Assembly (NCBI RefSeq): GCF_026914265.1
Contig: NC_069125.1
Span: 8,123,617-8,187,616 of the forward strand
Source: Mya arenaria
Lineage: Eukaryota > Mollusca > Bivalvia > Myida > Myidae
Length of the DNA: 64,000 nucleotides
Direction: 5' to 3'
In this document: positions 1 to 64,000 of the stretch, in pieces
Numbering within the stretch: position 1 is the first letter of the stretch
Layout: every line of letters starts with the position of its first letter
Notes under the pieces: generated by a model
Databases searched by the model: none
Seen by the model: only the letters and a program-made list of their open reading frames with translations
What the model was told of the DNA's origin: nothing
Program-made: the position numbers and the translations under genes

Positions 1-1120
1 TAGTGAAATAGGGAACTTATTGATTTAAAGCCTAGTGAAATAGGGAACTTATTGTTTTAAAGCCTAGTGAAATAGGGAACTTATTGATTTAAAGCCTAGT
101 GAAATAGGGAACTTATTGATTTAAAGCCTAGTGAAGTAGGGAATTTATTGATTTAAATCCTAGTGAAATAGGGAACTTACTGATTAAAGCCTATATTTAA
201 AGCCTAGTGAAAACTTATTGATTTAAAAGCCTAGTGAAATTGGGAACTTATTGATTTAAAGCCTAGTGAAATAGGGAACTTATTGATTTAAAAGCCTGGT
301 GAAATAGGGAACTTATTGATTTAAAGCCTATTGAAATAGGGAACTTATTGATTTAAAGCCTATTGAAATAGGGAACTTATTGATTTAAAGCCTAGTGAAA
401 TAGGGAACTTATTGAGTAAAGCCTAGTGAAATAGGGAACTTACTGATTAAAGCCTAGTGAAATAGGGAACTTATTGATTTAAAGCCTAGTGAAATAGGGA
501 ACTTATTGATTTAAAGCCTAGTGAAATAGGGAACTTATTGAGTAAAGCCTAGTGAAATAGGGAACTTACTGATTAAAGCCTAGTGAAATAGGGAACTTAT
601 TGATTTAAAGCCTAGTGAAATAGGGAACTTATTGATTTAAAAGCCTAGTGAAATAGGGAACTTATTGATTTAAAAGCCTAGTGAAATAGGGAACTTACTG
701 ATTTAAAGCCTAGTGTAATAGGGAACTTAACTGATTTAAAAGCCTGGTGAAATAGGGAACTTATTGATTTGAAAGCCTAGTGAAATAGGGAACTTATTGA
801 TTTAAAGCCTAGTGAAATAGGGAATTTATTCATTTAAAGCCTAGTGAAATAGGGAACTTATTGATTTAAAGCCTAGTGAAGTAGCGAACTTATTGTTTAA
901 AGCCTAGTGAAATAGCTAACTTATTGTTTTAAAGCCTAGTGCAATAGGGAACTTATTGATTTAAAGCCTAGTGCAATAGGGAACTTTTTGATTTAAAGCC
1001 TAGTGAAATAGGGAACTTATTGATTTAAAAGCCTAGTGAAATAGGGAACTTATTGAGTTAAAGCCTAGTGAAATAGGGAACTTTTTATTAAAAGCCTAGT
1101 GAAATAGGGAACTTCTTGAT
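1..1120. repeat. 32-bp tandem array cut by window start
   Basis: About 35 head-to-tail copies of a unit of roughly 32 bp with core GAAATAGGGAACTTATTGAT. The array continues beyond the left edge. Units differ by single bases and small indels, for example short versions lacking a few bases after TTATTGA. There are no unique spacers, so it is a minisatellite and not a CRISPR-like array. I see no gene in it. Confidence 0.97.
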
Positions 1121-1805
1121 GTCTGTGGGTGATGAAATAATGGCATTGGAATTTTAAACCTTAAAGAATTGTTAAAATCTTGAAAAAAAAATATCACAAA
1201 TTTTAAGCAGTCTTCAGTACATACTGCAAACCATTAGCATGGTTATTGCAATTATGCACAATGTGCACATATTAAGCAGGAATGATGTTTAAAATTTCAG
1301 TCACAAGGGATGAATGTAGCAGGTGTTTTGTACAGTATTGTCAAACCTTTCAAATCATGTGTGCTGTGTAATAAGTGGTAATGCATGTATGTTAAGATAT
1401 CTTTCTAATTTATCCACACTTCACGTATTGCATGGTAGTAGCTTGTATATTAAGCTCTGTCTACTGCTTACTGTTTGATATATTTTAAGAATAAATGCAT
1501 AAATGAAAAATAAATAAATAACTGATTAATTGATAGATAAATGTACTTGTAAATGTACTGTGTATAAACTATTGTAAGGAAAACTTGTTTGATATCACAT
1601 GTTTGATATGGCATTTTTGACATGGCATGTTTCACGTGGCATGTTTCATGTGGCATGTTTTACGTGGCATGTTTCATTTGGCATGTTTGATATGGTATGC
1701 ACAGCTTTGTGTGGGAAAACGACATAAATCAATATTCTTACATCCTATTTAAATATTTTGATGGCTTAAACCATAAACTAAAACGTTCTTTTCACTGTTA
1801 TTTCA
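1121..1805. other. AT-rich stretch with a short GGCATGTTT repeat
   Basis: No convincing coding sequence. Around 1608-1697 a unit of about 16 bp built on TGGCATGTTTCA is repeated five or six times. The last part, ending in a pyrimidine-rich tract and CAG at 1805, is probably the intron in front of the exon at 1806. Confidence 0.5.
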
Positions 1806-2062
1806 GATCACCCTTTAGAAGCACGAAAAACCCGGGCCTATGTTCCAGTCGACTCTGCAAGGCTGGTTTCCTGTTCAGATTCCGCGATATCGGCAAACTG
1901 CTAAAAAGTCGTGACATGTTACAGGCCCCAAACTACCAAGCTGCGAAGGAGCTTGATGTGGATTATCAGGAAGCTAAGAAAGTGTTTCGAAACTTCACGC
2001 ACAAAATTGGTCTCGGACATTGGATACAGAAACCGAAAGAGATTGAGCAGTTTGTGTCATGA
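1806..2062 (+). CDS. Terminal exon of an unrecognised gene
   Basis: An open frame follows a good 3' splice site (pyrimidine tract then TTTCAG) and runs to a TGA at 2060-2062. Read from the splice site it gives about 85 residues, basic at first (around RSTKNP). The later part, SRDMLQAPNYQAAKELDVDY then KVFRNFTHKIGLGHWIQKP, looks helical and codon-like. I do not recognise the family. The upstream exons would lie left of the array, outside the window, or in the unresolved stretch 1121-1800. The alternative is a chance open frame of 122 codons. The clean acceptor and the stop at a natural end favour a real last exon, but this is inference. Confidence 0.4.
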
Positions 2063-2987
2063 GAAATGTGCCTTATGTGATATGAATGGACATGTGTACA
2101 AGTATTACAGTTTTGATCCATTAAGTTGGAGTCTGTAACATTGTTAGTTCGTTTTTGAATCATGTTTAGTTGTTCACAAAGACTCCAGAAACAGGTCATA
2201 TTTTGATTTATTTGACTTTTTAAGGGACACGATTAAATAGGTTGCTGGAAAAAAAATGTTTTATTATAATGATCAAAACAAAAAAGGATAATTTTGTATC
2301 CAATATTGTGTTAAACAAACCAGATAGTGGGTACATCTCGGGGTCCGATGATGGTTTTCCACTTGCACATATTTTGACTGGAAACTTCTAGATCTAGTTT
2401 TGAGCTTAAGAAAGCTAATTCTTTCAACTTATTGTTTGTTCCATTCAAACTTCTGACAAAGTTGTTATATATTTTTTTACGAAAGAGATTGAAAATTAAA
2501 GGCATTAAAATATAGTTTTATATAATGTGTCATTTTTTATATTTTACCCCGTAGTACTGAAAAAAATAATAGTATAGGATGCGTTTCTGATATCCTCTAT
2601 CACAATGAAATTAGGCGTGTAAACAAGTATCCATGGAGACCCAATATTGGTCTTGACAGATGCATGTATATACAATGAACAAGACATGATACAGGCCATA
2701 ACAGGGATGCCAACGCAAATTTGCTAAAAAATAGGAAACCAGTACGTAATAGGAGTAACCCCATCACAATATATAGAAAAAATCATATTTTGTATAGATA
2801 AGATATAAGGCAATAAAAAAATATTCTAAGGTTTTGTGACCTAAAAAGGAAATCAGCTGAAAATAGTAAAATTGGCATTCCTGTCATCAGAAGTGTCCAT
2901 TCATGTTATAATATGCCTCCTTTAATTAATTCTGTTTTTGAACCCACTGTTGGTAGTTTTTATCAACGAAACTGCACTGCATGAGCT
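2063..2987. other. Intergenic, no feature seen
   Basis: AT-rich sequence downstream of the putative terminal exon. I see no further exon, clear repeat or RNA gene. Confidence 0.4.
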
Positions 2988-3340
2988 TTAAAGCTGCACT
3001 CTCGAGGATTTACCATTTGGACAACCTTTCTTGTCTTGGAACGAGTCAATTTATGCAAAAGTTTTTGTAAACTAGTCATTTAAGACTGCTGACAAAACAC
3101 TAGATTGCAGATTTTTTATATCTTAGTTAAAAAGTTGATGTTTTATGCATTTATCCTAAACCGTTAGTAACGGTTTTTGTCATAAAACTAATTTTGGATC
3201 GGAAATATGAAAATCTGCAATCAGATATTTTGTCAGCAATCTTTTATCTCTGGTTTGCAGATATTTATGCAAAAATTTGCTCATTCCAAGACAAAAAAAA
3301 AAGTTGTAAAAACAGTAAATCTGTGAGACTGCAGCTTTAA
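2988..3340. mobile_element. MITE family A copy 1 (TTAAAGCTGCACTCTC ends)
   Basis: A small palindromic element. The left end reads TTTAAAGCTGCACTCTC and the right end GAGACTGCAGCTTTAA. Its two arms are near reverse complements, sharing GTCTTGGAACGAG-like, AGACTGCTGACAAAA-like and AAACCGTTAGTAACGGTTT-like segments. TTAA at both ends suggests insertion at TTAA. No transposase frame. Other copies lie at 13849, 20151, 27707, 34783, 51362, 60311 and 62010. Confidence 0.85.
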
Positions 3341-3834
3341 CATGACACTTCCCAAACAATTCTATTCTGAAAAAGACATCTGGAAATAATAGCATTAATG
3401 ATTTAGTGCATTTTCTTAAATATAAAAAACAAATCAGCTGTTGAATAGTTTCTTTAAGAAAAAAGTGTGTTCCTAAATAGAATTGAATAATCAATGCAGC
3501 TAACTATACCTTATGGTTAGATATGGGAAAAGAAATTGGAAGGCATAAAATATAAGTGTATACCAGTATACAGGGCTGCTAAAATTTGAAACTCGAGTGG
3601 TCCGGGCCCATCATAACAAGAACTGTTGTTTATCTTTAAAACCGTATTCAAACAGTTCCAAAAGTTCCATCTATACCCAGCACATGATCTGTGGCATTAG
3701 CAGTTTGTACGGTATATGACATAACTTGTCTAATTGTCTCCCCTGTGATGTAGCATGTGTTTTGTCTGCCAGTAAACAGATATCGATTGATCATAGTATT
3801 GAATTACTACTGGTGGCATCGGTCTGTTGGTTAT
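3341..3834. other. Intergenic, no feature seen
   Basis: Unique-looking AT-rich sequence between MITE A and the 145-bp repeat block. No exon or RNA gene recognised. Confidence 0.35.
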
Positions 3835-4550
3835 CTTGACTCATTGGTTGGGGTATTTAAGAAATAAAATGCCAAAACTTTAGTACACCATCCATCCCAT
3901 GCACTTGGAGACCATTTCTTACAGTCTAAGACTGGATAAGGATCATTTCGACAATTGACCATTAAGTATGACCTTGACCTTTGAGGTACAGACCTGGGTC
4001 TAGTGTATGACATTGCTACCTCTTCATGGTGAACCTTCATAGCAAGTTATTTGAAAATCCTATAATGCACGGTCAACACACAGCCTGGACAAGGATCATT
4101 TCAATCTCTGACCTCAAATCTTAACCTTTGATGTACAAGAACTGTGTCTTATGCTCGACACACCACCTCAACATGGTGAACCTTCATAGCTAGATTTTGA
4201 AAATCCTATAATGCATGGTCAAGATACAGCCCAAAAAAGGATCATTTCAACAATCAACCTCTTATCTTGACCTTTGACTTACAGACCTGGGTAATGTGCA
4301 TGACACACCACCTCATCATGGTGATCCTTCATGGCAAGTTTTTTTAAAAGACTATAATGCATGGTAAAGAAACAGCCCAGAAAAGGATCTTTCCAACCTT
4401 TGACCTCTTATCTTGACCTTTGACTTACAGACCTTGGTAATGTGCATGACACACCACCTCATCATGGTGAACCTTCATGGCAAGTTTTTGAAAATCCTAT
4501 AGTGCATGGTCAAGATACAGCCTGGATAAATTCAGTCTGGACACACCTAT
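3835..4550. repeat. About 145-bp degenerate tandem repeat with AGGTCA-type motifs
   Basis: Four to five diverged copies of a unit. Each contains AAGGATCATTTC, a CTTGACCTTTGA segment, CACACCACCTCATCATGGTG, CCTTCATGGCAAG and AAAATCCTATAATGCATGG. The CTTGACCTTTGAC segments (3969-3984, 4266-4279, 4411-4427) read as imperfect direct repeats of AGGTCA on the minus strand. Noncoding; the short open frames here are by chance. Confidence 0.8.
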
Positions 4551-4974
4551 GCACCCATGAACACACACAAAACCATTGTTGTGACAACTATGTCTTCCTC
4601 AACAAAAGTGGACAAGACAAAAATGAGCTTCTCTGACAAAACTTTCGTGTAGATTCTTCAAACTCTATATACATGTTCAGCAGATGACACCAAATGAGTT
4701 TGGGTTCTATAGGTCAAATTCATGGTGACCTTTGCTATGAAATTATGGGCACTCATGACCGGCAACACATTTGAGTTGCGGAATTTTTGTTTTTGTATTT
4801 CACATTGTTTTCTTTCAGACAAGATCATTTTTTTGGTGCATTCAAAGTACTTGACTTGTCTTAACATATTGCTGGAGCCATGAGATATTATTCTTATTTC
4901 TCTATAGAATTTTCAATCAAGTTAATTGCTAATGCATGTCGATTCGCACTGAGCTCTGAATTCATATGGTACCC
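4551..4974. other. Intergenic, no gene seen
   Basis: Continues from the repeat block. It contains a GACCTTTGCTATGAAATTATGGGCA-like dispersed sequence of the type found around 4030-4550, but no coding signal. Confidence 0.3.
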
Positions 4975-5130
4975 TCTGGGGAGCCCTTCAGGTCTCAGTT
5001 TTCTAAAGAGTAACGTAACGGCCCAGGGTGGTGACACATCAAGTTCCAGTGTCGAGCAGTAGTGGGATCGCACCCGTGAACCTGGAACCTCAAATCCATG
5101 ACCAAATATGCTAAACACCTAGTCTTTATC
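4960..5130 (-). mobile_element. tRNA-headed SINE fragment
   Basis: On the minus strand there is an A-box-like TAGCATATTTGG near 5108-5119 and a B-box-like GGTGCGATCCC near 5064-5075, spaced as in a tRNA head. A short unrelated body follows towards 4960. The head is too diverged to be a functional tRNA. Family not named. Confidence 0.5.
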
Positions 5131-5416
5131 ACCATCAATAATGTAGGTGTTAAACGTGTAACAAAAAACAAGAAAATGCCCTGATCAAATTTAATGGCAT
5201 AAAATTATCTTCAATAGAAAAGGCAAATATATATCAAAACAGCACATAATTTTAAAACAAATATTGGAATATAAATCGAACAAGAAGTTAAATTTTACCT
5301 GTACAATAAGCCATCTGAAGTTAATTGTTGCGTGTGTGTAATGTTATTCACCGGTAAGTTTATATGTAGATGTAAATTGACTTCAGAACTCGAAATAACA
5401 GATGAGGTAAGAAAAA

Positions 5417-5860
5417 AGTCAAAGGGACTCGTTCACTTTTTATAATGGGGTCAGACATCGAATACCGTATATGTTTGTATGAAATTTGAAGAAAATGGTG
5501 TGAAATTTGAGAAAAAGGGTGTGAATTAACTAAAAGAAAATGGTGTGAGATTTAGAAAATGGTGTGAAACTGAAAGAATTTAAAGTGCTTCTTTCAGTGA
5601 TAAAACATCATCAAAAATTTAAAGCAAAGCTCTACTGTTAAAAAATATTTAAAAATGTAAAAAAAAAGCTTAAATACACTAAAAAATGTTAGACAAGCTA
5701 TTCAAAATTGAAAGATTTCAAAATTGCATTAAAAAAAATCAGTTGAAATGTGTAACTGCCATTGCCATTAATGTTTTTTGTTATATAAAGTGTTATAAAT
5801 ATATAGGTCAGAGTATATTAACTCAATGCCAACAAAGTCTGTGGACAAGTCCCTTTGAAA
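5417..5860. mobile_element. Inverted-repeat element with TCAAAGGGACT ends
   Basis: The left end reads GTCAAAGGGACTCGTTCAC. The right end is its near reverse complement, GTGGACAAGTCCCTTTGAAA. The interior is AT-rich with a repeated GGTGTGAAATTTGA motif near 5500-5560 and no transposase frame. Probably a non-autonomous DNA transposon. Confidence 0.55.
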
Positions 5861-6131
5861 GAAATAAGGCAATTAAATTTGACAGCATGAAACTGAAAGG
5901 CTAATGTCTACATGTTACATATAAGCTGTCGGATACATTGTTTATTGGAAATTAATATAATTTGTCTGCCAAGCATTAGAAATCTGATGTATATAACAAC
6001 AGAAACATTGAACTAATACAAGGATGATTAAACCGCAACAATTTCTATTCTTGTGGAAAAGCCTCTAAATACAATTTAACAAATATTCCGGAGTCTCAGT
6101 GACAGTTTCAAGTGTGTGTATAGGTTAGAGT

Positions 6132-6560
6132 TTATTAAAATGATACTCTTAAAAATCGTATTCAAAATCAATACATACACATATATAACAAACATCAAAT
6201 TGACTGATAAACCTTTTAACTACTTACTAAATAATGCATTTATTGAAAATATTAATTACTGATAACAAGATTGTAGCCGTGTAAGCAGAAAGCGCAAAAA
6301 TATTAAATGATTGGTGAATGCTAAAAGATTTACTGTGGTCTACTACAGTCTCTTGAGGTAGAAATACCATGTTTTAAGCTTATTTCATTCAAATTAAACA
6401 TTTCATTCAAATTAAACTCAGTATCCTTCATAAGACCCATTGTTTTCGACATTTTATTCATCTTTTTTGAAATATTAATCTTATCTGGGTCCAGTAAGAG
6501 TCTATCTTTAAGTAATTTCTTTTTGATTAAGTAACCTAAGGAAAAAGAGCGCAGCTAAGA
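6132..6560. repeat. Dispersed repeat, copy 1 (partner at 21955)
   Basis: Shares long near-identical stretches with 21955-22335, for example ACTACTTACTAAATAATG, TAACAAGATTGTA and AAATATTAAATGATTGGTGA. Noncoding. It is probably an old mobile element, but I could not define terminal repeats. Confidence 0.75.
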
Positions 6561-6698
6561 GACAGTGTTTTCTAATTCAAGAAGAAATACCTTAATAAAT
6601 TCTAACCAACTTAGTGTTAGCCCTTTCAAATTGTATCAGCTTTAAAATTAAGCCATGCGCCTGGTGTCAAAAAGACCTTTCAATCACTGCAAGATATT

Positions 6699-6952
6699 GG
6701 ACTGATTGTTCAGAACTAAGTTAAATCTAACAAAGTGATTAACAACATAATTGTTAACTTTTAAATGAGAAATATTTCATCATGTGTTAATATATTAAAA
6801 TAAAACAAGTTAAGCTGAAAAAGTGGTCTGACTAAGACAATGGGCAGGAACACTATGATCACAGGCATATCCATTAATCTTGAAGTTGACAACGATGACT
6901 TTGAAACGTTGCTAACTTTAACAAAGTTCTGAGCAATCGGCCCATTGAGAGG
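6699..6952. mobile_element. MITE family D copy 1 (TGATTGTTCAGAACT ends)
   Basis: Left end GGACTGATTGTTCAGAAC and right end GTTCTGAGCAATCGGCCC are inverted repeats. The interior holds the TTAACAAC/GTTAA motifs seen in the copies at 9582, 20520 and 22731. No coding sequence. Confidence 0.7.
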
Positions 6953-6966
6953 TCATTTAAATCAGG

Positions 6967-7203
6967 CCCCAATTTCTTAAAACTTCATAACAGGATCTAG
7001 CTAAGCTCACAATTTTTATTTGTCTATTATTCGCGATATATTTACTTCGCTAAGAGATTTTGGACTTTAAATAGGAATTATCCTTCAGATAATTACATTA
7101 AACCATTTTGTATTTATGAAAACATATTTTAGAATGTATTTCGGCTTATTGAAATTCGCTACTTAAGTCTGTTAAGCTTAAGACATTTCGAGAAATTGGG
7201 ACC
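6967..7203. mobile_element. MITE family C copy 1 (CCCCAATTTCTCGAAAC ends)
   Basis: Diverged copy of a palindromic element: GGCCCCAATTTCTTAAAAC at the left and TTTCGAGAAATTGGGACC at the right, with TTAAGCTTAAG motifs inside. Better preserved copies lie at 24593 and 60377. Confidence 0.6.
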
Positions 7204-7911
7204 AGTGTTGACACTGAAATTGCAAATTTGCATATGCAAACCGTAGGCGTAAGCAAACCGTAGGCGTGGCTCTATGCATAATTTGCTTAATCATGATGAG
7301 TCATCCTTATTATAGGTTTACTATTGAGCTTCTCCCATAGTTATGTAATCAAATAATAGTGCAATTCATATTGGTAAGAAATTCATTCACCATTTCACAA
7401 ATAAATCACATATGAGTTAACCAATTACAATCATAATCATAAAAAAACAACAAGGTTCTTCAGTTCTATAGTTTTCACCAAAATACAATATTTTACAACA
7501 AAGTATAATGCGAAAAGAATAATCATAATAAAAGTACCTGGATGAAATGTAATCAATTAATTATTTATTATAAGATATTTATACAGTTAAATAACTGGAC
7601 TCCAATCTATGTTTCAGACTTAAAGGGGCATAGTCAGCTTTTGCGAGTTAATTTGTTTATAATTAGGAAAAGAATAAAAAGTACATAACAAGTTGATTAT
7701 GAGGCCTCTTGAAAGCTTCTAAATAGCCGACTACCATACATACTAATAAAATGTTCCAACAAAACAGAAAACTCTTTTAACGCATCTACAACTAGCCACA
7801 ACAGTTTTTTGAAAACAATAACAATAAACATTCAAATTTAAACAACTTGAGTTGATAATTTTTTAAATCGTATTATAAGATTCATTAACTTCATCAAATT
7901 TTTTTATACTG
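7204..7911. other. Intergenic, no gene seen
   Basis: AT-rich. A direct repeat of CAAACCGTAGGCGT lies near 7238-7266, and TTAAAGGGGCATAGTCAG at 7620 resembles the end of another small element (compare GCCCCTTTAAT at 23465). No exon recognised. Confidence 0.35.
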
Positions 7912-7970
7912 TGGGCTAGTGGACATGGCACCAGACTGCAGACCAAAAGGACATGGGTTTAATCCCTGTT
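7912..7970 (+). mobile_element. tRNA-derived SINE head
   Basis: TGGGCTAGTGGACATGGCA resembles a Pol III A box and GGGTTTAATCCC a B box at tRNA spacing, followed by AT-rich sequence. The body is not defined, so this is a fragment or a simple SINE. Confidence 0.5.
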
Positions 7971-8975
7971 TTCAATTTTCTAATATTTTTTTTATTATCA
8001 TTTATAAAATTAATTGCTTATCTTATCACTGTGATATGTTTAACATAATCATCATATTTCGTTTTCCTTATGTATTTAAAGTTCAAATAGCAATTAACTT
8101 ACATGTAGTAACTAAGCCACTTAAATATTTTCTTTCAGTGTCCTGGTGTGAACTGTACTGTAATTTTAAACAGAATTTTTCTTTTACTTTTTTATTTCAT
8201 GCATTTTTATTAATTGAATTTAATAAATAACTGATATCAGAATAATCAATCTTCTACCAAAGAGGGTCATTCACAAAATGATGTCATTGATAAACTTCCT
8301 TAAGCTCTGTGTGCGATTGATTGTATGGTGGTTTTCTGCAGTGAAAAAGCCTAAAATGAGAACAGAAATGTTTCCTAATATTGAGATAAACTTCCACTCT
8401 TTGAATGGCATGCTTATCATTATACGATCAAGTTTATAAGGTTATAATCCACCAAAATTGTTCAATAAACCACTAAAAACATGAAATAAAAAGATATAAA
8501 TTATTGCAGTAATTTAGGTAGACATCTGTCACACGGAAAAATCAGATGTAATAATGTACATTATACATCAGGGCTTCCATTCAAGGAACTTTGAAATTAT
8601 ACATTACGTACTCAGTTTGAAATTATACATTACTCCCAAAAAGTGGGTTAAAACTTCCAAACTTGAGTTCTTGGAAGTACAAAAACTAACTGCATTTCGG
8701 ATGAAACTTCCCAAAGTGAAAGGTTGGACGTTTAAAATATCAAAACCTGGTGTCAACATAATATCAAAATAAACTAAATTTATTAATAAATTTCAATTGA
8801 AAATTATTTTTTTCATAAACTGAGCATGATTTAATGCAAATTCTTTCATTATATATCAGAATAATTGAACTGTATTGGACAAATCTTATTGTTCGAGATA
8901 CTTAAACAACCTAATTTCCGAAAGAACTTCAAAAATGGTTGGCAATGAAGTTCTTACTTTAACTATTTCAACTTC
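7971..8975. other. Intergenic, no gene seen
   Basis: AT-rich. A short direct repeat (GAAATTATACATTAC, twice) lies near 8591-8633. The open frames here have no family resemblance or splice support. Confidence 0.35.
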
Positions 8976-9250
8976 TTAAAGGGACTAGACACAAGAGGAT
9001 AAAATTCCAAGAAAAAAAGAAAATTGACAAAAACTTACATAAACTTGACATTGTTGTGTACAACGCATCGAATATTACTTACTGATGTATCACATCTCTT
9101 GCGACACAAAAATCTTCCGCAGTTTTTGCCTATTTTTCCAATGCGAAATTTACTGGGATTGTCTACCATGTAAATACCAGTTAATTTAAAAATAGCATCA
9201 GTTTATGTATTCATTCTAATCACATGACCTTCCCATACTAAATATACACA
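8976..9250. mobile_element. MITE family E copy 1 (TTAAAGGGACTAGACAC end)
   Basis: Left end TTAAAGGGACTAGACAC. The interior, including GACATTGTTGTGTACAACGC and TCTTCCGCAGTTTTTGC, matches the minus strand of the copy at 58535-58960. The right boundary is unclear. Noncoding. Confidence 0.6.
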
Positions 9251-9581
9251 ACATTATGCGCTTTGAACGTGGAGACTCATCAGAGACAGCAATGAAGTAT
9301 TCTTTAAATCATAAAAAACTATGTATTTATAATCGGCCTAATACTTGAGCTTGAATTGACAATTTCAGGATTGTTTTTAAAAAAAAAAAATATTTGCTGA
9401 TTTTGGGACCAACCTTCAATGGAAGCCCCAATACATATTGATATAATTATCAACAAAACAAAAACAATACTGCTCAAATGACTATCTACTTAGCATGAAT
9501 AAAATGTAGTACAAAATCAAACTAATCAAATGTTGAAAAAAAAGAAAAACACCTTAAAGACAAATCTAAACTTAACAATCT

Positions 9582-9866
9582 TTGGGCTGATTGTTCAGGA
9601 CTCTGTTAGAATTAACAACATCGTTAACCTTGTTATCATCATCGTTGTTAACATTCAAATTGTTACTGATCCTCAGGAAGTTTCACAGAGATGCTTACAG
9701 TCCTCACTGTTCCTACCCAGATATGAGATAACTGTTTTAGCTGTATCCCCCCCCCCCTCGGTAGTTTTATTTAAATCTATGACCCCCATCCTAAAATATT
9801 TGCCTGAAAAAGTTAATAATGATGTTGTTTATAACATTGTTAACAAAGTTCTGAACATTCGGGCCA
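9582..9866. mobile_element. MITE family D copy 2
   Basis: Left GGGCTGATTGTTCAGGACT and right GTTCTGAACATTCGGGCC form terminal inverted repeats, with TTAACAACATCGTTAACC just inside the left end and its counterpart at the right. A C-rich tract lies near 9748. An open frame of 116 codons spans this element and is not a gene. Confidence 0.7.
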
Positions 9867-10394
9867 ATATCATTGGGTAACGAAATTTTCATGAATGGCA
9901 TCAAAGATAACAGTTCATCACGGGAATCCATCCCATAACAGATGTTTTTAAAAGAATACAATATACATGAAGGTACAGTTTTTCAGTTTAAAATGCAAAT
10001 GCGTAATAAATGTATTTTATACAATACATAAAAATATACACAGTAAGGTTTTAGCCAAGTTCTAAAAAAGACAGTGTGCTGCAGAAATAGGACAGAGTGC
10101 TAAGGGAGAAAATGGCACATTGTGTCTGGCAGTAAAGAGTTTGCACTTAATGAATTTCACAAAAAAGTAGGAATTGTGCTTGATTAGGTTTTAACTGCCA
10201 AATATGTCAATTTTATATGAATTCATTTAATATCTTAAGCATTTAATTCTTTGAAGTCAGGAGGCTACTGATGATGGTTTCCATGAGGGCAGGTGGACGC
10301 TACCAAAAAAGGACAGGGTGCAGCCCTCTTCCATAATATTTTAGCTAAAACCCTATAAATACATACACAAGATGGTGTTACAATCACACAAATA
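9867..10394. other. 3' flank of the minus-strand nuclear receptor
   Basis: Probably 3' untranslated sequence of the receptor at 10395-11990. On the minus strand an ATTAAA occurs near 10224-10229 as a possible poly(A) signal. AAAACAGT/CTCTTC-like short repeats flank it (10050-10090 and 10310-10330 share TTTTAGC and CTAAAA motifs). No gene. Confidence 0.3.
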
Positions 10395-11990
10395 CTAGCT
10401 TTCTTCATTCGTAGTTTGCTCCTCTCCAGAAACTGAGTCTGAATGTGCCTCTTGGTTGCCTTGTTGTACTGTTTTTGCGTTAATATACGCCAGCCATATT
10501 GGGGCCTCTTTTTGCACAAGCTTGTCTTGGCATATCACTCCATATTCTTTCAAGTACTGGTCATTGACTGCTCTCATGGCAATGAAGCAGTCAACAATTT
10601 TGGTAAAGAACTTTGAAGAATCATTTGGCCTAGAGCTTTTTAAGAATGACCTGAATATTTGCACAACCCTCAGCTGAATTTCATCAACTTTAGTAGAATC
10701 TTCCAGCTGACATCTGTCACCAAATGTCACTGCTATTGCCAACAACAAAGCTGTCTCCTCTTTCGTCAGATCTAATGCCTGAATTTTCTTGCACACATCA
10801 AATATAGAATCTATGAGATTGCGGGAATAGAAGATATCAGCTGCTTGGTCAATGTGGTAGGCTTTCCCAGTCTCTGTCAGTATCATTTGAAGGTTGGGGT
10901 CGTAACCTTTGTAAGTCAGAAATAAGAACACTTCAAAGTGTGAGGTCTTCAATAGGCTACACTGATCTTCAAGCGACAACGAAGAGAAACCTGGGACAAT
11001 ATTGGCGAATGCAATGTAACTGTGGAGTACAGGTTGGCAAGACATGGCCGACTGCCGTAGAAATTCCTGACGCCCATCGATGTCAATTCCTGTACTTTCT
11101 AGAAGAGCGAAGTACTCATCTTGAGGAACTGGTTTCATTTTGCCAAACACTTGTGCCTTAGCCATGAAGTTGTCATAATCTTCCTTCAACTTGGCCTTTA
11201 TCTGTATGTCAGAGACTATACTTCCAAATGGTCGAACCTGCTCCATTGATACAACCAGTTTTTCAATCAGTTCAAGCTCCTCGAGATAAGCTTGTGAAAT
11301 GTCTGGTCTGATAACTTTTACAGATAATTCTGATTTCTCGTCCATCACCACTTCAATTATTGGTGATGACTGAAAAGGAATGTCTTGTCGAGACGGCTGT
11401 AACAGAATATCACCAGGGCTGTTGCTACGTGTGGAAAGGTCATTTCTAGCACCATGAGAAAACTTATTTGTCTCTATATATTCCTCTCCCTTCGCTTCCA
11501 TTATCGTCTTAGTTCTACGCGACAATGTATAGCGCCCTAGACAAGCAGCTTCCCGAGACATTCCAACTTCCAGACATCGTTTATACCTACACCCAGAACA
11601 GTTCCCACGAACTTGTGAAGTCACTGGACAGTTTTTATCTTTAGAGCATTTGTACTCTTCTTTTCGAGTAAGGCACCTTCGAAAAAACGACTTACAGGAC
11701 TCACAACTATTTACACCATAATGAAGCCCAGTTCCTGGTCCCAAACAAACCCTGCATGGTGGAAAAGACAGCTTACACTGCTTCTGTGACACACCGATAT
11801 TTTTGGCCCTTTGTCGTTTAACAGTTTCAACTTTCCTCTTTTTGACCGGCAGTATAATAACTGGCTTTTCTTGTTCATCAGCCCCATATTTTGTATTCTT
11901 TTTATCAACCAGTAAGACATGTTCTGTCACTTGCATTACTGGCATGTCATTTGCATCATCAGAAGGTGACGTCTCTGTGTATTCTGACAT
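10395..11990 (-). CDS. Nuclear receptor, NR1-like, divergent P-box and AF-2
   Basis: A 531-residue nuclear hormone receptor, a DNA-binding transcription factor of the nucleus. Visible parts: a short acidic N-terminus; a basic KKRKVETVKRQRAK segment (about 50-63) that could be a nuclear localisation signal; a two-zinc-finger DNA-binding domain at about 79-144 with eight cysteines, GLHYGVNSCESCKSFFRR and CSGCRYKRCLEVGMSREA; a GRYTLSRRT extension like the GR box of Rev-erb/ROR receptors; and a ligand-binding domain at about 225-505 with the signature FANIVPGFSSLSLEDQCSLL. The P-box is CESCKS, where most receptors have CEGCKG. The helix 12 position reads IWLAYI (498-503), without the usual glutamate, and is followed by a Ser/Glu-rich tail of 28 residues. 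The whole frame is one exon. A 3' splice site (TTTTTTTCCAG) ends at 12017, 26 bases before the ATG, so an upstream leader exon is likely. Membership of the mollusc NR1P-type group is inferred. Confidence 0.93.
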   Translation of the reverse strand: MSEYTETSPSDDANDMPVMQVTEHVLLVDKKNTKYGADEQEKPVIILPVKKRKVETVKRQRAKNIGVSQKQCKLSFPPCRVCLGPGTGLHYGVNSCESCKSFFRRCLTRKEEYKCSKDKNCPVTSQVRGNCSGCRYKRCLEVGMSREAACLGRYTLSRRTKTIMEAKGEEYIETNKFSHGARNDLSTRSNSPGDILLQPSRQDIPFQSSPIIEVVMDEKSELSVKVIRPDISQAYLEELELIEKLVVSMEQVRPFGSIVSDIQIKAKLKEDYDNFMAKAQVFGKMKPVPQDEYFALLESTGIDIDGRQEFLRQSAMSCQPVLHSYIAFANIVPGFSSLSLEDQCSLLKTSHFEVFLFLTYKGYDPNLQMILTETGKAYHIDQAADIFYSRNLIDSIFDVCKKIQALDLTKEETALLLAIAVTFGDRCQLEDSTKVDEIQLRVVQIFRSFLKSSRPNDSSKFFTKIVDCFIAMRAVNDQYLKEYGVICQDKLVQKEAPIWLAYINAKTVQQGNQEAHSDSVSGEEQTTNEES

Positions 11991-13036
11991 TTTGATGTTT
12001 GACTGATCAGGTCATTCTGGAAAAAAAGAGGAAAAGGAAATAATTTATTATTATAATACAGTGTTGTTTTTTTTTCAAGAATTTTATGATTGGGGATGGG
12101 GCCTTACTGAGAATTTCAATTTTGCCTAAAAAAAAATGCTTTAAAGATATTAAGCATATTAAGAAAATAGAAGAAACCAACTTTTTCTAACAAAAAACTT
12201 TGGGGTCAATTTTAAAAATATATTAATTTAGTTTTTAAAACATTTAATTAAGAACTCTTTTTTTTATTTATAGGGAAAACAGTTTTAGCATTGGAAATGG
12301 GGCCAAAATAATAAGGCCAAATCACAGCCCCAAATTAGTCAGAAATGCAAGAACACGATGTGACAAATTCCCCCGAAAGGCCTCTTTTTACATTTAGCAG
12401 TTAAAATTTTGGCCTATGTGGACAGTCTTTAAAATATTACTTTAATAACAATCGCTAGCATTTTTAAAGAGCAAAATATGAACATTAAGATGATAAGTCA
12501 CTTCAAGATGGAGTGGATGTCAACAAGGGCCACCCACTGGGTTATTTGTTCACAAGTATGAGGTTCCAAACAGAAGTATTTGGTTCCTATCACAAGTATA
12601 AGGTTCCTATCACAAGTATAAGGTTTCAAAGCCCAAGTGTTCATCAGTTATTGACATCTCAAGATCAGCACGATCTTGACCTTTGACATTTGACTCAATG
12701 ACCTCAAAATTAATAGGGTTCATCTGGTTATTACAAACTTGTACCAAGTTTGAGTTCCCAAAGGGCCTCAGAGTTCTTAAAGTATTTATCCGTAACATTG
12801 TTAATTTAAGAAATAAATATTGTCAAACGAAACTTCTATTTCAATTTTGATACATTCATATTTTTTTTTCGCCACAATATTGCCAATTTATATGTCTGCA
12901 TGTAAATTTGATAAAATATTCAAAATATAGACAGTTATTTCTCTTCTTAAAGTATTTTTCACATTAAACGAGTTGACACTAACAGATACATAACCCTCTT
13001 TAGAAAAAAAAAATTCTGCATGGAAAACAGCCAGTT
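11991..13036. other. 5' flank and leader intron of the minus-strand receptor
   Basis: 11991-12016 is probable 5' untranslated sequence and 12017 onward its intron. Farther right, 12490-12800 is a diverged dispersed repeat with GATCTTGACCTTTGACATTTGAC and TCACAAGTATAAGGTTCCTA units (two or three copies near 12549-12629). No second exon located. Confidence 0.4.
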
Positions 13037-13389
13037 ATGCACCAGTCAATTGTAACCACGCCCCCCCCCCCCCCTCCGCAGATCTGGGGGTATACCGGAG
13101 ATATCGGAGGAAACAAGACGTGTTTTTACCTTTCAGGTGGCCCTGTAGTGCTGGGTGAATGCACTGTAGTGCTGGGTGAATGCAGTGGTTTTGACTTCAC
13201 TTGAGATATAGTGGGGAATGGGCCATACCTAGGGTCCCTGGGGTGCGGGGCATCTGGTGGGGATTTTACCATCTGGGCGGGATTTTAGCCGGGGTTGGCT
13301 GGACCAAATGTCATGGCTGGACCAAATGTCAAAGTCCCCACTATTCCCCAGACCTTGGGGGCCGTAGTAACAATTGACTGGTGCATTAA
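13037..13389. mobile_element. MITE family B copy 1 (TGCACCAGTCAATTG ends, TTA duplication)
   Basis: Terminal inverted repeats TGCACCAGTCAATTGTAAC and CAATTGACTGGTGCA, flanked on both sides by TTA. The interior has a poly-C tract, TTTTACCTTTCAGGTGGCCC, a repeated GTAGTGCTGGGTGAATGCA and a GGACCAAATGTCA direct repeat. A 3-bp TTA duplication fits PIF/Harbinger-type non-autonomous elements; that assignment is inference. Other copies: 26011, 36587 and 62739. Confidence 0.8.
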
Positions 13390-13561
13390 TATGACAAATC
13401 TTTTGTGTATTCACCTAGAATGATGTTGCTTTTTACAATTTATAAAAAACAATAAAAAGTGAAAGATATATTTTAAAGTTTAAAGATCAGTTGCATACAT
13501 GTTATTAAGAACTTATTTACCATTCTTTATCTCAGAATAATTCAGGACCCATAAAGAGATC

Positions 13562-14234
13562 TGGTCATTTCGTAACCTTTCCATTTCGTAACCACTGAAT
13601 CTCTGATATTTCGTAACCATTATGTTAGTCAATTCATAACCGTCAAGAAATCAATTGGTATTGTTCGATACATAATGTATATGGCACAGAAAACAAGACA
13701 CCAATTGGGAGACAATACTCAAATTCTCGCTAATAACAAGCCAATAATTTGCATTACAATTAAGTAATTAGATATATATATCATATTAAATTCGAAATGA
13801 TTTGTTAAACTACTAAAATATGTATAAGTATTTTCTTACATTTATGGCTTAAAGCTGCACTCTCACAGATTGAACATTTTGACAATTTTTTATTTTTTGT
13901 CTTGGAATGAGCTATTTTTTGCGAAATTCCATGGAAACCAGTTGTATAAGACTGCTGACAAAAATCACATCGCAGATATTCATATTCAAGTTAATAAATT
14001 TGCGGAAAAATAAAGCAGAAAAAACTACTAGATTTAACTCTAAATTTTTATGTTTCATACTAACAGTATACTTATTTTTGTAAGCTCAAATGTTATTAAA
14101 TTATTTCCTGGTATATGAGCCAACAGTTACGATATGACTGTTTGATTTCTTAATGGTTACGAATTGACTAACACAATGGTTACAAAATAACCAACATTGA
14201 GTGGTTACGAAATGGAAAGGTTACGAAATGACCA
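13562..14234. mobile_element. Element with ~95-bp inverted repeats of GTAACC motifs
   Basis: The first ~95 bases (TGGTCATTTCGTAACC, CCATTTCGTAACCACT, GTTAGTCAATTC...) recur as reverse complement at 14140-14234 with few differences. Its arms are internally repetitive, built on TTTCGTAACCA. The family A element fragment at 13849 lies inside it, so this one was present first. No transposase frame. Confidence 0.8.
13849..14060. mobile_element. MITE family A fragment nested in the GTAACC element
   Basis: Left end TTAAAGCTGCACTCTCACAG with the following GACAATTTTTTATTTTTTGT, CTTGGAATGAGC and AGACTGCTGACAAAAAT segments. The right arm is missing or too diverged to place. Confidence 0.75.
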
Positions 14235-14269
14235 TAATTCCTCATAAACCTGGTATAGAAAAGTGCACC

Positions 14270-14348
14270 AGGTGAGGTGCTTGAACCAACGACTGTGGGA
14301 ACACTAGCACAGTGCTCTGACCAACTGAGCTGCCCGGACGGCTGGTTC
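14270..14348 (-). mobile_element. tRNA-like SINE head
   Basis: On the minus strand CAGCTCAGTTGGTCAGAGCA is a good A-box region and GGTTCAAGCACC a B-box-like region. Mismatched stems argue against a working tRNA gene. Sequence to the left towards 14240 may be its body. Confidence 0.6.
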
Positions 14349-15290
14349 TTACCCACACACTCTACACCCAACATTTACTTTTTAGGCTGACAGAGGCATT
14401 CCTGCCATTTGTCCCTGCCACCATAAAGAAAACCTGGGAAGAAAGTAAGCCATGTATCTTAACTTGAAACGCACGGTCTCCATAGATTTTGAGGATTTTT
14501 GTGACTCAGGGGTGAAATTTAGACAACTAAATGTGCATTTTGACTTTGTTCCCTAATTGACTCAGCTTCCCTCTTTTCATTTGAGGCAACTCAATGGTTT
14601 AAAAAAATGCACACAACTCATCAGTCAACTGGTCAAAAATGGGTACTTTCACTTTCAGCACGGTTTAGTTAATTGACATCTGTTTGAGTAAAAACTTACA
14701 CATTCAGCGTCGCGTAAAACATCGATCAGGCGAACGAATAACAAACAGTTGTTGGAATAATTCTACAGGGATACAAGCTAGTGATAAAACGTGGATCAGT
14801 CGCATTTGTTGATACAATTTAGCAAAATCGAGAGTTATTAATTGCCTCACTTCCGGAAAGTCATGTTGACTTTGTTACCTGGGTTTTGATTGGCTAAAGC
14901 TTGTTGAATATTTCTAACGGCAAGTTTAATTGGATAAAGAGCACTAGGTGGGTCAAGAAAGGTAACTCACAACAAAACCAAGGAGGAAGTCATAATGTAG
15001 TTCATGAATCTTTGAAATTTCATTGAAATGTAGCAACTTCTCGATCTAAAAGCAGGTAAAAGCTGAAGTTAGGAATTTATAATGATTGAATGCTTGCAAA
15101 TATTATCATTACTAGCATTACTGATGACTGAAACGTGTTAATATTGAGTGTTATGTCCCACAACGTGTGAAACGTGTTCACAACAAAAAGTTTATTACCT
15201 CTTTCAATTTTTAAACTGTTACTATTAAATGATATTATTTCTAATGATAAATTTTGAGACAGTTAAGTTATCAACTGGTTATTAATTCTC
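14349..15290. other. Intergenic, no gene seen
   Basis: No exon or clear repeat recognised. The segment 14840-14960 (TTGACTTTGTTACCTGGGTTTTGATTGG...) looks like promoter or old repeat sequence, but I cannot support either. Confidence 0.3.
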
Positions 15291-15375
15291 GGTAGTGATA
15301 TTACAGTGTGGTAAGCATACTCTATCATCATACTCAGCATCATAGGGTCAGGTTTGAATCCTACTACACCAAAAT
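15290..15375 (+). mobile_element. tRNA-derived SINE head
   Basis: GTGTGGTAAGCATACTC (A-box-like) and GGTTTGAATCC at 15351-15361 (B box) at tRNA-like spacing. The CTACTACACC sequence after it resembles an acceptor stem end. The body to the right is undefined. Confidence 0.5.
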
Positions 15376-16516
15376 GGCCGTCAACTAGTCTTTTGACAAA
15401 AAAAATTTTACTATGGCAGACTCGTGTCGTCCACCATCCCACCAAAAAGTAGCAAACGGTCCTATCTCAGAGAATCCTCATGGCCAGAATTTGAAATTAT
15501 CTCCGTTATAAATTCAAATTTCTATGAAAATATTATTGCTTACTATTAAACACATCTTTACTTATGTCATTATGCCAAAAAACATGTTCAAATATCATAA
15601 AACACTTGCGTGTGTCGATTTTTTATCAAGTATCCCGATATCTGTAAATCTGGGACAAATCTGATAGGTTGCGTACATGTATAAAAGGTTATTCGTGACC
15701 CAGAATATATTTATGTGAAAATAACGACTCTAATCGACATTCAATCCAGTTAAGATCACTGTCGGATATATATATAACAATTTTGTCATTATTATTCAAC
15801 ATCGATGTATCATTTTACTATATTATTACGCCCGGTGTTAAATGGTAGAGAGTTGTAGCGTTACAGGGATACAAAAGAAATGTCAAAATAATAAAAAAAA
15901 GTATCCCTGATCGCTCATTATTGTAGCTAGTTTGAATCCCACACAGAGTTTCCTCAGTGATAACTGTAGTAACTGGTAATCACAGAGGAATGGTAACGTA
16001 AATGGTTCTTAATCCCACCAATACAACATTTTGTAAAGCATAGTAAAAAAACCTTTGATGTCGAAAGCTTACATAAAAATAATGTAACTTCTTCATTATT
16101 TACATGTAGATGTAAAATCAATATTACATTCAAAGATAATCATCGTTTCATACTCAGTATTAAGTTTGATTCTCAGCTTAGTCACATGTCGGGTGAATCA
16201 CCATGTCTGATAACTGATAACCCTTACTTAGGGTGCAGGGCTATTTTAGAGTTTTTGAGATCAATATGAAACTTGCCATTTAAGGAATGAATTTTGGGTT
16301 TGATGTCATTATCGGGGTATGAACGCAATTGAGCTGGCCGAAGTGTGTGGAGTCAGACATATATGATGAACTTATAATTATAATATATACTAAATAACTT
16401 TCAAAAGATAAGTTTATCGAGTGATAAAGAACTACGTAAATCAATGCCAAATTTCTTCTCATTGTACATAATAAAACCATTTAAATCAAAAGATAAGTGT
16501 TATCTTTATTTTTCAG
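15376..16516. other. 5' region and leader intron of the plus-strand receptor
   Basis: No coding sequence recognised. The last bases form a 3' splice site (TTTATTTTTCAG ending at 16516) for the receptor exon, so at least part is intron. The leader exon itself was not located. Confidence 0.4.
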
Positions 16517-16550
16517 ATATATTGCGTTACCTTTGTAGACTGTTGTAACA

Positions 16551-18446
16551 ATGGCCAGTGAGGCTTGTGAAGTTATAGAAGAAAATGAAGTTGTTGAAGA
16601 AACAGAACTTGTGGAAGAAACTATTGCAGACTCCCCATCAACCCAATATGGTGTGGATGTGATTGAAATAGTCTACCCTCCCACTCCAGATCTCACTCCG
16701 GGGTCAGCCGATTCAGCAGAGTCCATCTCAAGTCCAGATGTCGGAACAGACTGTGTGCCTCTTCCAAAGTCTAAAACAATCCGCAGGAAGAAGAAACATT
16801 TTATTGTTCCAAATGAGGTGGAATCTCCTGGTTTGGTCTTACTTTCTCATCTTTGTGAGTTGTCTTCCAAAAATGCAAAAATTCAGGAATTGGCACTATC
16901 AGGTGCAGCTTTTCAGTCAGTATCATCTGCTAATGTTCAGGTTCAGTATATTCCACAGTTGAACGAGGCAGAGGTGGCAACACCTTCATGTATAACCATA
17001 GAACCAGCAATAGTATCAGCTGAAGATAGTGAATTTAATAATGCTGCCTCCCCAAGTGCCCCTAGCATGTATACAGTTGTTGAAAATGTGCCATACGATA
17101 TTAATATAACCACAGAAGAAGAATCTCAATCTCCAACAGACAAGACGAAAAAAAAATCTGGCAGCCGAGTAACCAAGTCATTGAAATTTCCTCCTTGCTT
17201 TGTCTGTGGAGGAAATGCCTCGGGGTCACATTATGGCGTCAATAGCTGTGAAGCCTGCAAGGGTTTCTTTCGAAGATATCTTCTCCGCAGTGAAGAGTAT
17301 AAGTGCAACAAGGGAGGTAACTGTGAAATCATTAACAGGAATAGGGGAAATTGTTCTGGCTGCAGATTACAAAAGTGCCTAGCATTAGGAATGGCTAAAG
17401 AGAAGTCAAAATTAGGGAGGTACACTCTGGCAAAGAGAACCGCTACAATAAAAGAAGTGAATAAATTGGAAGGCAAAGGTGATTTTGAATGTGTTAGGGA
17501 AGGTCATGTTTTGAGCGCACTGGCTAATATGTCAAATATGTCTTCCAATGACGGTAATCGAAATGCATTTAATTCAAAGGGAGAGAGGGTAACTGAAAAA
17601 GCTGGGACTGTTGATATGCAAGCACTTGTCTCAGATGACGTTATATCTGTTCTCATTCAAAAGGTACATGAACTACAACCCTATGGTCCCAATGTCAATA
17701 CTCAGGAAGAAGTAGAAGTTGCCTCAAGAAATCACTATGAATCTTACCTGAAGAAGGTTGAACTGTTTGGCGCCATGAAAGCAGTACCGAAAGAGGAGTA
17801 TTTCAAAGTGTACTCTGAACATGGAATTGATCTGGATGGGCGTATGGGAGATTTGAAAAGTTGCGGTCGGCACATTGACCGAGTGATTGAAAAGTATTGT
17901 GAATTTGCACGGACTGTGCCACAATTTTCCTCGCTCTCGACACAGGACCAGTCTAGTCTGCTGAAAATCTCAAGGACAGACTGGTTTATGGTGATCATGC
18001 ACCAAGGTTACAGGCGCAAGTACAACACCTTCATCAACTATGATGGAACTGTCAAACATTTTGATGAGGCTGTGGATAAATTCTTGTCGAGGAGCCTGCT
18101 GGTCAATATGTTGAAGATCTTTACGAAGTTGCAAGACTTGAACCTCTGTGAGGAGGAAATGGTTTTACTTGCGTCCCTTGTCATGCTGTCTCCCGATCGC
18201 TGTCAGTTGGAAAATCAGACCCTTGTAGAGGACCTTCAGGTTAATATATTCAGAGGTCTTCAGCGGGAATTCAAAAGAAGGCATCCTGATGGGGGTTTTA
18301 GGCGTTTAACAAAAGCCATTGACTGCGTGATCGAAATGCGAGAGGTCTCGGACGTGTATCTGCAAGAGTACAATGAGCTGTGTAAGGAAAAAGTCCTCTT
18401 GGAAGAAATGCCGCTATTGGCAGAATTCATTGTTGACAATGTCTAA
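16551..18446 (+). CDS. Nuclear receptor, NR1-like, EACKG P-box
   Basis: A 631-residue nuclear receptor. The N-terminal ~200 residues are acidic then Ser/Pro-rich (EENEVVEETELVEE; PPTPDLTPGSADS), as expected of a disordered AF-1 region. The DNA-binding domain starts at Cys216 and runs to about 281: CFVCGGNASGSHYGVNSC, then CEACKGFFRR (P-box EACKG) and CSGCRLQKCLALGMAKE. The extension has SKLGRYTLAKRT, similar in layout to the GR box of Rev-erb, ROR and E75. The ligand-binding domain occupies about 370-631, with the signature FARTVPQFSSLSTQDQSSLL and a helix 10 SPDRCQLENQ segment typical of NR1. Helix 12 carries LLAEFI (622-627), a fully acceptable AF-2 motif, so ligand- or coactivator-dependent activation is possible. 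One exon holds the whole frame; a splice acceptor ends at 16516, 34 bases before the ATG. It is a paralogue of the receptors at 10395 and 30161. The ligand is unknown. Confidence 0.95.
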   Translation: MASEACEVIEENEVVEETELVEETIADSPSTQYGVDVIEIVYPPTPDLTPGSADSAESISSPDVGTDCVPLPKSKTIRRKKKHFIVPNEVESPGLVLLSHLCELSSKNAKIQELALSGAAFQSVSSANVQVQYIPQLNEAEVATPSCITIEPAIVSAEDSEFNNAASPSAPSMYTVVENVPYDINITTEEESQSPTDKTKKKSGSRVTKSLKFPPCFVCGGNASGSHYGVNSCEACKGFFRRYLLRSEEYKCNKGGNCEIINRNRGNCSGCRLQKCLALGMAKEKSKLGRYTLAKRTATIKEVNKLEGKGDFECVREGHVLSALANMSNMSSNDGNRNAFNSKGERVTEKAGTVDMQALVSDDVISVLIQKVHELQPYGPNVNTQEEVEVASRNHYESYLKKVELFGAMKAVPKEEYFKVYSEHGIDLDGRMGDLKSCGRHIDRVIEKYCEFARTVPQFSSLSTQDQSSLLKISRTDWFMVIMHQGYRRKYNTFINYDGTVKHFDEAVDKFLSRSLLVNMLKIFTKLQDLNLCEEEMVLLASLVMLSPDRCQLENQTLVEDLQVNIFRGLQREFKRRHPDGGFRRLTKAIDCVIEMREVSDVYLQEYNELCKEKVLLEEMPLLAEFIVDNV

Positions 18447-20150
18447 GCTCCCTGCTATTTACCTACATTTATTATCTTGCCGCCATTTTGTTTATTACAC
18501 AGTCATGAACTCCTGCTTTGAAGTCATCTGACTTGTTCAAAAATTAGTGACATTTAACCTTAAAGTATTATTTTTAATATAATTATTATAGGCTATTTAG
18601 GCCTTTCAAGATTTTCTGACATTTTTAAAATGCAGTTAATCATTATTTTTATGCTAGAACGTTGGTGGGAGTGACTCCTTTGATAAATCTGAAGAAAAAA
18701 AACAAGACTTTCAGGTTAAATTTCACTAAATTTTGTACCGGTTATATGACACTAGCAGGAGTTCATTCTCATCAAACGACTGTGGATTATAATATGTATT
18801 CAATACACCTCAACACCATCTTATCAAACATCGTACCCTGCAATTGCTTTTTAGAATCATGATTTTTAGTGGGTAATAAAATCTATTTTGATAAAGTAAT
18901 TAGTCAGTTTAGATACTGTTTATTTCAAAGTTTGCTTTTAGCAGTAAAACATTCTATTTAATTTGCAACAGTGATTAAAAAATCAACAGAACTCTCTTAT
19001 CTTACAATATTATGCTGTACACTCGCTGATAAAAGGGAGTTGAAATGTAGAAAAAAATTAGTATCAATTTTTATTAGTCATGCTTGTGTATGACAAGTGC
19101 TCATTATCCTATTTGTGAAATACCATGGCATAGGCTTATATCATTTTAAGTTGCAGAATTTTGCAATGGGTATACTGTTTTACGTTTTGTTTTTATTTCT
19201 TATGTGTGTGACATTGCGTGACTATTAATGGCATTATTTCAATAAATATAGATACCGGTAATAGAAGTTTCTTCCATCAAGCAAAATTAATGTCTTTTAC
19301 ACTTAAATGTAATACTATTTTATAGAAATGTCTAATACCTTGCTTGAAAAAGGCAACCAGTCCATTGCTGTGTGTGATGCAAAGTCTATTAATGTATAAA
19401 TCATAGTATATCTGTTGAAATAATGCACCTATGGTACTTATGAATGTTTTTTCCCCACCGAGGCACCTGAAGCAGCCGAGGCAAAGTCTTGATAAGTCCT
19501 TGAAATGTAAATCTCTTAACAAAGTATTATTGTTTTTGTATTGCTATTACATCAATAATTTGTGTATTTCTGGTCTTCCCTTCGTTGTTGTAGATTGTAA
19601 ATGTATTATGAAGTGATAATGATATTAATTTGATTTGATTTTAACATGAAAATATATCTATTTTTGCCAAAACTACATGCAGGCTTCTGTTTTTGTTTCA
19701 TAAAACTGTTTCTTTCTTTGTGACAGAATGTACTTATTAGAAGAAACATGTTTATTCATTTATATTTTTATTAGTTTTTCCCTATGATCTGATGTGTATG
19801 TAAAGTGTAAACTATAAATTTTAACCTTCATACAAGGTTTACCGAATATAATATAATTCATGGCATATGTGTAGGATCTGTTACAAGTTATCACTCATAT
19901 TTTACACAATTTTATTCAACGACTTCAGGAAATATGTTAATAAGCAATCCTTTGACATTTAAAACCCTTATTAAGAATAACTGAGAAATAAAGGGATGGC
20001 TTGCTGGAATGGATCAAATTAAGCAAATATTGTTTCCAATTAAATTATTTTCAAACATGCAGAGTGATTTAGTAATATTACATGCACACATGTGTAGTGA
20101 TGGTTTTGTGTAACTGAAAACAAGGTATAGCTTGTAATAACATGCATATC
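18447..20150. other. 3' region of the plus-strand receptor
   Basis: Probably starts as 3' untranslated sequence. AATAAA signals occur near 18874 (GGGTAATAAAATC) and 19240 (TTCAATAAATATAG). Otherwise AT-rich, with no gene recognised. Confidence 0.4.
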
Positions 20151-20487
20151 TTAAAGCTGCACTCTCACAGATATACCATTTTTACAACTTTTTTATTTTT
20201 TCTCTTGGAAAGAGCAAATTTTTGCGGAAATATCTGCAAACCAATGATATATGATTGCTGACAAAAAATCAGATCGTAGATTTTCATATCTCCGTTTGAA
20301 AATTAATGTTTTTTACTTAAACTGTTAAAATGCATAAAACATCCCTTTTTGAACTTATATTTAAAAATCTGCAATCTTTTTTTTTTTCAGCAGTGTTATA
20401 TAACTGGTTTCTATGGATTTTCGCTCGTTCCAAGACAAAAAATAAAAAAGTTGTCAAATCGTTCAATCTGTGAGAGTGCAGCTTTAA
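20151..20487. mobile_element. MITE family A copy, complete
   Basis: Both ends are intact: TTAAAGCTGCACTCTCACAG at the left and CTGTGAGAGTGCAGCTTTAA at the right. TTAA at both termini. The arms pair over most of the length (GTCTTGGAA/TTCCAAGAC, ACTGCTGACA-like segments), so the single strand folds into a long hairpin. Confidence 0.92.
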
Positions 20488-20519
20488 ATGTTTACTTGGT
20501 TTAATATATGTACTTGTAA

Positions 20520-20786
20520 AGATGTGCCAATTGTTCAGAAATTTGTTAAAGTAAACAACATTATTGATTTCATCGTTGTAAACTTTTAAATGTTTACTTA
20601 TCTGGAAGTTTCATGCTCACACTTGTGGTAGGCAATATTTCTTACACATTTTGGGACATCTCTTCTTTTATTTGGATGTATCAGCCCGTCATAAAATAGG
20701 TCACCTTTTACAATTATCAATGATGCTGTTAAGAATGTGGTTAACCCTTAATTTTATTATAATGAAGTTCTTAGAATTGGCTGAAT
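20520..20786. mobile_element. MITE family D copy 3, degraded
   Basis: GCCAATTGTTCAGAAATTTG at the left, followed by AAACAACATTATTGATTTC, and GAAGTTCTTAGAATTGGCT at the right. Diverged relative to 9582-9866. Confidence 0.5.
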
Positions 20787-20904
20787 GTGTGTATTAAGCA
20801 TGAATTGGTTTCCTTGATGCTTTATTTAACCAACCTTTTAAAAAGTTTGTCTGAAAAATAAGTTTGTCTGTTCTTCAAAAAAAGTTAAAGTATTCAAATA
20901 GCCT

Positions 20905-21270
20905 TGGTGTTCATCATTGCTATCCTTGGTATCTTTATTATCAATATCCTTCGTGTGTTAATTAATTAATCATTGATATCCTTGGTGGCTTAATCATAGA
21001 TATCCTTGGTGTCTTAATCATTGATATCCTTGGTGTCTTAATCATTGATATCCTTGATGTATTAATCATTGATATCCTTGGTGTATTAATAATTGATATC
21101 CTTGGTGTCCTAATCATTGATATCCTTGGTGTATTAATCATTGATATCCTTGATGTCTTAATCATTGATATTCTTAGTGTTTTAGTCATTGATATCCTTG
21201 GTGTCACAAATATCATTGATATCATTGGTGTATTTATCGTCAATATCCTTGGTGTCCTTGTTGTTGATAT
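20905..21270. repeat. 24-bp tandem array
   Basis: About 15 copies of a 24-bp unit with core ATTGATATCCTTGGTGT and CTTAATC. Because 24 is a multiple of three, one minus-strand frame stays open (110 codons of an RISMI-type octapeptide repeat). I do not regard that as a gene. Confidence 0.9.
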
Positions 21271-21954
21271 GCAAAAACTTGTAACATTTGCCAAAACTCA
21301 AAAACTCTTCAAGATATTCCAATGAAGCTTGGTAACATACATGTATGTTGTCGTGGCAATTGTTGAGTGATTCCCGTTATTTGACTGAAAATAATATACA
21401 CCTTTGTCTACATGTATGTACCGTTGTCATGTGCCTTTTCTGGGCAACAATTTGTGTGCTTGCATTATGACGAAAGCCTGTACATTTACTCTTGTCTGGA
21501 TTTATCATAATAGCTTATATATTTCATTATCTGCTATTTTTTGGCAGGGATTTAGCCATATTTTTGCAATGGATTTGGTGGACTGTTATTACTGTAAAGG
21601 ATGTTTCATAATGTGTAGTTTTTCATTCATATATGGTGTTGGCTGCTATATAAATCTAATGTTAAGATAATATTTTAACCTTCATTCAAATTTATAAACA
21701 ATAAGTTGTTAGCATTCAATAATTTTACGTTTTTTCTGTTGGTAATATTTTTAAACTCAACTTAATCTTAATAACTTATAATCATTTTGTGTCTCTTATA
21801 CCATACATGTATATCATAAGCCCCAGTGCCAGTAATTGAATCTGCTTTGGAGGTATTCTTTGTACAGTTAAGCTTGTTTTTTTCATCTAGCTATTGGTAG
21901 TTACTAGTATGCTAATTGTTTATGCTTGGTGACTCCATATAATGTTGGTGTTAG
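21271..21954. other. Intergenic, no gene seen
   Basis: AT-rich, with no exon, RNA gene or terminal repeat recognised. An open frame of 88 codons here is Cys/Phe-rich, which is expected of chance frames in such DNA. Confidence 0.3.
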
Positions 21955-22335
21955 TTAAAGTGACACTCTTATTCAAAATCAACACATGTATAACAAACAT
22001 AAATCTTGAGTGATAAACCTGTAACTACTTACTAAATAATGAATTTATTGAAAATATTAATTGCTGATAACAAGATTGTAACCGTGTATTTAATAGCTGA
22101 AAACGCAAAAATATTAAATGATTGGTGAGTGCTGAAAGATTTACTGTGATCTACATGTACTATGTCTCACAAGGTAGAAATACAGTTTTTTTTGCACATT
22201 TCTTTCCAACTAAAAGCAGTGTCCTACATAAGAACCATTGTTTTTGACATTTATTCATTTCTTTGGTATATTATTTCAATTGTATTAATTGTGGTAAACC
22301 TTATTTGGAAGAAAGAGCGCATCTTTAAAAAGGAT
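21955..22335. repeat. Dispersed repeat, copy 2 (partner at 6132)
   Basis: Begins AAAGTGACACTCTTATTC and matches 6132-6560 over several hundred bases, including GTAGAAATAC and AAAGAGCGCA segments. Noncoding. Confidence 0.75.
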
Positions 22336-22730
22336 ATTGCTTGATGAGTGACCATTTATGTGTAAATTAAAGTAACAAAAATTACATTTATACAGTACTT
22401 TTATCAGCTTGTATTTTTGTTTTTTCTCTCAACTGAATTTGAATGTGAATTGATCTATTTAATGAAAATAATCTTGTTTGTAATATTTTTTTGCATTTTC
22501 TTGCTCTACACATCAACACCTGTTCAAATGGTACCAAAATAAGATGGGGTCATCTTGAGAAATCAACAAAATACATAGTTGTAAGTCTGATATACCTTGT
22601 TATGAAAATATAATTTAAAGCTGTAGATATTTAATTCAAACTTGTATATTTACTCTTTTGTCTTGTTAATGAGTATTTTTTATGAATGAAGTTGAAAGAT
22701 ATATTTTATTTTTTTGCAAGAATAGATATT
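22336..22730. other. Intergenic, no gene seen
   Basis: AT-rich sequence, no recognised feature. Confidence 0.3.
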
Positions 22731-23297
22731 AGGGCGATTGTTCAGAACTTTATTAAAGTTATCAACATTGTTAATGGCATCTCTGTCAAATCTGTATTAT
22801 ACCCTGTACTTGAAGTTTCATAGATACATTTATGATCAGCAGTATTCCTATCAAGATTTGAGACACCTGTTTCAGCTAAACTTGTTTTATTTAGATTTAT
22901 GAGCAAATCATAAAATATTTCACCTTTTAAAGTGTGTGTGTATGCTTATTTATACTCACACTCGGGCCTTGCCCATTCGACAATTGCTCCGATAAGATTG
23001 TTAGTCATTTTATTTTTTGGAGCATAGTGCACAGACTGAATGTTACCCTGGTGAGAGCTACCCTGGTTCTTGAACTTGCACCAGTGTATAGCACTGTCAC
23101 ACGGGGCCTCCATTTAACATCCCTCCTGGAAGATGATTTGTATTTAAAGTGGTGTGGCGGGGAATCGAACCGGCTACCCCTGGATTGGCAGTCAAGTGTG
23201 TTACCACAAGACTACTGATCCACCTTTTCAAGACAAAAGCAATGTATTTAATTTAATAGTGCTGTTTACCTAACAAGTTCTGAACAATCAGCCCATT
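22731..23297. mobile_element. MITE family D copy 4 with a SINE inserted
   Basis: Left end GGGCGATTGTTCAGAAC, right end GTTCTGAACAATCAGCCC. The copy is longer than its relatives (~565 against ~285 bp) because a tRNA-headed SINE lies inside at about 22955-23222. Confidence 0.7.
22955..23222 (-). mobile_element. tRNA-derived SINE
   Basis: On the minus strand the head reads AGTAGTCTTGTGGTAACACA (A-box region), then GGTTCGATTCC (perfect B box, near 23160-23170). A body follows with ATCTTCCAGGAGGGATGTTA and CCCGTGTGACAGTGC. That body resembles a SINE core I recall as widespread in molluscs, which is memory and not a search result. The element is the best preserved SINE here. Confidence 0.75.
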
Positions 23298-23760
23298 GTG
23301 TTAATGTATGCATTATATTATGATACAATTTATAGTTTAGTCTTACTGATATTGGCATTTTAAATTGATGCATTTCCTACTTGCCACTTGAACTGTTTAG
23401 CGGTCAACTTACCGCAAATGAATTAGTAAAGGGCACTTAACTCTACTTTTACTATCATATGAGATTCTAGTTATGCCCCTTTAATCAACTTCATTGTCAA
23501 TAAGACTTATCAATGTATTATCTAACCATATATGTGTGTACTTAAAGGTTTATGTAAATGAAGTGTTGAACTGCTTGTATTATTCAATTTGTTTTGTGTT
23601 ATACATACAAGGCTACCAGTAAATTTGATCCATTCTAGATTGTTTTTATTATTGAAGTAGCAGAATTATAGTTGAATTTGTACCAAGTTAGAGACACAGG
23701 CGTCTCACTCATTGTTTGTGTTTAAAATGTTGATTAATATCATTGTGGGTACATATAATG
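23298..23760. other. Intergenic, no gene seen
   Basis: No exon recognised. GCCCCTTTAATC near 23465 may be the end of a small TTTAAAGGGGC-type element. Confidence 0.3.
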
Positions 23761-23761
23761 A

Positions 23762-23870
23762 GATAAACAACACATCTGAATATATGTCTTTGATATACAG
23801 GAAAGAAAAGAAAGAAGTTTCTTTCCTGTATATCAAAGGCATTACATATCTTCAGATGTGTTGTTTCCTT
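23762..23870. other. Long near-perfect hairpin
   Basis: AACAACACATCTGAA, then TCTTTGATATACAGGAAAG, then a short A/G loop, then CTTTCCTGTATATCAAAG and TTCAGATGTGTTGTT. The stem is about 45 bp with a few mismatches. It could be a young foldback element or the source of a structured RNA. Confidence 0.8.
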
Positions 23871-24041
23871 TGTTTCAGCATATTTATTAACTCCGGTTGG
23901 AAGTGGTGGAGCTTAACCGTTCAGTAACAAGCATGCAGATACATTGCAATGCTGTTCACTTGTTGCATGCTACTTATTGAACGTTGTCCCTAACAACATG
24001 GTACAAAACAGTTACGTCACCAACTTCCCCTAAGATTGAAG

Positions 24042-24220
24042 TACAGTCGAGACCCGTTGGCTCGAAATCGCGTGGCTCGAATTCCTCGTTGGCTCGAACT
24101 GAATGTAAAAGACCAATTTCTTTAAACTGAACGTAAACATTCCTGCTTGGCTCGAATTTTCCGAGGCTCAAGGTATTTTGGCCGTTTCCTGGGAGTTCGA
24201 GCCAACGGGATTCGACTGTA
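24042..24220. mobile_element. Mariner/pogo-like MITE (CAGTCGA...GTTGGCTCGAA ends)
   Basis: Terminal inverted repeats CAGTCGAGACCCGTTGGCTC and GAGCCAACGGGATTCGACTG, flanked by TA on both sides. The size (~180 bp) and TA target fit a non-autonomous Tc1/mariner or pogo-type element. Confidence 0.8.
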
Positions 24221-24592
24221 GTCGTGTGTAGTTTAAATAACCTCGGGTTGTGGGTGCAGTGGCTAAAGCCCTGTTATGATAGTAAGCGTGCATTATAGCT
24301 CACCTGAGCACAAGGTGTTAGGGGTTACTGACCATTGTCTGTTTTACATTACCCATAACACTCTTGCGCACAGTGGTCAGAAATTGGCTCATTTTGAGCA
24401 TTATATTTATTTGATAAGCACATAGAGAGCTGAATTTTCTACCTGCTGTACCCTGTGCGTAGGAGTGATTATCAGCATTCTGCTTGTTGTTGAAGCCATT
24501 TGCGGATCTCGATGTAGTTGTCACAATTGTGGTATGGTGTATGTGTGTTGTCTGTCCAATTTTCGTCCTGGCTGTAACTTGTCCAAACATCA
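24221..24592. other. Intergenic, no gene seen
   Basis: GGGTGCAGTGGCTAAAGCC near 24254 resembles an A box, but no B box follows at the right distance. No exon recognised. Confidence 0.3.
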
Positions 24593-24797
24593 GGCCCCAA
24601 TTTCTCGAAGCTTCTTAAGCTTAACAGGCTTAAGTAGCTTATTTAAATTAGCCAAAATACATCCTTAAGTTTGATTTTGATAATTGCAAAAATTAATAAT
24701 AAAAATTAAATATTACACAAATTATTGAAAAACACAAATAGTGAGATTAGCTTAATCCTGTTATAAGGAAACTTAAGAAGTTTCGAGAAATTGGGGA
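24593..24797. mobile_element. MITE family C copy 2
   Basis: CCCCAATTTCTCGAAGCTTC at the left and GAAGTTTCGAGAAATTGGGG at the right, with CTTAACAGGCTTAAG and CTTAATCCTGTTATAAGG inside. The flanks read ACATCAGG and ACATAGG, a possible but imperfect target duplication. Confidence 0.85.
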
Positions 24798-25100
24798 CAT
24801 AGGATTAGAAAAAAATAATAACCTGATCTAATTACCATGAGAAGATGGCGTGATGCCTGCAAGGCCCATGTTTGTAGGTCAAAGGTCAAGGTAATACTGC
24901 AACTCAAAGGCACCTGTATTTAGGCTAGGTTATCCTTATAGCGTGGCACAAATGTTCACCATTGGAAGGCAGCATGACCCACCTGTTTTGGTCAAGGTGA
25001 AGGTCACGTTCAATAATCATATGTCAGAAATGCTTATATTTTGGATTGTCCGGGCTGTTGCTTTGCCACCCATCAGGACATTTTTGAACACGTACATATA
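24798..25100. other. Intergenic with a perfect DR1-type AGGTCA pair
   Basis: No gene. At 24876-24888 the plus strand reads AGGTCAAAGGTCA, two perfect hexamers spaced by one base, followed by AGG. Similar sequence is common in mollusc dispersed repeats, so function is uncertain. Confidence 0.5.
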
Positions 25101-25109
25101 CTCGTTATG

Positions 25110-25225
25110 TCGACTTTGTCGGGACCTAGAAAAAAGGTCGAGATAACGAACATTCGACACATCCGAATTACAGACCTAGAAAAAAAGTCGAGATAACGAA
25201 CATTCGACACATCCGAATTACAAAA
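25110..25225. repeat. ~50-bp direct duplication with GAGATAACGAACATTCGA
   Basis: ACCTAGAAAAAAGGTCGAG, ATAACGAACATTCGACACAT and CCGAATTACA occur twice in tandem. TCGTTATGTCGAC near 25101 is a partial inverted match, so this may be a rearranged mariner-type MITE. Confidence 0.7.
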
Positions 25226-25644
25226 ACATATCACCGATTTATGTAAAGGTCCGTTATAGTGGGGTTTTAAGCAAATCTTAAACATATGGATGCGTTAAGA
25301 GCGATTTTAGAATAATTAATACAAATATTATTATAATAAAAGGTATTGTATGCCAGCGTTGCTATAATACAGTAAAATACTATAAATGTGACTTTTAGAA
25401 TGCGACAGAAAGTGTGTAAATAAAACACCCTATAAACATAAAGTACTTTGCATTTTAATGAATTGAATGCACTTCGGGGTCGTCGGCAACCACGTTACAT
25501 TTCATACGCATGCGTAGTAAAGTAATGGGGGTATCCGACGATAGCACTTCGGGGGAAGCCAAGTTGTTTATAAAAAATGTGCACACCTTCGTAACCAACA
25601 TGCCCCATTCAATAATAGCTACTTACTATGGCCAGATCAGATAT
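25226..25644. other. Intergenic, no gene seen
   Basis: No exon or repeat recognised. The open frames here lack family features. Confidence 0.3.
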
Positions 25645-25857
25645 AGGACTGCATTTTTGGTCAGACGAGCTATCCGAATCGAACGTTTTCCCTATGTTGA
25701 CCTCTTTGTCTGAGATCTATAAAAATGTGTCCCTGTACTCCATGATGCACAAATTAAAAAAATGACCCATTTTTGTTTGTATATTTTCACATATTAGATT
25801 TTTGATATCAATTATCAGCTCGTTTTGGCTAGCTCGGCTTGCCAAAAATGCAGTCCG
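25645..25857. mobile_element. Small inverted-repeat element (GGACTGCATTTTTGG ends)
   Basis: AGGACTGCATTTTTGGTCAG and its near reverse complement GCCAAAAATGCAGTCC bound an AT-rich 210-bp stretch. Non-autonomous DNA element by structure; family unknown. Confidence 0.55.
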
Positions 25858-26010
25858 AAAACCAGGTAACTGTGATAAAACACGTACGTAGAATTGATAC
25901 GTACTTTTTTAGATGTGTTTACGCTGTTAATTTGTACAACAATACTTTGTTTAAAGCAGTTGAGCAGTTATGTTCCCTGAGGAATTAATACAGTGATTTA
26001 CTGGAATATC

Positions 26011-26271
26011 AATGCACCAGTCAATTATAACCACGGATCCTAGGTCCGCGGGTATGCCGGGGATGCGTCCGTGTTTTTACCTTTCAGGTGGCCCCGCAGT
26101 GCCGAGTGAGTACGGTGGTTTTGATTTTGATTTTGCACTGAAAATAGCGGTGAATGGGGGCTTTGGGCGGGGATTTTACCCGGGATTTGCTGGACCAAAA
26201 GACAAAGTTCCCAGTCCTCGCTATTTCCCGGACCTGGGGGGGGGGGGCGTGGTTACGATTGGCTGATGCAT
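26011..26271. mobile_element. MITE family B copy 2
   Basis: Starts ATGCACCAGTCAATTATAAC and ends GATTGGCTGATGCAT. The interior has TTTTACCTTTCAGGTGGCCC and a G-rich tract. Ends are more diverged than in the other copies and no TTA duplication is visible. Confidence 0.75.
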
Positions 26272-26459
26272 ACACGAACATGAGTAGTGGCGGTTCGAAG
26301 GTACTTCCATTGACCGAAACAATACACGTGTATGATTAAATGACTCCGGAGATTAGATTGTTTTTCTCGTTTTCTTCCATAATGTTGCCATTTTTTAAGT
26401 GAAAGACAGTTTATTACTTCAATTTATGTTGCCTGTTATCTTAAGGATCCGATTCCAGT

Positions 26460-26940
26460 TTGCACTTTAAATGGAATCCGGCGTACCAAAAGGGATGCCG
26501 CGTGTGGAATTTGGCGTACCCGGAATCAGGCAAAACAAGGGGTGTACGGTGGCGCGTGGAAATAGTCGTACCCGGAATCTGGCGTAACAAGGGGTATACG
26601 TTGGCGCGTGGAATTTGGCGTATCCGGAATTTGGCGTACCAAAAGGGGAATATCGGTGTGTGGAATCCGGCGTTCCAAAAGTGATGGGCGTGTGGAAGTT
26701 GGCGTACCTAGAATCTGGCGTACCAGAGGGTGTCTGAGGCCGTGTATAATTCAGCATACCCGGAATCAGACTTACAAAAGGGGGTGGGTGCGCGGGTGTT
26801 TTTCGGGTAACTCGGAATCCAGTGTACCAAAACGGGTTGATGGTCGTGTGCAGTTCAGTGTTCCCGGAATCCGGCGTATCAAAGGGTGTCGGCAGGCGAA
26901 GTTCGATGACACCCTCGTGCGTTTATGTCAACAGTTCCCG
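26460..26940. repeat. ~52-bp degenerate GC-richer tandem repeat
   Basis: Units contain GGAATCTGGCGTAC and GCGCGTGGAATTTGGCGTA, spaced near 52 bp, with some 32-bp units. Open frames on both strands follow from the periodicity and are not genes. Base composition is clearly richer in G+C than the surroundings. Confidence 0.8.
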
Positions 26941-27706
26941 TTTATGCCTTTTTGAAATTTGTCAATGATGCAAATTGAACGAAATTTCTATCCATCATTG
27001 ATCAAAACTACTATACAAACATGTTCTACATTTTAACCTTATTATATTAAAAAAAAGTCCGTCAATCTTAAACTTGATGTTAACTAAACCCATATGAGTT
27101 TATCATACACTTGTTTGCACTCCTGCAGCCATTTTGAAGTAAGTCTTCCACTACTTCGTCAAAAACAGGAAACCTTTATCAGGGGCTGTCCGTGGGTTTG
27201 ACGTTTAAGAGAGCGCACCCCAGGGGGCACACCTTGCACCCCTTCCAGGGACCATCCACATAAATAGGCTCTCAATAGCCAAGGAGGTCGCGGCTCAATC
27301 CCAAGAATCCATTGGCAATTTTTAAGTCTTAAATGGTGCTTTATGTTTTAATTTATACATAATCCTAGAACGATTTCGACAATAAACGTCCGAATCCGCT
27401 CGTGTTTATAATTATGTAAAAAATGGTCTAAATATATAGTAAATTGTGTGTCCGCAAACTGTCCCAGTCTTCAATTTACCACTCCAGCACACCACAGTAA
27501 AACTAACATTACTTAATACTTCTAATAAAGATATACATAAACATTGATTTATTGAAAAATAAACATAATGTAAAACAACCATTCAGATTATATTTCAAGT
27601 ACTTGTATACCGTGACAAAAGTACAGTGTGATAGTTCCTGACCCCTCGACTTTCTTTTAAGAACACGTGATGCATTTGATAGGTTGTAAACACACGATAT
27701 AAAGCT
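26941..27706. other. Intergenic, no gene seen
   Basis: Mostly AT-rich. 27180-27300 is a GC-richer fragment (GGGGGCACACCTTGCACCCC...) that looks like part of a dispersed repeat. No exon recognised. Confidence 0.3.
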
Positions 27707-28061
27707 TTAAAGCTGCACTCTCACAGATTGAACGTTTTGACAACTTTTTTTATTTTTTTTTGTCTTGGAACGAGCAAATCCATGAACACCAGTTATATAA
27801 GACTGCTGACAAAAAATAAGATCGGAGATTTTCATATTTAAGTTCAAAAATTTATTGCTTTTTTTCTTAAACCGTTAGAAACGGTTAAAGCCTTAGAACA
27901 TTAAATTTGGAACGGAATTATGAAAATCTGCGATCTGATCTTTTGTCAGCAGTCTTTCATCACTGGCTAGCAGAAATTTACGCAAAAAAATCTAATTCCA
28001 AGACAAAAATAAATTTAAAAAAAGTTGTCAAAACAGTAAATCTGTGAGAGTGCAGCTTTAA
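27707..28061. mobile_element. MITE family A copy, complete
   Basis: TTAAAGCTGCACTCTCACAG at the left, GAGAGTGCAGCTTTAA at the right, TTAA at both ends. Arms are strongly complementary around AAACCGTTAGAAACGGTT. Confidence 0.92.
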
Positions 28062-28258
28062 AGCGACATTGTCGTTAATGGATTCAATTCTGAAACACTA
28101 TATCATGGAACTGTTAGTGGGAGATGTCATTAGCAATGTCGCAATTAATAATACATGTACACTGATTATGCCGTCTGAAGTGTGTTAGTCTTACAAAATT
28201 GATATTTACAGATGACAATTTCCAGCATACGACACAAGTCAAAACGTACATGACTGCC

Positions 28259-29324
28259 TTAAAGTGACTCGCTCATGTTTTTGGGCCAAAAATTGGTTTT
28301 TCCGGTAATGCATCTGAAAACACTAATTTTATCATTATTTTACTCTATGATATATCGAAATTGCAGAAAAAATACAGTTCTAGCATAAAATGTATTTTGG
28401 ATTTAGAGGGGTTCGAACCACCGCCGGTAAAGTCAAGAAAAAATATAACACTGCCGGTTAGTCCACACAGCCACAGGGACTTTATCAATAATACGGGATA
28501 TGTTGACCTGTTAAAGATTAAAGACATTGATAACATCACGTGATAATGTCAATTAACCATTCTTGCATACCGGACGTTTGTTTCCGGTCATGTGACCAGT
28601 GCTGGAAAAACTCATCTCTTACACACCCCCCCCCCCCCCCAAGTAAGATGAGTCACGCGCAACAACGCGCCACTTCTTATTTCTTTTATTGTATGGTTTA
28701 TGAAAAGTATAGTATGCAATTTCAATAAAGCGGAATCAAAAATATAAGTATACAATACTTTTAATTAAAATTGAAAATAAATAATCGTATAAGCGCGATT
28801 TTTAAGTGAACTATTTGACGTCGATAGTGATTTAAAATTACTGGGCTTTATGACGTCAGTACACAACGTCGCACGCGCTCTTTGGTGAAATGTACAAAAG
28901 TGCGTTTTCTTCGTCAATTTTCCCACAAATTCATAATTTTAGTTATGCAAGAAAAAATATCAATCATGTTTTTCCAGTCCGGATCGAAAAATCCGACCCT
29001 CGGGCACGCTGCGTGACCGGTAACTCGGCAAGCCTCGTTACCGGCTTACGCGCGTGCCCTCAGATAGGATTTTTCTATCCGTACCGGAAACACATGATAC
29101 TTATAATCACGCAACACCACAGCCGTAATTTATTTTCAAACGTGTTATAAACGCTAATAAAAATTGTGGTCTTCAAAGACGGTATTTGAGCAAATATTTC
29201 ATTTGCTGAAGGGTTCCAGCTTTTTGTAGTCTTGTTTTAACACACCTTATGATTTGCCACACTTTATTTCGTGATTAAACAAGAGTGCATTTTACAAACT
29301 ATGAGCGAGTCACTTTAAAATAAA
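28259..29324. mobile_element. 1.07-kb TTAA element with AGTGACTCGCTCAT ends
   Basis: TTAAAGTGACTCGCTCATG at the left is mirrored by ATGAGCGAGTCACTTTAA at the right, with TTAA as apparent target duplication, a piggyBac-like feature. The interior carries a tRNA-like segment (28383-28490), a poly-C tract near 28627 and an imperfect ~120-bp palindrome at 28975-29095 rich in CpG. No transposase frame, so it is non-autonomous. Confidence 0.75.
28383..28490 (-). mobile_element. tRNA-like segment inside the TTAA element
   Basis: On the minus strand TGGCTGTGTGGACTAACCGG is a good A-box region and GGTTCGAACCCC a perfect B box, followed by TCTAAATCC. The long distance between boxes would fit a class II (Leu/Ser-type) tRNA ancestor, but the arms do not pair well enough to call a gene. 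Confidence 0.6.
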
Positions 29325-30158
29325 CATTAAAAAAATTGAGCAAATGCGGGACTGTTCGATTAAAAAGTTAATTTAAACTTAAATGACTGATGCTCCTGCG
29401 GCTGTGATATAGTGGCTGTTATATAATGTTTCAAGGCACAGCACATTTTTTATTCTGATTTTTTAGTTTAAACAATATTTTATTACCAAATTTTACATAC
29501 AAAAGATGATAATAATGGTTAATGGATTGGAAAACAAGTTATATAACTTATAGTAATTCCTTTTCATATTCTGGATATTTGATAGGAAATGTCTGACGAA
29601 ATGCACTTTTTAAGATAAAATTACACGCACATCCCGAGGTTCACGGACCTTGACCTATCGTCGGCAATTTATCGTCATAAACCGGGGTATCTGAGCTGAA
29701 AAGCTAGGACTACGGGCAGAGATAACGCTATATGTAGAACATCTAGATATAAATGAAACTTGGTTCAGTTCATGTAAATGTGGTATGATACTTGGACAAG
29801 TTCTTTAACGTAGATATATATTCAGTGTTAGAAGAAATTGAAAACTGAAACATATATAGTCATTTAAAGTACAGGCGAAATTTGGACGAACTTTCAACAA
29901 TTATAGGATTGGAATTTTGACGGTAAACAATCATTCATAATTTCATTACTTTTTTATATAAATAGCTGACAATTTTTGTTCTGTAGATGTTAAATGCATG
30001 ATATTTTTTTCTAGCAACACGAGGGTGCTTTTGTCAAAGTTAAATTGTGGAGTTCTTACGTAAATATTAAAACATTTGATAATGTGCAATATCTTGGTAA
30101 TTATTTAGTTTTACCAAATCTGCATACTTGTAATTAAGAATGACTTGTTTTTCATCAG
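29325..30158. other. 5' region of the third receptor
   Basis: No coding sequence. The last bases (TGTTTTTCATCAG, ending at 30158) form a 3' splice site, so a leader intron probably lies here. The leader exon and promoter were not identified. Confidence 0.4.
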
Positions 30159-30160
30159 AC

Positions 30161-32005
30161 ATGGACTTTGCACCACTCCTAAGAGATATTCTGCCAGAAT
30201 ATGCAGACGACAGTTTTGGCACAAGCTTGTCATCAGTCCAGGAAGCAGACGACAGCTTCAGCGCGAGCTTTGCATCCCTACCGGAAGCAGATGACAACGC
30301 ATTTCCGGACCCAGACGACAGTTTTATGAGTCTTTTAGCGGAACACGATGACTCGGAGAACTTCGGACTCTCGTTAATCGAAAACAATCATGACCTGTTT
30401 GATCTGATGGCTCCTCTGATGGACCCGACTCCGTTTTCACCGTTTCCATGTGACGACATCGAGGTACTTGGCGACACTTATACGGAACTAAACCAACACC
30501 AAACGTTTGAAGACACTGATCAAACTGATCAAGCTTCCCCATTGAGACAGCTTCTTCTTTCTAAGTCAAAGATGCGGGAATCTAGTGAATTTGAAGACGA
30601 AACACAGATTGATTCACCGAAAAGTAGAAAATCAAAGCGCTCGAAGTCACGAAGACAGGCGCGTGAACAAAAGACTCGCCGAGATTCATTATTGATGACG
30701 CGGGAGCCGGAAGTTATACAGCAGGCAGAAAGTCCGAAAGAGAAGTTTATATCAAAGGCGTTAAAATTTCCGCCATGCGCAGTGTGCGGCGGAAATGCTT
30801 CCGGTTTGCATTATGGGGTCAACAGCTGTGAAGCATGTAAGGGCTTTTTCCGCAGGTATATTATCAGAAACGAAGAATATAAATGTATAAAGGGAGGTAA
30901 TTGTAAAGTTGTGAATAAAAATCGCGAAAACTGTTCCGGATGTCGGTTGAAAAAATGTTTGGATCTTGGAATGTCAAAACAAAATTCGAAACTAGGACGC
31001 TATTCCCTCTCAAGAAGAACAGAGACCATCAAGAAAGTTAAAATATTGGAAGGAAAGGTAATCAACCAAAAGAAAGAAAAGACAGTTCCTGTTCCTGAAA
31101 ACCCCTTCAAGTTTGACCACACGTACAGCGGTTTGGGTCAATACAAGTCGTCTCCAGGACTAGAAGGGCTTGTCAGCGAGGACTGTTCGCCAGATGCAAT
31201 TATTGAAGACCTGGTGAACGCAATGGATAATATTCAACCGTATGGCCCCACAATCACGACACAGGACGAAATTCAGACTATTATTGGTTATCACCAACAA
31301 CGATACAAGTCAAAGCTAGAGGTTTATGGAGAAATGAAAGCAGTTCCGAGAGACGAGTACTACCAACTCCTTAAAGATTACGGAATTGACATAGACGGGA
31401 GAATTAAGGTGTTCAAAGAATACGTCCTCAAAATCAAACGAATGTCTGAGCGATATTACAACTTTGCTTCACAAATACCCGGGTTTACAAAGCTCGACTC
31501 TCATGACCAATCAAATCTCCTAAATGCTTCGAGGTGTGATTTCTTCATTACTTTAATGCATGAAGGCTACAGTGCCGAATATGACATTCTTCTCGCGAGA
31601 AACGGCGTTGCATACCACGTTGAAGAGCTAGCGGACAAATGTTTCTCGCGAACACTTATTAAAATGATTACCCAGGCATACCACCGTATTCAAAAGTTAG
31701 AGCTTACAAAAGAAGAAAAGGCTCTCCTCGTTGCGCTGACACTAGTTTTTACCGACAGATGTCGAATAGAAAATCGAGATCTTGTCGACAAAATGCAGTA
31801 TCTCATATCGGAACTTATCCGCTACCAATTAGAGCGAACATCAGGGCAAAACTCCTACAGCAGATTTGCGAAGTTTACCGACTGTCTTGTGTATCTAAGA
31901 GACGTAGCTGAACTTTACTGGCAGGAATATAGACAACTCTGCAAAGATGACGTCATTGTTGAACATGTTCCGATGGTGAAAGAGTTCCTAGCTGACGAAT
32001 GGTGA
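30161..32005 (+). CDS. Nuclear receptor, NR1-like, EACKG P-box, acidic repeats
   Basis: A 614-residue nuclear receptor. The frame is open from an ATG at 30140, but a splice acceptor (TTTTTCATCAG) ends at 30158, so I take the next ATG, at 30161, as the start (MDFAPLLRDILPEYADDSF). The N-terminus carries three acidic EADD/ADDSF repeats, a plausible AF-1 activation region, then a basic KSRKSKRSKSRR stretch before the DNA-binding domain (from Cys206): CAVCGGNASGLHYGVNSC, CEACKGFFRR, CSGCRLKKCLDLGMSKQ and SKLGRYSLSRRT. The ligand-binding domain covers about 345-614, with the signature FASQIPGFTKLDSHDQSNLL, FTDRCRIENRDL in the helix 9-10 region, and an intact AF-2 core MVKEFL (605-610). It is the closest paralogue of the receptor at 16551: same P-box and same spacing. 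Single coding exon. Ligand and targets unknown. Confidence 0.95.
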   Translation: MDFAPLLRDILPEYADDSFGTSLSSVQEADDSFSASFASLPEADDNAFPDPDDSFMSLLAEHDDSENFGLSLIENNHDLFDLMAPLMDPTPFSPFPCDDIEVLGDTYTELNQHQTFEDTDQTDQASPLRQLLLSKSKMRESSEFEDETQIDSPKSRKSKRSKSRRQAREQKTRRDSLLMTREPEVIQQAESPKEKFISKALKFPPCAVCGGNASGLHYGVNSCEACKGFFRRYIIRNEEYKCIKGGNCKVVNKNRENCSGCRLKKCLDLGMSKQNSKLGRYSLSRRTETIKKVKILEGKVINQKKEKTVPVPENPFKFDHTYSGLGQYKSSPGLEGLVSEDCSPDAIIEDLVNAMDNIQPYGPTITTQDEIQTIIGYHQQRYKSKLEVYGEMKAVPRDEYYQLLKDYGIDIDGRIKVFKEYVLKIKRMSERYYNFASQIPGFTKLDSHDQSNLLNASRCDFFITLMHEGYSAEYDILLARNGVAYHVEELADKCFSRTLIKMITQAYHRIQKLELTKEEKALLVALTLVFTDRCRIENRDLVDKMQYLISELIRYQLERTSGQNSYSRFAKFTDCLVYLRDVAELYWQEYRQLCKDDVIVEHVPMVKEFLADEW

Positions 32006-33983
32006 AATATCTTTGCTCATTTGGGACATTAGCCTCCTAGATGACAGAGATGACAGACGACTTTGCGTGATACAAAAGCAGTTACGGACCCTTAAAATGT
32101 GCTATTGTGTATGATATGGCATTGCTACAAGAGATGGCATTATTCAATGAAGAAAAGTATTAGTGTATATAGTTATGTCTTTCAAGATTTTCAAGATCAT
32201 CTGATCTTTTGTACCCGTGTATAGCTTCAATTGAATGCAAAGACATCGCAAAAGAGTATTGGCCATGGTATTTTCACAGGGTCAATTGTTTTATATAATA
32301 GTCTGCTTTTGAAAAAAAAATGATACATACATGTTCATCCATTTCCCGCGTTTTTTTTATTTGCTCAACGTAAATAATCATAGAAGTTGCGTTTTAGCAA
32401 CGTTACTCTTCTAAGAGAAGAAATAGAGGATAATTATTGTTGTTATTATTATTATATGCCTAAACAGGATTAAAAATGACAGTTAATTGCTGTTTAACAG
32501 AAAACGTGCCTAATTGTATTTGAACGTAACGTCATTTCGAAAATGACGTCGTTGAAATAGTATCTCACAGCCCTGTTCTCACTGATGTTTTATTTGGAAG
32601 TGAGATCGGGCTTAAATTTTAAACAATGAAAATATCAAATTGTTATTTCATTGTATGCAACAGTGGGATATAACTAATATTTCACTGATAAATCTCTATG
32701 AATCACATGTGCACATATAATAAAAACTGATGATTTTTTTCCTTTCTGTGACGGTAAAACCTTACGTACTAGAACATTTTGTATCTCGATTTCGCTCAAT
32801 CTAAATATTTCAGTAACTATACACCAAATGTGTGTGCATCAAGAAAAAATAGGCTAAGAATAATAACGTTCAAATTGTACAAGACATATTAAATCGTTCA
32901 TGACAGAGCAAAATATATATTTCTGTTCAACTAGAACATGGAAGCAGGCGACTGTATAAACGTGTATGCATATATATATAAACCTAAATATATGTAATGT
33001 CAGTGATAGTGTCCCCCCCCCCGATTTCATATGACCTTGATAATGCTCTTACTGTATACTGACCGTGCATATAATCTGAGATAATAATTTGTCATAGACA
33101 AGATGAATTATCATAGTTGTCCCTTGTTCTAAGATTTGATAAGTCTAAATGTGTGACACAATAAAGATAACATACTGTAACCTCAGTGTTTTTACATGCT
33201 TTGTTCAAACATGCAGAAGTGGGAGAAATAAGCGCTGCACTGTTTCGAGATACTTTAACTAAACAAAAATCCGAGGAACAGTATGACAATTTTGCACTTG
33301 AATGCAGTATTTCAGAAATGAATAAATCCTTCCTTGGGGACGACTCCAAGTCCCATTTAACCAATTAAAATCATGTATTGTGTGTATTTTAAGGAAAACG
33401 AGCGTACGATCTCTTTTGCACTTCATAAATGCGCCCCCTCTAACGCGTTATCGTGAAACCTCCCCTGCTTATGGCCAAAATGTGACGACGACTATAACGA
33501 AAACACTATGCCATTACAATACCTCGACTTTCGTCCTGTCCTATTTGCTCAGTAACTGATATGCATGTATGGTACTCAATAAAGACCCAGTGAAGGACAA
33601 TAAAACATACATCACCTGTATAATACATGAAGTAACAAACAGGGGCTGTCACAGAATAAGGAAAATGCCCCCGATTGTGACTAGTCTGAGGACAGTAGAT
33701 AACATATGTGTTGAATAAAATAAGTTATTAAAAAAAACATTCATCTTAACAAACGCCGTCAAGAGGTGCTCAACAAATCTGTGATGGTTGATTGACTGCC
33801 CGTTATCAGGCATCGTGCCTGAGATACTAAGTTCTGTTCAACATTGCCCACAAGCAGTGACCTTGAAGTTTGAGATGAAAACACATTTGTCATGCACGAT
33901 ACATTGACATTCCATGGATCCTGAACGATATGAAATCGGAACACCTCGGCTAGTATCTCGAAGCTTGCCGGGGATGGCCGAGT
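32006..33983. other. 3' region of the third receptor and intergenic DNA
   Basis: AATAAA signals near 32716 and 33161 could end the receptor transcript. A poly-C tract lies near 33013. Open frames around 33092-33368 and 33759-34268 have no recognisable family and no splice support. Confidence 0.35.
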
Positions 33984-34315
33984 AGTTACGGTTGATGAAA
34001 AGCATGCACTGAAACTTCGACATTTACCGTTGTCATAAATATCAGAGCTTGCGAAACAGTACTTGTGAGGGTAGCATGCGGAGTAATTAAATCGAGTTTC
34101 AGCGAGTCTACAGTAAGACGTCAGCGGTCTCGAACCTAAAAATCCCTCCACATCAGTGCTCAACATGTTAGTTCCATTTTCCATTTTTCCACTGGGGGCC
34201 CCCGCGAACCCCCCTACGGCTACAGGGTTATTCCCCCTCCCACACCCTCCCCTTTTCGTGCGTAACATTCAGTAAAGCCTGGCTACGGGGCAATTAACAG
34301 GGCAATTTATCAAGC
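33984..34315. repeat. Block duplicated at 36120-36395
   Basis: Shares GCATGCACTGA, CATTTACCGTTGTCA/CATTTACTATTGTCA, GCTTGCGAAACAGTACTTGT/GTTTGCGAAACATTACTTGT and GCGACTTTATAAC segments with the block at 36120-36395, in the same orientation. The two blocks flank the duplicated last exon of the TRPT1/AMN1-like gene. Confidence 0.65.
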
Positions 34316-34782
34316 GACTTTATAACCCTATGACCAGCCTGCTTACCAAGATTGCTCCCTGGCCCCGAAAAATTTTCAGACATTAGTCGGGAAAAGATTT
34401 TCATCCACGACCATCATGACCTTGACCCACTGACCTCAAAATAGATCAGGAACATCTGCTGGTCATGACCAACCTGCCTACCAATTTCACATCATTAGCG
34501 TTTGCAAATCTTAAACCGTGGAGGCGGACGGTCGGACGGACTGACGGTCATATTTCTATATGCCGCCTTCCATGGGCATACAAAAACTTACAGATATAAG
34601 AAATATTGAATATATTATGAATACAAATTAATCCCTCCATTAAAAATATAACAAAATGCTTGCAACGTCATAATAACAATCTTTAACATCAGCAGCAGTT
34701 GTTGTTTTTAAATTACGACTGTTCAGCATGTACACGCTAAATTTGATAGGACCCGTATAGTAATAGAATATTCTTTGCCACT

Positions 34783-35088
34783 TCAAAGCTGCACTCTCAC
34801 GGATTGAACGTGTTGACAACTTTTTTTTGTCTTGGAACGAGCCAGTTTATGCGAAAATCCATGGAAACCAGTTATATAAGACTGCTGACAAAACATAAGA
34901 TTGCAAATTTTTATATTTAAGTTAAAAAAATGATGTTTTATGCATTTTTCTTAAACCGTTACGGTTTTAGCCATAAAACATTAATTTTGGAACGGAAATA
35001 TGACAATTATACGCAAAAACTTGCTCATTTCAAGACAAAAAATGAAAAAGTTGTCAAAACGTTCAATCTGTGAGAGTGCAGCTTTTAA
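34783..35088. mobile_element. MITE family A copy
   Basis: AAAGCTGCACTCTCACGG at the left and CTGTGAGAGTGCAGCTTTTAA at the right are inverted repeats; the interior matches other family A copies. It lies about 30 bases beyond the stop codon of the TRPT1/AMN1-like gene, so it may be inside that gene's 3' untranslated region. Confidence 0.9.
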
Positions 35089-35119
35089 CACAATTTCACT
35101 TCTACACACTGCCCTTGTA

Positions 35120-38100
35120 CTACCAAGTTTTTCCGAAATTCGGTAGCATCATGCTAGGGTTTTCTAGCGTCACGTCCGGGTCTGATTCCAAGATGCCTTT
35201 CAAAACAACCTTTACCCCCCTCTGTCGGGCCGCCTCTATGATAACCGCACGACTCTCCTTCCCAAGGGTGACGTCATAAATATCAAGGTGACGTAATCGC
35301 TCGCAGTTACACACTAAATCCACTATTGCACTGTCTGAAAACGTCCGAATGAAGCTGAGATTTAGCTCCTGTAGATTGGCCCCATACTTGATCATTGAAC
35401 GAACCCCTTTGTCTGTCACATGTTTACACGCCGCTAAACTTACTGATTCCAGCTTGTGTAGTTTCTGAAACAGAAAAGGGTGAATGTCTCGAATAAATAT
35501 ATTATGTCACTGGAAGAGAAACCAATGATGTATGCGAACGAAAGCACAACGTTTCTCCTCGTGGTTCAAACGGACCCTCAGCAATGAAATATCTATATAG
35601 AACTCAAAGATATCTTTATTTGTCGAGATTTTTGTCGCTTTTGTACATTCGTTCACATCGGCGGCAACCCCGGTCCTGTATTCCGTTTATACTACCATTA
35701 CAACGAATAATGGAACTCAATGAAACAGAGCGTCATATACTTAGTAGTATACAGGGGGCATCCGACAAAAAGGTCAATCACGCGCTACCAAGTATTTCCG
35801 AAGTTAGGCAGCATCATACAAGAGTTCTCTAACGTCACATCCGGGTCTCATTCCAAGAGGCCCTTCAAAACTACTTTAACCCCCCTCCCGGGCCGCCTCA
35901 ATAGCAGCTGCACGACTTCTTCCTTAAGAGTGACGTCATAAATATCTAGGTAGTCGCTCGAAATTACACACCATCCACTATCGCACTGTCTGAAAACGTC
36001 CAAATAAAGCTGAGATTAAGTTCCTGTAGGTGTTTCCTGTATCTGATAATTGAACGAACTACTAATTTAAAAAAACAAAAACAACAACACTATACGGCAC
36101 TTTTATAGGATCCTTAACCATATGAAATGCATGCACTGATTACATTGACATTTACTATTGTCAATAATAACATAGTTTGCGAAACATTACTTGTACGGGT
36201 ACGTACGTGCACGCGTGGGGTACTTTTTGTGCACTACGTCATCAAAGTATGCATCTATAGGTGTATACAATACCAGTTTGGAATGGCATGTACGATAGCA
36301 CGAGGAAAGTTATATAACGAGGAATTATTAATGCGAGTTTTAGCGATTGTACAGGTAAAAGAGTTGAGTGAAATGTCGCAAACGACTTTATAACACAACT
36401 ACAACTTAAAACATGTGCGTGTAGCTTCAGATCCAAGTACACGTCACGTTTCTCTAATAATTCAGAAACATCATCAGCTATGGTTACTTAATATTACCGT
36501 GTATATGGCTCAAGGTCCTATAGTTCTCCGTGCCCCTCCCAGTCCACTAGCTGTTGTCTGCCCCTCTTTTACCAATATCTGGATGTTATGCACCAGTCAA
36601 TTGTAACCACGCCCCTCCTCCAGGTAGTATACCGAGGATAGCGGGGGAAAAGGGCCATGTTTTAACATTCCAAGTGGCCCTGAAGTGTCGAGTGAATGCG
36701 GTGGTTTCTTTTTCACTCCGAAAATAGCGGGTAATGGGCCTTACCTAGGTATCCATGTGTGAGGGGGCATTTGGCGGGGATTTTACATGCAGTTTGTCCC
36801 CATAATGAGAACCGAAAGTCAAAGTCCCCGCTATTCCCCGGACCTGGGGGCCGTGGTTACAATTGACTGGTGCATTACTACACACAAAATTAGTGCACAC
36901 GTGTTTCGGTTATAATTTCTGAACAATTTTGGCTGAATGGTAGGGTCTACCCAAATAGAAAACTGTAAAATGACTGGGATCTGACGCCTGATATAATGCA
37001 AGGAAAAACACGGGGGAAAATCGACAACACGTACTCCAAACGCTACTTTAATCATGCAAATAACTCACCGACGTCGACGCGTATCTATTCATTAGGAGTA
37101 TCGATAGCAAATAGACTCCGATTTTCAACCACTTCTGTCAATTTATGGGAACTATACCTACCATAAATAATGTCTCCACTACGCTGTCGGTGACAATGTA
37201 ACCGCAATCCTTCAAAATAAGTACCCTGAGGTTTGGACAGTTCGACCACATTGTCTTTAGCATCGACTGGGTCAGACACACATCTTGAGAGACGTCTAAG
37301 TGCTCTAGTGCCGGTACCAGAAGAGCTTTAAAGTTTTTTGAGTTGAGCTTCTTTTTTCGCTTGAGCTGGGATATCATCTTACTGAAATATGTAACAGAGC
37401 CTTAAACAAAATATGTAAATAACAATAAAACAGCGGTGTTTCACATTCCAATATGTTCGTGTTATGCCCAACACTGAGGACAACGCCGCCGCTACCGACA
37501 ACATAAACACATCAAATATAGCCCTTGGTCCATATTACAGAAGCATATTAATACATTTTTAACATATTTTATCTTAAGTGTAAAATTTGGAATTCTTGTG
37601 TTTCGTTAAAAAATGATTCTTTAAAATTAAGTTTTCATTTTTAAAAACATAAGTGTCCATTTTTTAAATGCACAAATACACACAAAGCATAAGACTTTCT
37701 CCCAGTAAAAAAACAGCTAAGGAAATTGTTAAATTTAAGGAAATAATTAAATTTTAACTTAAGATGCTTCTGTAATATGACCACAGGGCTGCTTTCTTCG
37801 AGAAAAAAAACAAAACCTTAACATATCAAATAATTCTGGTCGTTTAATAAATTGGGCTTTGCGGCACGATAAAATATGGATGAAGTAAGAAGGTAAACAC
37901 CGCCACCACCGACGGCTATTACATCTACGCGATAACAACACGGTCGTTTATGAAATGCTGGCGTTTGTTAAACGATACTACAACTTAAATGAAAGACAGC
38001 TAGTCGGTTGACATTGACCAACACTGCAAAATTCTGCGAAAAAATGAGCGAAACATTGAAAAGCGCCCATTGCTCTTGCATTTTGAGTCTATACAGCATA

Positions 38101-39870
38101 CTTTTTTATGGTATTTAAACGGAAAAGCAGGCTGGTGGTTATCTTCCTATTGCCCTATACAAACCCTGGTGATGTTTTGAAATATCGTATGTTCTATGTC
38201 TATGTTCCACATATTACTGCTCACCTGAGCAAGAATTCATCAGGGAAATCTTGTAGGTCATAATCCTGAAGGTTGTCAGTAATGTACTCCAGGGTGGTCT
38301 GTAGGAGGGACCGCACCTGGGTTCCCTCGTGGAAAGGGCTCTGAAAAAGGGTTGCTAAACGTTTATCAAATGAAATGGGTATTTCTCTGAAAATTGTTCC
38401 CCGGTTTCTCTGATGTAAACGGGATTTCCTTTGCTGAACATTTTGACAAAACGGACACGATCATGGTCAGAATGCTTAACGGACACGATCATGGTCAGAA
38501 AGCTTAACGGACACGGACACGATCATGGTCAGAAAGCTTAACGGACACGGACACGATCATGGTCAGAATGCTTAACGGACACGATCATGGTCAGAAAGCT
38601 TAACGGACACGATCATGGTCAGAAAGCTTAACGGACACGATCATGGTCAGAAAGCTTAACGGACACGATCATGGTCAGAAAGCTTAACGGCCACGATCAT
38701 GGTCAGAATGCTTAACGGACACGATCATTGTCAGAATGCTTAACGGACACGATTATGGTCAGAAAGCTTAACGGACACGACCATTCATGGTCAGAAAGCT
38801 TAACAAGTATTCCGAGAATCGTAAAATTCATGAAATGTCTTCATTTCTATCGATATCTGAATGAACCCAGAAAACTTCAATCATCCTCTTGATTGAAAGT
38901 ACTGAAATTATACAACACTTTAAAAGTTACAGAATACACCAAGTACATTCAATACTTTTCCATACCGACTCGAAGTTTCGACCAAACTGCGCCCTGACAA
39001 GCGTCCGTCCAACCTCATCCTTCCGCTCAAACCTGAGCGTCTTTCGGTGGCTTAGGGACGTCTCCACTTCCGCCAGAACTTCCGGTTCGCTGTGGTGTCG
39101 CATCATCCCAACGCTCATAACGTCCTTGATGTCAACGTAACCTGTATAAAAAGGAGGGAAAACTTTATTACCAGAGTAAGTGCATATGATTTGTTTGCTT
39201 TGATGGGATAGGGAAGGAAGTCCAAGTCTAAACGTTCCTTCATAAAGCCATATTTTTCAGTTTAGCCCGCTTATGGATCAAAAGTATATGAATATTGATG
39301 TCAACGAGAAGGAAAATTTTTCACAATAAATGGCACTCATTCCAAAGATGTAAAATATAATCAATTCGGAAAGGCATGCACACATCGCGTCTTAGTTAAT
39401 ACCACTAACGATATCTGAGAAGAGTCGATGTGTCTGTCGTTTAAAGAAGTATATTGAATGTTCCGACTTAATCGCAGTAACTGATAATACATATGTGATC
39501 TTGAAAAGGTTTAAGAGTGTATATTGCTTTATTAAGGCTAAATTCCATAGAGCTTCAAAACAAATTACATACATCGAGTACATGACGCATTGCTTCCTAC
39601 GTGTCACTATAGTTCAAAGTCACTATTAAATTAATCACTCTGGCGCTCTGGCAGTCTAAAGCTACGATTTGACAGTTCTGAATAAAAAAGGCAGACAATT
39701 CGTAATAACAAAACCATTCCAAATATACATACAATGTACAATGTATTTATACCTCCTTCATGAACTGTGAGGCCCTCCTTAACTGCCCCATACCGCAAAA
39801 TGTAACACAGTCGTTTAGGAAGCCTGTCGGCGTACTTGTCTTCCTTTCCACATCTAATAGTGTCTGCCAT
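35120..39870 (-). CDS. TRPT1/KptA-like winged helix fused to AMN1-like LRR protein
   Basis: Five coding exons on the minus strand: 39870-39753, 39141-38966, 38340-38225, 37381-37162 and 35464-35120. All have GT-AG borders and matching phases, giving 324 residues. Residues ~10-98 match the N-terminal winged-helix lobe of tRNA 2'-phosphotransferase (TRPT1/KptA) in order and spacing: RLPKRLCYILRYGAVKEGL, GGYVDIKDVMS and TLVRAQFG. The usual LRHG reads LRYG and the RANQGHS-type motif reads RAQFGRN. The ADP-ribosyl-transferase-like C-terminal lobe is absent, so this is unlikely to be an active phosphotransferase. Residues ~99-324 resemble AMN1: a SLLQTTLEYITDNL ... LQDFPDEFLL entry segment, then Cys-type leucine-rich repeats (LEHLDVS, PNLRVLILKDCG, LESVSLAACKHVTDKG, LQELNLS, LRHLDIYD). 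LRR proteins of this class bind partners. The third exon has no in-frame ATG, which supports joining. An acceptor 21 bases before the ATG (at 39892) implies a leader exon. Confidence 0.72.
35780..36060 (-). pseudogene. Decayed duplicate of the last LRR exon
   Basis: Minus-strand sequence closely similar to 35120-35420: GACGTTTTCAGACAGTGC, ATATTTATGACGTCAC and GAGGCGGCCCG segments in the same order. Several small indels shift the frame and an in-frame TGA interrupts the part equal to LESDPD. It lies in the intron before the intact last exon, in the same orientation, so it is a failed tandem exon duplication. Confidence 0.85.
36120..36395. repeat. Second copy of the block at 33984
   Basis: See 33984-34315. 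This copy has an extra ~100 bases in the middle (GTACGTACGTGCACGCGTGG...), including alternating purine-pyrimidine sequence. Lies in the intron before the last exon of the TRPT1/AMN1-like gene. Confidence 0.6.
36587..36879. mobile_element. MITE family B copy 3
   Basis: TGCACCAGTCAATTGTAACC and CAATTGACTGGTGCA ends with TTA on each side. Sits in the last intron of the TRPT1/AMN1-like gene. Confidence 0.88.
37520..37790. mobile_element. Inverted-repeat element (TCATATTACAGAAGCAT ends)
   Basis: GGTCCATATTACAGAAGCAT on the left and ATGCTTCTGTAATATGACC on the right, about 215 bases apart, with TTAAG-rich interior. It lies in the intron between the third and fourth coding exons of the TRPT1/AMN1-like gene. 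Family unknown. Confidence 0.65.
38448..38804. repeat. 28-bp tandem array in an intron
   Basis: About 12 copies of a 28-bp unit (ACGGACACGATCATGGTCAG then AAGCTTA), two with an extra GGACAC. Located in the intron between the second and third coding exons of the TRPT1/AMN1-like gene. Confidence 0.93.
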
Positions 39871-39892
39871 TTTTTTAATTTCCGCGGTCGTC

Positions 39893-40904
39893 TGAAAAAT
39901 ATGTGCACAACAGTTTACATTAATTTGTCTGTTCTCAGCTGGTGTGATATTATAATTCTATATTGCTATTATCAATAAACTATATAAATATATATGCTGA
40001 AAGCTCTCTCAAAATATATACGCGATAATATTAAATGCACACCAAAAATTATTATAATTTCAATTTCTAAATAGTGTATACAGTTCTGTACATTTTGTAC
40101 ATTAAAAGTGATAATTACGAACTACATGCTAATTCCCTTTTTAGTTACGCTCACCTGTATCAGTCATCGAAATTAGACTATTGGATCAACAAGCCCGAAT
40201 TATTATACTATTGCTTGGCATCAAATTTTTGAACAAGCCCTGCTATATAAAATTCAGAATTTGAGCAAGCCCGAAATACGTTTTACCAGTGCAGGGCTTG
40301 TGGGCTTGAGCTAACTTCGACCACTGCTGTATGCTGTAAATCTATGCATGAGTTTTAATACCGTGATTTAAAACGGAAATGCTGTATATTATTTATATGT
40401 TAAAGAATAATGTTTCAATCATCTTCATTTTATTGTAGCTGGGTCCAATATTACTAAATATTGGTCCCAGAAGTTAATTAAGTACAGTACAGTATAGATA
40501 AAGTTCTGTATACTGCACACGGTACTTACATAAGTATACAAATCCAAGAACTGTATACGGTTGATGGTTGAACAACTGTTAAAATGAATAGATTCGTGAA
40601 AAGCTCAAAAATGTTGCCATTATAAGCTTTAATGTAGTTGTGCAATACATGTATGCAATTTCTATTTATAACAGTGTACATGTACGTGTACAACAGAACT
40701 TTCTGGTAGTTTCATCATAAACAGTCCATTGACAGCTGAAAACAACGCTTTATCGAGAACAACAGATACATAATCATTCTAATCACATCACAATATCATG
40801 TCTGTATAGCCGTATTTGTTTTGTATCTGTAAACATTCCTTCTGTCTGTGCACTGAGTTTACTGTCAAAAATGAAAACAAATGGGAGATCACTCTTTCAA
40901 ATTA
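39893..40904. other. Intergenic between divergent genes
   Basis: Should hold the leader exon and promoter of the TRPT1/AMN1-like gene, which I could not place. A GCAAGCCCGAA/GCAGGGCTTG motif is repeated near 40190-40310. No other gene. Confidence 0.35.
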
Positions 40905-40962
40905 ATAACCGGAAGTCGTAAAACGTCATCGATTTGTGAGCCTCTTACACTTCCTGGGCAAA
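40905..40962 (+). promoter_or_regulatory. RPL6 core promoter and TOP leader exon
   Basis: ACCGGAAGT at about 40909-40917 is an ETS-type site and ACGTCATC at 40923-40930 a CRE-like site, both common in housekeeping promoters. CTCTTACACTTCC from about 40942 has the pyrimidine-rich start of a TOP leader as in ribosomal protein mRNAs. The leader ends at 40962 before GTGAGTAG, a strong 5' splice site. Start position is inferred. Confidence 0.6.
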
Positions 40963-41219
40963 GTGAGTAGACGAACATTTGTATTTACAATATTATATCG
41001 ACTGTAATCCGTACACCAGCTTAATAAAATAAACTTATTACACCGCCAAACGATTAAAGAAAACCATTTCTTCAACAAAACAGTGTAAATAAGATGCTAG
41101 AATATTGAACTACTTCATGTTTTGCCTCTAAACCAGCTACCCAAAACACCAGAAACGGCATGAATTCAGGTCTAGCGAAGTTGTAGTTGTTAATATTTGG
41201 AAACTGTGTTTTTTTCAGA

Positions 41220-44200
41220 ATGGCCCCAACGGCAGCGACAAAGCCTAAGACCCCGTCTCGTATGGTCACCAAAGACATCGGCGGTGACAAAAATGGTGGA
41301 AAACGTACAGTCCGAGTAAATCGCACTGTAAGTAAATCTCGCCATGTTCATTTCGGTCTTATTCTGACATTTCTGTTTAGTGTCAGTCGTGTTTTAACAC
41401 ATTATGAAGTGTACCTAAATGAACTATTTAACATGACACACCTAGGAACATGGGCATGAATTCACAACTGACAAAGTGGTCATTATTGTTTTATTAGCAT
41501 AGTGCATAATCAATTCTTGTTACGGGCTTTCTTCGTAAATTTGCTGAATTGCACCTCAGCAATAATGCAGGGCAGTCAAACATGACTGAGTGCACGATAA
41601 AAGCAAGTTAACACTTACATTATGTTTAGTAAGACCATGTATTTCAGGTAACAATAAAGTATTTCAGTAAACCTGAAGTGTGGTAAGGAGGGATATTTTT
41701 CAAAAGAATAACTGCGAAAAGAGACGGGGAATTTTGAAACTTTGTATATCATTTGTCAAATTTTGTCCAGTGTGCACTAATGAAGTAAATATGGATTTAA
41801 TGACACTTCATTTGTCAAATTTTGTCCAGTGTGCACTAATGAAGTAAATATGGATTTAATGACGACTGTTGATGCTTAAAGTAAATAAATGTAGATTTTG
41901 CTCCTCATGGAAAAGACGAGGGCAATCATGCCAATGTACTTATTCATCTATGATTGATTTATGTCGGTGATCCTCTTGTTAAACATGTGTATCTTTTCAT
42001 ATTGATCATATTTTTTACAGTCTCGCTACTACCCGACAGAAGACCGTCCCCGTAAATTGTACAACCGAAGGAAGTCTTTCTCCCAGCACAAGAGGAAGCT
42101 CCGAGCCTCCATCACGCCAGGAACTATCCTCATACTGGTCGCTGGCAGGCACAAGGGAAAGGTACTTGTCAATTGCACATATTTACTTAATAATGGCAGT
42201 TTTAAGTTAGACAGGAAAGCTGACAAAATGAATTTGCCTGAAATCACTGTTACTTGCCTGAACACATTGATCAGCATATAAATATCATGATTTTTGTCCC
42301 TGTAGAGTGTTGTTTTTAAGTAACTTTTAGTAGTAATAGTGAAATGGCATGAAGTAAGTTTTTAATTAATAAGAACGGATGGATTGAGCGTAGCAAACAA
42401 GCCCTTCTTGAAATTAAGATTTTTCTGAAGGTAATCTTCCTTACTTCGAATACAATCTCATTGGCTGACACATTGTAAAAGCAAAATTGACGCAGAGAGT
42501 GTGCATTGGATGAGTGACAGTATGCAAAGCTTTAAACAGTATGTTGAAATTCTTAATGATAAAGCCTAGTCCTAAATAAATGCCTATCTGCAAATTTATT
42601 GGCTGTGAATGTAGGTTGTATTCTTAACAATGTTTGCCTTTGGGTTTTTTTATTATGAAAAAGATAAAACCAATAATTCATTTGGTTAGAATGATTATTG
42701 CTATTGCTTTGATTTTGATAACAAAACCTTGTACAAACTTAATGATCTCTTCTGATCTTGTTTTTGCTAGCATTTCATTTGCCCATTCAGGCATTCTATC
42801 TGATTAACTAACTTGCCTGTTTAGGTTTCTGGCAAATGGGTTGTGGTGAAAACTGTTAGTTCAGAGCTGTAACAGTTCAAATATTGCAGAAACAATATTT
42901 TTTTGATAGAGTAATTTCTGATAGAGTAATTTCTGATTTTAGTTGTTTTAAAGACTTGTATCATTCTGACTTTTGTTGTCTTAGATTTGTATCATTAATG
43001 TTCACAATAATCTTACTCAGATTCATTGGAGTTTATATTATTTACACTATTTTGGGAATGGGGCGGGGGCATTTCTGATTTGGGAAAAAGTGTCATCCTG
43101 ACTAAAATTAGGAACTCCCAATGCATTTTTGTTCAGTTATTACAAAGCCATTGATAGCCATCCTCTGTAACATTGTTTTAATGTAATAAAATAATTTTCT
43201 TTGTATCTTTCGTAGACGAACTGATTTATTATTACCCCTACTCTTCATTTCAGCGTGTTGTTTGCCTGAAGCAGCTGGCATCTGGACTTCTTCTGGTCAC
43301 CGGTATGTTGAAACAGGTCTTTAAGTATTTGGTTATAGTACGGATTCAATATAAAGGCATTGTGACATGTTTGGACATGGCTTAGATTATTTTTTAACTG
43401 GTCTGTTTTTGGAAGTAAAAAGTCTTTGTGACGGCCTTTGTTTCACCAGCTGGTATTAAGCAAAATTTTAATCATTTAATCAAAATATTGTTCAAGATTT
43501 CCAAAAGAAAGTTTGTGTAGCTTAGTCTGTATCCTTAGTCTTTAATAATTGTTGTGTAAAGCCTCTTTACTACATCTCCTCTTTGGGGCTATATGCAGTA
43601 ATGTCCGGAGTCTGAGTTTAAGACTCGAGACTTATAATTTTATTATAAAAGTGCTCCTTTATGATGAAAAAAATGTTGCTGGATATGTCAGTAGGCATGT
43701 TTTACAATTACTTACAACTTGGTCTTAAAATCAGAAGAAAATGATTTCTGATGCCTTAAATATTGAATCTAAAGTATTTGTGAAAATGGGTTGAACTTAA
43801 AAAATTAGTTGAACACAATTCATCATCTTTGTTTAAGGTCCATTCCACCTGAATGCGTGCCCACTGAGGAGAATTAACCAGCGTTATGTGATTGCCACGA
43901 AAACAAAGCTTGACATCAGTGGAGTCAAGGTACCAGATCGTCTCAATGACGAGTATTTCCGCCGAAAGCAGCTGAAGAAACCCAAACATGCTGAGGGCGA
44001 GATCTTTGACACTAAAAAAGAGGTAAACTGTCAAGGTTTTCTGAATAATTTAGGTGATGAATGCAGAAAAAATTGTGGCTGTGATGATGTATTCAGTAAT
44101 TTTAATGATCTTAACCCCTTTCTTCATTTATTGATGTTACTGGATTTTCATTGTTGTTAAATTGGAAAGACGACTTATTTATGGAAGTAATCAATTATTA

Positions 44201-45135
44201 GGAAAGTTACATTTAAAAGAACACATTTTGTGTCAATTCGCATCTAGTTAGAAGGTACTGGCAAATAAAATCACACTTTTGCATAAATCCATGGATTAAG
44301 AATTAAATAAAATGAAAAAGTGAAATATTTAATAAGTTTGTAACTTTTCCCAACAAACCATCCACACCTTTTGTCAAATTGTCAACAAAACGAATAAAAA
44401 AAACCATAAAACATTTGATTTATCGATACCGGCAGAATGTTGTCGATAATTGTCGACTACCACCTATAGTTGGCCCACCATATTAAAGTCCATTACTTCA
44501 CAAAATCAGTTCTAGATATACTGTATCAGAAATATCGTAGTAATTGTACAAATAAATGTGGGGAGGTTCTTCCCGCTAAGCCTTCTACAGCTGCCTTTGT
44601 CTTTTGGGTATAGTAAATTCAGTATGATCTCTGAAATCACGTTAGTTGTTTGCTGTATTTGAATTTCAGTTGTACACTGTAAAGCTTAATTTTTGTCTCC
44701 AAGCATTTTTTTTTTACAGTTTGCTAGTAAAATCAAATGATGGCTTAGAGTGTGACTAAATGACTAGATTTTAATATAGACTCTGGTTATGATGTGAAGG
44801 AACACAATTTTCAACTACTTCAATAGATTAATGTTGTTGTGTCTTGTCAAAGACACGGAGTCAGGTTGTTTGCCGTGAAACTTATTTGCATCAGCTTTTA
44901 AATACCCAGGAATACAATGTTTGTTTGCAATATTTTGTTAATATAAACATCTTGTTTGTTTCCTGTTTTTCAGTCGTACACTGTGAGTGACGAGCGCAAA
45001 GCGGACCAGGTTGAGGTTGACAAACAGATCCTGGATGTTATCCGTAAAAACAAAGACAAGAAATTCATGTTTGGTTACCTTGGAGCCATGTTCTCCCTCG
45101 GCAAGAGTCAGTTCCCACATAAGATGGTCTTCTAA
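41220..45135 (+). CDS. RPL6: 60S ribosomal protein L6 (eL6)
   Basis: Large-subunit ribosomal protein of the cytosolic ribosome. Coding exons: 41220-41327, 42021-42161, 43254-43302, 43838-44022 and 44974-45135. All have GT-AG borders and agreeing phases, giving 214 residues. An acceptor at 41218 joins the noncoding TOP leader one base before the ATG. Diagnostic segments are [87 protein letters not shown] and the end PHKMVF. This C-terminal part aligns by eye with animal eL6 throughout; the N-terminal extension is short (about 36 residues before RYYPTED). An AATAAA signal lies at 45156-45161, 21 bases after the stop. Nothing suggests damage, and this is very probably the functional copy. Confidence 0.97.
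41751..41865. repeat. ~58-bp tandem duplication in the first coding intron of RPL6
   Basis: CATTTGTCAAATTTTGTCCA then GTGCACTAATGAAGTAAATATGG occurs twice with almost no change, indicating a recent duplication. Confidence 0.9.
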
Positions 45136-45161
45136 TGTTATGGATACTGAGTATAAATAAA

Positions 45162-46069
45162 GAGAAAAACTGATACCTGTCTTGTGTTGTTTTGCGGTGT
45201 TAATTATCAATGTTATACTCTGTTCGTCGTACAAGAATTCAGTCTTTCACAGGTTGATACATTACAGTTTCAAGTCGTCATTTTAAGCAAAATGATGACT
45301 TTTGACATAGCATTTATGATTTAATTTATAACTGTAGATTAGTCACCCTTAAGGTTATTGGTTAATGAATTTATTATACTTAAAGGTCTCTGTGTGGTTG
45401 GTCGGTCTGGTGCAGTGTGTAGAGCGAACTACTACACAGATTTAGACATGGTGTTCTGAAATTTGGTATACATGTACATGATTATGTGTACTAGTGTTTA
45501 TGATTATTTGCGGGAGTTGTCGACCTTTCAACAGAACATTGAATGTTGTGGATCGATAACCTTCCGGTTTTACACATGTTGTTCCGAAACTCTGTACACA
45601 TGGTCATTAGTAATCGAAGTATACTCTATACAGTACTAGTACATGTATTTCAAACATTTTTCATTAATTGCGGCGAAATGCATTAAGATATGTGAACATG
45701 AAAGAACCAAAGTTTATGGATTATTCTCTACATCTGTAAATCAGGAATGTCGTATAAATTATCTGTGGAGATGATGGGAGTGCTCCAGGGACATTTTTAA
45801 CTGATAAGTTACTAGTAACTGATTGCTCTTGGTTGTTTTTGATGAGCTTATGCGATGGTAATGTGTACGTGGTATGTGCGTCTGTGAACAAGATACAGTC
45901 TTCAGTTTAAATTGTATCTCGATGAAACTTGTACAGTATTTAGAGCTCGGTTCCTTTCGAAAACCAGAATGCTTTTTTTATGTAAGTCTTTTTTTAGCCA
46001 AGTATACATGAGCGAAGTCTATTTTTAGCCAAGTTTACATGTAAAGTCACAATTGCTTGTGAATGTTTG
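45162..46069. other. Intergenic, no gene seen
   Basis: Downstream of RPL6. GGTGCAGTGTGTAGAGCGAA near 45408 resembles an A box without a matching B box. Dispersed-repeat character, no exon recognised. Confidence 0.3.
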
Positions 46070-46480
46070 TTCAAATTATGCCCCTGGGGTCATTACTGGC
46101 CACGCCCAGGATTCACAGGTTTGGTATACTTAAATTAGGAAAATGTTAAAAACCCTTTTTCTGAAACCGCTATGCATATCCTTGCTATTTTGAATAAGGC
46201 TTTATTTAGTGGTTCACTACCATGGTTGTTCAAATTATGCCCCTTGGGTCAAAACTGGCACTGCCCCAGGGCTCACAAGTTTCCTAGAGACTTTCTTAGA
46301 AATATTTTCAAAATCTTTCAAATCACAAGGCCAATACCTTTGATATATGTTATGGAGTATCATATGATGACCGTCTAGCAAAACATTCGAAGTTATGCCC
46401 CTTGGGCAAAAGCTGCGCCACCCCTTTTGACTTACTTTTTAATTTTTAAAGCTACAGCAATGAAATTTTGACCATGTTAC
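46070..46480. repeat. ~155-bp degenerate tandem repeat (TTATGCCCC motif)
   Basis: Three diverged copies beginning TTCAAATTATGCCCCTGGGG, TTCAAATTATGCCCCTTGGG and TTCGAAGTTATGCCCCTTGG. Each is followed by a GGCCACGCCCAGG- or GCCACCCC-like segment. AAATGAAATTTTGACCATG sequence occurs here and again at 49890-49910, so the retroelement at 46590 lies within this repeat family. Confidence 0.7.
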
Positions 46481-46589
46481 CAGAGCTTCTCAATCTCTTA
46501 TTTTAGCAGATACCCTGCCTTTTTCTGAGAAGACTTCTTCTGGAACAAATGTTCTTAGGGAGTAGAGTGTGTAAATCTTAATGCACCGC

Positions 46590-49480
46590 TCCATAATATT
46601 TATTTAGTGTCGGATTTGGTTACAAGACCTGTAACTGTTGGTATTCGACCTTTCTTACCTTTCAAGGGTGTCCATTTACTGCTAGGCAATGACTTAGCTG
46701 GAGATAAGGTTGTGGTTAATCCACTTGTACATAACACACTAAATATGGATCAGACCTTTGACCCCATTGAGGAGGAAATACCTGACCTTTATCCATCTTG
46801 TGCAGTTACTCGAGCTATGGCACAGAAAGCCATTCAGAATGGCAATCATTCAGATGTTGACTTATCTGATTCTTTCATTGGTAAGATTTTTTTATAAGGC
46901 TAATGAACCTTCTACCCCTAGTCTGGCGGAATCTCAGTCAGACTTGTCAATGTCTGATCAGTCTTTCAGAGTCAAAAGACAGAGGTCATGACTAATCCAG
47001 GAACAACATAATTCTCCCGAGATTTCGAAATTGTTTCATAGAGCTTTGATTGAAGATGAAACTTCACAAGACTGAGTCTGTTATTATGACAAGAATGGGA
47101 TTTTAATGAGAAAATGGCGACCGTTGGATGCGTCAGCTAAAGATGAATGGGCTGTACACCACCAAAGACATATCGCAATGAAATACTTAGTTTAGCCCTT
47201 GCACACCCATGTCTGGTCATTTAGGTATTAACAAGACCTATCACAAGATTCTTAGTCATTTCTTCTGGCCTGGCATTAAAGAAGATCTCTCTAAGTATTG
47301 CAAAAGTTGCAATATTTGTCAGATGGTAGGGAAACCCAATCAAACGATACCAAAAGCTCACTTCGAACCCATTCCTGCGTTTGGTGAACCTTTAAGTAGG
47401 ATCTTAATAGACTGTATTGGTCCTTAACCCAGAACTAAGTCAGGTTCTTAGTATCTCTTGACAATCATATGTGCTTCAACCCGCTTCCCAGAAGCCATTC
47501 CTTTAAGAAATATCAAGACCAAAACAATTGTTAAGGCCCTTGTGGAATAAGGTTATGCTTGAATAAGGGATTAAACAGTATAAATCTTCGGCTTATTATC
47601 CAGAAAGTCAAGGTGCACTGGAACGGTTTCACCAAACATTGAAAAATATGATTAGATCATACTGTTTTGACAAGGACTTTTAAAAGGACTGGGATGAGGG
47701 CATTCATTAACTGTTATTTGCTGGAAGAAAATCTGTGCAAGAATCGCCTGGTTTCATTCCATTTGGACACACTGTTCGTGTTCCACTGAAATTATTAAAA
47801 GAGAAAATTCTTTCTGATGATGAAAATTCACTGAATTTGCTTCAGTATGTTTCTGACTTCAGAAATAAATTATCAAAGGCATGTGATTTGGCTCGTTTAA
47901 ATTTCAAAATTACACAGGGCAAAACGAAATTAAGATATGACAAGAATGCAGTAGAAAGAAGTTTTAAGCTTGGTGACAAGGTCATTGCTCGTTCGCCTAT
48001 TTCAGGAAAAGTAAAAACCTTTACAAGCTAAATACTTTGGTCCATATACAATTGACAAAAAGGTTAGTGACTTTAACTATGTTATAAACACTCCTATGAT
48101 AGAGATAGCTCAATTTTAAAACCTGTATCAGCTTTATCCCACATGAACAATGTATTCAAGAATCAGAATATAAAGGTTGTGAACAATTTGAAAAATCTGA
48201 TCCTGGTTCAGTCAAACTTCAAAACTCAGACATTTTGAAAAAAATAGACCAGAAACTTGCACACCTTGATCCACAATAACAATCTGAGATAAAAATCTAA
48301 TTCAGGAGTATGAGCACTTTTTCCCTGACATCCCCACAAGAACTCTTATAATTTAACATGATGTAATTCTTGAAGACTCCAAACCAATCAAACAACATCC
48401 TTACAGAATGAATCCATTAACACAGGAGTATCTCCGAAAGGAAGTGAACTATCTTTTGTTCAATGATTTCATTGAACCAAGCCAAAGTAATTACAGCTCT
48501 CCTTGTACATTGGTGCCAAAACCAGATGGAACATACGTACTGTGTAAAGGCTATCGCAAAGTGAACTCTGTTACAAAATCAGATTCTTTCCCAATTCTTA
48601 GAATAGACGACTGCATTGACAATGTTGGAAAAGCAAAATGTGTTACAAAATTTAATCTTCTAAAAGGATTCTGGCAGATTCCACTGACTGAGAGAGATAA
48701 CTGCATTTGTTACACCTGATGGTCTTTACCATTACATGGTGATGCCATTCGGAATGAAAAACTCACCAGCTACATTTCAACGGCTTATAATCATGATACT
48801 CGCAGATCATCATGGTTGTGATGCCTATATTGACAATGCCATTATCCACACCGACGAGTGGAATGATCATCTACAGACAATCCGAGATTCTTCAATCGAC
48901 TTACAAGTGCCAACCTGACAATTAATCTAGCAAAAAAGTGAGTTTTGTCATGCTACTTTGACATTTCTTGGTCATGTTGTGGGACAGGGTCAGGTTAAAC
49001 CTATGGATGCTTAAGTCATAGCTATCTCTGAATTTCCTTTGCCTACTTGTAAAAGACAACTGATGCGTTTTCTCGGTATGGCTGGTTATTACAGAAAAAA
49101 ATGATAGTACTTTTCTGAAATCATAGAACCTTAAACGAATTTACTAAAGAAAGGCACAAGTTTGTTTGGAGTGACAGATGTCAAAATGTACTTGATACAG
49201 TGAAAGTCAAATTGTCAAATTGTCAGTTGACGCCAGGAGGACATTGATGCAGGAGCTGTATGAGTGCAAGAGGACAACAATGGAGTTGAACATCCAGTGT
49301 GTTACTTTTCTAGAAAGTTTAACAAACACCAGAAAAAAAATCAACAATAGAAAAAGAGTGTCTTGCTCTCTCTGCAGTGACACCTATTATTGTTGTCTTC
49401 AGTGACCACAATCCACTTAGTTTTCTACACAACCTCAAAAACAAAAATCAAAGATTACTGAGGTGGAGTATATATATAGT
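46590..49480 (+). mobile_element. Ty3/Gypsy-type element remnant, Gmr1-like order
   Basis: A fossil of a Ty3/Gypsy-type retroelement. Recognisable parts in order: the C-terminal part of an aspartic protease (GVHLLLGNDLAGDKVV, about 46660-46720); integrase with its zinc-binding region and core start (about 47200-47700); a GPY/F-like segment near 48030-48070; reverse transcriptase (about 48350-49090); and RNase H (about 49130-49470). Integrase upstream of reverse transcriptase is the order known from Gmr1-like members of the Ty3/Gypsy group, the reverse of ordinary Gypsy. No gag is recognisable and I found no pair of long terminal repeats; the 3' border could extend to ~49790. The copy is broken many times (about ten or more breaks) and is old to moderately old. 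Confidence 0.85.
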
Positions 49481-50223
49481 CAAAGATATATAAGGTATAA
49501 CAGAGTCGGAGGGTGGTCTTTGGTTATCTTTTGTGACATTCATAAATTTTAAAAAAAAGAATTACATTTGGATTATTCTTTAGGGAGTTTACTATGTGGA
49601 CTATTTAAATTATAAGTGCTCAAAAACATTCAGCTTTTTGGATTTTAAAATTGGAAAAAGGACATAAACCAGGATTGGAATTATATAAGCTACTTGGAAA
49701 TGTAAAACAGGTATTTAAATTGTATTTCAACATTGTAACTTTAACATAATATTTTTTATAGTTTGTTTCTAGCTTTTTTTCTCGTTACGCCTGGTTCGTA
49801 ACAATGTAAACAGTTTTTCAAACGACCATCAATGTTGTCCTCGGATGTCCTTGACTTTGACCTTTTGACCATTTTATTTATTTTTAAAGGTACAGAAATG
49901 AAATTTTGACCATGAGTACAGTTTTGAAAGCAAATATTTTTTACCCTCAGATTACCTTTACTTGTCACATATTAAAATAGTTCATGCAACTAATCTGCTT
50001 ACAACACTTTCTGTCCTCAGATGTTGAAAGTGGGGCGTTTTCAGCTAACACAAACACAAAATGTGAACTATATAGTTGTTGCCTATTACTCATACGTACA
50101 TGTTCTGGATTGAAAATGACTACAAGAGCCATGTCAGTAGAGCATAGACCCTCTTGGGCCTCTTGTTTAGTATTTACACTCCGGTTTGTTTCATATTTTA
50201 AGTAAGGGGACACTCAAAGGGGC
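49481..50223. other. 3' flank of the retroelement, no gene seen
   Basis: 49481-49795 may be the untranslated 3' part of the retroelement. 49850-49920 matches the repeat at 46430-46480. 50100-50200 contains AGAGCCATGTCAGTAGAGCATAGACCCTC..., dispersed-repeat-like. No exon recognised. Confidence 0.4.
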
Positions 50224-50790
50224 TTCAATACGGCAAGTTTTTAGAAACGAGATTTACCGAGTTTCCGCAAAACACCCTGCGCGAGGGTCGGGATGAACCT
50301 ATCTTACACGAGCGGCTATGGTAGATGCTTTTTCTCCCACCTCAGTTAAACAAAATTAATTCAAACTGTATTTTTTGCCGGAACTCTTTTGTGCTTAGTG
50401 AAAATAATTGCGTATGGATATGCGGTAGCACGTGGTTGTCATGGATACGCGCGCAGTGATCCAGTTAATGTTAATAGTCAAATCGGTCTTTTTAAATAGT
50501 TCTAAGGAAAATGAAGCATTATTTTTTGAATGGTGCGTGAAAACTGTTTTCTGGTGACATTTAAAGCGAGAAATAATTAATTAGCGTTCTAAAGATTACC
50601 ATAAGACAAGATTTCCTTGATGCTACTGACGACAGTCTTCAACAAGGGAGGTAATTATAATGTGGTGACCGTTCAAAAGAAGTTCCATACGGGCATTTTA
50701 TCTTCGCCCGTGGGCAAGATAAGAATATCTAGCATGCTTAAATTATTGTATCTACTTATCTGAGGTGGGAGAAAATAACTTCTTTCTTTG
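50224..50790. mobile_element. Non-autonomous element with CTCCCACCTCAG inverted repeats
   Basis: TTTCTCCCACCTCAG (50330-50344) and CTGAGGTGGGAGAAA (about 50759-50773) are inverted repeats about 415 bases apart. The interior includes GGGCATTTTATCTTCGCCCG and ATTACCTCCCTTGTTGAAGA (minus strand). Sequence outside the repeats (50224-50329) may belong to it. No transposase frame. Confidence 0.55.
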
Positions 50791-50849
50791 GTGATTCAAA
50801 TAAGCTATTAGATGCTGTAGAACAAACATACGATCTGATGTCGAGTATC

Positions 50850-51112
50850 CTTTTCTAAAACCAGCTTGACAGTTATAAATGACATCATTATCTTCAACAT
50901 TATTCGTTATCCTTTTATTTAAAACTAGTAAATAATTTGCCTAGACAGCTTAGAAGTGTTATTCGTTGGACGATAGTTCTCAGGTTTTGTGTTATCGCCT
51001 TTATTTTTTGTAATTTGGACTTAAAATTCCAGTTGTCCAAACTTCTGGTACTAAGCCATTTTCAAATATAATGTGAAATAATTTCACATGTGCATGTGTT
51101 TCATTATGTGGT
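50850..51112 (-). mobile_element. LINE reverse transcriptase fragment
   Basis: On the minus strand, translated pieces read FENGLVPEVWTTGIL, SPNY, then after frame damage NEDNDVI-like text and QAGFRKGYSTSDRMFV. These are the order and motifs of a non-LTR retrotransposon reverse transcriptase just before the catalytic region. The stretch between has stop codons and a shifted frame (for example after YKK), so it is a short dead fragment. Clade not determined. Confidence 0.8.
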
Positions 51113-51114
51113 AA

Positions 51115-52165
51115 GTATAATGAAGTGCGCTATTTATCACATGCTTTATTTAAATTATAGCCTAGAACATTTATCACATGCCTTTTTGATAATATAGCCT
51201 AGACAATTTATCCCATACTTTTTAAACATAGTCTAGACCATATATCACATACTATTTAAACTATAGTCTAAACCATATATCACATACTATTTAAATTATA
51301 GGCCAGACCCTTTATCACATGCTGTTGAAATTATAGCCTAAACAATTTATCAAAATGGTATTTAAAGCTACACTCCCACAGCTTGAACGTTTTGACAACT
51401 TTTTTATTTTTTGTTTTGGAACGAGCCATTTTTTTGCGAAAATGCATGAAAACCAGTTATATAAGACTGCTGACAAAAAATAGATGGCAGATATTTATAT
51501 TTAAGTTCAAAAATTGATGTTTTATGCATTTTTCTTAACCGTTAGTAACGGTTTAGGCCATAAAACATTGATTTTCGAATGGAAATATGAAAATCTGCGA
51601 TCTGATTTTTGTCAGCAATCTTTTATTGGTTTGCAGATATTTACGCAAAAATGTGCTCTTTTCAAGACAAAAAATAAAAAAGTTTAAATTAAAGTCTAGA
51701 CCATATATCACATACTATTTAAATTAAAGTCTATACCATCTATCACATACTATTTAAATTAAAGTCTAGACCATATATCACATACTATTCAAATTAAAGT
51801 CTAGACCATCTATCACATACTATTTAAATTATAGTCTAGACCATCTATCACATACTATTCCAATTAAAGTCTAGACCATATATCACATACTATTCAAATT
51901 AAAGTCTAGACCATATATCACATACTATTTAAATTATAGTCTAGATCATTTATTACATTCCTTTTTGATATGATAGCCTAGACCATTTATCACATGCTTT
52001 TGGAATAATAGGCTAGACCATTTATCACATGAAATTTTTGATATCACATACTACTGTATAATAATAGCGTAGACCAATTATCACATGCTGTTTGATATTA
52101 TGGCCTAGACCATTTATCACATGCTTTTTAAAGTATAGCTTAGACCATTTATCACGTGCTATATT
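51115..52165. repeat. 35-bp tandem array with a MITE inside
   Basis: Copies of a ~35-bp unit TAGTCTAGACCATTTATCAC, then ATACTATTTAAAT, most regular at 51690-51950 and more diverged at both edges. A family A element (51362-51686) interrupts it. Confidence 0.9.
51362..51686. mobile_element. MITE family A copy inserted in the 35-bp array
   Basis: TTTAAAGCTACACTCCCACA left end and the usual interior (GTTTTGGAACGAGCC, AACCGTTAGTAACGGTT, TTTTCAAGACAAAAAAT). The right terminal repeat is missing: the sequence runs from AAAAAAGTTT straight into array units. Confidence 0.88.
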
Positions 52166-52437
52166 CTAATATGTACATATGCACTATAAGAAACTGCAAA
52201 AATAGCTAGATGCATCTTGAGGGGATCGAACCACGACATTTTGCTCTGCAGTTTACTCATTGTAAAAAAAACAAGATGAAACATAAATGTTATTCATTTA
52301 TTATTTGTTATCCATAGTATAAACAGCTGGCAGTTCTTTGGATACCATTACGATTGTTCATTTATATAAAACACCGTCCAGCGGTGACCAACTACAGTAA
52401 GAATAACGCCTCGGCACCACATCGTGTCCTTAACGTT
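52166..52437. other. Short intergenic stretch with a tRNA-like half
   Basis: GGGGATCGAACCACGACA near 52219 is a minus-strand B-box-like sequence without a clear A box. No gene. Confidence 0.3.
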
Positions 52438-53392
52438 CACAGCGAAGGTCGACCATAGAGTTTACATGAGGCGCCACAACGCTGTGAAGGTCAACCAAAG
52501 AGTTTACATGAGGCGCCACAACGCTGTGAAGGTCAACCAAAGAGTTTACATGAGGCGCCACAACGCTGTGAAGGTCGACCATAGAGTTTACATGAGGCGC
52601 CACAACGCTGTGAAGTTCAACCAAAGAGTTTACATGACGCGCCACAACGCTGTGAAGGTCGACCATAGAGTTTACATGAGGCGCCACAACGCTGTGAAGG
52701 TCGACCTTTAGAGTTTTATGAAGCGCAACAATGTTTCCTAAGGTCGACCAAATACATTCACGAGGCGCAGCAGCGTCTCCTTAACGCTCACAGTCAAGGT
52801 CGACATTAGAGTCTCATGAGGCGCCACAACGCTGTGAAGGTCAACATTACAGTTTCATGACGCGCCACAACGCTGTGAAGGTCAAGATTACAGTTTCATG
52901 ACGCGCCACAACGCTGTGAAGGGCAAGATTAGAGTTTCATGACGCGCCACAACGCTGTGAAGGTCAACATTACAGTTTCATGACGCGCCACAACGCTGTG
53001 AAGGTCAACATTACAGTTTCATGACGCGCCACAACGCTGTGAAGGTCAACATTACAGTTTCATGACGCGCCACAACGCTGTGAAGGTCAACATTACAGTT
53101 TCATGAGGCGCCGCAACGCTGTGAATGTTGACCTTGGAGTTTCATGAGGCGCCGCACCGCTGTGAATGTCGACCATAGAGTTTACATGAGGCGCCACAAC
53201 GCTGTGTATGTCGACCATAGAGTTTCATTAGGCGCCACAACGCTGTGTATGTCGACCATAGAGTTTACATGAGGCGCCACAACGCTGTTTAGGTCGACCT
53301 TGGAGTTACATGAGGCGCCACAACGCTGTTAAGGTCAAGATTACAGTTTCATGATGCGCCGCAACGCTGTGAAGGTCGACCTTGGAATTTCG
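52438..53392. repeat. 42-bp tandem array, two unit types
   Basis: About 22 copies of GGCGCCACAACGCTGTGAAG followed by either GTCGACCATAGAGTTTACATG-type or GTCAACATTACAGTTTCATG-type sequence. The types are clustered in blocks, a sign of local amplification. Since 42 is a multiple of three, both strands stay open for up to 95 codons (VDHRVYMRRHNAVK repeats); not a gene. Each unit carries an AAGGTCA- or AAGGTCG-like motif. Confidence 0.95.
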
Positions 53393-53855
53393 GCAGTTAA
53401 TTGTACATAAAGTACGCAGAATCATTAAAAACAGCGACTATAACACAACACTACGGACTCCTATAAGGGCCATCGCGATCCCACACCGCGCAGTATTAAT
53501 TGCCCAAGAAACGAGCCATTTGTTTGTTACATATTCGCATCTTTTTTTTTCAAATTTGTAGTACTTTTTATAGGAACACTTTTGTGTTTTCAATTGAAAA
53601 TTGATGTAATAAGACGCGCGATTTACTAATTCAAATAAAGTGAAAATTGTTAACAGAGTAACGAGATTTGACATTTACTTCGGTGCAGCTTATTTGATAA
53701 GTCTGTCTGGGGAAAAAGGCGAGGGTGGGATCGCTATGGCACTTATAGGAGTGTACAAATCACATCTTTGAAGTTCAACAGTCCAAATAAATCACTAACA
53801 ATGACACAACATCTTAATATAAGATTGAGGAAATCTAAATCACAGCGTTCATGAT
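53393..53855. other. Downstream of the NCF2-like gene, no gene seen
   Basis: CTATAAGGGCCATCGCGATCCCAC near 53461 and its rough inverse GGGATCGCTATGGCACTTATAGG near 53729 form ~20-bp inverted repeats bounding ~290 bases, a probable small element. The left part 53393-53450 is the array's edge. Confidence 0.5.
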
Positions 53856-56800
53856 TCACTCGGACATCCTCGCTGCCACAGCGGGGGGAAGGGGAGGCGG
53901 CGGATAGGAGGGTGGCGGAGGCCGACTCCGCCGCTTTGCGGTGACGTCTTTTCCGGTGGTGGGTTCACTCCTTGTGACGTCGTCGATTTTATCGTCTGTG
54001 ATGACTATAGAGGGTACTTCATGTATCGCAGTCTGTTTACTACTGAGTGGGCTGTCTTGATTAGTCAGAGACTGAAATTTGGTGTTCCGGGAATCTGCAG
54101 AGTCTCCACAATGCAATTCAATCGACTCCTGGGGTTCGAATACCGGTGTGGTCAAATCCAAATCTAAAGGCTCTGACGTTTGTGTCTGTGAAGGATGATG
54201 TAACGATAAAATACCATCCAAGGACGAACTGAGAAAAAAGTTTGCTTTCAAAGCAGATGTCAACGCTTCTTCGTCTTCCGATGAAGAAGAGAAGTTGAAT
54301 ACGTCTAAGCTTGATTGTGAGAGACTTGTGATGTCACTCATAGATCTACTTCCGCTTATCGCAGATGGGTGTGTTTCTATTGTTTCACTCTTTCGTGAAT
54401 TTGTTTTCTTTTGAAGCAGGCGACGAACGCCAGCAAAAGGACTCGATTTCTTTCTGCCGGGCTTTGATGACATTTGGCTCAATTTGCTGACGTCATCTGC
54501 AGAAAGAGTTTGTGCTATTTCCGGTACCGATAGACGCCAGTTGGAATAATTAGCATATCTTGCACCTTTGAATTCAATTTTATTTTCACTCTGTTCACTG
54601 ACGTCATCCGATGCATTCGCCAATGACCCTAAATCTGACAAAGACTTACACCCACGTATTGGCTCTGACGTCACTGTGGCTTCATTGGATGACGTCTTCT
54701 GCTTTGCAAACTTCCGACGTATATTGAAAGGCGCCCAGTTTCTTGGCGACAATGGTGACCTGGGCTTAAAACGATCAGTAGATGTGGAACTGTTCTCTTG
54801 AGCTGCCTTTATTTCTCTTGCCTGTGTTATAAAAAGGAAACATAAACATCGAACGTGTACCAAATCACGAATATAAATGTTTAATTTTATTCATCAGTGG
54901 TTCGTTTCAATAAGATATCTTAGTCGTAAAACTAAGGCTCGGGTACACCCAGAATCTATACAATACATGTTCTTACGATAGATTTTAATAAAACGCAGTT
55001 TTTACGCAAAAAAAACGTGGATACGACTACAAGGGTTGTTATGATACATCCCTACGACCACGCCCCCCCCCCCATTTAAACAATAAAATAAAAATGTGAG
55101 TTATCACAACTAACGGTTCTCCCATGATTTTAATACTACAAAAAATGGGGAGGGGCGTGGTCATAGGGATGTGTTATAACAACGCATCCTGTGGTAACGC
55201 CTGGAAGCCTAGGATCGTAAGCCTAGCGATATTAATTGAAACTGGGGCCGTTCAGCAATTATGAAAAAAAACACACCATTTGATCTCATATTCTTTAATT
55301 AAATCAATCGCAATCATATGTAGAACGTGATCTTTAACTTGACGCAAATCGGGCAATATTAAATTACTAACAAATAAAAATGCTCCATGGAGGCCCGTAG
55401 CATACTAATATTTTAAATTATTAATTCCAATACAATCTGATGAGAAATACGCGAGTAGGATTATCTTACCTTCTTTGAAAAGTTGAACGACTTTTCCATG
55501 TCGTCCGTATCAGTTGCTGTGACGACCTTCGCACGTGCTATCTTTGGTGTGTTAGGATTGGTCAACGTTTTTGTGACGTCATTTGGTGGGCTGAAGAACC
55601 TGTCTACTGATACAGTTATTGGAGTCAAGTCGTCCCGTTTGCCTGCCTAAAACACAACAACAACATTAACAGACGAATTTAATGATTCAACAGGTCATAA
55701 CAGTGCCAATGAAACAGCTGAAGAAACAGTTTAATACCTTATACATCGCATGTACGCATGGAGGGCCGGGCCATATAGTTATAAAGACAGGTGATCGTTT
55801 GTTTAGTGCAAGACCGAAAAATATTTCATCGACCAATCACCAAAAGCTATACTTCACGCCTAGTTTAGCCAAAATCTAATTCTTTACTTTTTTGTGTTCA
55901 CAAGGTGAAATTTATTTCGATATACATCGAAACTAACATTTAATTTCTTTTTATTATATGCCTAAAAAGATTTAAATTGGCAGTATGCAAACATTTAACG
56001 TCATTTCGAAAATTGTGTACGAGTCCTGTGTACGCCGAAGTTTGATTTGGACATGGGAACGTGCTATCAATACCTTCAAGAGTTCGAAAGTCTGCCGCAC
56101 GCGCTTTTTCTGAATGTCGTCTGCCTCGTGCATGGCTTCCGCCAGCAACAGACGACCTGTGACGTCATCGTTGTCAAGCAGATGTACCAGAGCAAGGTTG
56201 TGTAGGATCTGAAGTATAAAAAAGCTACAGTAATACTAGGTTTATTTGATTAGATCGTTCAACGTAAATCGAATGTTTTTATAGTACTGAAAAGTTGTTA
56301 TTTTGAAACCGAAAATTTAAACAAGACAGGGGTGGCTCAAGAATTTGACGTTAGAGGGGGCGTGTATAACCTTTTGACTTGCGTCACTCCCTAAGAACCG
56401 AAATAATTTTGGTTTAAAATGTTGGCAGTGGGGTTTGAGGGTAGGACCACAAGACAATTTAAACAAGTTTAGTCTTTTTTTATCTTTATTGAATTGAGAG
56501 GTAAACTAACTTGGCCGATTTTTTCACTAGATGCGCATTTCATCCCCTCACGGATCCGATCGTGCAAGATGTTACAACTTTAATCATTAAATCCAAGCCA
56601 CTAACGTAAGTATTCGAATTTATAGGTTTAAAATGTGTTTAACTTACTCTTCGTGTTTTTGTTTCTTTCATGGTAACCTCAACTTACCTGATACAGATTT
56701 AGCAGCACGTGCAGTCCCAGGGGCCGGTAGTCGATGTACGTGTTCCCTCGGAGCAGGTCACGTGACGCCTTCAGGTCCGACAGCGATTTTATGATGCTAA

Positions 56801-59493
56801 AACAAATATGAGATAAATATATTTTTTTTAATTTAAGAAGACCACAGTGATCCTTAAACGCCAGAGGCCACTGTCTTAGAATAAATAAGTATTGCACTTG
56901 CAACGCAATCGGAACACCTCGGTCCCTATCGAACAGATATCTACCCCGAAGCGTGTCGGAGATAACTGAGTTGATGCGATTGGTATTATAGAGGCCACAT
57001 CAAATTGAACGATTGGAGTTTATGGTGGTTAATCCTCATTTAGTAGTTGGCTTACCTTTTTGACTTAAGGTAAATTGTTCCTCTTTGGAAGTAAGCAATG
57101 GCCAGCAGCTGGTCCGTCTGTACTGCCTTGGTGAAGTTCTGGAAACATTGGTAGGAAAAATCGTCAAAAAGTGAAGAAAACAGCTGTTGGTAGATTGCAT
57201 TGTGTTGAATGAATTTTGTCCCGATAATGTAATAATGTATAAAAGAATCTCATACGCGGTGATCTCCCTTGGCGACCAGAAAAGCTGCTGTATACAGCGA
57301 ATGTAAGTAACCGCTGCGTGGAGTTTGGTCGTATAGTTCATGACATAATGTCGCTTGGTACTTTTGTGTTTTATGGTTATTAAGAACCTGCTAAATTGAA
57401 ATTTATACTACGCGATCTACTTGCAGCGTAGTCGAATGTTCAGATTTCTGTCATTGTAAACCGTCCATATATATACGCGGTTGTTTTTTATGGAAAATGG
57501 CCGAGGAGTTCCGAATGGCATACTAGTTGTTTACAGTTGACAACAGTTTTTACAAGAGTTTCTTACGGAATGCCGTTAGGGCCATCGCTTGTGAATGTGT
57601 TGATCTGAAACGCGATACTCGATAGTACAATGATGAAAACGCGAAATCACGAAACTACGATAGTAAAAACGCGACAGTACGATGATGAAAACGCGACAGT
57701 ACGATGACGAAAACGCGATAATACGACAGTACGATGGTGATAATGCGAAAAACTATCATGTTTTCAACATCGTACTTTCGTGTTTTCACCATCGTATTAT
57801 CGTGATTTCGCGTTTTCATAATCGTACTATCGTACTGTCGCGCCAGTTTTCATCATCGTTCTGTCGCGTTTTCGCCATAGTAGTTTCATGATTTCGCGTT
57901 TTCATCATCGTACTTTCGATTATCGCGTTTCAGATCAACACAATCACAGGCGATGGCCCTAACGGCATTCCGTAGTTTCTTGCAAGGGAACATCACTTTA
58001 AAATCAAATTATCAAAATATCAATATTTACATTCGCCTCGTCTTTTCTATAGATTAAATTGAATATATTTACATAACAGACAAGGAGTTATGACGTCATT
58101 GTTTATTTCAATATTGCGCTCCGATTGGATGAGCGCACCGTCACTTAACAAATGATATAAGACGATACAAAAATCAGCTATTCTTTTAAACAAGAATTAC
58201 ATTTCTTTAAGAATCAAAACTTAATTTCAGAACATACTGCTAATTTTTAACCATAAAGAATATTTTTTTGAAAATGTTAATATAAGTATTGATCGCTTTT
58301 TTTCTTGCCTTTATGCCGTATAAACGCAGTAGTGCAAGCGATCAAATGACCAAAAAGGGCTTGCGCGCTTCATGGAATTTTCCTCGCGTGCCCTACTGCG
58401 TTCATACAGCATAAACGCAAAAAAAGAGTGCGATCAATCCTTAAATGTACGCATTTCGAAATAAAAAAGTCACCACATTCGACCATTCCTTGATTTAATT
58501 TAAACCATATAATCTACTAGATTTCGTCCGATGTTTAAAGGACTAGAAACCAGGTAGTTAAAAAATTGAAGAGGACAAAAATGTTAATGCGAGCTACCGA
58601 GGAGGCCGATGATAAATCACTTTACATGATTAAACAAATAAACGCAACAAGCATGTTGCTGTCCCATCTGAGTTTCCCCATTCAAAAATAGTGCTAAATG
58701 ATTTTCCAGTTTAAATCATATCTGTTTATGAATACAGATAAATATACCGGCGCTATTTTTAAAATTTACTCAGATTTACGTGGAATACCACGCCGGTAAA
58801 TTTCGAGTTGGAAAAATGTGCAAAAACTGCGGAAGATGCATGCATACAAGAAAGATTCAATGCGTTGTACACAACGATGTCAATTTTATTGAAGTTTTTG
58901 ACAATTCTTTTTATCTTGCAATTGGCTCATCTGGTGTCTTTAATTAGCTTAAAACGCAAACTATTTTCTATATACATAACCAACATCACTAAAAGCGGAT
59001 GCTAACTACTATCGTCTTGGAGTTTTTTCTGTGTCGATTTTGTTTTAAGAAACAAAGTAACTACAAAAGTTTTGACCATGCTTCACACGTGCTGATTGTG
59101 GAAACACGTGTACAACGGCTACATAAAACTGATATTTTGTTCATCGGTTTCTCGCACTTTTCCGCTCGCTCCGCACAAGATTTTACAAATAAGTTTCCGT
59201 AGCCTTCGGTTTGCCTGAATATCTAAATTAATCCCAAACCCTCGACTTTAATTATAATGAAATAGTAATAGTACCTCGATGGCGTTCTTCTCTTGATCCA
59301 TGTTCAAGCAAGCACATGCTATATTGTAATAAATCCTCGCTGACGGCGAGTCAATCGTCGAATATGTCGTCACAGCCTCCTCGTGCCTGCCCGCACGTTG
59401 TGACGTCAACGCGTCCTTCCAAATTTGTAGAGTCTCTTTCATCGTTTGACACCAGGGGTACCGTTGCAAAAGCACTCTGTCATTTAAACCCAT
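53856..59493 (-). CDS. p67phox/NOXA1-like NADPH oxidase activator, no SH3 or PB1
   Basis: Six exons on the minus strand: 59493-59275, 57138-57056, 56796-56688, 56208-56074, 55646-55470 and 54821-53856. All have GT-AG borders and consistent phases, giving 562 residues. Residues ~20-180 form TPR helices matching the p67phox (NCF2) and NOXA1 N-terminus: IWKDALTSQRAGRHEEAVTT, SARIYYNIACACLNMDQEKN, AVQTDQLLAIAYFQRGTIYL, DYRPLGLHVLLNLYQ. In p67phox this region binds Rac-GTP. Residues ~200-235 (TVSVDRFFSPP ... PKIARAKVVTATD) resemble the linker and activation segment that stimulates the NOX catalytic subunit. The last exon (321 residues) is Ser-rich and disordered-looking, with no SH3 or PB1 domain, and ends in a proline-rich RRSRPPPPSYPPPPLPP that could bind SH3 partners. 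Met1 is used, but Met18 (MKETLQIW) also fits the family start. Confidence 0.85.
55015..55200. mobile_element. Inverted-repeat element in an NCF2-like intron
   Basis: GTTGTTATGATACATCCCTA then CGACCACGCCCC on the left, and GGGGCGTGGTCATAGGGATG then TGTTATAACAAC on the right, about 60 bases of arm each. A poly-C tract lies at the inner edge of the left arm. Non-autonomous DNA element, family unknown. Confidence 0.75.
57552..57986. mobile_element. Foldback element with repetitive palindromic core
   Basis: Terminal arms of about 70 bp: TTACGGAATGCCGTTAGGGC, CATCGCTTGTGAATGTG and TTGATCTGAAACGCGATA, with the reverse complement at 57915-57986. Between them, copies of a ~21-bp AAACGCGACAGTACGATGAT unit run one way on the left and inverted on the right. 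The whole single strand can fold. It lies in the first intron of the NCF2-like gene. No coding capacity. Confidence 0.9.
58288..58443. mobile_element. Palindromic MITE (ATTGATCGC ends)
   Basis: ATTGATCGCTTTTTTTCTTGCC, TTTATGCCGTATAAACGCAGTA on the left; TACTGCGTTCATACAGCATA, AACGCAAAAAAAGAGTGCGATCAAT on the right; short loop around GGCTTGCGCGCTTC. First intron of the NCF2-like gene. Confidence 0.82.
58535..58960. mobile_element. MITE family E copy 2, inverted relative to 8976
   Basis: Starts TTTAAAGGACTAGAAAC. Its minus strand carries TTGTGTACAACGCA, TCTTCCGCAGTTTTTGCAC and AATTTACCGG in the order seen at 8976-9250. First intron of the NCF2-like gene. Confidence 0.65.
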
Positions 59494-60310
59494 TTTGTTA
59501 AAACTATATAATGTTCAATACCAGCATAAGCTTTATATTAATACAGTTTTACACTGTCACAATATATAATTATGTTAGCGCGAATGTGCCAAGAATAAAT
59601 TAAGAAAAAGAGGATGGATATATTTTGGTAATCTCAACCCAAAGGCTCAAATGATGTAATTCACAATCCGTCCGTCGATTAACAAGTCTTTTATTTGGCA
59701 TTTGCGTTCTTTTTTCGATTTATATAATTATCAAGTAAACTGCACAGCGCGTAATGGCATCAACAACAGTTCTACTGAGATTATTCTTATCAGACTTAAC
59801 ATGCATAAAATGGAAAAATTAAAGAAATGTGTTTGCGATCCAAATAATAATTTAAGCTTAAAAGAAGAAGATTTGCCGACACCCTGTTTATATACCCGAT
59901 ACCGTGCTTGCTGGCGCATGGATTTATTTCTGTACATAATGCGTCACACAATTCGATTGTGGTATATATTTTGTACGATCGTTTCTAATGTTTAAAATTT
60001 AAATCACCCTCGGGTGGAACTAAAGAGCATATAATTATACATATAACTCAAAATTAATTAAAATTTATTTGCGGGTTGGTAGGTATATTAAATGTTGAAC
60101 TACTAAAAGCACATGCAAAAGCCAAAAAATAAATATATATGGTTTGGTTAGGGTAACATCCGTATCAAAAACAGGTAGGGCAGGTATTTTTTTTTATTTT
60201 TTATTTATTTTATCTTTTTATTAAGCTTTATCTAAGAACCTTATGGCCATCATTGATTAGTGGTGTCAAACTAATAGCTGTATTGATATTTAAGGGTGTT
60301 TAACTAAATT
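59494..60310. other. 5' flank of the NCF2-like gene
   Basis: AT-rich. The promoter or leader exon was not identified. The open frames near 59702-59995 show no family features. Confidence 0.3.
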
Positions 60311-60912
60311 TTAAAGCTGCACTCTCACATATTGATCGATTTGATTACTTTTTCATTTGTTTTGTCTCAGAATCAGCTCCCCAAATTTCTCGAAACTTCT
60401 TAAGCTTAACACGCTTAAGTAGCTTATTTCAATTAGCCAAAATACATACTTAAATTGAATTTTGATAAATGAAAAATGGTTTATTGTGATAATCATATTG
60501 ATAATTCCTATCTAAAGCATAAAAATTCTTAAAGAAGTTAATATTATGCAATTTATTGAACACCAAAAATAGTGAGCTTAGCTTAATCCTGTTATAAGGG
60601 ACTTAAGAAGTTTCGAGAAATCGGGGCCAGCTGAGTTTGGCTTGTTTTCAAGTAAATCATATTAGATAACTCACGGTAGAAGATTTCTCAATTGTTTGGA
60701 AAACTGCCGAAATTTTATTTTTTCTTAAAGCTTTAGTAACACTTGCAGGCATAAAACATCGATTTTCGAGCGTAAAATATCAAAAACTGCGATCTGATCT
60801 TTTATCAGCAGTCTTATATCACCGGGGTTAAAAAATTTAAACAAAATTCAGCTCATTCCAAGACAAAAAAGATGTCAAAATGGTCAATCTGTCAGCGTGC
60901 AGCTTTTAAAAG
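60311..60912. mobile_element. MITE family A copy with a family C element inside
   Basis: TTAAAGCTGCACTCTCACAT at the left and GTCAGCGTGCAGCTTTTAA at the right. A family C element splits the left arm. Internal AGCTTTAGTAACACTTGCAGGC and GATCTGATCTTTTATCAGCA match family A. Confidence 0.82.
60377..60627. mobile_element. MITE family C copy 3, nested
   Basis: CCCCAAATTTCTCGAAACTT and AAGTTTCGAGAAATCGGGGC ends, flanked by CAGCT on both sides, a likely 5-base target duplication. Inserted into the family A element at 60311, so family C was active after family A inserted here. Confidence 0.85.
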
Positions 60913-61064
60913 AAACACCTTATTTCAAAAACAGTAGGGTGGGGCCTAATTCATAGGTAGGGTCGATAACTCGAACCAAATGCAATTACATTGAAGTAAC
61001 GATTCATGACACTTGACCTGACAAAGATAAGCAGTTCTTAATCATTTTAGTTAAAGACATTGCT
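60913..61064. other. Short unique spacer
   Basis: Between the nested MITEs and the 39-bp array; no feature seen. Confidence 0.3.
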
Positions 61065-62005
61065 ATATAATCTGGCAACATGAGTACCATCTTTTATTTG
61101 AATATATAATCTGGCAACATATGTACCATATTTCATTTGAATATATAATCTGGCAACATATGTACCATATTTCATTTGAATATATAATCTAGCAACATAT
61201 GTACCATATTTCATTTGAATATATAATCTGGCAACATATGTACCATATTTCATTTGAATATATAATCTGGCAACATATGTACCATATTTCATTTGAATAT
61301 ATAATCTAGCAACATATGTACCATATTTCATTTGAATATATAATCTGGCAACATATGTACCATATTTCATTTGAATATATAATCTGGCAACATATGTACC
61401 ATATTTCATTTGAATATATAATCTGGCAACATATGTACCATATTTCATTTGAATATATAATCTGGCAACATATGTACCATATTTCATTTGAATATATAAT
61501 CTGGCAACATATGTACCATATTTCATTTGAATATATAATCTGGCAACATATGTATCATATTTCATTTGAATATATAATCTGGCAACACATGTACCATATA
61601 TTCCATTTGAATATATAATCTGTCAACATATTTCATTCGAATATATAATCTGGCAACATGAGTACCATATTTTATTTGAATATATAATTTGGCAACACGA
61701 GTACCATATTTTATTTGAATATATAATCTCGCAACATGAGTACCATATTTTATTTGAATATATAATCTGGCAACATGAGTACCATATTTTATTTGAATAT
61801 ATAATTTGGCAACATGAGTACCATATTGTATTTGAATATATAATCTGGCAACATATGTACCATATTTTATTTGAATATATAATCTGGCAACATGAGTACC
61901 ATATTTCATTTGAATATATAATCTAGCAACATATGTACCATATTTTATTTAAATATACAATCTGAAAACATATATGTACCATATTTCATTTGAATATATT
62001 GAAAT
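61065..62005. repeat. 39-bp tandem array
   Basis: About 24 copies of a 39-bp unit TATAATCTGGCAACATATGT, then ACCATATTTCATTTGAATA. The left part is highly uniform (ATATGTACC form) and the right part uses ATGAGTACC and TTTTATTTG variants. Both strands remain open over long stretches (up to 172 codons) only because 39 is a multiple of three. Confidence 0.97.
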
Positions 62006-62009
62006 ATTT

Positions 62010-62095
62010 TTTTTAGATATTGCCAGATAAAGAAAAAATGACTCATTCCAAAAAAAGTTGTCAAAACGGTAAATCTGTGAGAATGCAGCTTTAAA
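62010..62095. mobile_element. Right end of a family A MITE next to the array
   Basis: CATTCCAAAAAAAGTTGTCA, AAACGGTAAATCTGTGAG then AATGCAGCTTTAA is the family A right arm. Its left arm is replaced by the 39-bp array. Confidence 0.8.
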
Positions 62096-62138
62096 TACAA
62101 TCTGAACAGGCCATATCATTGTGTTTTTGGTAGAACAT

Positions 62139-62226
62139 TTATATGGTCATTGTAGGCCTCTTCTAAACATCTTATCGTACGACCACTTTTTCCAATCGCT
62201 TATTCTAAGCACGAATATTGTTATTT
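62139..62226. repeat. Direct repeat, left copy (partner at 63684)
   Basis: TATGGTCATTGT then ATCTTATCGTACGACCACTT, TTTCCAATCGCTTATTCTAAG. The same sequence with one or two changes occurs at 63684-63783. Confidence 0.85.
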
Positions 62227-62735
62227 ATGTATTGCTACTTAATAAGGAGGGGCTGGCCATGACAAGTTCAACCAAGTGGGAGACGTGAATAATAAACCAC
62301 AGTCAGTGAAAAGGACATTTATTCAAAATACGAACACGACTTAAAGTCAATAGGGTGGGCTGTGTCAGAAAAAAACACACAATAATTGCAACTAGTTCAT
62401 ACCTTATCAATTATTTTTTTTGAAAATTTATCGTTCGTCTTGCTGTGCCGGGCTATGGCAGATTTAAACGATGAATATTCCACATACACCGCTAAAGAAT
62501 TATTAGGTTTACGATTTGGTCATTGACGCATTAATAAATTAATTTGCGAATGTTATTCTGTGACGACAATATGTTTAGTTCAAGTCATTAAGTATTTTCT
62601 AAAACCCGTCTCTCAGAAAAATGACAGCGCAATCTTTACTTCTTCAAGTTTATGTATTCGTCACGGTGATGAACGATCTGTTTTAAAGGCGCACTCCACG
62701 GTTAAATGCACATTTTTTCTTAAATTGTATTGCCT
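62227..62735. other. Intergenic, no gene seen
   Basis: A 23-codon open frame at 62453 (MADLNDEYSTYTAKELLGLR) resembles the start of some transposon proteins but is too short to call. GGCGCACTCCACGGTTAAAT near 62689 looks like a repeat end. Confidence 0.3.
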
Positions 62736-63030
62736 TGTTATGCACCAGTCAATTGTAAAAGGTCCGGGGGTATACCGGGGATAGCTGTTTTTACCTTTCA
62801 GGTGGCCCCGCAGTGCCGGGTGAATGCGGTGGTTTTGTCTTCGCTTTAAATATAGCGGGGAATGGACCCTACCTAGGGTCCCTGGAATGCGGGGGCATTT
62901 GGCGGGGATTTTACCATCTGTTCTTTCCCGCAGGGCGGGTTTTTTAGCCGGGGTTGGCTGGACCGAAAGTCAAAGTCCCCGATATTCCCCGGACCTGGGG
63001 GCCGTGGTTGCAATTGACTGATGCATTAAG
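62735..63030. mobile_element. MITE family B copy 4
   Basis: TGCACCAGTCAATTGTAA and CAATTGACTGATGCA ends with TTA on each side; interior TTTTACCTTTCAGGTGGCCC and GGACCGAAAGTCAAAGTCCC as in the other copies. Confidence 0.88.
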
Positions 63031-63170
63031 TTTAAATCATCTGACTTTTATGATCGAAATTAAAAATGCATATGATTTGGAGACAGATATAAAGCGATAT
63101 TTTTGCGCTTTCTAACTGGGGATTTTATGGCCACGTAGCTATTACTTAAGCAAAGAAAACAACAACAACA

Positions 63171-63369
63171 TTTAAAGAGGATAAAATTTTGGTATCATTT
63201 CCTTAAACATATGTCATTTTTGGATGTTTTAACCTTCAAATGAGATACACATGAAAATGCATAAATATATTCATGCATTTTCATGTGTAACTCCTTTGAC
63301 TTTAATGAAAAATGACAACAAAAAGAGATATGTTTAAGGTAATGATAACAAAATGTGAACCTCTTTAAA
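63171..63369. mobile_element. Palindromic MITE (TTTAAAGAGG ends)
   Basis: TTTAAAGAGG, ATTTTGGTATCATTTCCTTA and AACATATGTCATTTTT on the left match the reverse complement of the right arm up to CCTCTTTAAA. The centre is a perfect ACACATGAAAATGCAT palindrome around 63247-63289. TTAA at both ends. Confidence 0.85.
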
Positions 63370-63683
63370 TGTTTTTTTAATATTAATAATATATTCATGT
63401 TAAACTCATATATTTATTTTGCATCAACCTACATGGTGCACCTTTTAAGAATGTTCTCAAAAATGTTCCGTTTTAAGACCTGCCGCTCAAGGTATTTTCT
63501 TCATTCATTCAAGTGTCCCGAGTATTATTATACTATGAATAGAAAACTGTCAGTAAACATTCTATTTAAAATAAATCATGCTCAAATAGTTCATCTATAA
63601 ACTCTTGCGCTATTTTTAAGAAAAACGCTTACGTCAATAATAAAATCATGAATTACCCTGAAATAAACCTTTTTTGTTCATTT
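63370..63683. other. Intergenic, no gene seen
   Basis: AT-rich; no exon or repeat recognised. Confidence 0.3.
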
Positions 63684-63783
63684 AGATGGTCATTGTCACC
63701 CCCCCCCCCCTCCCCCCTATCAACGATCTTATCGTACGACCACTTTTTCCAATCGCTTATTCTAAGCACAAATATTGTTATAT
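63684..63783. repeat. Direct repeat, right copy (partner at 62139)
   Basis: Matches 62139-62226 but has a poly-C insertion (CCCCCCCCCCCTCCCCCC) between GGTCATTGTC and ATCTTATCGTACGACCAC. Confidence 0.85.
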
Positions 63784-63835
63784 GTTGTATATTTTGAAAC
63801 AAATTATTTAGTTGGACACGTAATACACAACTGGT

Positions 63836-64000
63836 TTGCCTGAACATCTAGTTTGGAAACGCGGCTAGTTTGGCTGAACAGCTAGTTTGGAAACGCGGCT
63901 AGTTTGGCTGAACATCTAGTTTGGAAACGCGGCTAGTTTGGCTGAACAGCTAGTTTGGAAACGCGGCTAGTTTGGCTGAACATCTAGTTTGGAAACGCGG
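63836..64000. repeat. ~34-bp tandem array running off the window
   Basis: CTAGTTTGGAAACGCGG and CTAGTTTGGCTGAACATCT or ...AACAGCT alternate, giving about five units before the right edge. It continues outside the window. Confidence 0.93.

What the first reader, a model, noticed from the sequence alone, without database searches (positions are those of the whole stretch)
35120..39870. A TRPT1/KptA-like winged helix joined to an AMN1-like LRR domain
Five minus-strand exons join with correct splice sites and phases into a 324-residue frame. The first two exons spell the N-terminal lobe of tRNA 2'-phosphotransferase (KRLCYILRYGAVKEGL, GGYVDIKDV, LVRAQFG) and the last three an AMN1-like LRR. The phosphotransferase catalytic lobe is missing, and the family's LRH and QGHS motifs are altered to LRY and FGRN. 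The LRR part has no in-frame ATG of its own. A dead tRNA-repair lobe reused as a binding or targeting module for an LRR protein would be a new domain architecture as far as I know.
Basis: partly seen in the sequence, partly recalled or inferred. Interest (0 to 1): 0.75.

Follow-up and report, generated by a model that had tools for sequence, protein, structure and literature searches.

The report
Clam gene: tRNA-repair lobe joined to LRR
A clam chromosome carries a well-formed five-exon gene that appears to join the RNA-gripping half of a tRNA-repair enzyme, without its catalytic half, to a leucine-rich-repeat protein, a pairing that looks new but still needs RNA data and other species to confirm it.

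Summary
The five minus-strand exons (39870-35120) are as described: GT-AG introns, compatible phases, 324 codons. Joined residues 16-97 match Pfam PTS_2-RNA above cut-off (38.1 bits against 26), on model positions 5-84 of 177 only; exon by exon they do not ring. No NAD+-lobe exon was found in the window. Three TRPT1 genes of the same genome end the RNA-lobe exon at the equivalent place in phase 0, near the published lobe boundary. So this looks like TRPT1's RNA-lobe exons joined through that intron to LRR exons. The LRR half resembles AMN1 but is not its orthologue. Exon 5 shows purifying selection against a dead copy of itself (28 of 48 differences synonymous, 13.4 expected). The lobe cannot be catalytic, yet keeps both arginines that clasp the 2'-phosphate. 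My reading: a chimeric gene making a non-catalytic binding protein, perhaps a ubiquitin-ligase receptor. No RNA-seq or other bivalve genome was available, so the join in RNA and its age are unproven.

The parts
39753..39870 (-). Exon 1: start codon and first part of the Tpt1 RNA lobe (MADTIRC...LPKRLCYILRYGAVKEGLTVHEG)
   Evidence: splice sites and frame; Pfam; A at -3 and G at +4 around the ATG; codon score above all 1291 background segments. An acceptor-like TTTTTCAG lies about 21 bases upstream, so a 5' UTR exon further up is possible; none was identified.
38966..39141 (-). Exon 2: second part of the RNA lobe (GYVDIKDV...LVRAQFGRNFES), phase 1 in, phase 0 out
   Evidence: equivalent exon in the three TRPT1 genes of this genome, also phase 1 in and phase 0 out, 170 nt each; codon score above all 425 background segments.
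38450..38804 (.). 28-bp minisatellite, 12.1 copies, inside intron 2 (38341-38965)
   Evidence: Tandem Repeats Finder.
38225..38340 (-). Exon 3: AMN1-type head before the LRRs (SPFHEGTQVRSLLQTTLEYITDNLQDYDLQDFPDEFLL)
   Evidence: best of 70 phase-0 continuations of exon 2, by a small margin; head scores 47 against recalled human AMN1, shuffles 23.8 +/- 4.5, 0 of 500 as high.
37162..37381 (-). Exon 4: rest of the head and first LRRs (KMISQL...VVETLFM)
   Evidence: the only close match in the genome is itself, other matches are generic LRR hits of E 1.2e-7 or weaker; codon score reached by 12 of 177 background segments.
35120..35464 (-). Exon 5: last LRRs, C-terminal tail and stop codon
   Evidence: Pfam LRR models below their cut-offs; alternating strands and helices in AlphaFold2 without alignment, mean pLDDT 63.1; purifying selection.
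35785..36059 (-). Dead tandem copy of exon 5 (its bases 61-345) inside intron 4, 80% identical, 4 gaps (10 bases) and an in-register TGA

Best explanation
A protein-coding chimeric gene of a bivalve. The two exons for the RNA lobe (winged helix) of a TRPT1/Tpt1 paralogue came to lie upstream of the exons of an AMN1-type LRR gene, and they splice together through the phase-0 intron that in TRPT1 separates the RNA lobe from the NAD+ lobe. The product has no NAD+ lobe, so it cannot remove 2'-phosphates. It most likely works as a non-catalytic binding protein: the RNA lobe holds a ligand (RNA or another phosphorylated ligand) and the LRR holds a protein partner, possibly bringing the bound complex to a cullin ubiquitin ligase as yeast Amn1 and ZYG11B do. 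Shown here: the exons, the homology, the exon-boundary match, no detectable NAD+-lobe exon in the window, and selection on exon 5. Inferred: one transcript (about 0.8), ligand binding by the lobe (about 0.35), ligase-receptor role (about 0.3).
For: Frame and splice sites. PTS_2-RNA above cut-off on the RNA lobe only. TRPT1 exon 2 at C11 (two copies) and C17 is also phase 1 in and phase 0 out, and the next exon of the C11 copies starts at model position 85-86. In CthTpt1 the RNA lobe is residues 1-85 with a winged-helix fold (PMC6333775, passages). No NAD+-lobe exon in the window and no PTS_2-RNA match on C4 at E up to 10. Exon 3 is the best of 70 continuations of exon 2. Of 49 ATG-donor pairs in intron 2 that could feed exon 3 in phase, none has a GTRAG donor. 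Exon 5 against its dead copy: 28 of 48 differences synonymous, 13.4 +/- 2.9 expected, 0 of 2000 simulations as high. LRR half against recalled human AMN1: blastp E 3e-7. Yeast Amn1 binds Skp1 and Cdc53 and drives Ace2 ubiquitination (PMC6181423, passages).
Against: No transcript evidence. Selection was shown for exon 5 only, not for the TRPT1-derived exons or the join. Exon by exon the lobe does not ring with PTS_2-RNA, and by tblastn it finds only itself in its own genome, so the link to TRPT1 rests on the joined profile match and exon structure. Exon 2 could also splice to 37377, skipping exon 3 in frame. The LRR could start in intron 2 or at M139. No AATAAA or ATTAAA within 2500 bases after the stop. 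The tblastn for NAD+-lobe exons has limited reach: a C11 HGT piece finds the C17 HGT exon only at E 0.011, so a diverged exon could be missed. The head fails the strict BC-box consensus, and no F-box appears in Pfam. Window exons are not among the 22 matches of the AMN1 query at E up to 0.1. Whole-genome counts are lower bounds.
Confidence: 0.6

Rival explanations
1. Two neighbouring transcription units: a TRPT1-derived fragment (exons 1-2, ending in the intron) and a separate LRR gene starting in intron 2 or at M139. The in-frame join is accidental.
For: Phase agreement at one junction has a one-in-three chance; intron 2 has many ATGs; exon 4 carries an in-frame Met.
Against: Exon 3 is open in phase 0 and is the best continuation of exon 2; reading exon 3 back meets a stop near 38460 without an ATG; none of 49 in-phase ATG-donor pairs has a GTRAG donor, though weaker GTTAAG donors recur in the minisatellite; starting at M139 would discard the AMN1-like head; the two halves are 625 bases apart on one strand.
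Confidence: 0.15
2. A decaying TRPT1 duplicate whose first two exons survive by chance beside, or spliced into, an LRR gene, with no function of their own.
For: Loss of H19 and QGHS, 23-31% identity to the genome's TRPT1 lobes and no tblastn match to them; the duplicated exon 5 shows that the locus rearranges.
Against: After divergence this deep, neutral decay should have left stops or frameshifts in 98 codons (inference), yet exons 1-2 have none and the strongest codon scores; splice sites are intact; two key arginines and a lysine remain.
Confidence: 0.15
3. Assembly artefact: a misjoin brings TRPT1 exons next to LRR exons.
For: Not excluded without reads; a minisatellite sits between the halves.
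Against: Phases match; no close copy of the lobe or of the LRR head was found elsewhere in the assembly; the intron is short.
Confidence: 0.04

Closest known systems
Tpt1/KptA/TRPT1, RNA 2'-phosphotransferase (PF01885)
   Same: RNA-lobe sequence, exon phases and lobe boundary; K11, R18 and R68 equivalents kept (K19, R26, R89 in the window protein).
   Different: No NAD+ lobe, so no HGT motif and no R121; H19 to Tyr27, S10 to Pro18, K66 to Leu87, QGHS to FGRN; LRR domain in place of the NAD+ lobe.
AMN1 (LRR protein)
   Same: A head followed by cysteine-type LRRs of about 26 residues (by eye); blastp E 3e-7 to recalled human AMN1.
   Different: The best AMN1 match of this genome is a separate gene on C6 whose exon boundaries in the head differ (by eye); an RNA lobe in front and a C-terminal tail of its own.
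ZYG11B/ZER1, CRL2 substrate receptors
   Same: ZYG11B has a VHL box directly before its LRR domain (PMC13379236, passages); Pfam LRR_Zer-1 E 0.005, below cut-off.
   Different: No ARM domain in the window protein; box motifs degenerate; RNA lobe added.
LRRC9 (ART-like domain between LRRs)
   Same: Another pairing of an ADP-ribosyltransferase-related domain with LRRs, judged most likely a pseudoenzyme (PMC7955679, passages).
   Different: LRRC9 carries an ART-like fold (the kind of lobe missing here), not the Tpt1 RNA lobe.
KptA-Nudix fusion of Bodo saltans virus
   Same: A KptA domain in a fusion protein (PMC9503650, passages).
   Different: There the ART (catalytic) domain is present and the partner is Nudix.

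Membership tests
Tpt1/KptA/TRPT1 | Pfam PTS_2-RNA above gathering score | tested here: met
   38.1 bits against 26 for the joined product, model 5-84 of 177 only; not found exon by exon in the genome search.
Tpt1/KptA/TRPT1 | Arg-His-Arg of the RNA lobe (R18, H19, R68 in CthTpt1) | tested here: not met
   R26 and R89 kept, His is Tyr27; residue roles from PMC6333775, passages and section 9.
Tpt1/KptA/TRPT1 | NAD+ lobe with HGT motif and fourth Arg | tested here: not met
   Absent from the 324 aa; tblastn of five NAD+-lobe pieces finds none in the window, best window hit E 0.088 inside the nuclear-receptor ORF (limited reach, see report).
Tpt1/KptA/TRPT1 | RNA-lobe exon phases of the genome's TRPT1 genes | tested here: met
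   Phase 1 in and phase 0 out in 4 of 4 exon 2s examined (window and three TRPT1 loci); the window's entry is shifted by one codon and its end is one codon longer by eye.
AMN1 | Orthologue of AMN1 | tested here: not met
   A better match (four pieces, 34-60% identity) lies at C6:77711999-77722434; the window exons are not among the 22 matches at E up to 0.1 (recalled human query).
AMN1 | AMN1-type head plus cysteine-type LRRs | tested here: inconclusive
   Head scores 47 against recalled human AMN1, shuffles 23.8 +/- 4.5, 0 of 500 as high; but 28 against this genome's own partial AMN1, 104 of 500 as high. The whole LRR half beats 500 of 500 shuffles against both, which many LRR proteins might do.
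CRL2 substrate receptor | BC-box consensus (recalled: S/T-L-x-x-x-C-x-x-x-hydrophobic) | tested here: not met
   SLLQTTLEYI has Thr for Cys (by eye on the sequence).
CRL2 substrate receptor | CUL2-box, hydrophobic-Pxx-hydrophobic-xxx-hydrophobic, as quoted in PMC13061254 | tested here: inconclusive
   FPDEFLLSK fits except for Lys at the last position (by eye; consensus seen in passages).
SCF F-box/LRR protein | F-box domain | tested here: not met
   No F-box model listed by Pfam up to E 10 for the head (HMMER filters drop most weak matches).
RNA-binding ligase receptor | Binding to EloBC, Skp1 or 2'-phosphate RNA | not testable with these tools
   Needs bench work.

The most novel reading that the evidence does not exclude
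The lobe is a retooled reader of RNA 2'-phosphate (or of a related phosphorylated nucleotide): it keeps both arginines that clasp the 2'-phosphate and the base-stacking lysine, drops the histidine that contacts only the 3'-phosphate, and hands the ligand-bound complex to a ubiquitin ligase through the AMN1-type LRR. That would be a sensor of broken or abnormally spliced RNA coupled to protein turnover in clams.
Probability: 0.1. Interest if true: 0.8.

Novelty: new variant of a known kind. Interest (0 to 1): 0.45.

Why it matters
What Tpt1 does in organisms without fungal-type tRNA ligation is not obvious, and its removal from E. coli and mouse had no phenotype (PMC6333775, passages). A natural protein that kept only the RNA lobe, with the phosphate-clasping arginines, would say that the lobe has a use of its own and would give a ready test protein for 2'-phosphate binding. 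It would also be a clean example of domain shuffling through an intron that sits at a lobe boundary.

Tried and rejected
Is the TRPT1 match chance? Rejected on the Pfam score of the joined product and the shared exon phases. Is the missing catalytic lobe further along? Five NAD+-lobe pieces found no exon in the 64-kb window (loci L029 and L030, also searched, lie inside the window), and the PTS_2-RNA search lists nothing on C4 at E up to 10. Is the LRR half AMN1 itself? Rejected. Is there a second copy of either half? None found: the lobe finds only itself; the LRR head finds itself and two weak hits, each with a stop inside (C17, E 4.5; C12, E 9.7), of which part of one was printed and neither was analysed. 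Generic LRR hits elsewhere were taken as other LRR proteins and not classified. Structure of exon 2 alone gave a two-helix model of no use. Exon 5 alone gave a low-confidence LRR-like model; Foldseek listed LRR proteins of ligases and NLRs among others, also unrelated proteins, with 0 of 867 matches at E 0.001 or better. Rfam and tRNA scans of the window were empty. Papers: searches (20 of 35 listed; 14 of 14; 10 of 33; 10 of 10,992, none of them naming TRPT1) listed no paper describing a TRPT1/KptA RNA lobe with LRRs; most listed papers were not opened.

Species: 1.216 Gb in 18 contigs fits Mya arenaria (1.22 Gb in 17 scaffolds, PMC10663159, passages). This is an inference, not an identification.

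Full report
Observation. The five exons lie at the stated coordinates on the minus strand. They join with GT-AG introns and phases 1, 0, 2, 0 into 324 codons and a stop. The ATG has A at -3 and G at +4. An acceptor-like TTTTTCAG lies about 21 bases upstream, so a 5' UTR exon further up is possible; none was identified. Codon scores were trained on the three nuclear-receptor ORFs of the window and compared with open non-coding segments of the same length: 0 of 1291, 0 of 425, 11 of 1361, 12 of 177 and 0 of 19 segments reach exons 1 to 5. The training set is small and the segments overlap one another.

TRPT1 half. Pfam PTS_2-RNA matches residues 16-97 of the joined product at 38.1 bits (cut-off 26), model positions 5-84 of 177; the 98-aa lobe alone gives 39.5 bits. 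Tpt1 chains are also found by phmmer in the PDB (7yw4 E 2.7e-5). Against this, a six-frame search of the whole genome with PTS_2-RNA lists 9 matches at E up to 10, all on C11 and C17 and none in the window, so the window exons are too diverged to ring singly. Three loci are over the cut-off: two on C11 about 91 kb apart and one on C17. All three show exons of the NAD+ lobe: HGT and HIHF exons on C11, and HGT, HIHF and LSPG exons on C17. Their RNA-lobe exon 2 is 170 nt, enters in phase 1 and leaves in phase 0. The window's exon 2 is 176 nt with the same phases; by eye its entry is one codon later and its end one codon longer. The next exon of the C11 copies starts at Pfam position 85 or 86. In CthTpt1 the RNA lobe is residues 1-85 and the NAD+ lobe 86-182, and the RNA lobe is a winged helix most like La (PMC6333775, passages). 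So the clam gene stops using TRPT1 at an intron placed at the lobe boundary, and phase 0 on both sides lets LRR exons follow in frame.

NAD+ lobe. Five pieces of the NAD+ lobe of the C11 and C17 genes find no exon in the window; the best window hit has E 0.088 and lies in a nuclear-receptor ORF. The reach of this test is limited: between the true genes a C11 HGT piece finds the C17 HGT exon only at E 0.011, and the C17 LSPG piece finds no C11 counterpart in the fetched loci.

Active site. In CthTpt1, R18 and R68 make bidentate bonds to the transferred 2'-phosphate, K66 and Y80 add single bonds, R68 and K11 sandwich the base, R18 also touches the 3'-phosphate, and H19 touches only the 3'-phosphate (PMC6333775 section 9). 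By the alignments and the positions printed, the window has K19, R26 and R89 for K11, R18 and R68, and Pro18, Tyr27 and Leu87 for S10, H19 and K66. R121 lies in the missing lobe. Catalysis is therefore excluded on the known mechanism; binding is not. Keeping three of these six residues is suggestive only and was not tested against chance. The C17 TRPT1 of this genome has Lys at the R68 place, so R68 is not absolute even in a copy with an NAD+ lobe.

LRR half. The best PDB matches are F-box/LRR proteins and RAD7 (FBXL2, FBXL17, RAD7, SKP2). Pfam LRR models match below their cut-offs. Against recalled human AMN1 blastp gives E 3e-7. The head before the repeats scores 47 against recalled human AMN1 (shuffles 23.8 +/- 4.5, 0 of 500 as high) but only 28 against the partial AMN1 of this genome (104 of 500 as high). 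The AMN1 match of this genome is a separate gene at C6:77.71-77.72 Mb, and the window exons are not among the 22 matches of that query at E up to 0.1; its exon boundaries in the head differ by eye. The window gene is thus at most AMN1-type, not AMN1. Yeast Amn1 binds Skp1 and Cdc53, has an atypical F-box and promotes Ace2 ubiquitination (PMC6181423, passages); ZYG11B places a VHL box before its LRRs (PMC13379236, passages). The window head fails the strict BC box and misses one position of the CUL2 box, so the ligase role is an analogy.

Selection. Intron 4 holds a dead copy of most of exon 5 with its stop codon (35785-36059, 80% identity, 4 gaps of 10 bases in all, an in-register TGA). Of 48 substitutions, 28 would be synonymous in exon 5, where 13.4 +/- 2.9 are expected (0 of 2000 simulations as high). 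Third positions carry 28 of the 48 differences. This shows purifying selection on this reading frame after the duplication, in exon 5 or in both copies for a time. It says nothing about exons 1-2.

One gene or two. Exon 3 scores best of 70 acceptor-donor pairs that could continue exon 2 in phase 0 within about 2 kb (8.8 bits); the next are an inner acceptor of the same exon (8.4) and a splice to 37377 (7.3), which would skip exon 3 and stay in exon 4's frame. Both leading options join the lobe to the LRR frame. Reading exon 3 backwards meets a stop near 38460 without an ATG. Of 49 ATG-donor pairs in intron 2 that could splice into exon 3 in phase, none has a GTRAG donor, though weaker GTTAAG donors recur in the minisatellite. 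M139 in exon 4 could start a headless LRR. There is no AATAAA or ATTAAA within 2500 bases of the stop, a small point against the 3' end of the model. I put one transcript at about 0.8.

Novelty. Searches listed no paper pairing the Tpt1 RNA lobe with LRRs. The library lacks most subscription papers, most listed papers were not opened, and no eukaryotic protein database was available, so annotated relatives in other molluscs may exist. Both halves are known families; the pairing and the loss of the NAD+ lobe make it a new variant rather than a new kind.

Noticed in passing
10398-12011 (-), 16539-18443 (+), 30134-32002 (+): Three single-frame nuclear-receptor ORFs (zf-C4 plus ligand-binding domain in each) within 22 kb: apparently an intronless cluster.
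   Followed up: partly
1691-2059 (+): Open frame matching the C-terminal part of an adenosine-deaminase (editase) domain, Pfam A_deamin 40.6 bits, model 265-329/329: perhaps the last exon of an ADAR- or ADAT1-like gene at the window edge.
   Followed up: partly
46559-48716 (+): Retroelement-like open frames: a weak reverse-transcriptase match at 48357-48716 (RVT_1, below cut-off); observed only.
   Followed up: no
38450-38804: 28-bp minisatellite of 12.1 copies inside intron 2, with recurring ATGs and GTTAAG sites.
   Followed up: partly
20965-21322, 52388-52780, 61050-61948: Repetitive stretches with long open frames on both strands; the tandem-repeat finder was not run on them.
   Followed up: no
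L026:2732-3361 and L027:2062-2502 (C11): Upstream of the two C11 TRPT1 copies, about 91 kb apart, lie open frames rich in Gly, Arg, Gln and Ser that may be an N-terminal extension.
   Followed up: no
L028:4899-5068 (C17): TRPT1 copy whose RNA-lobe arginine R68 equivalent is Lys (IKATQGHS).
   Followed up: no
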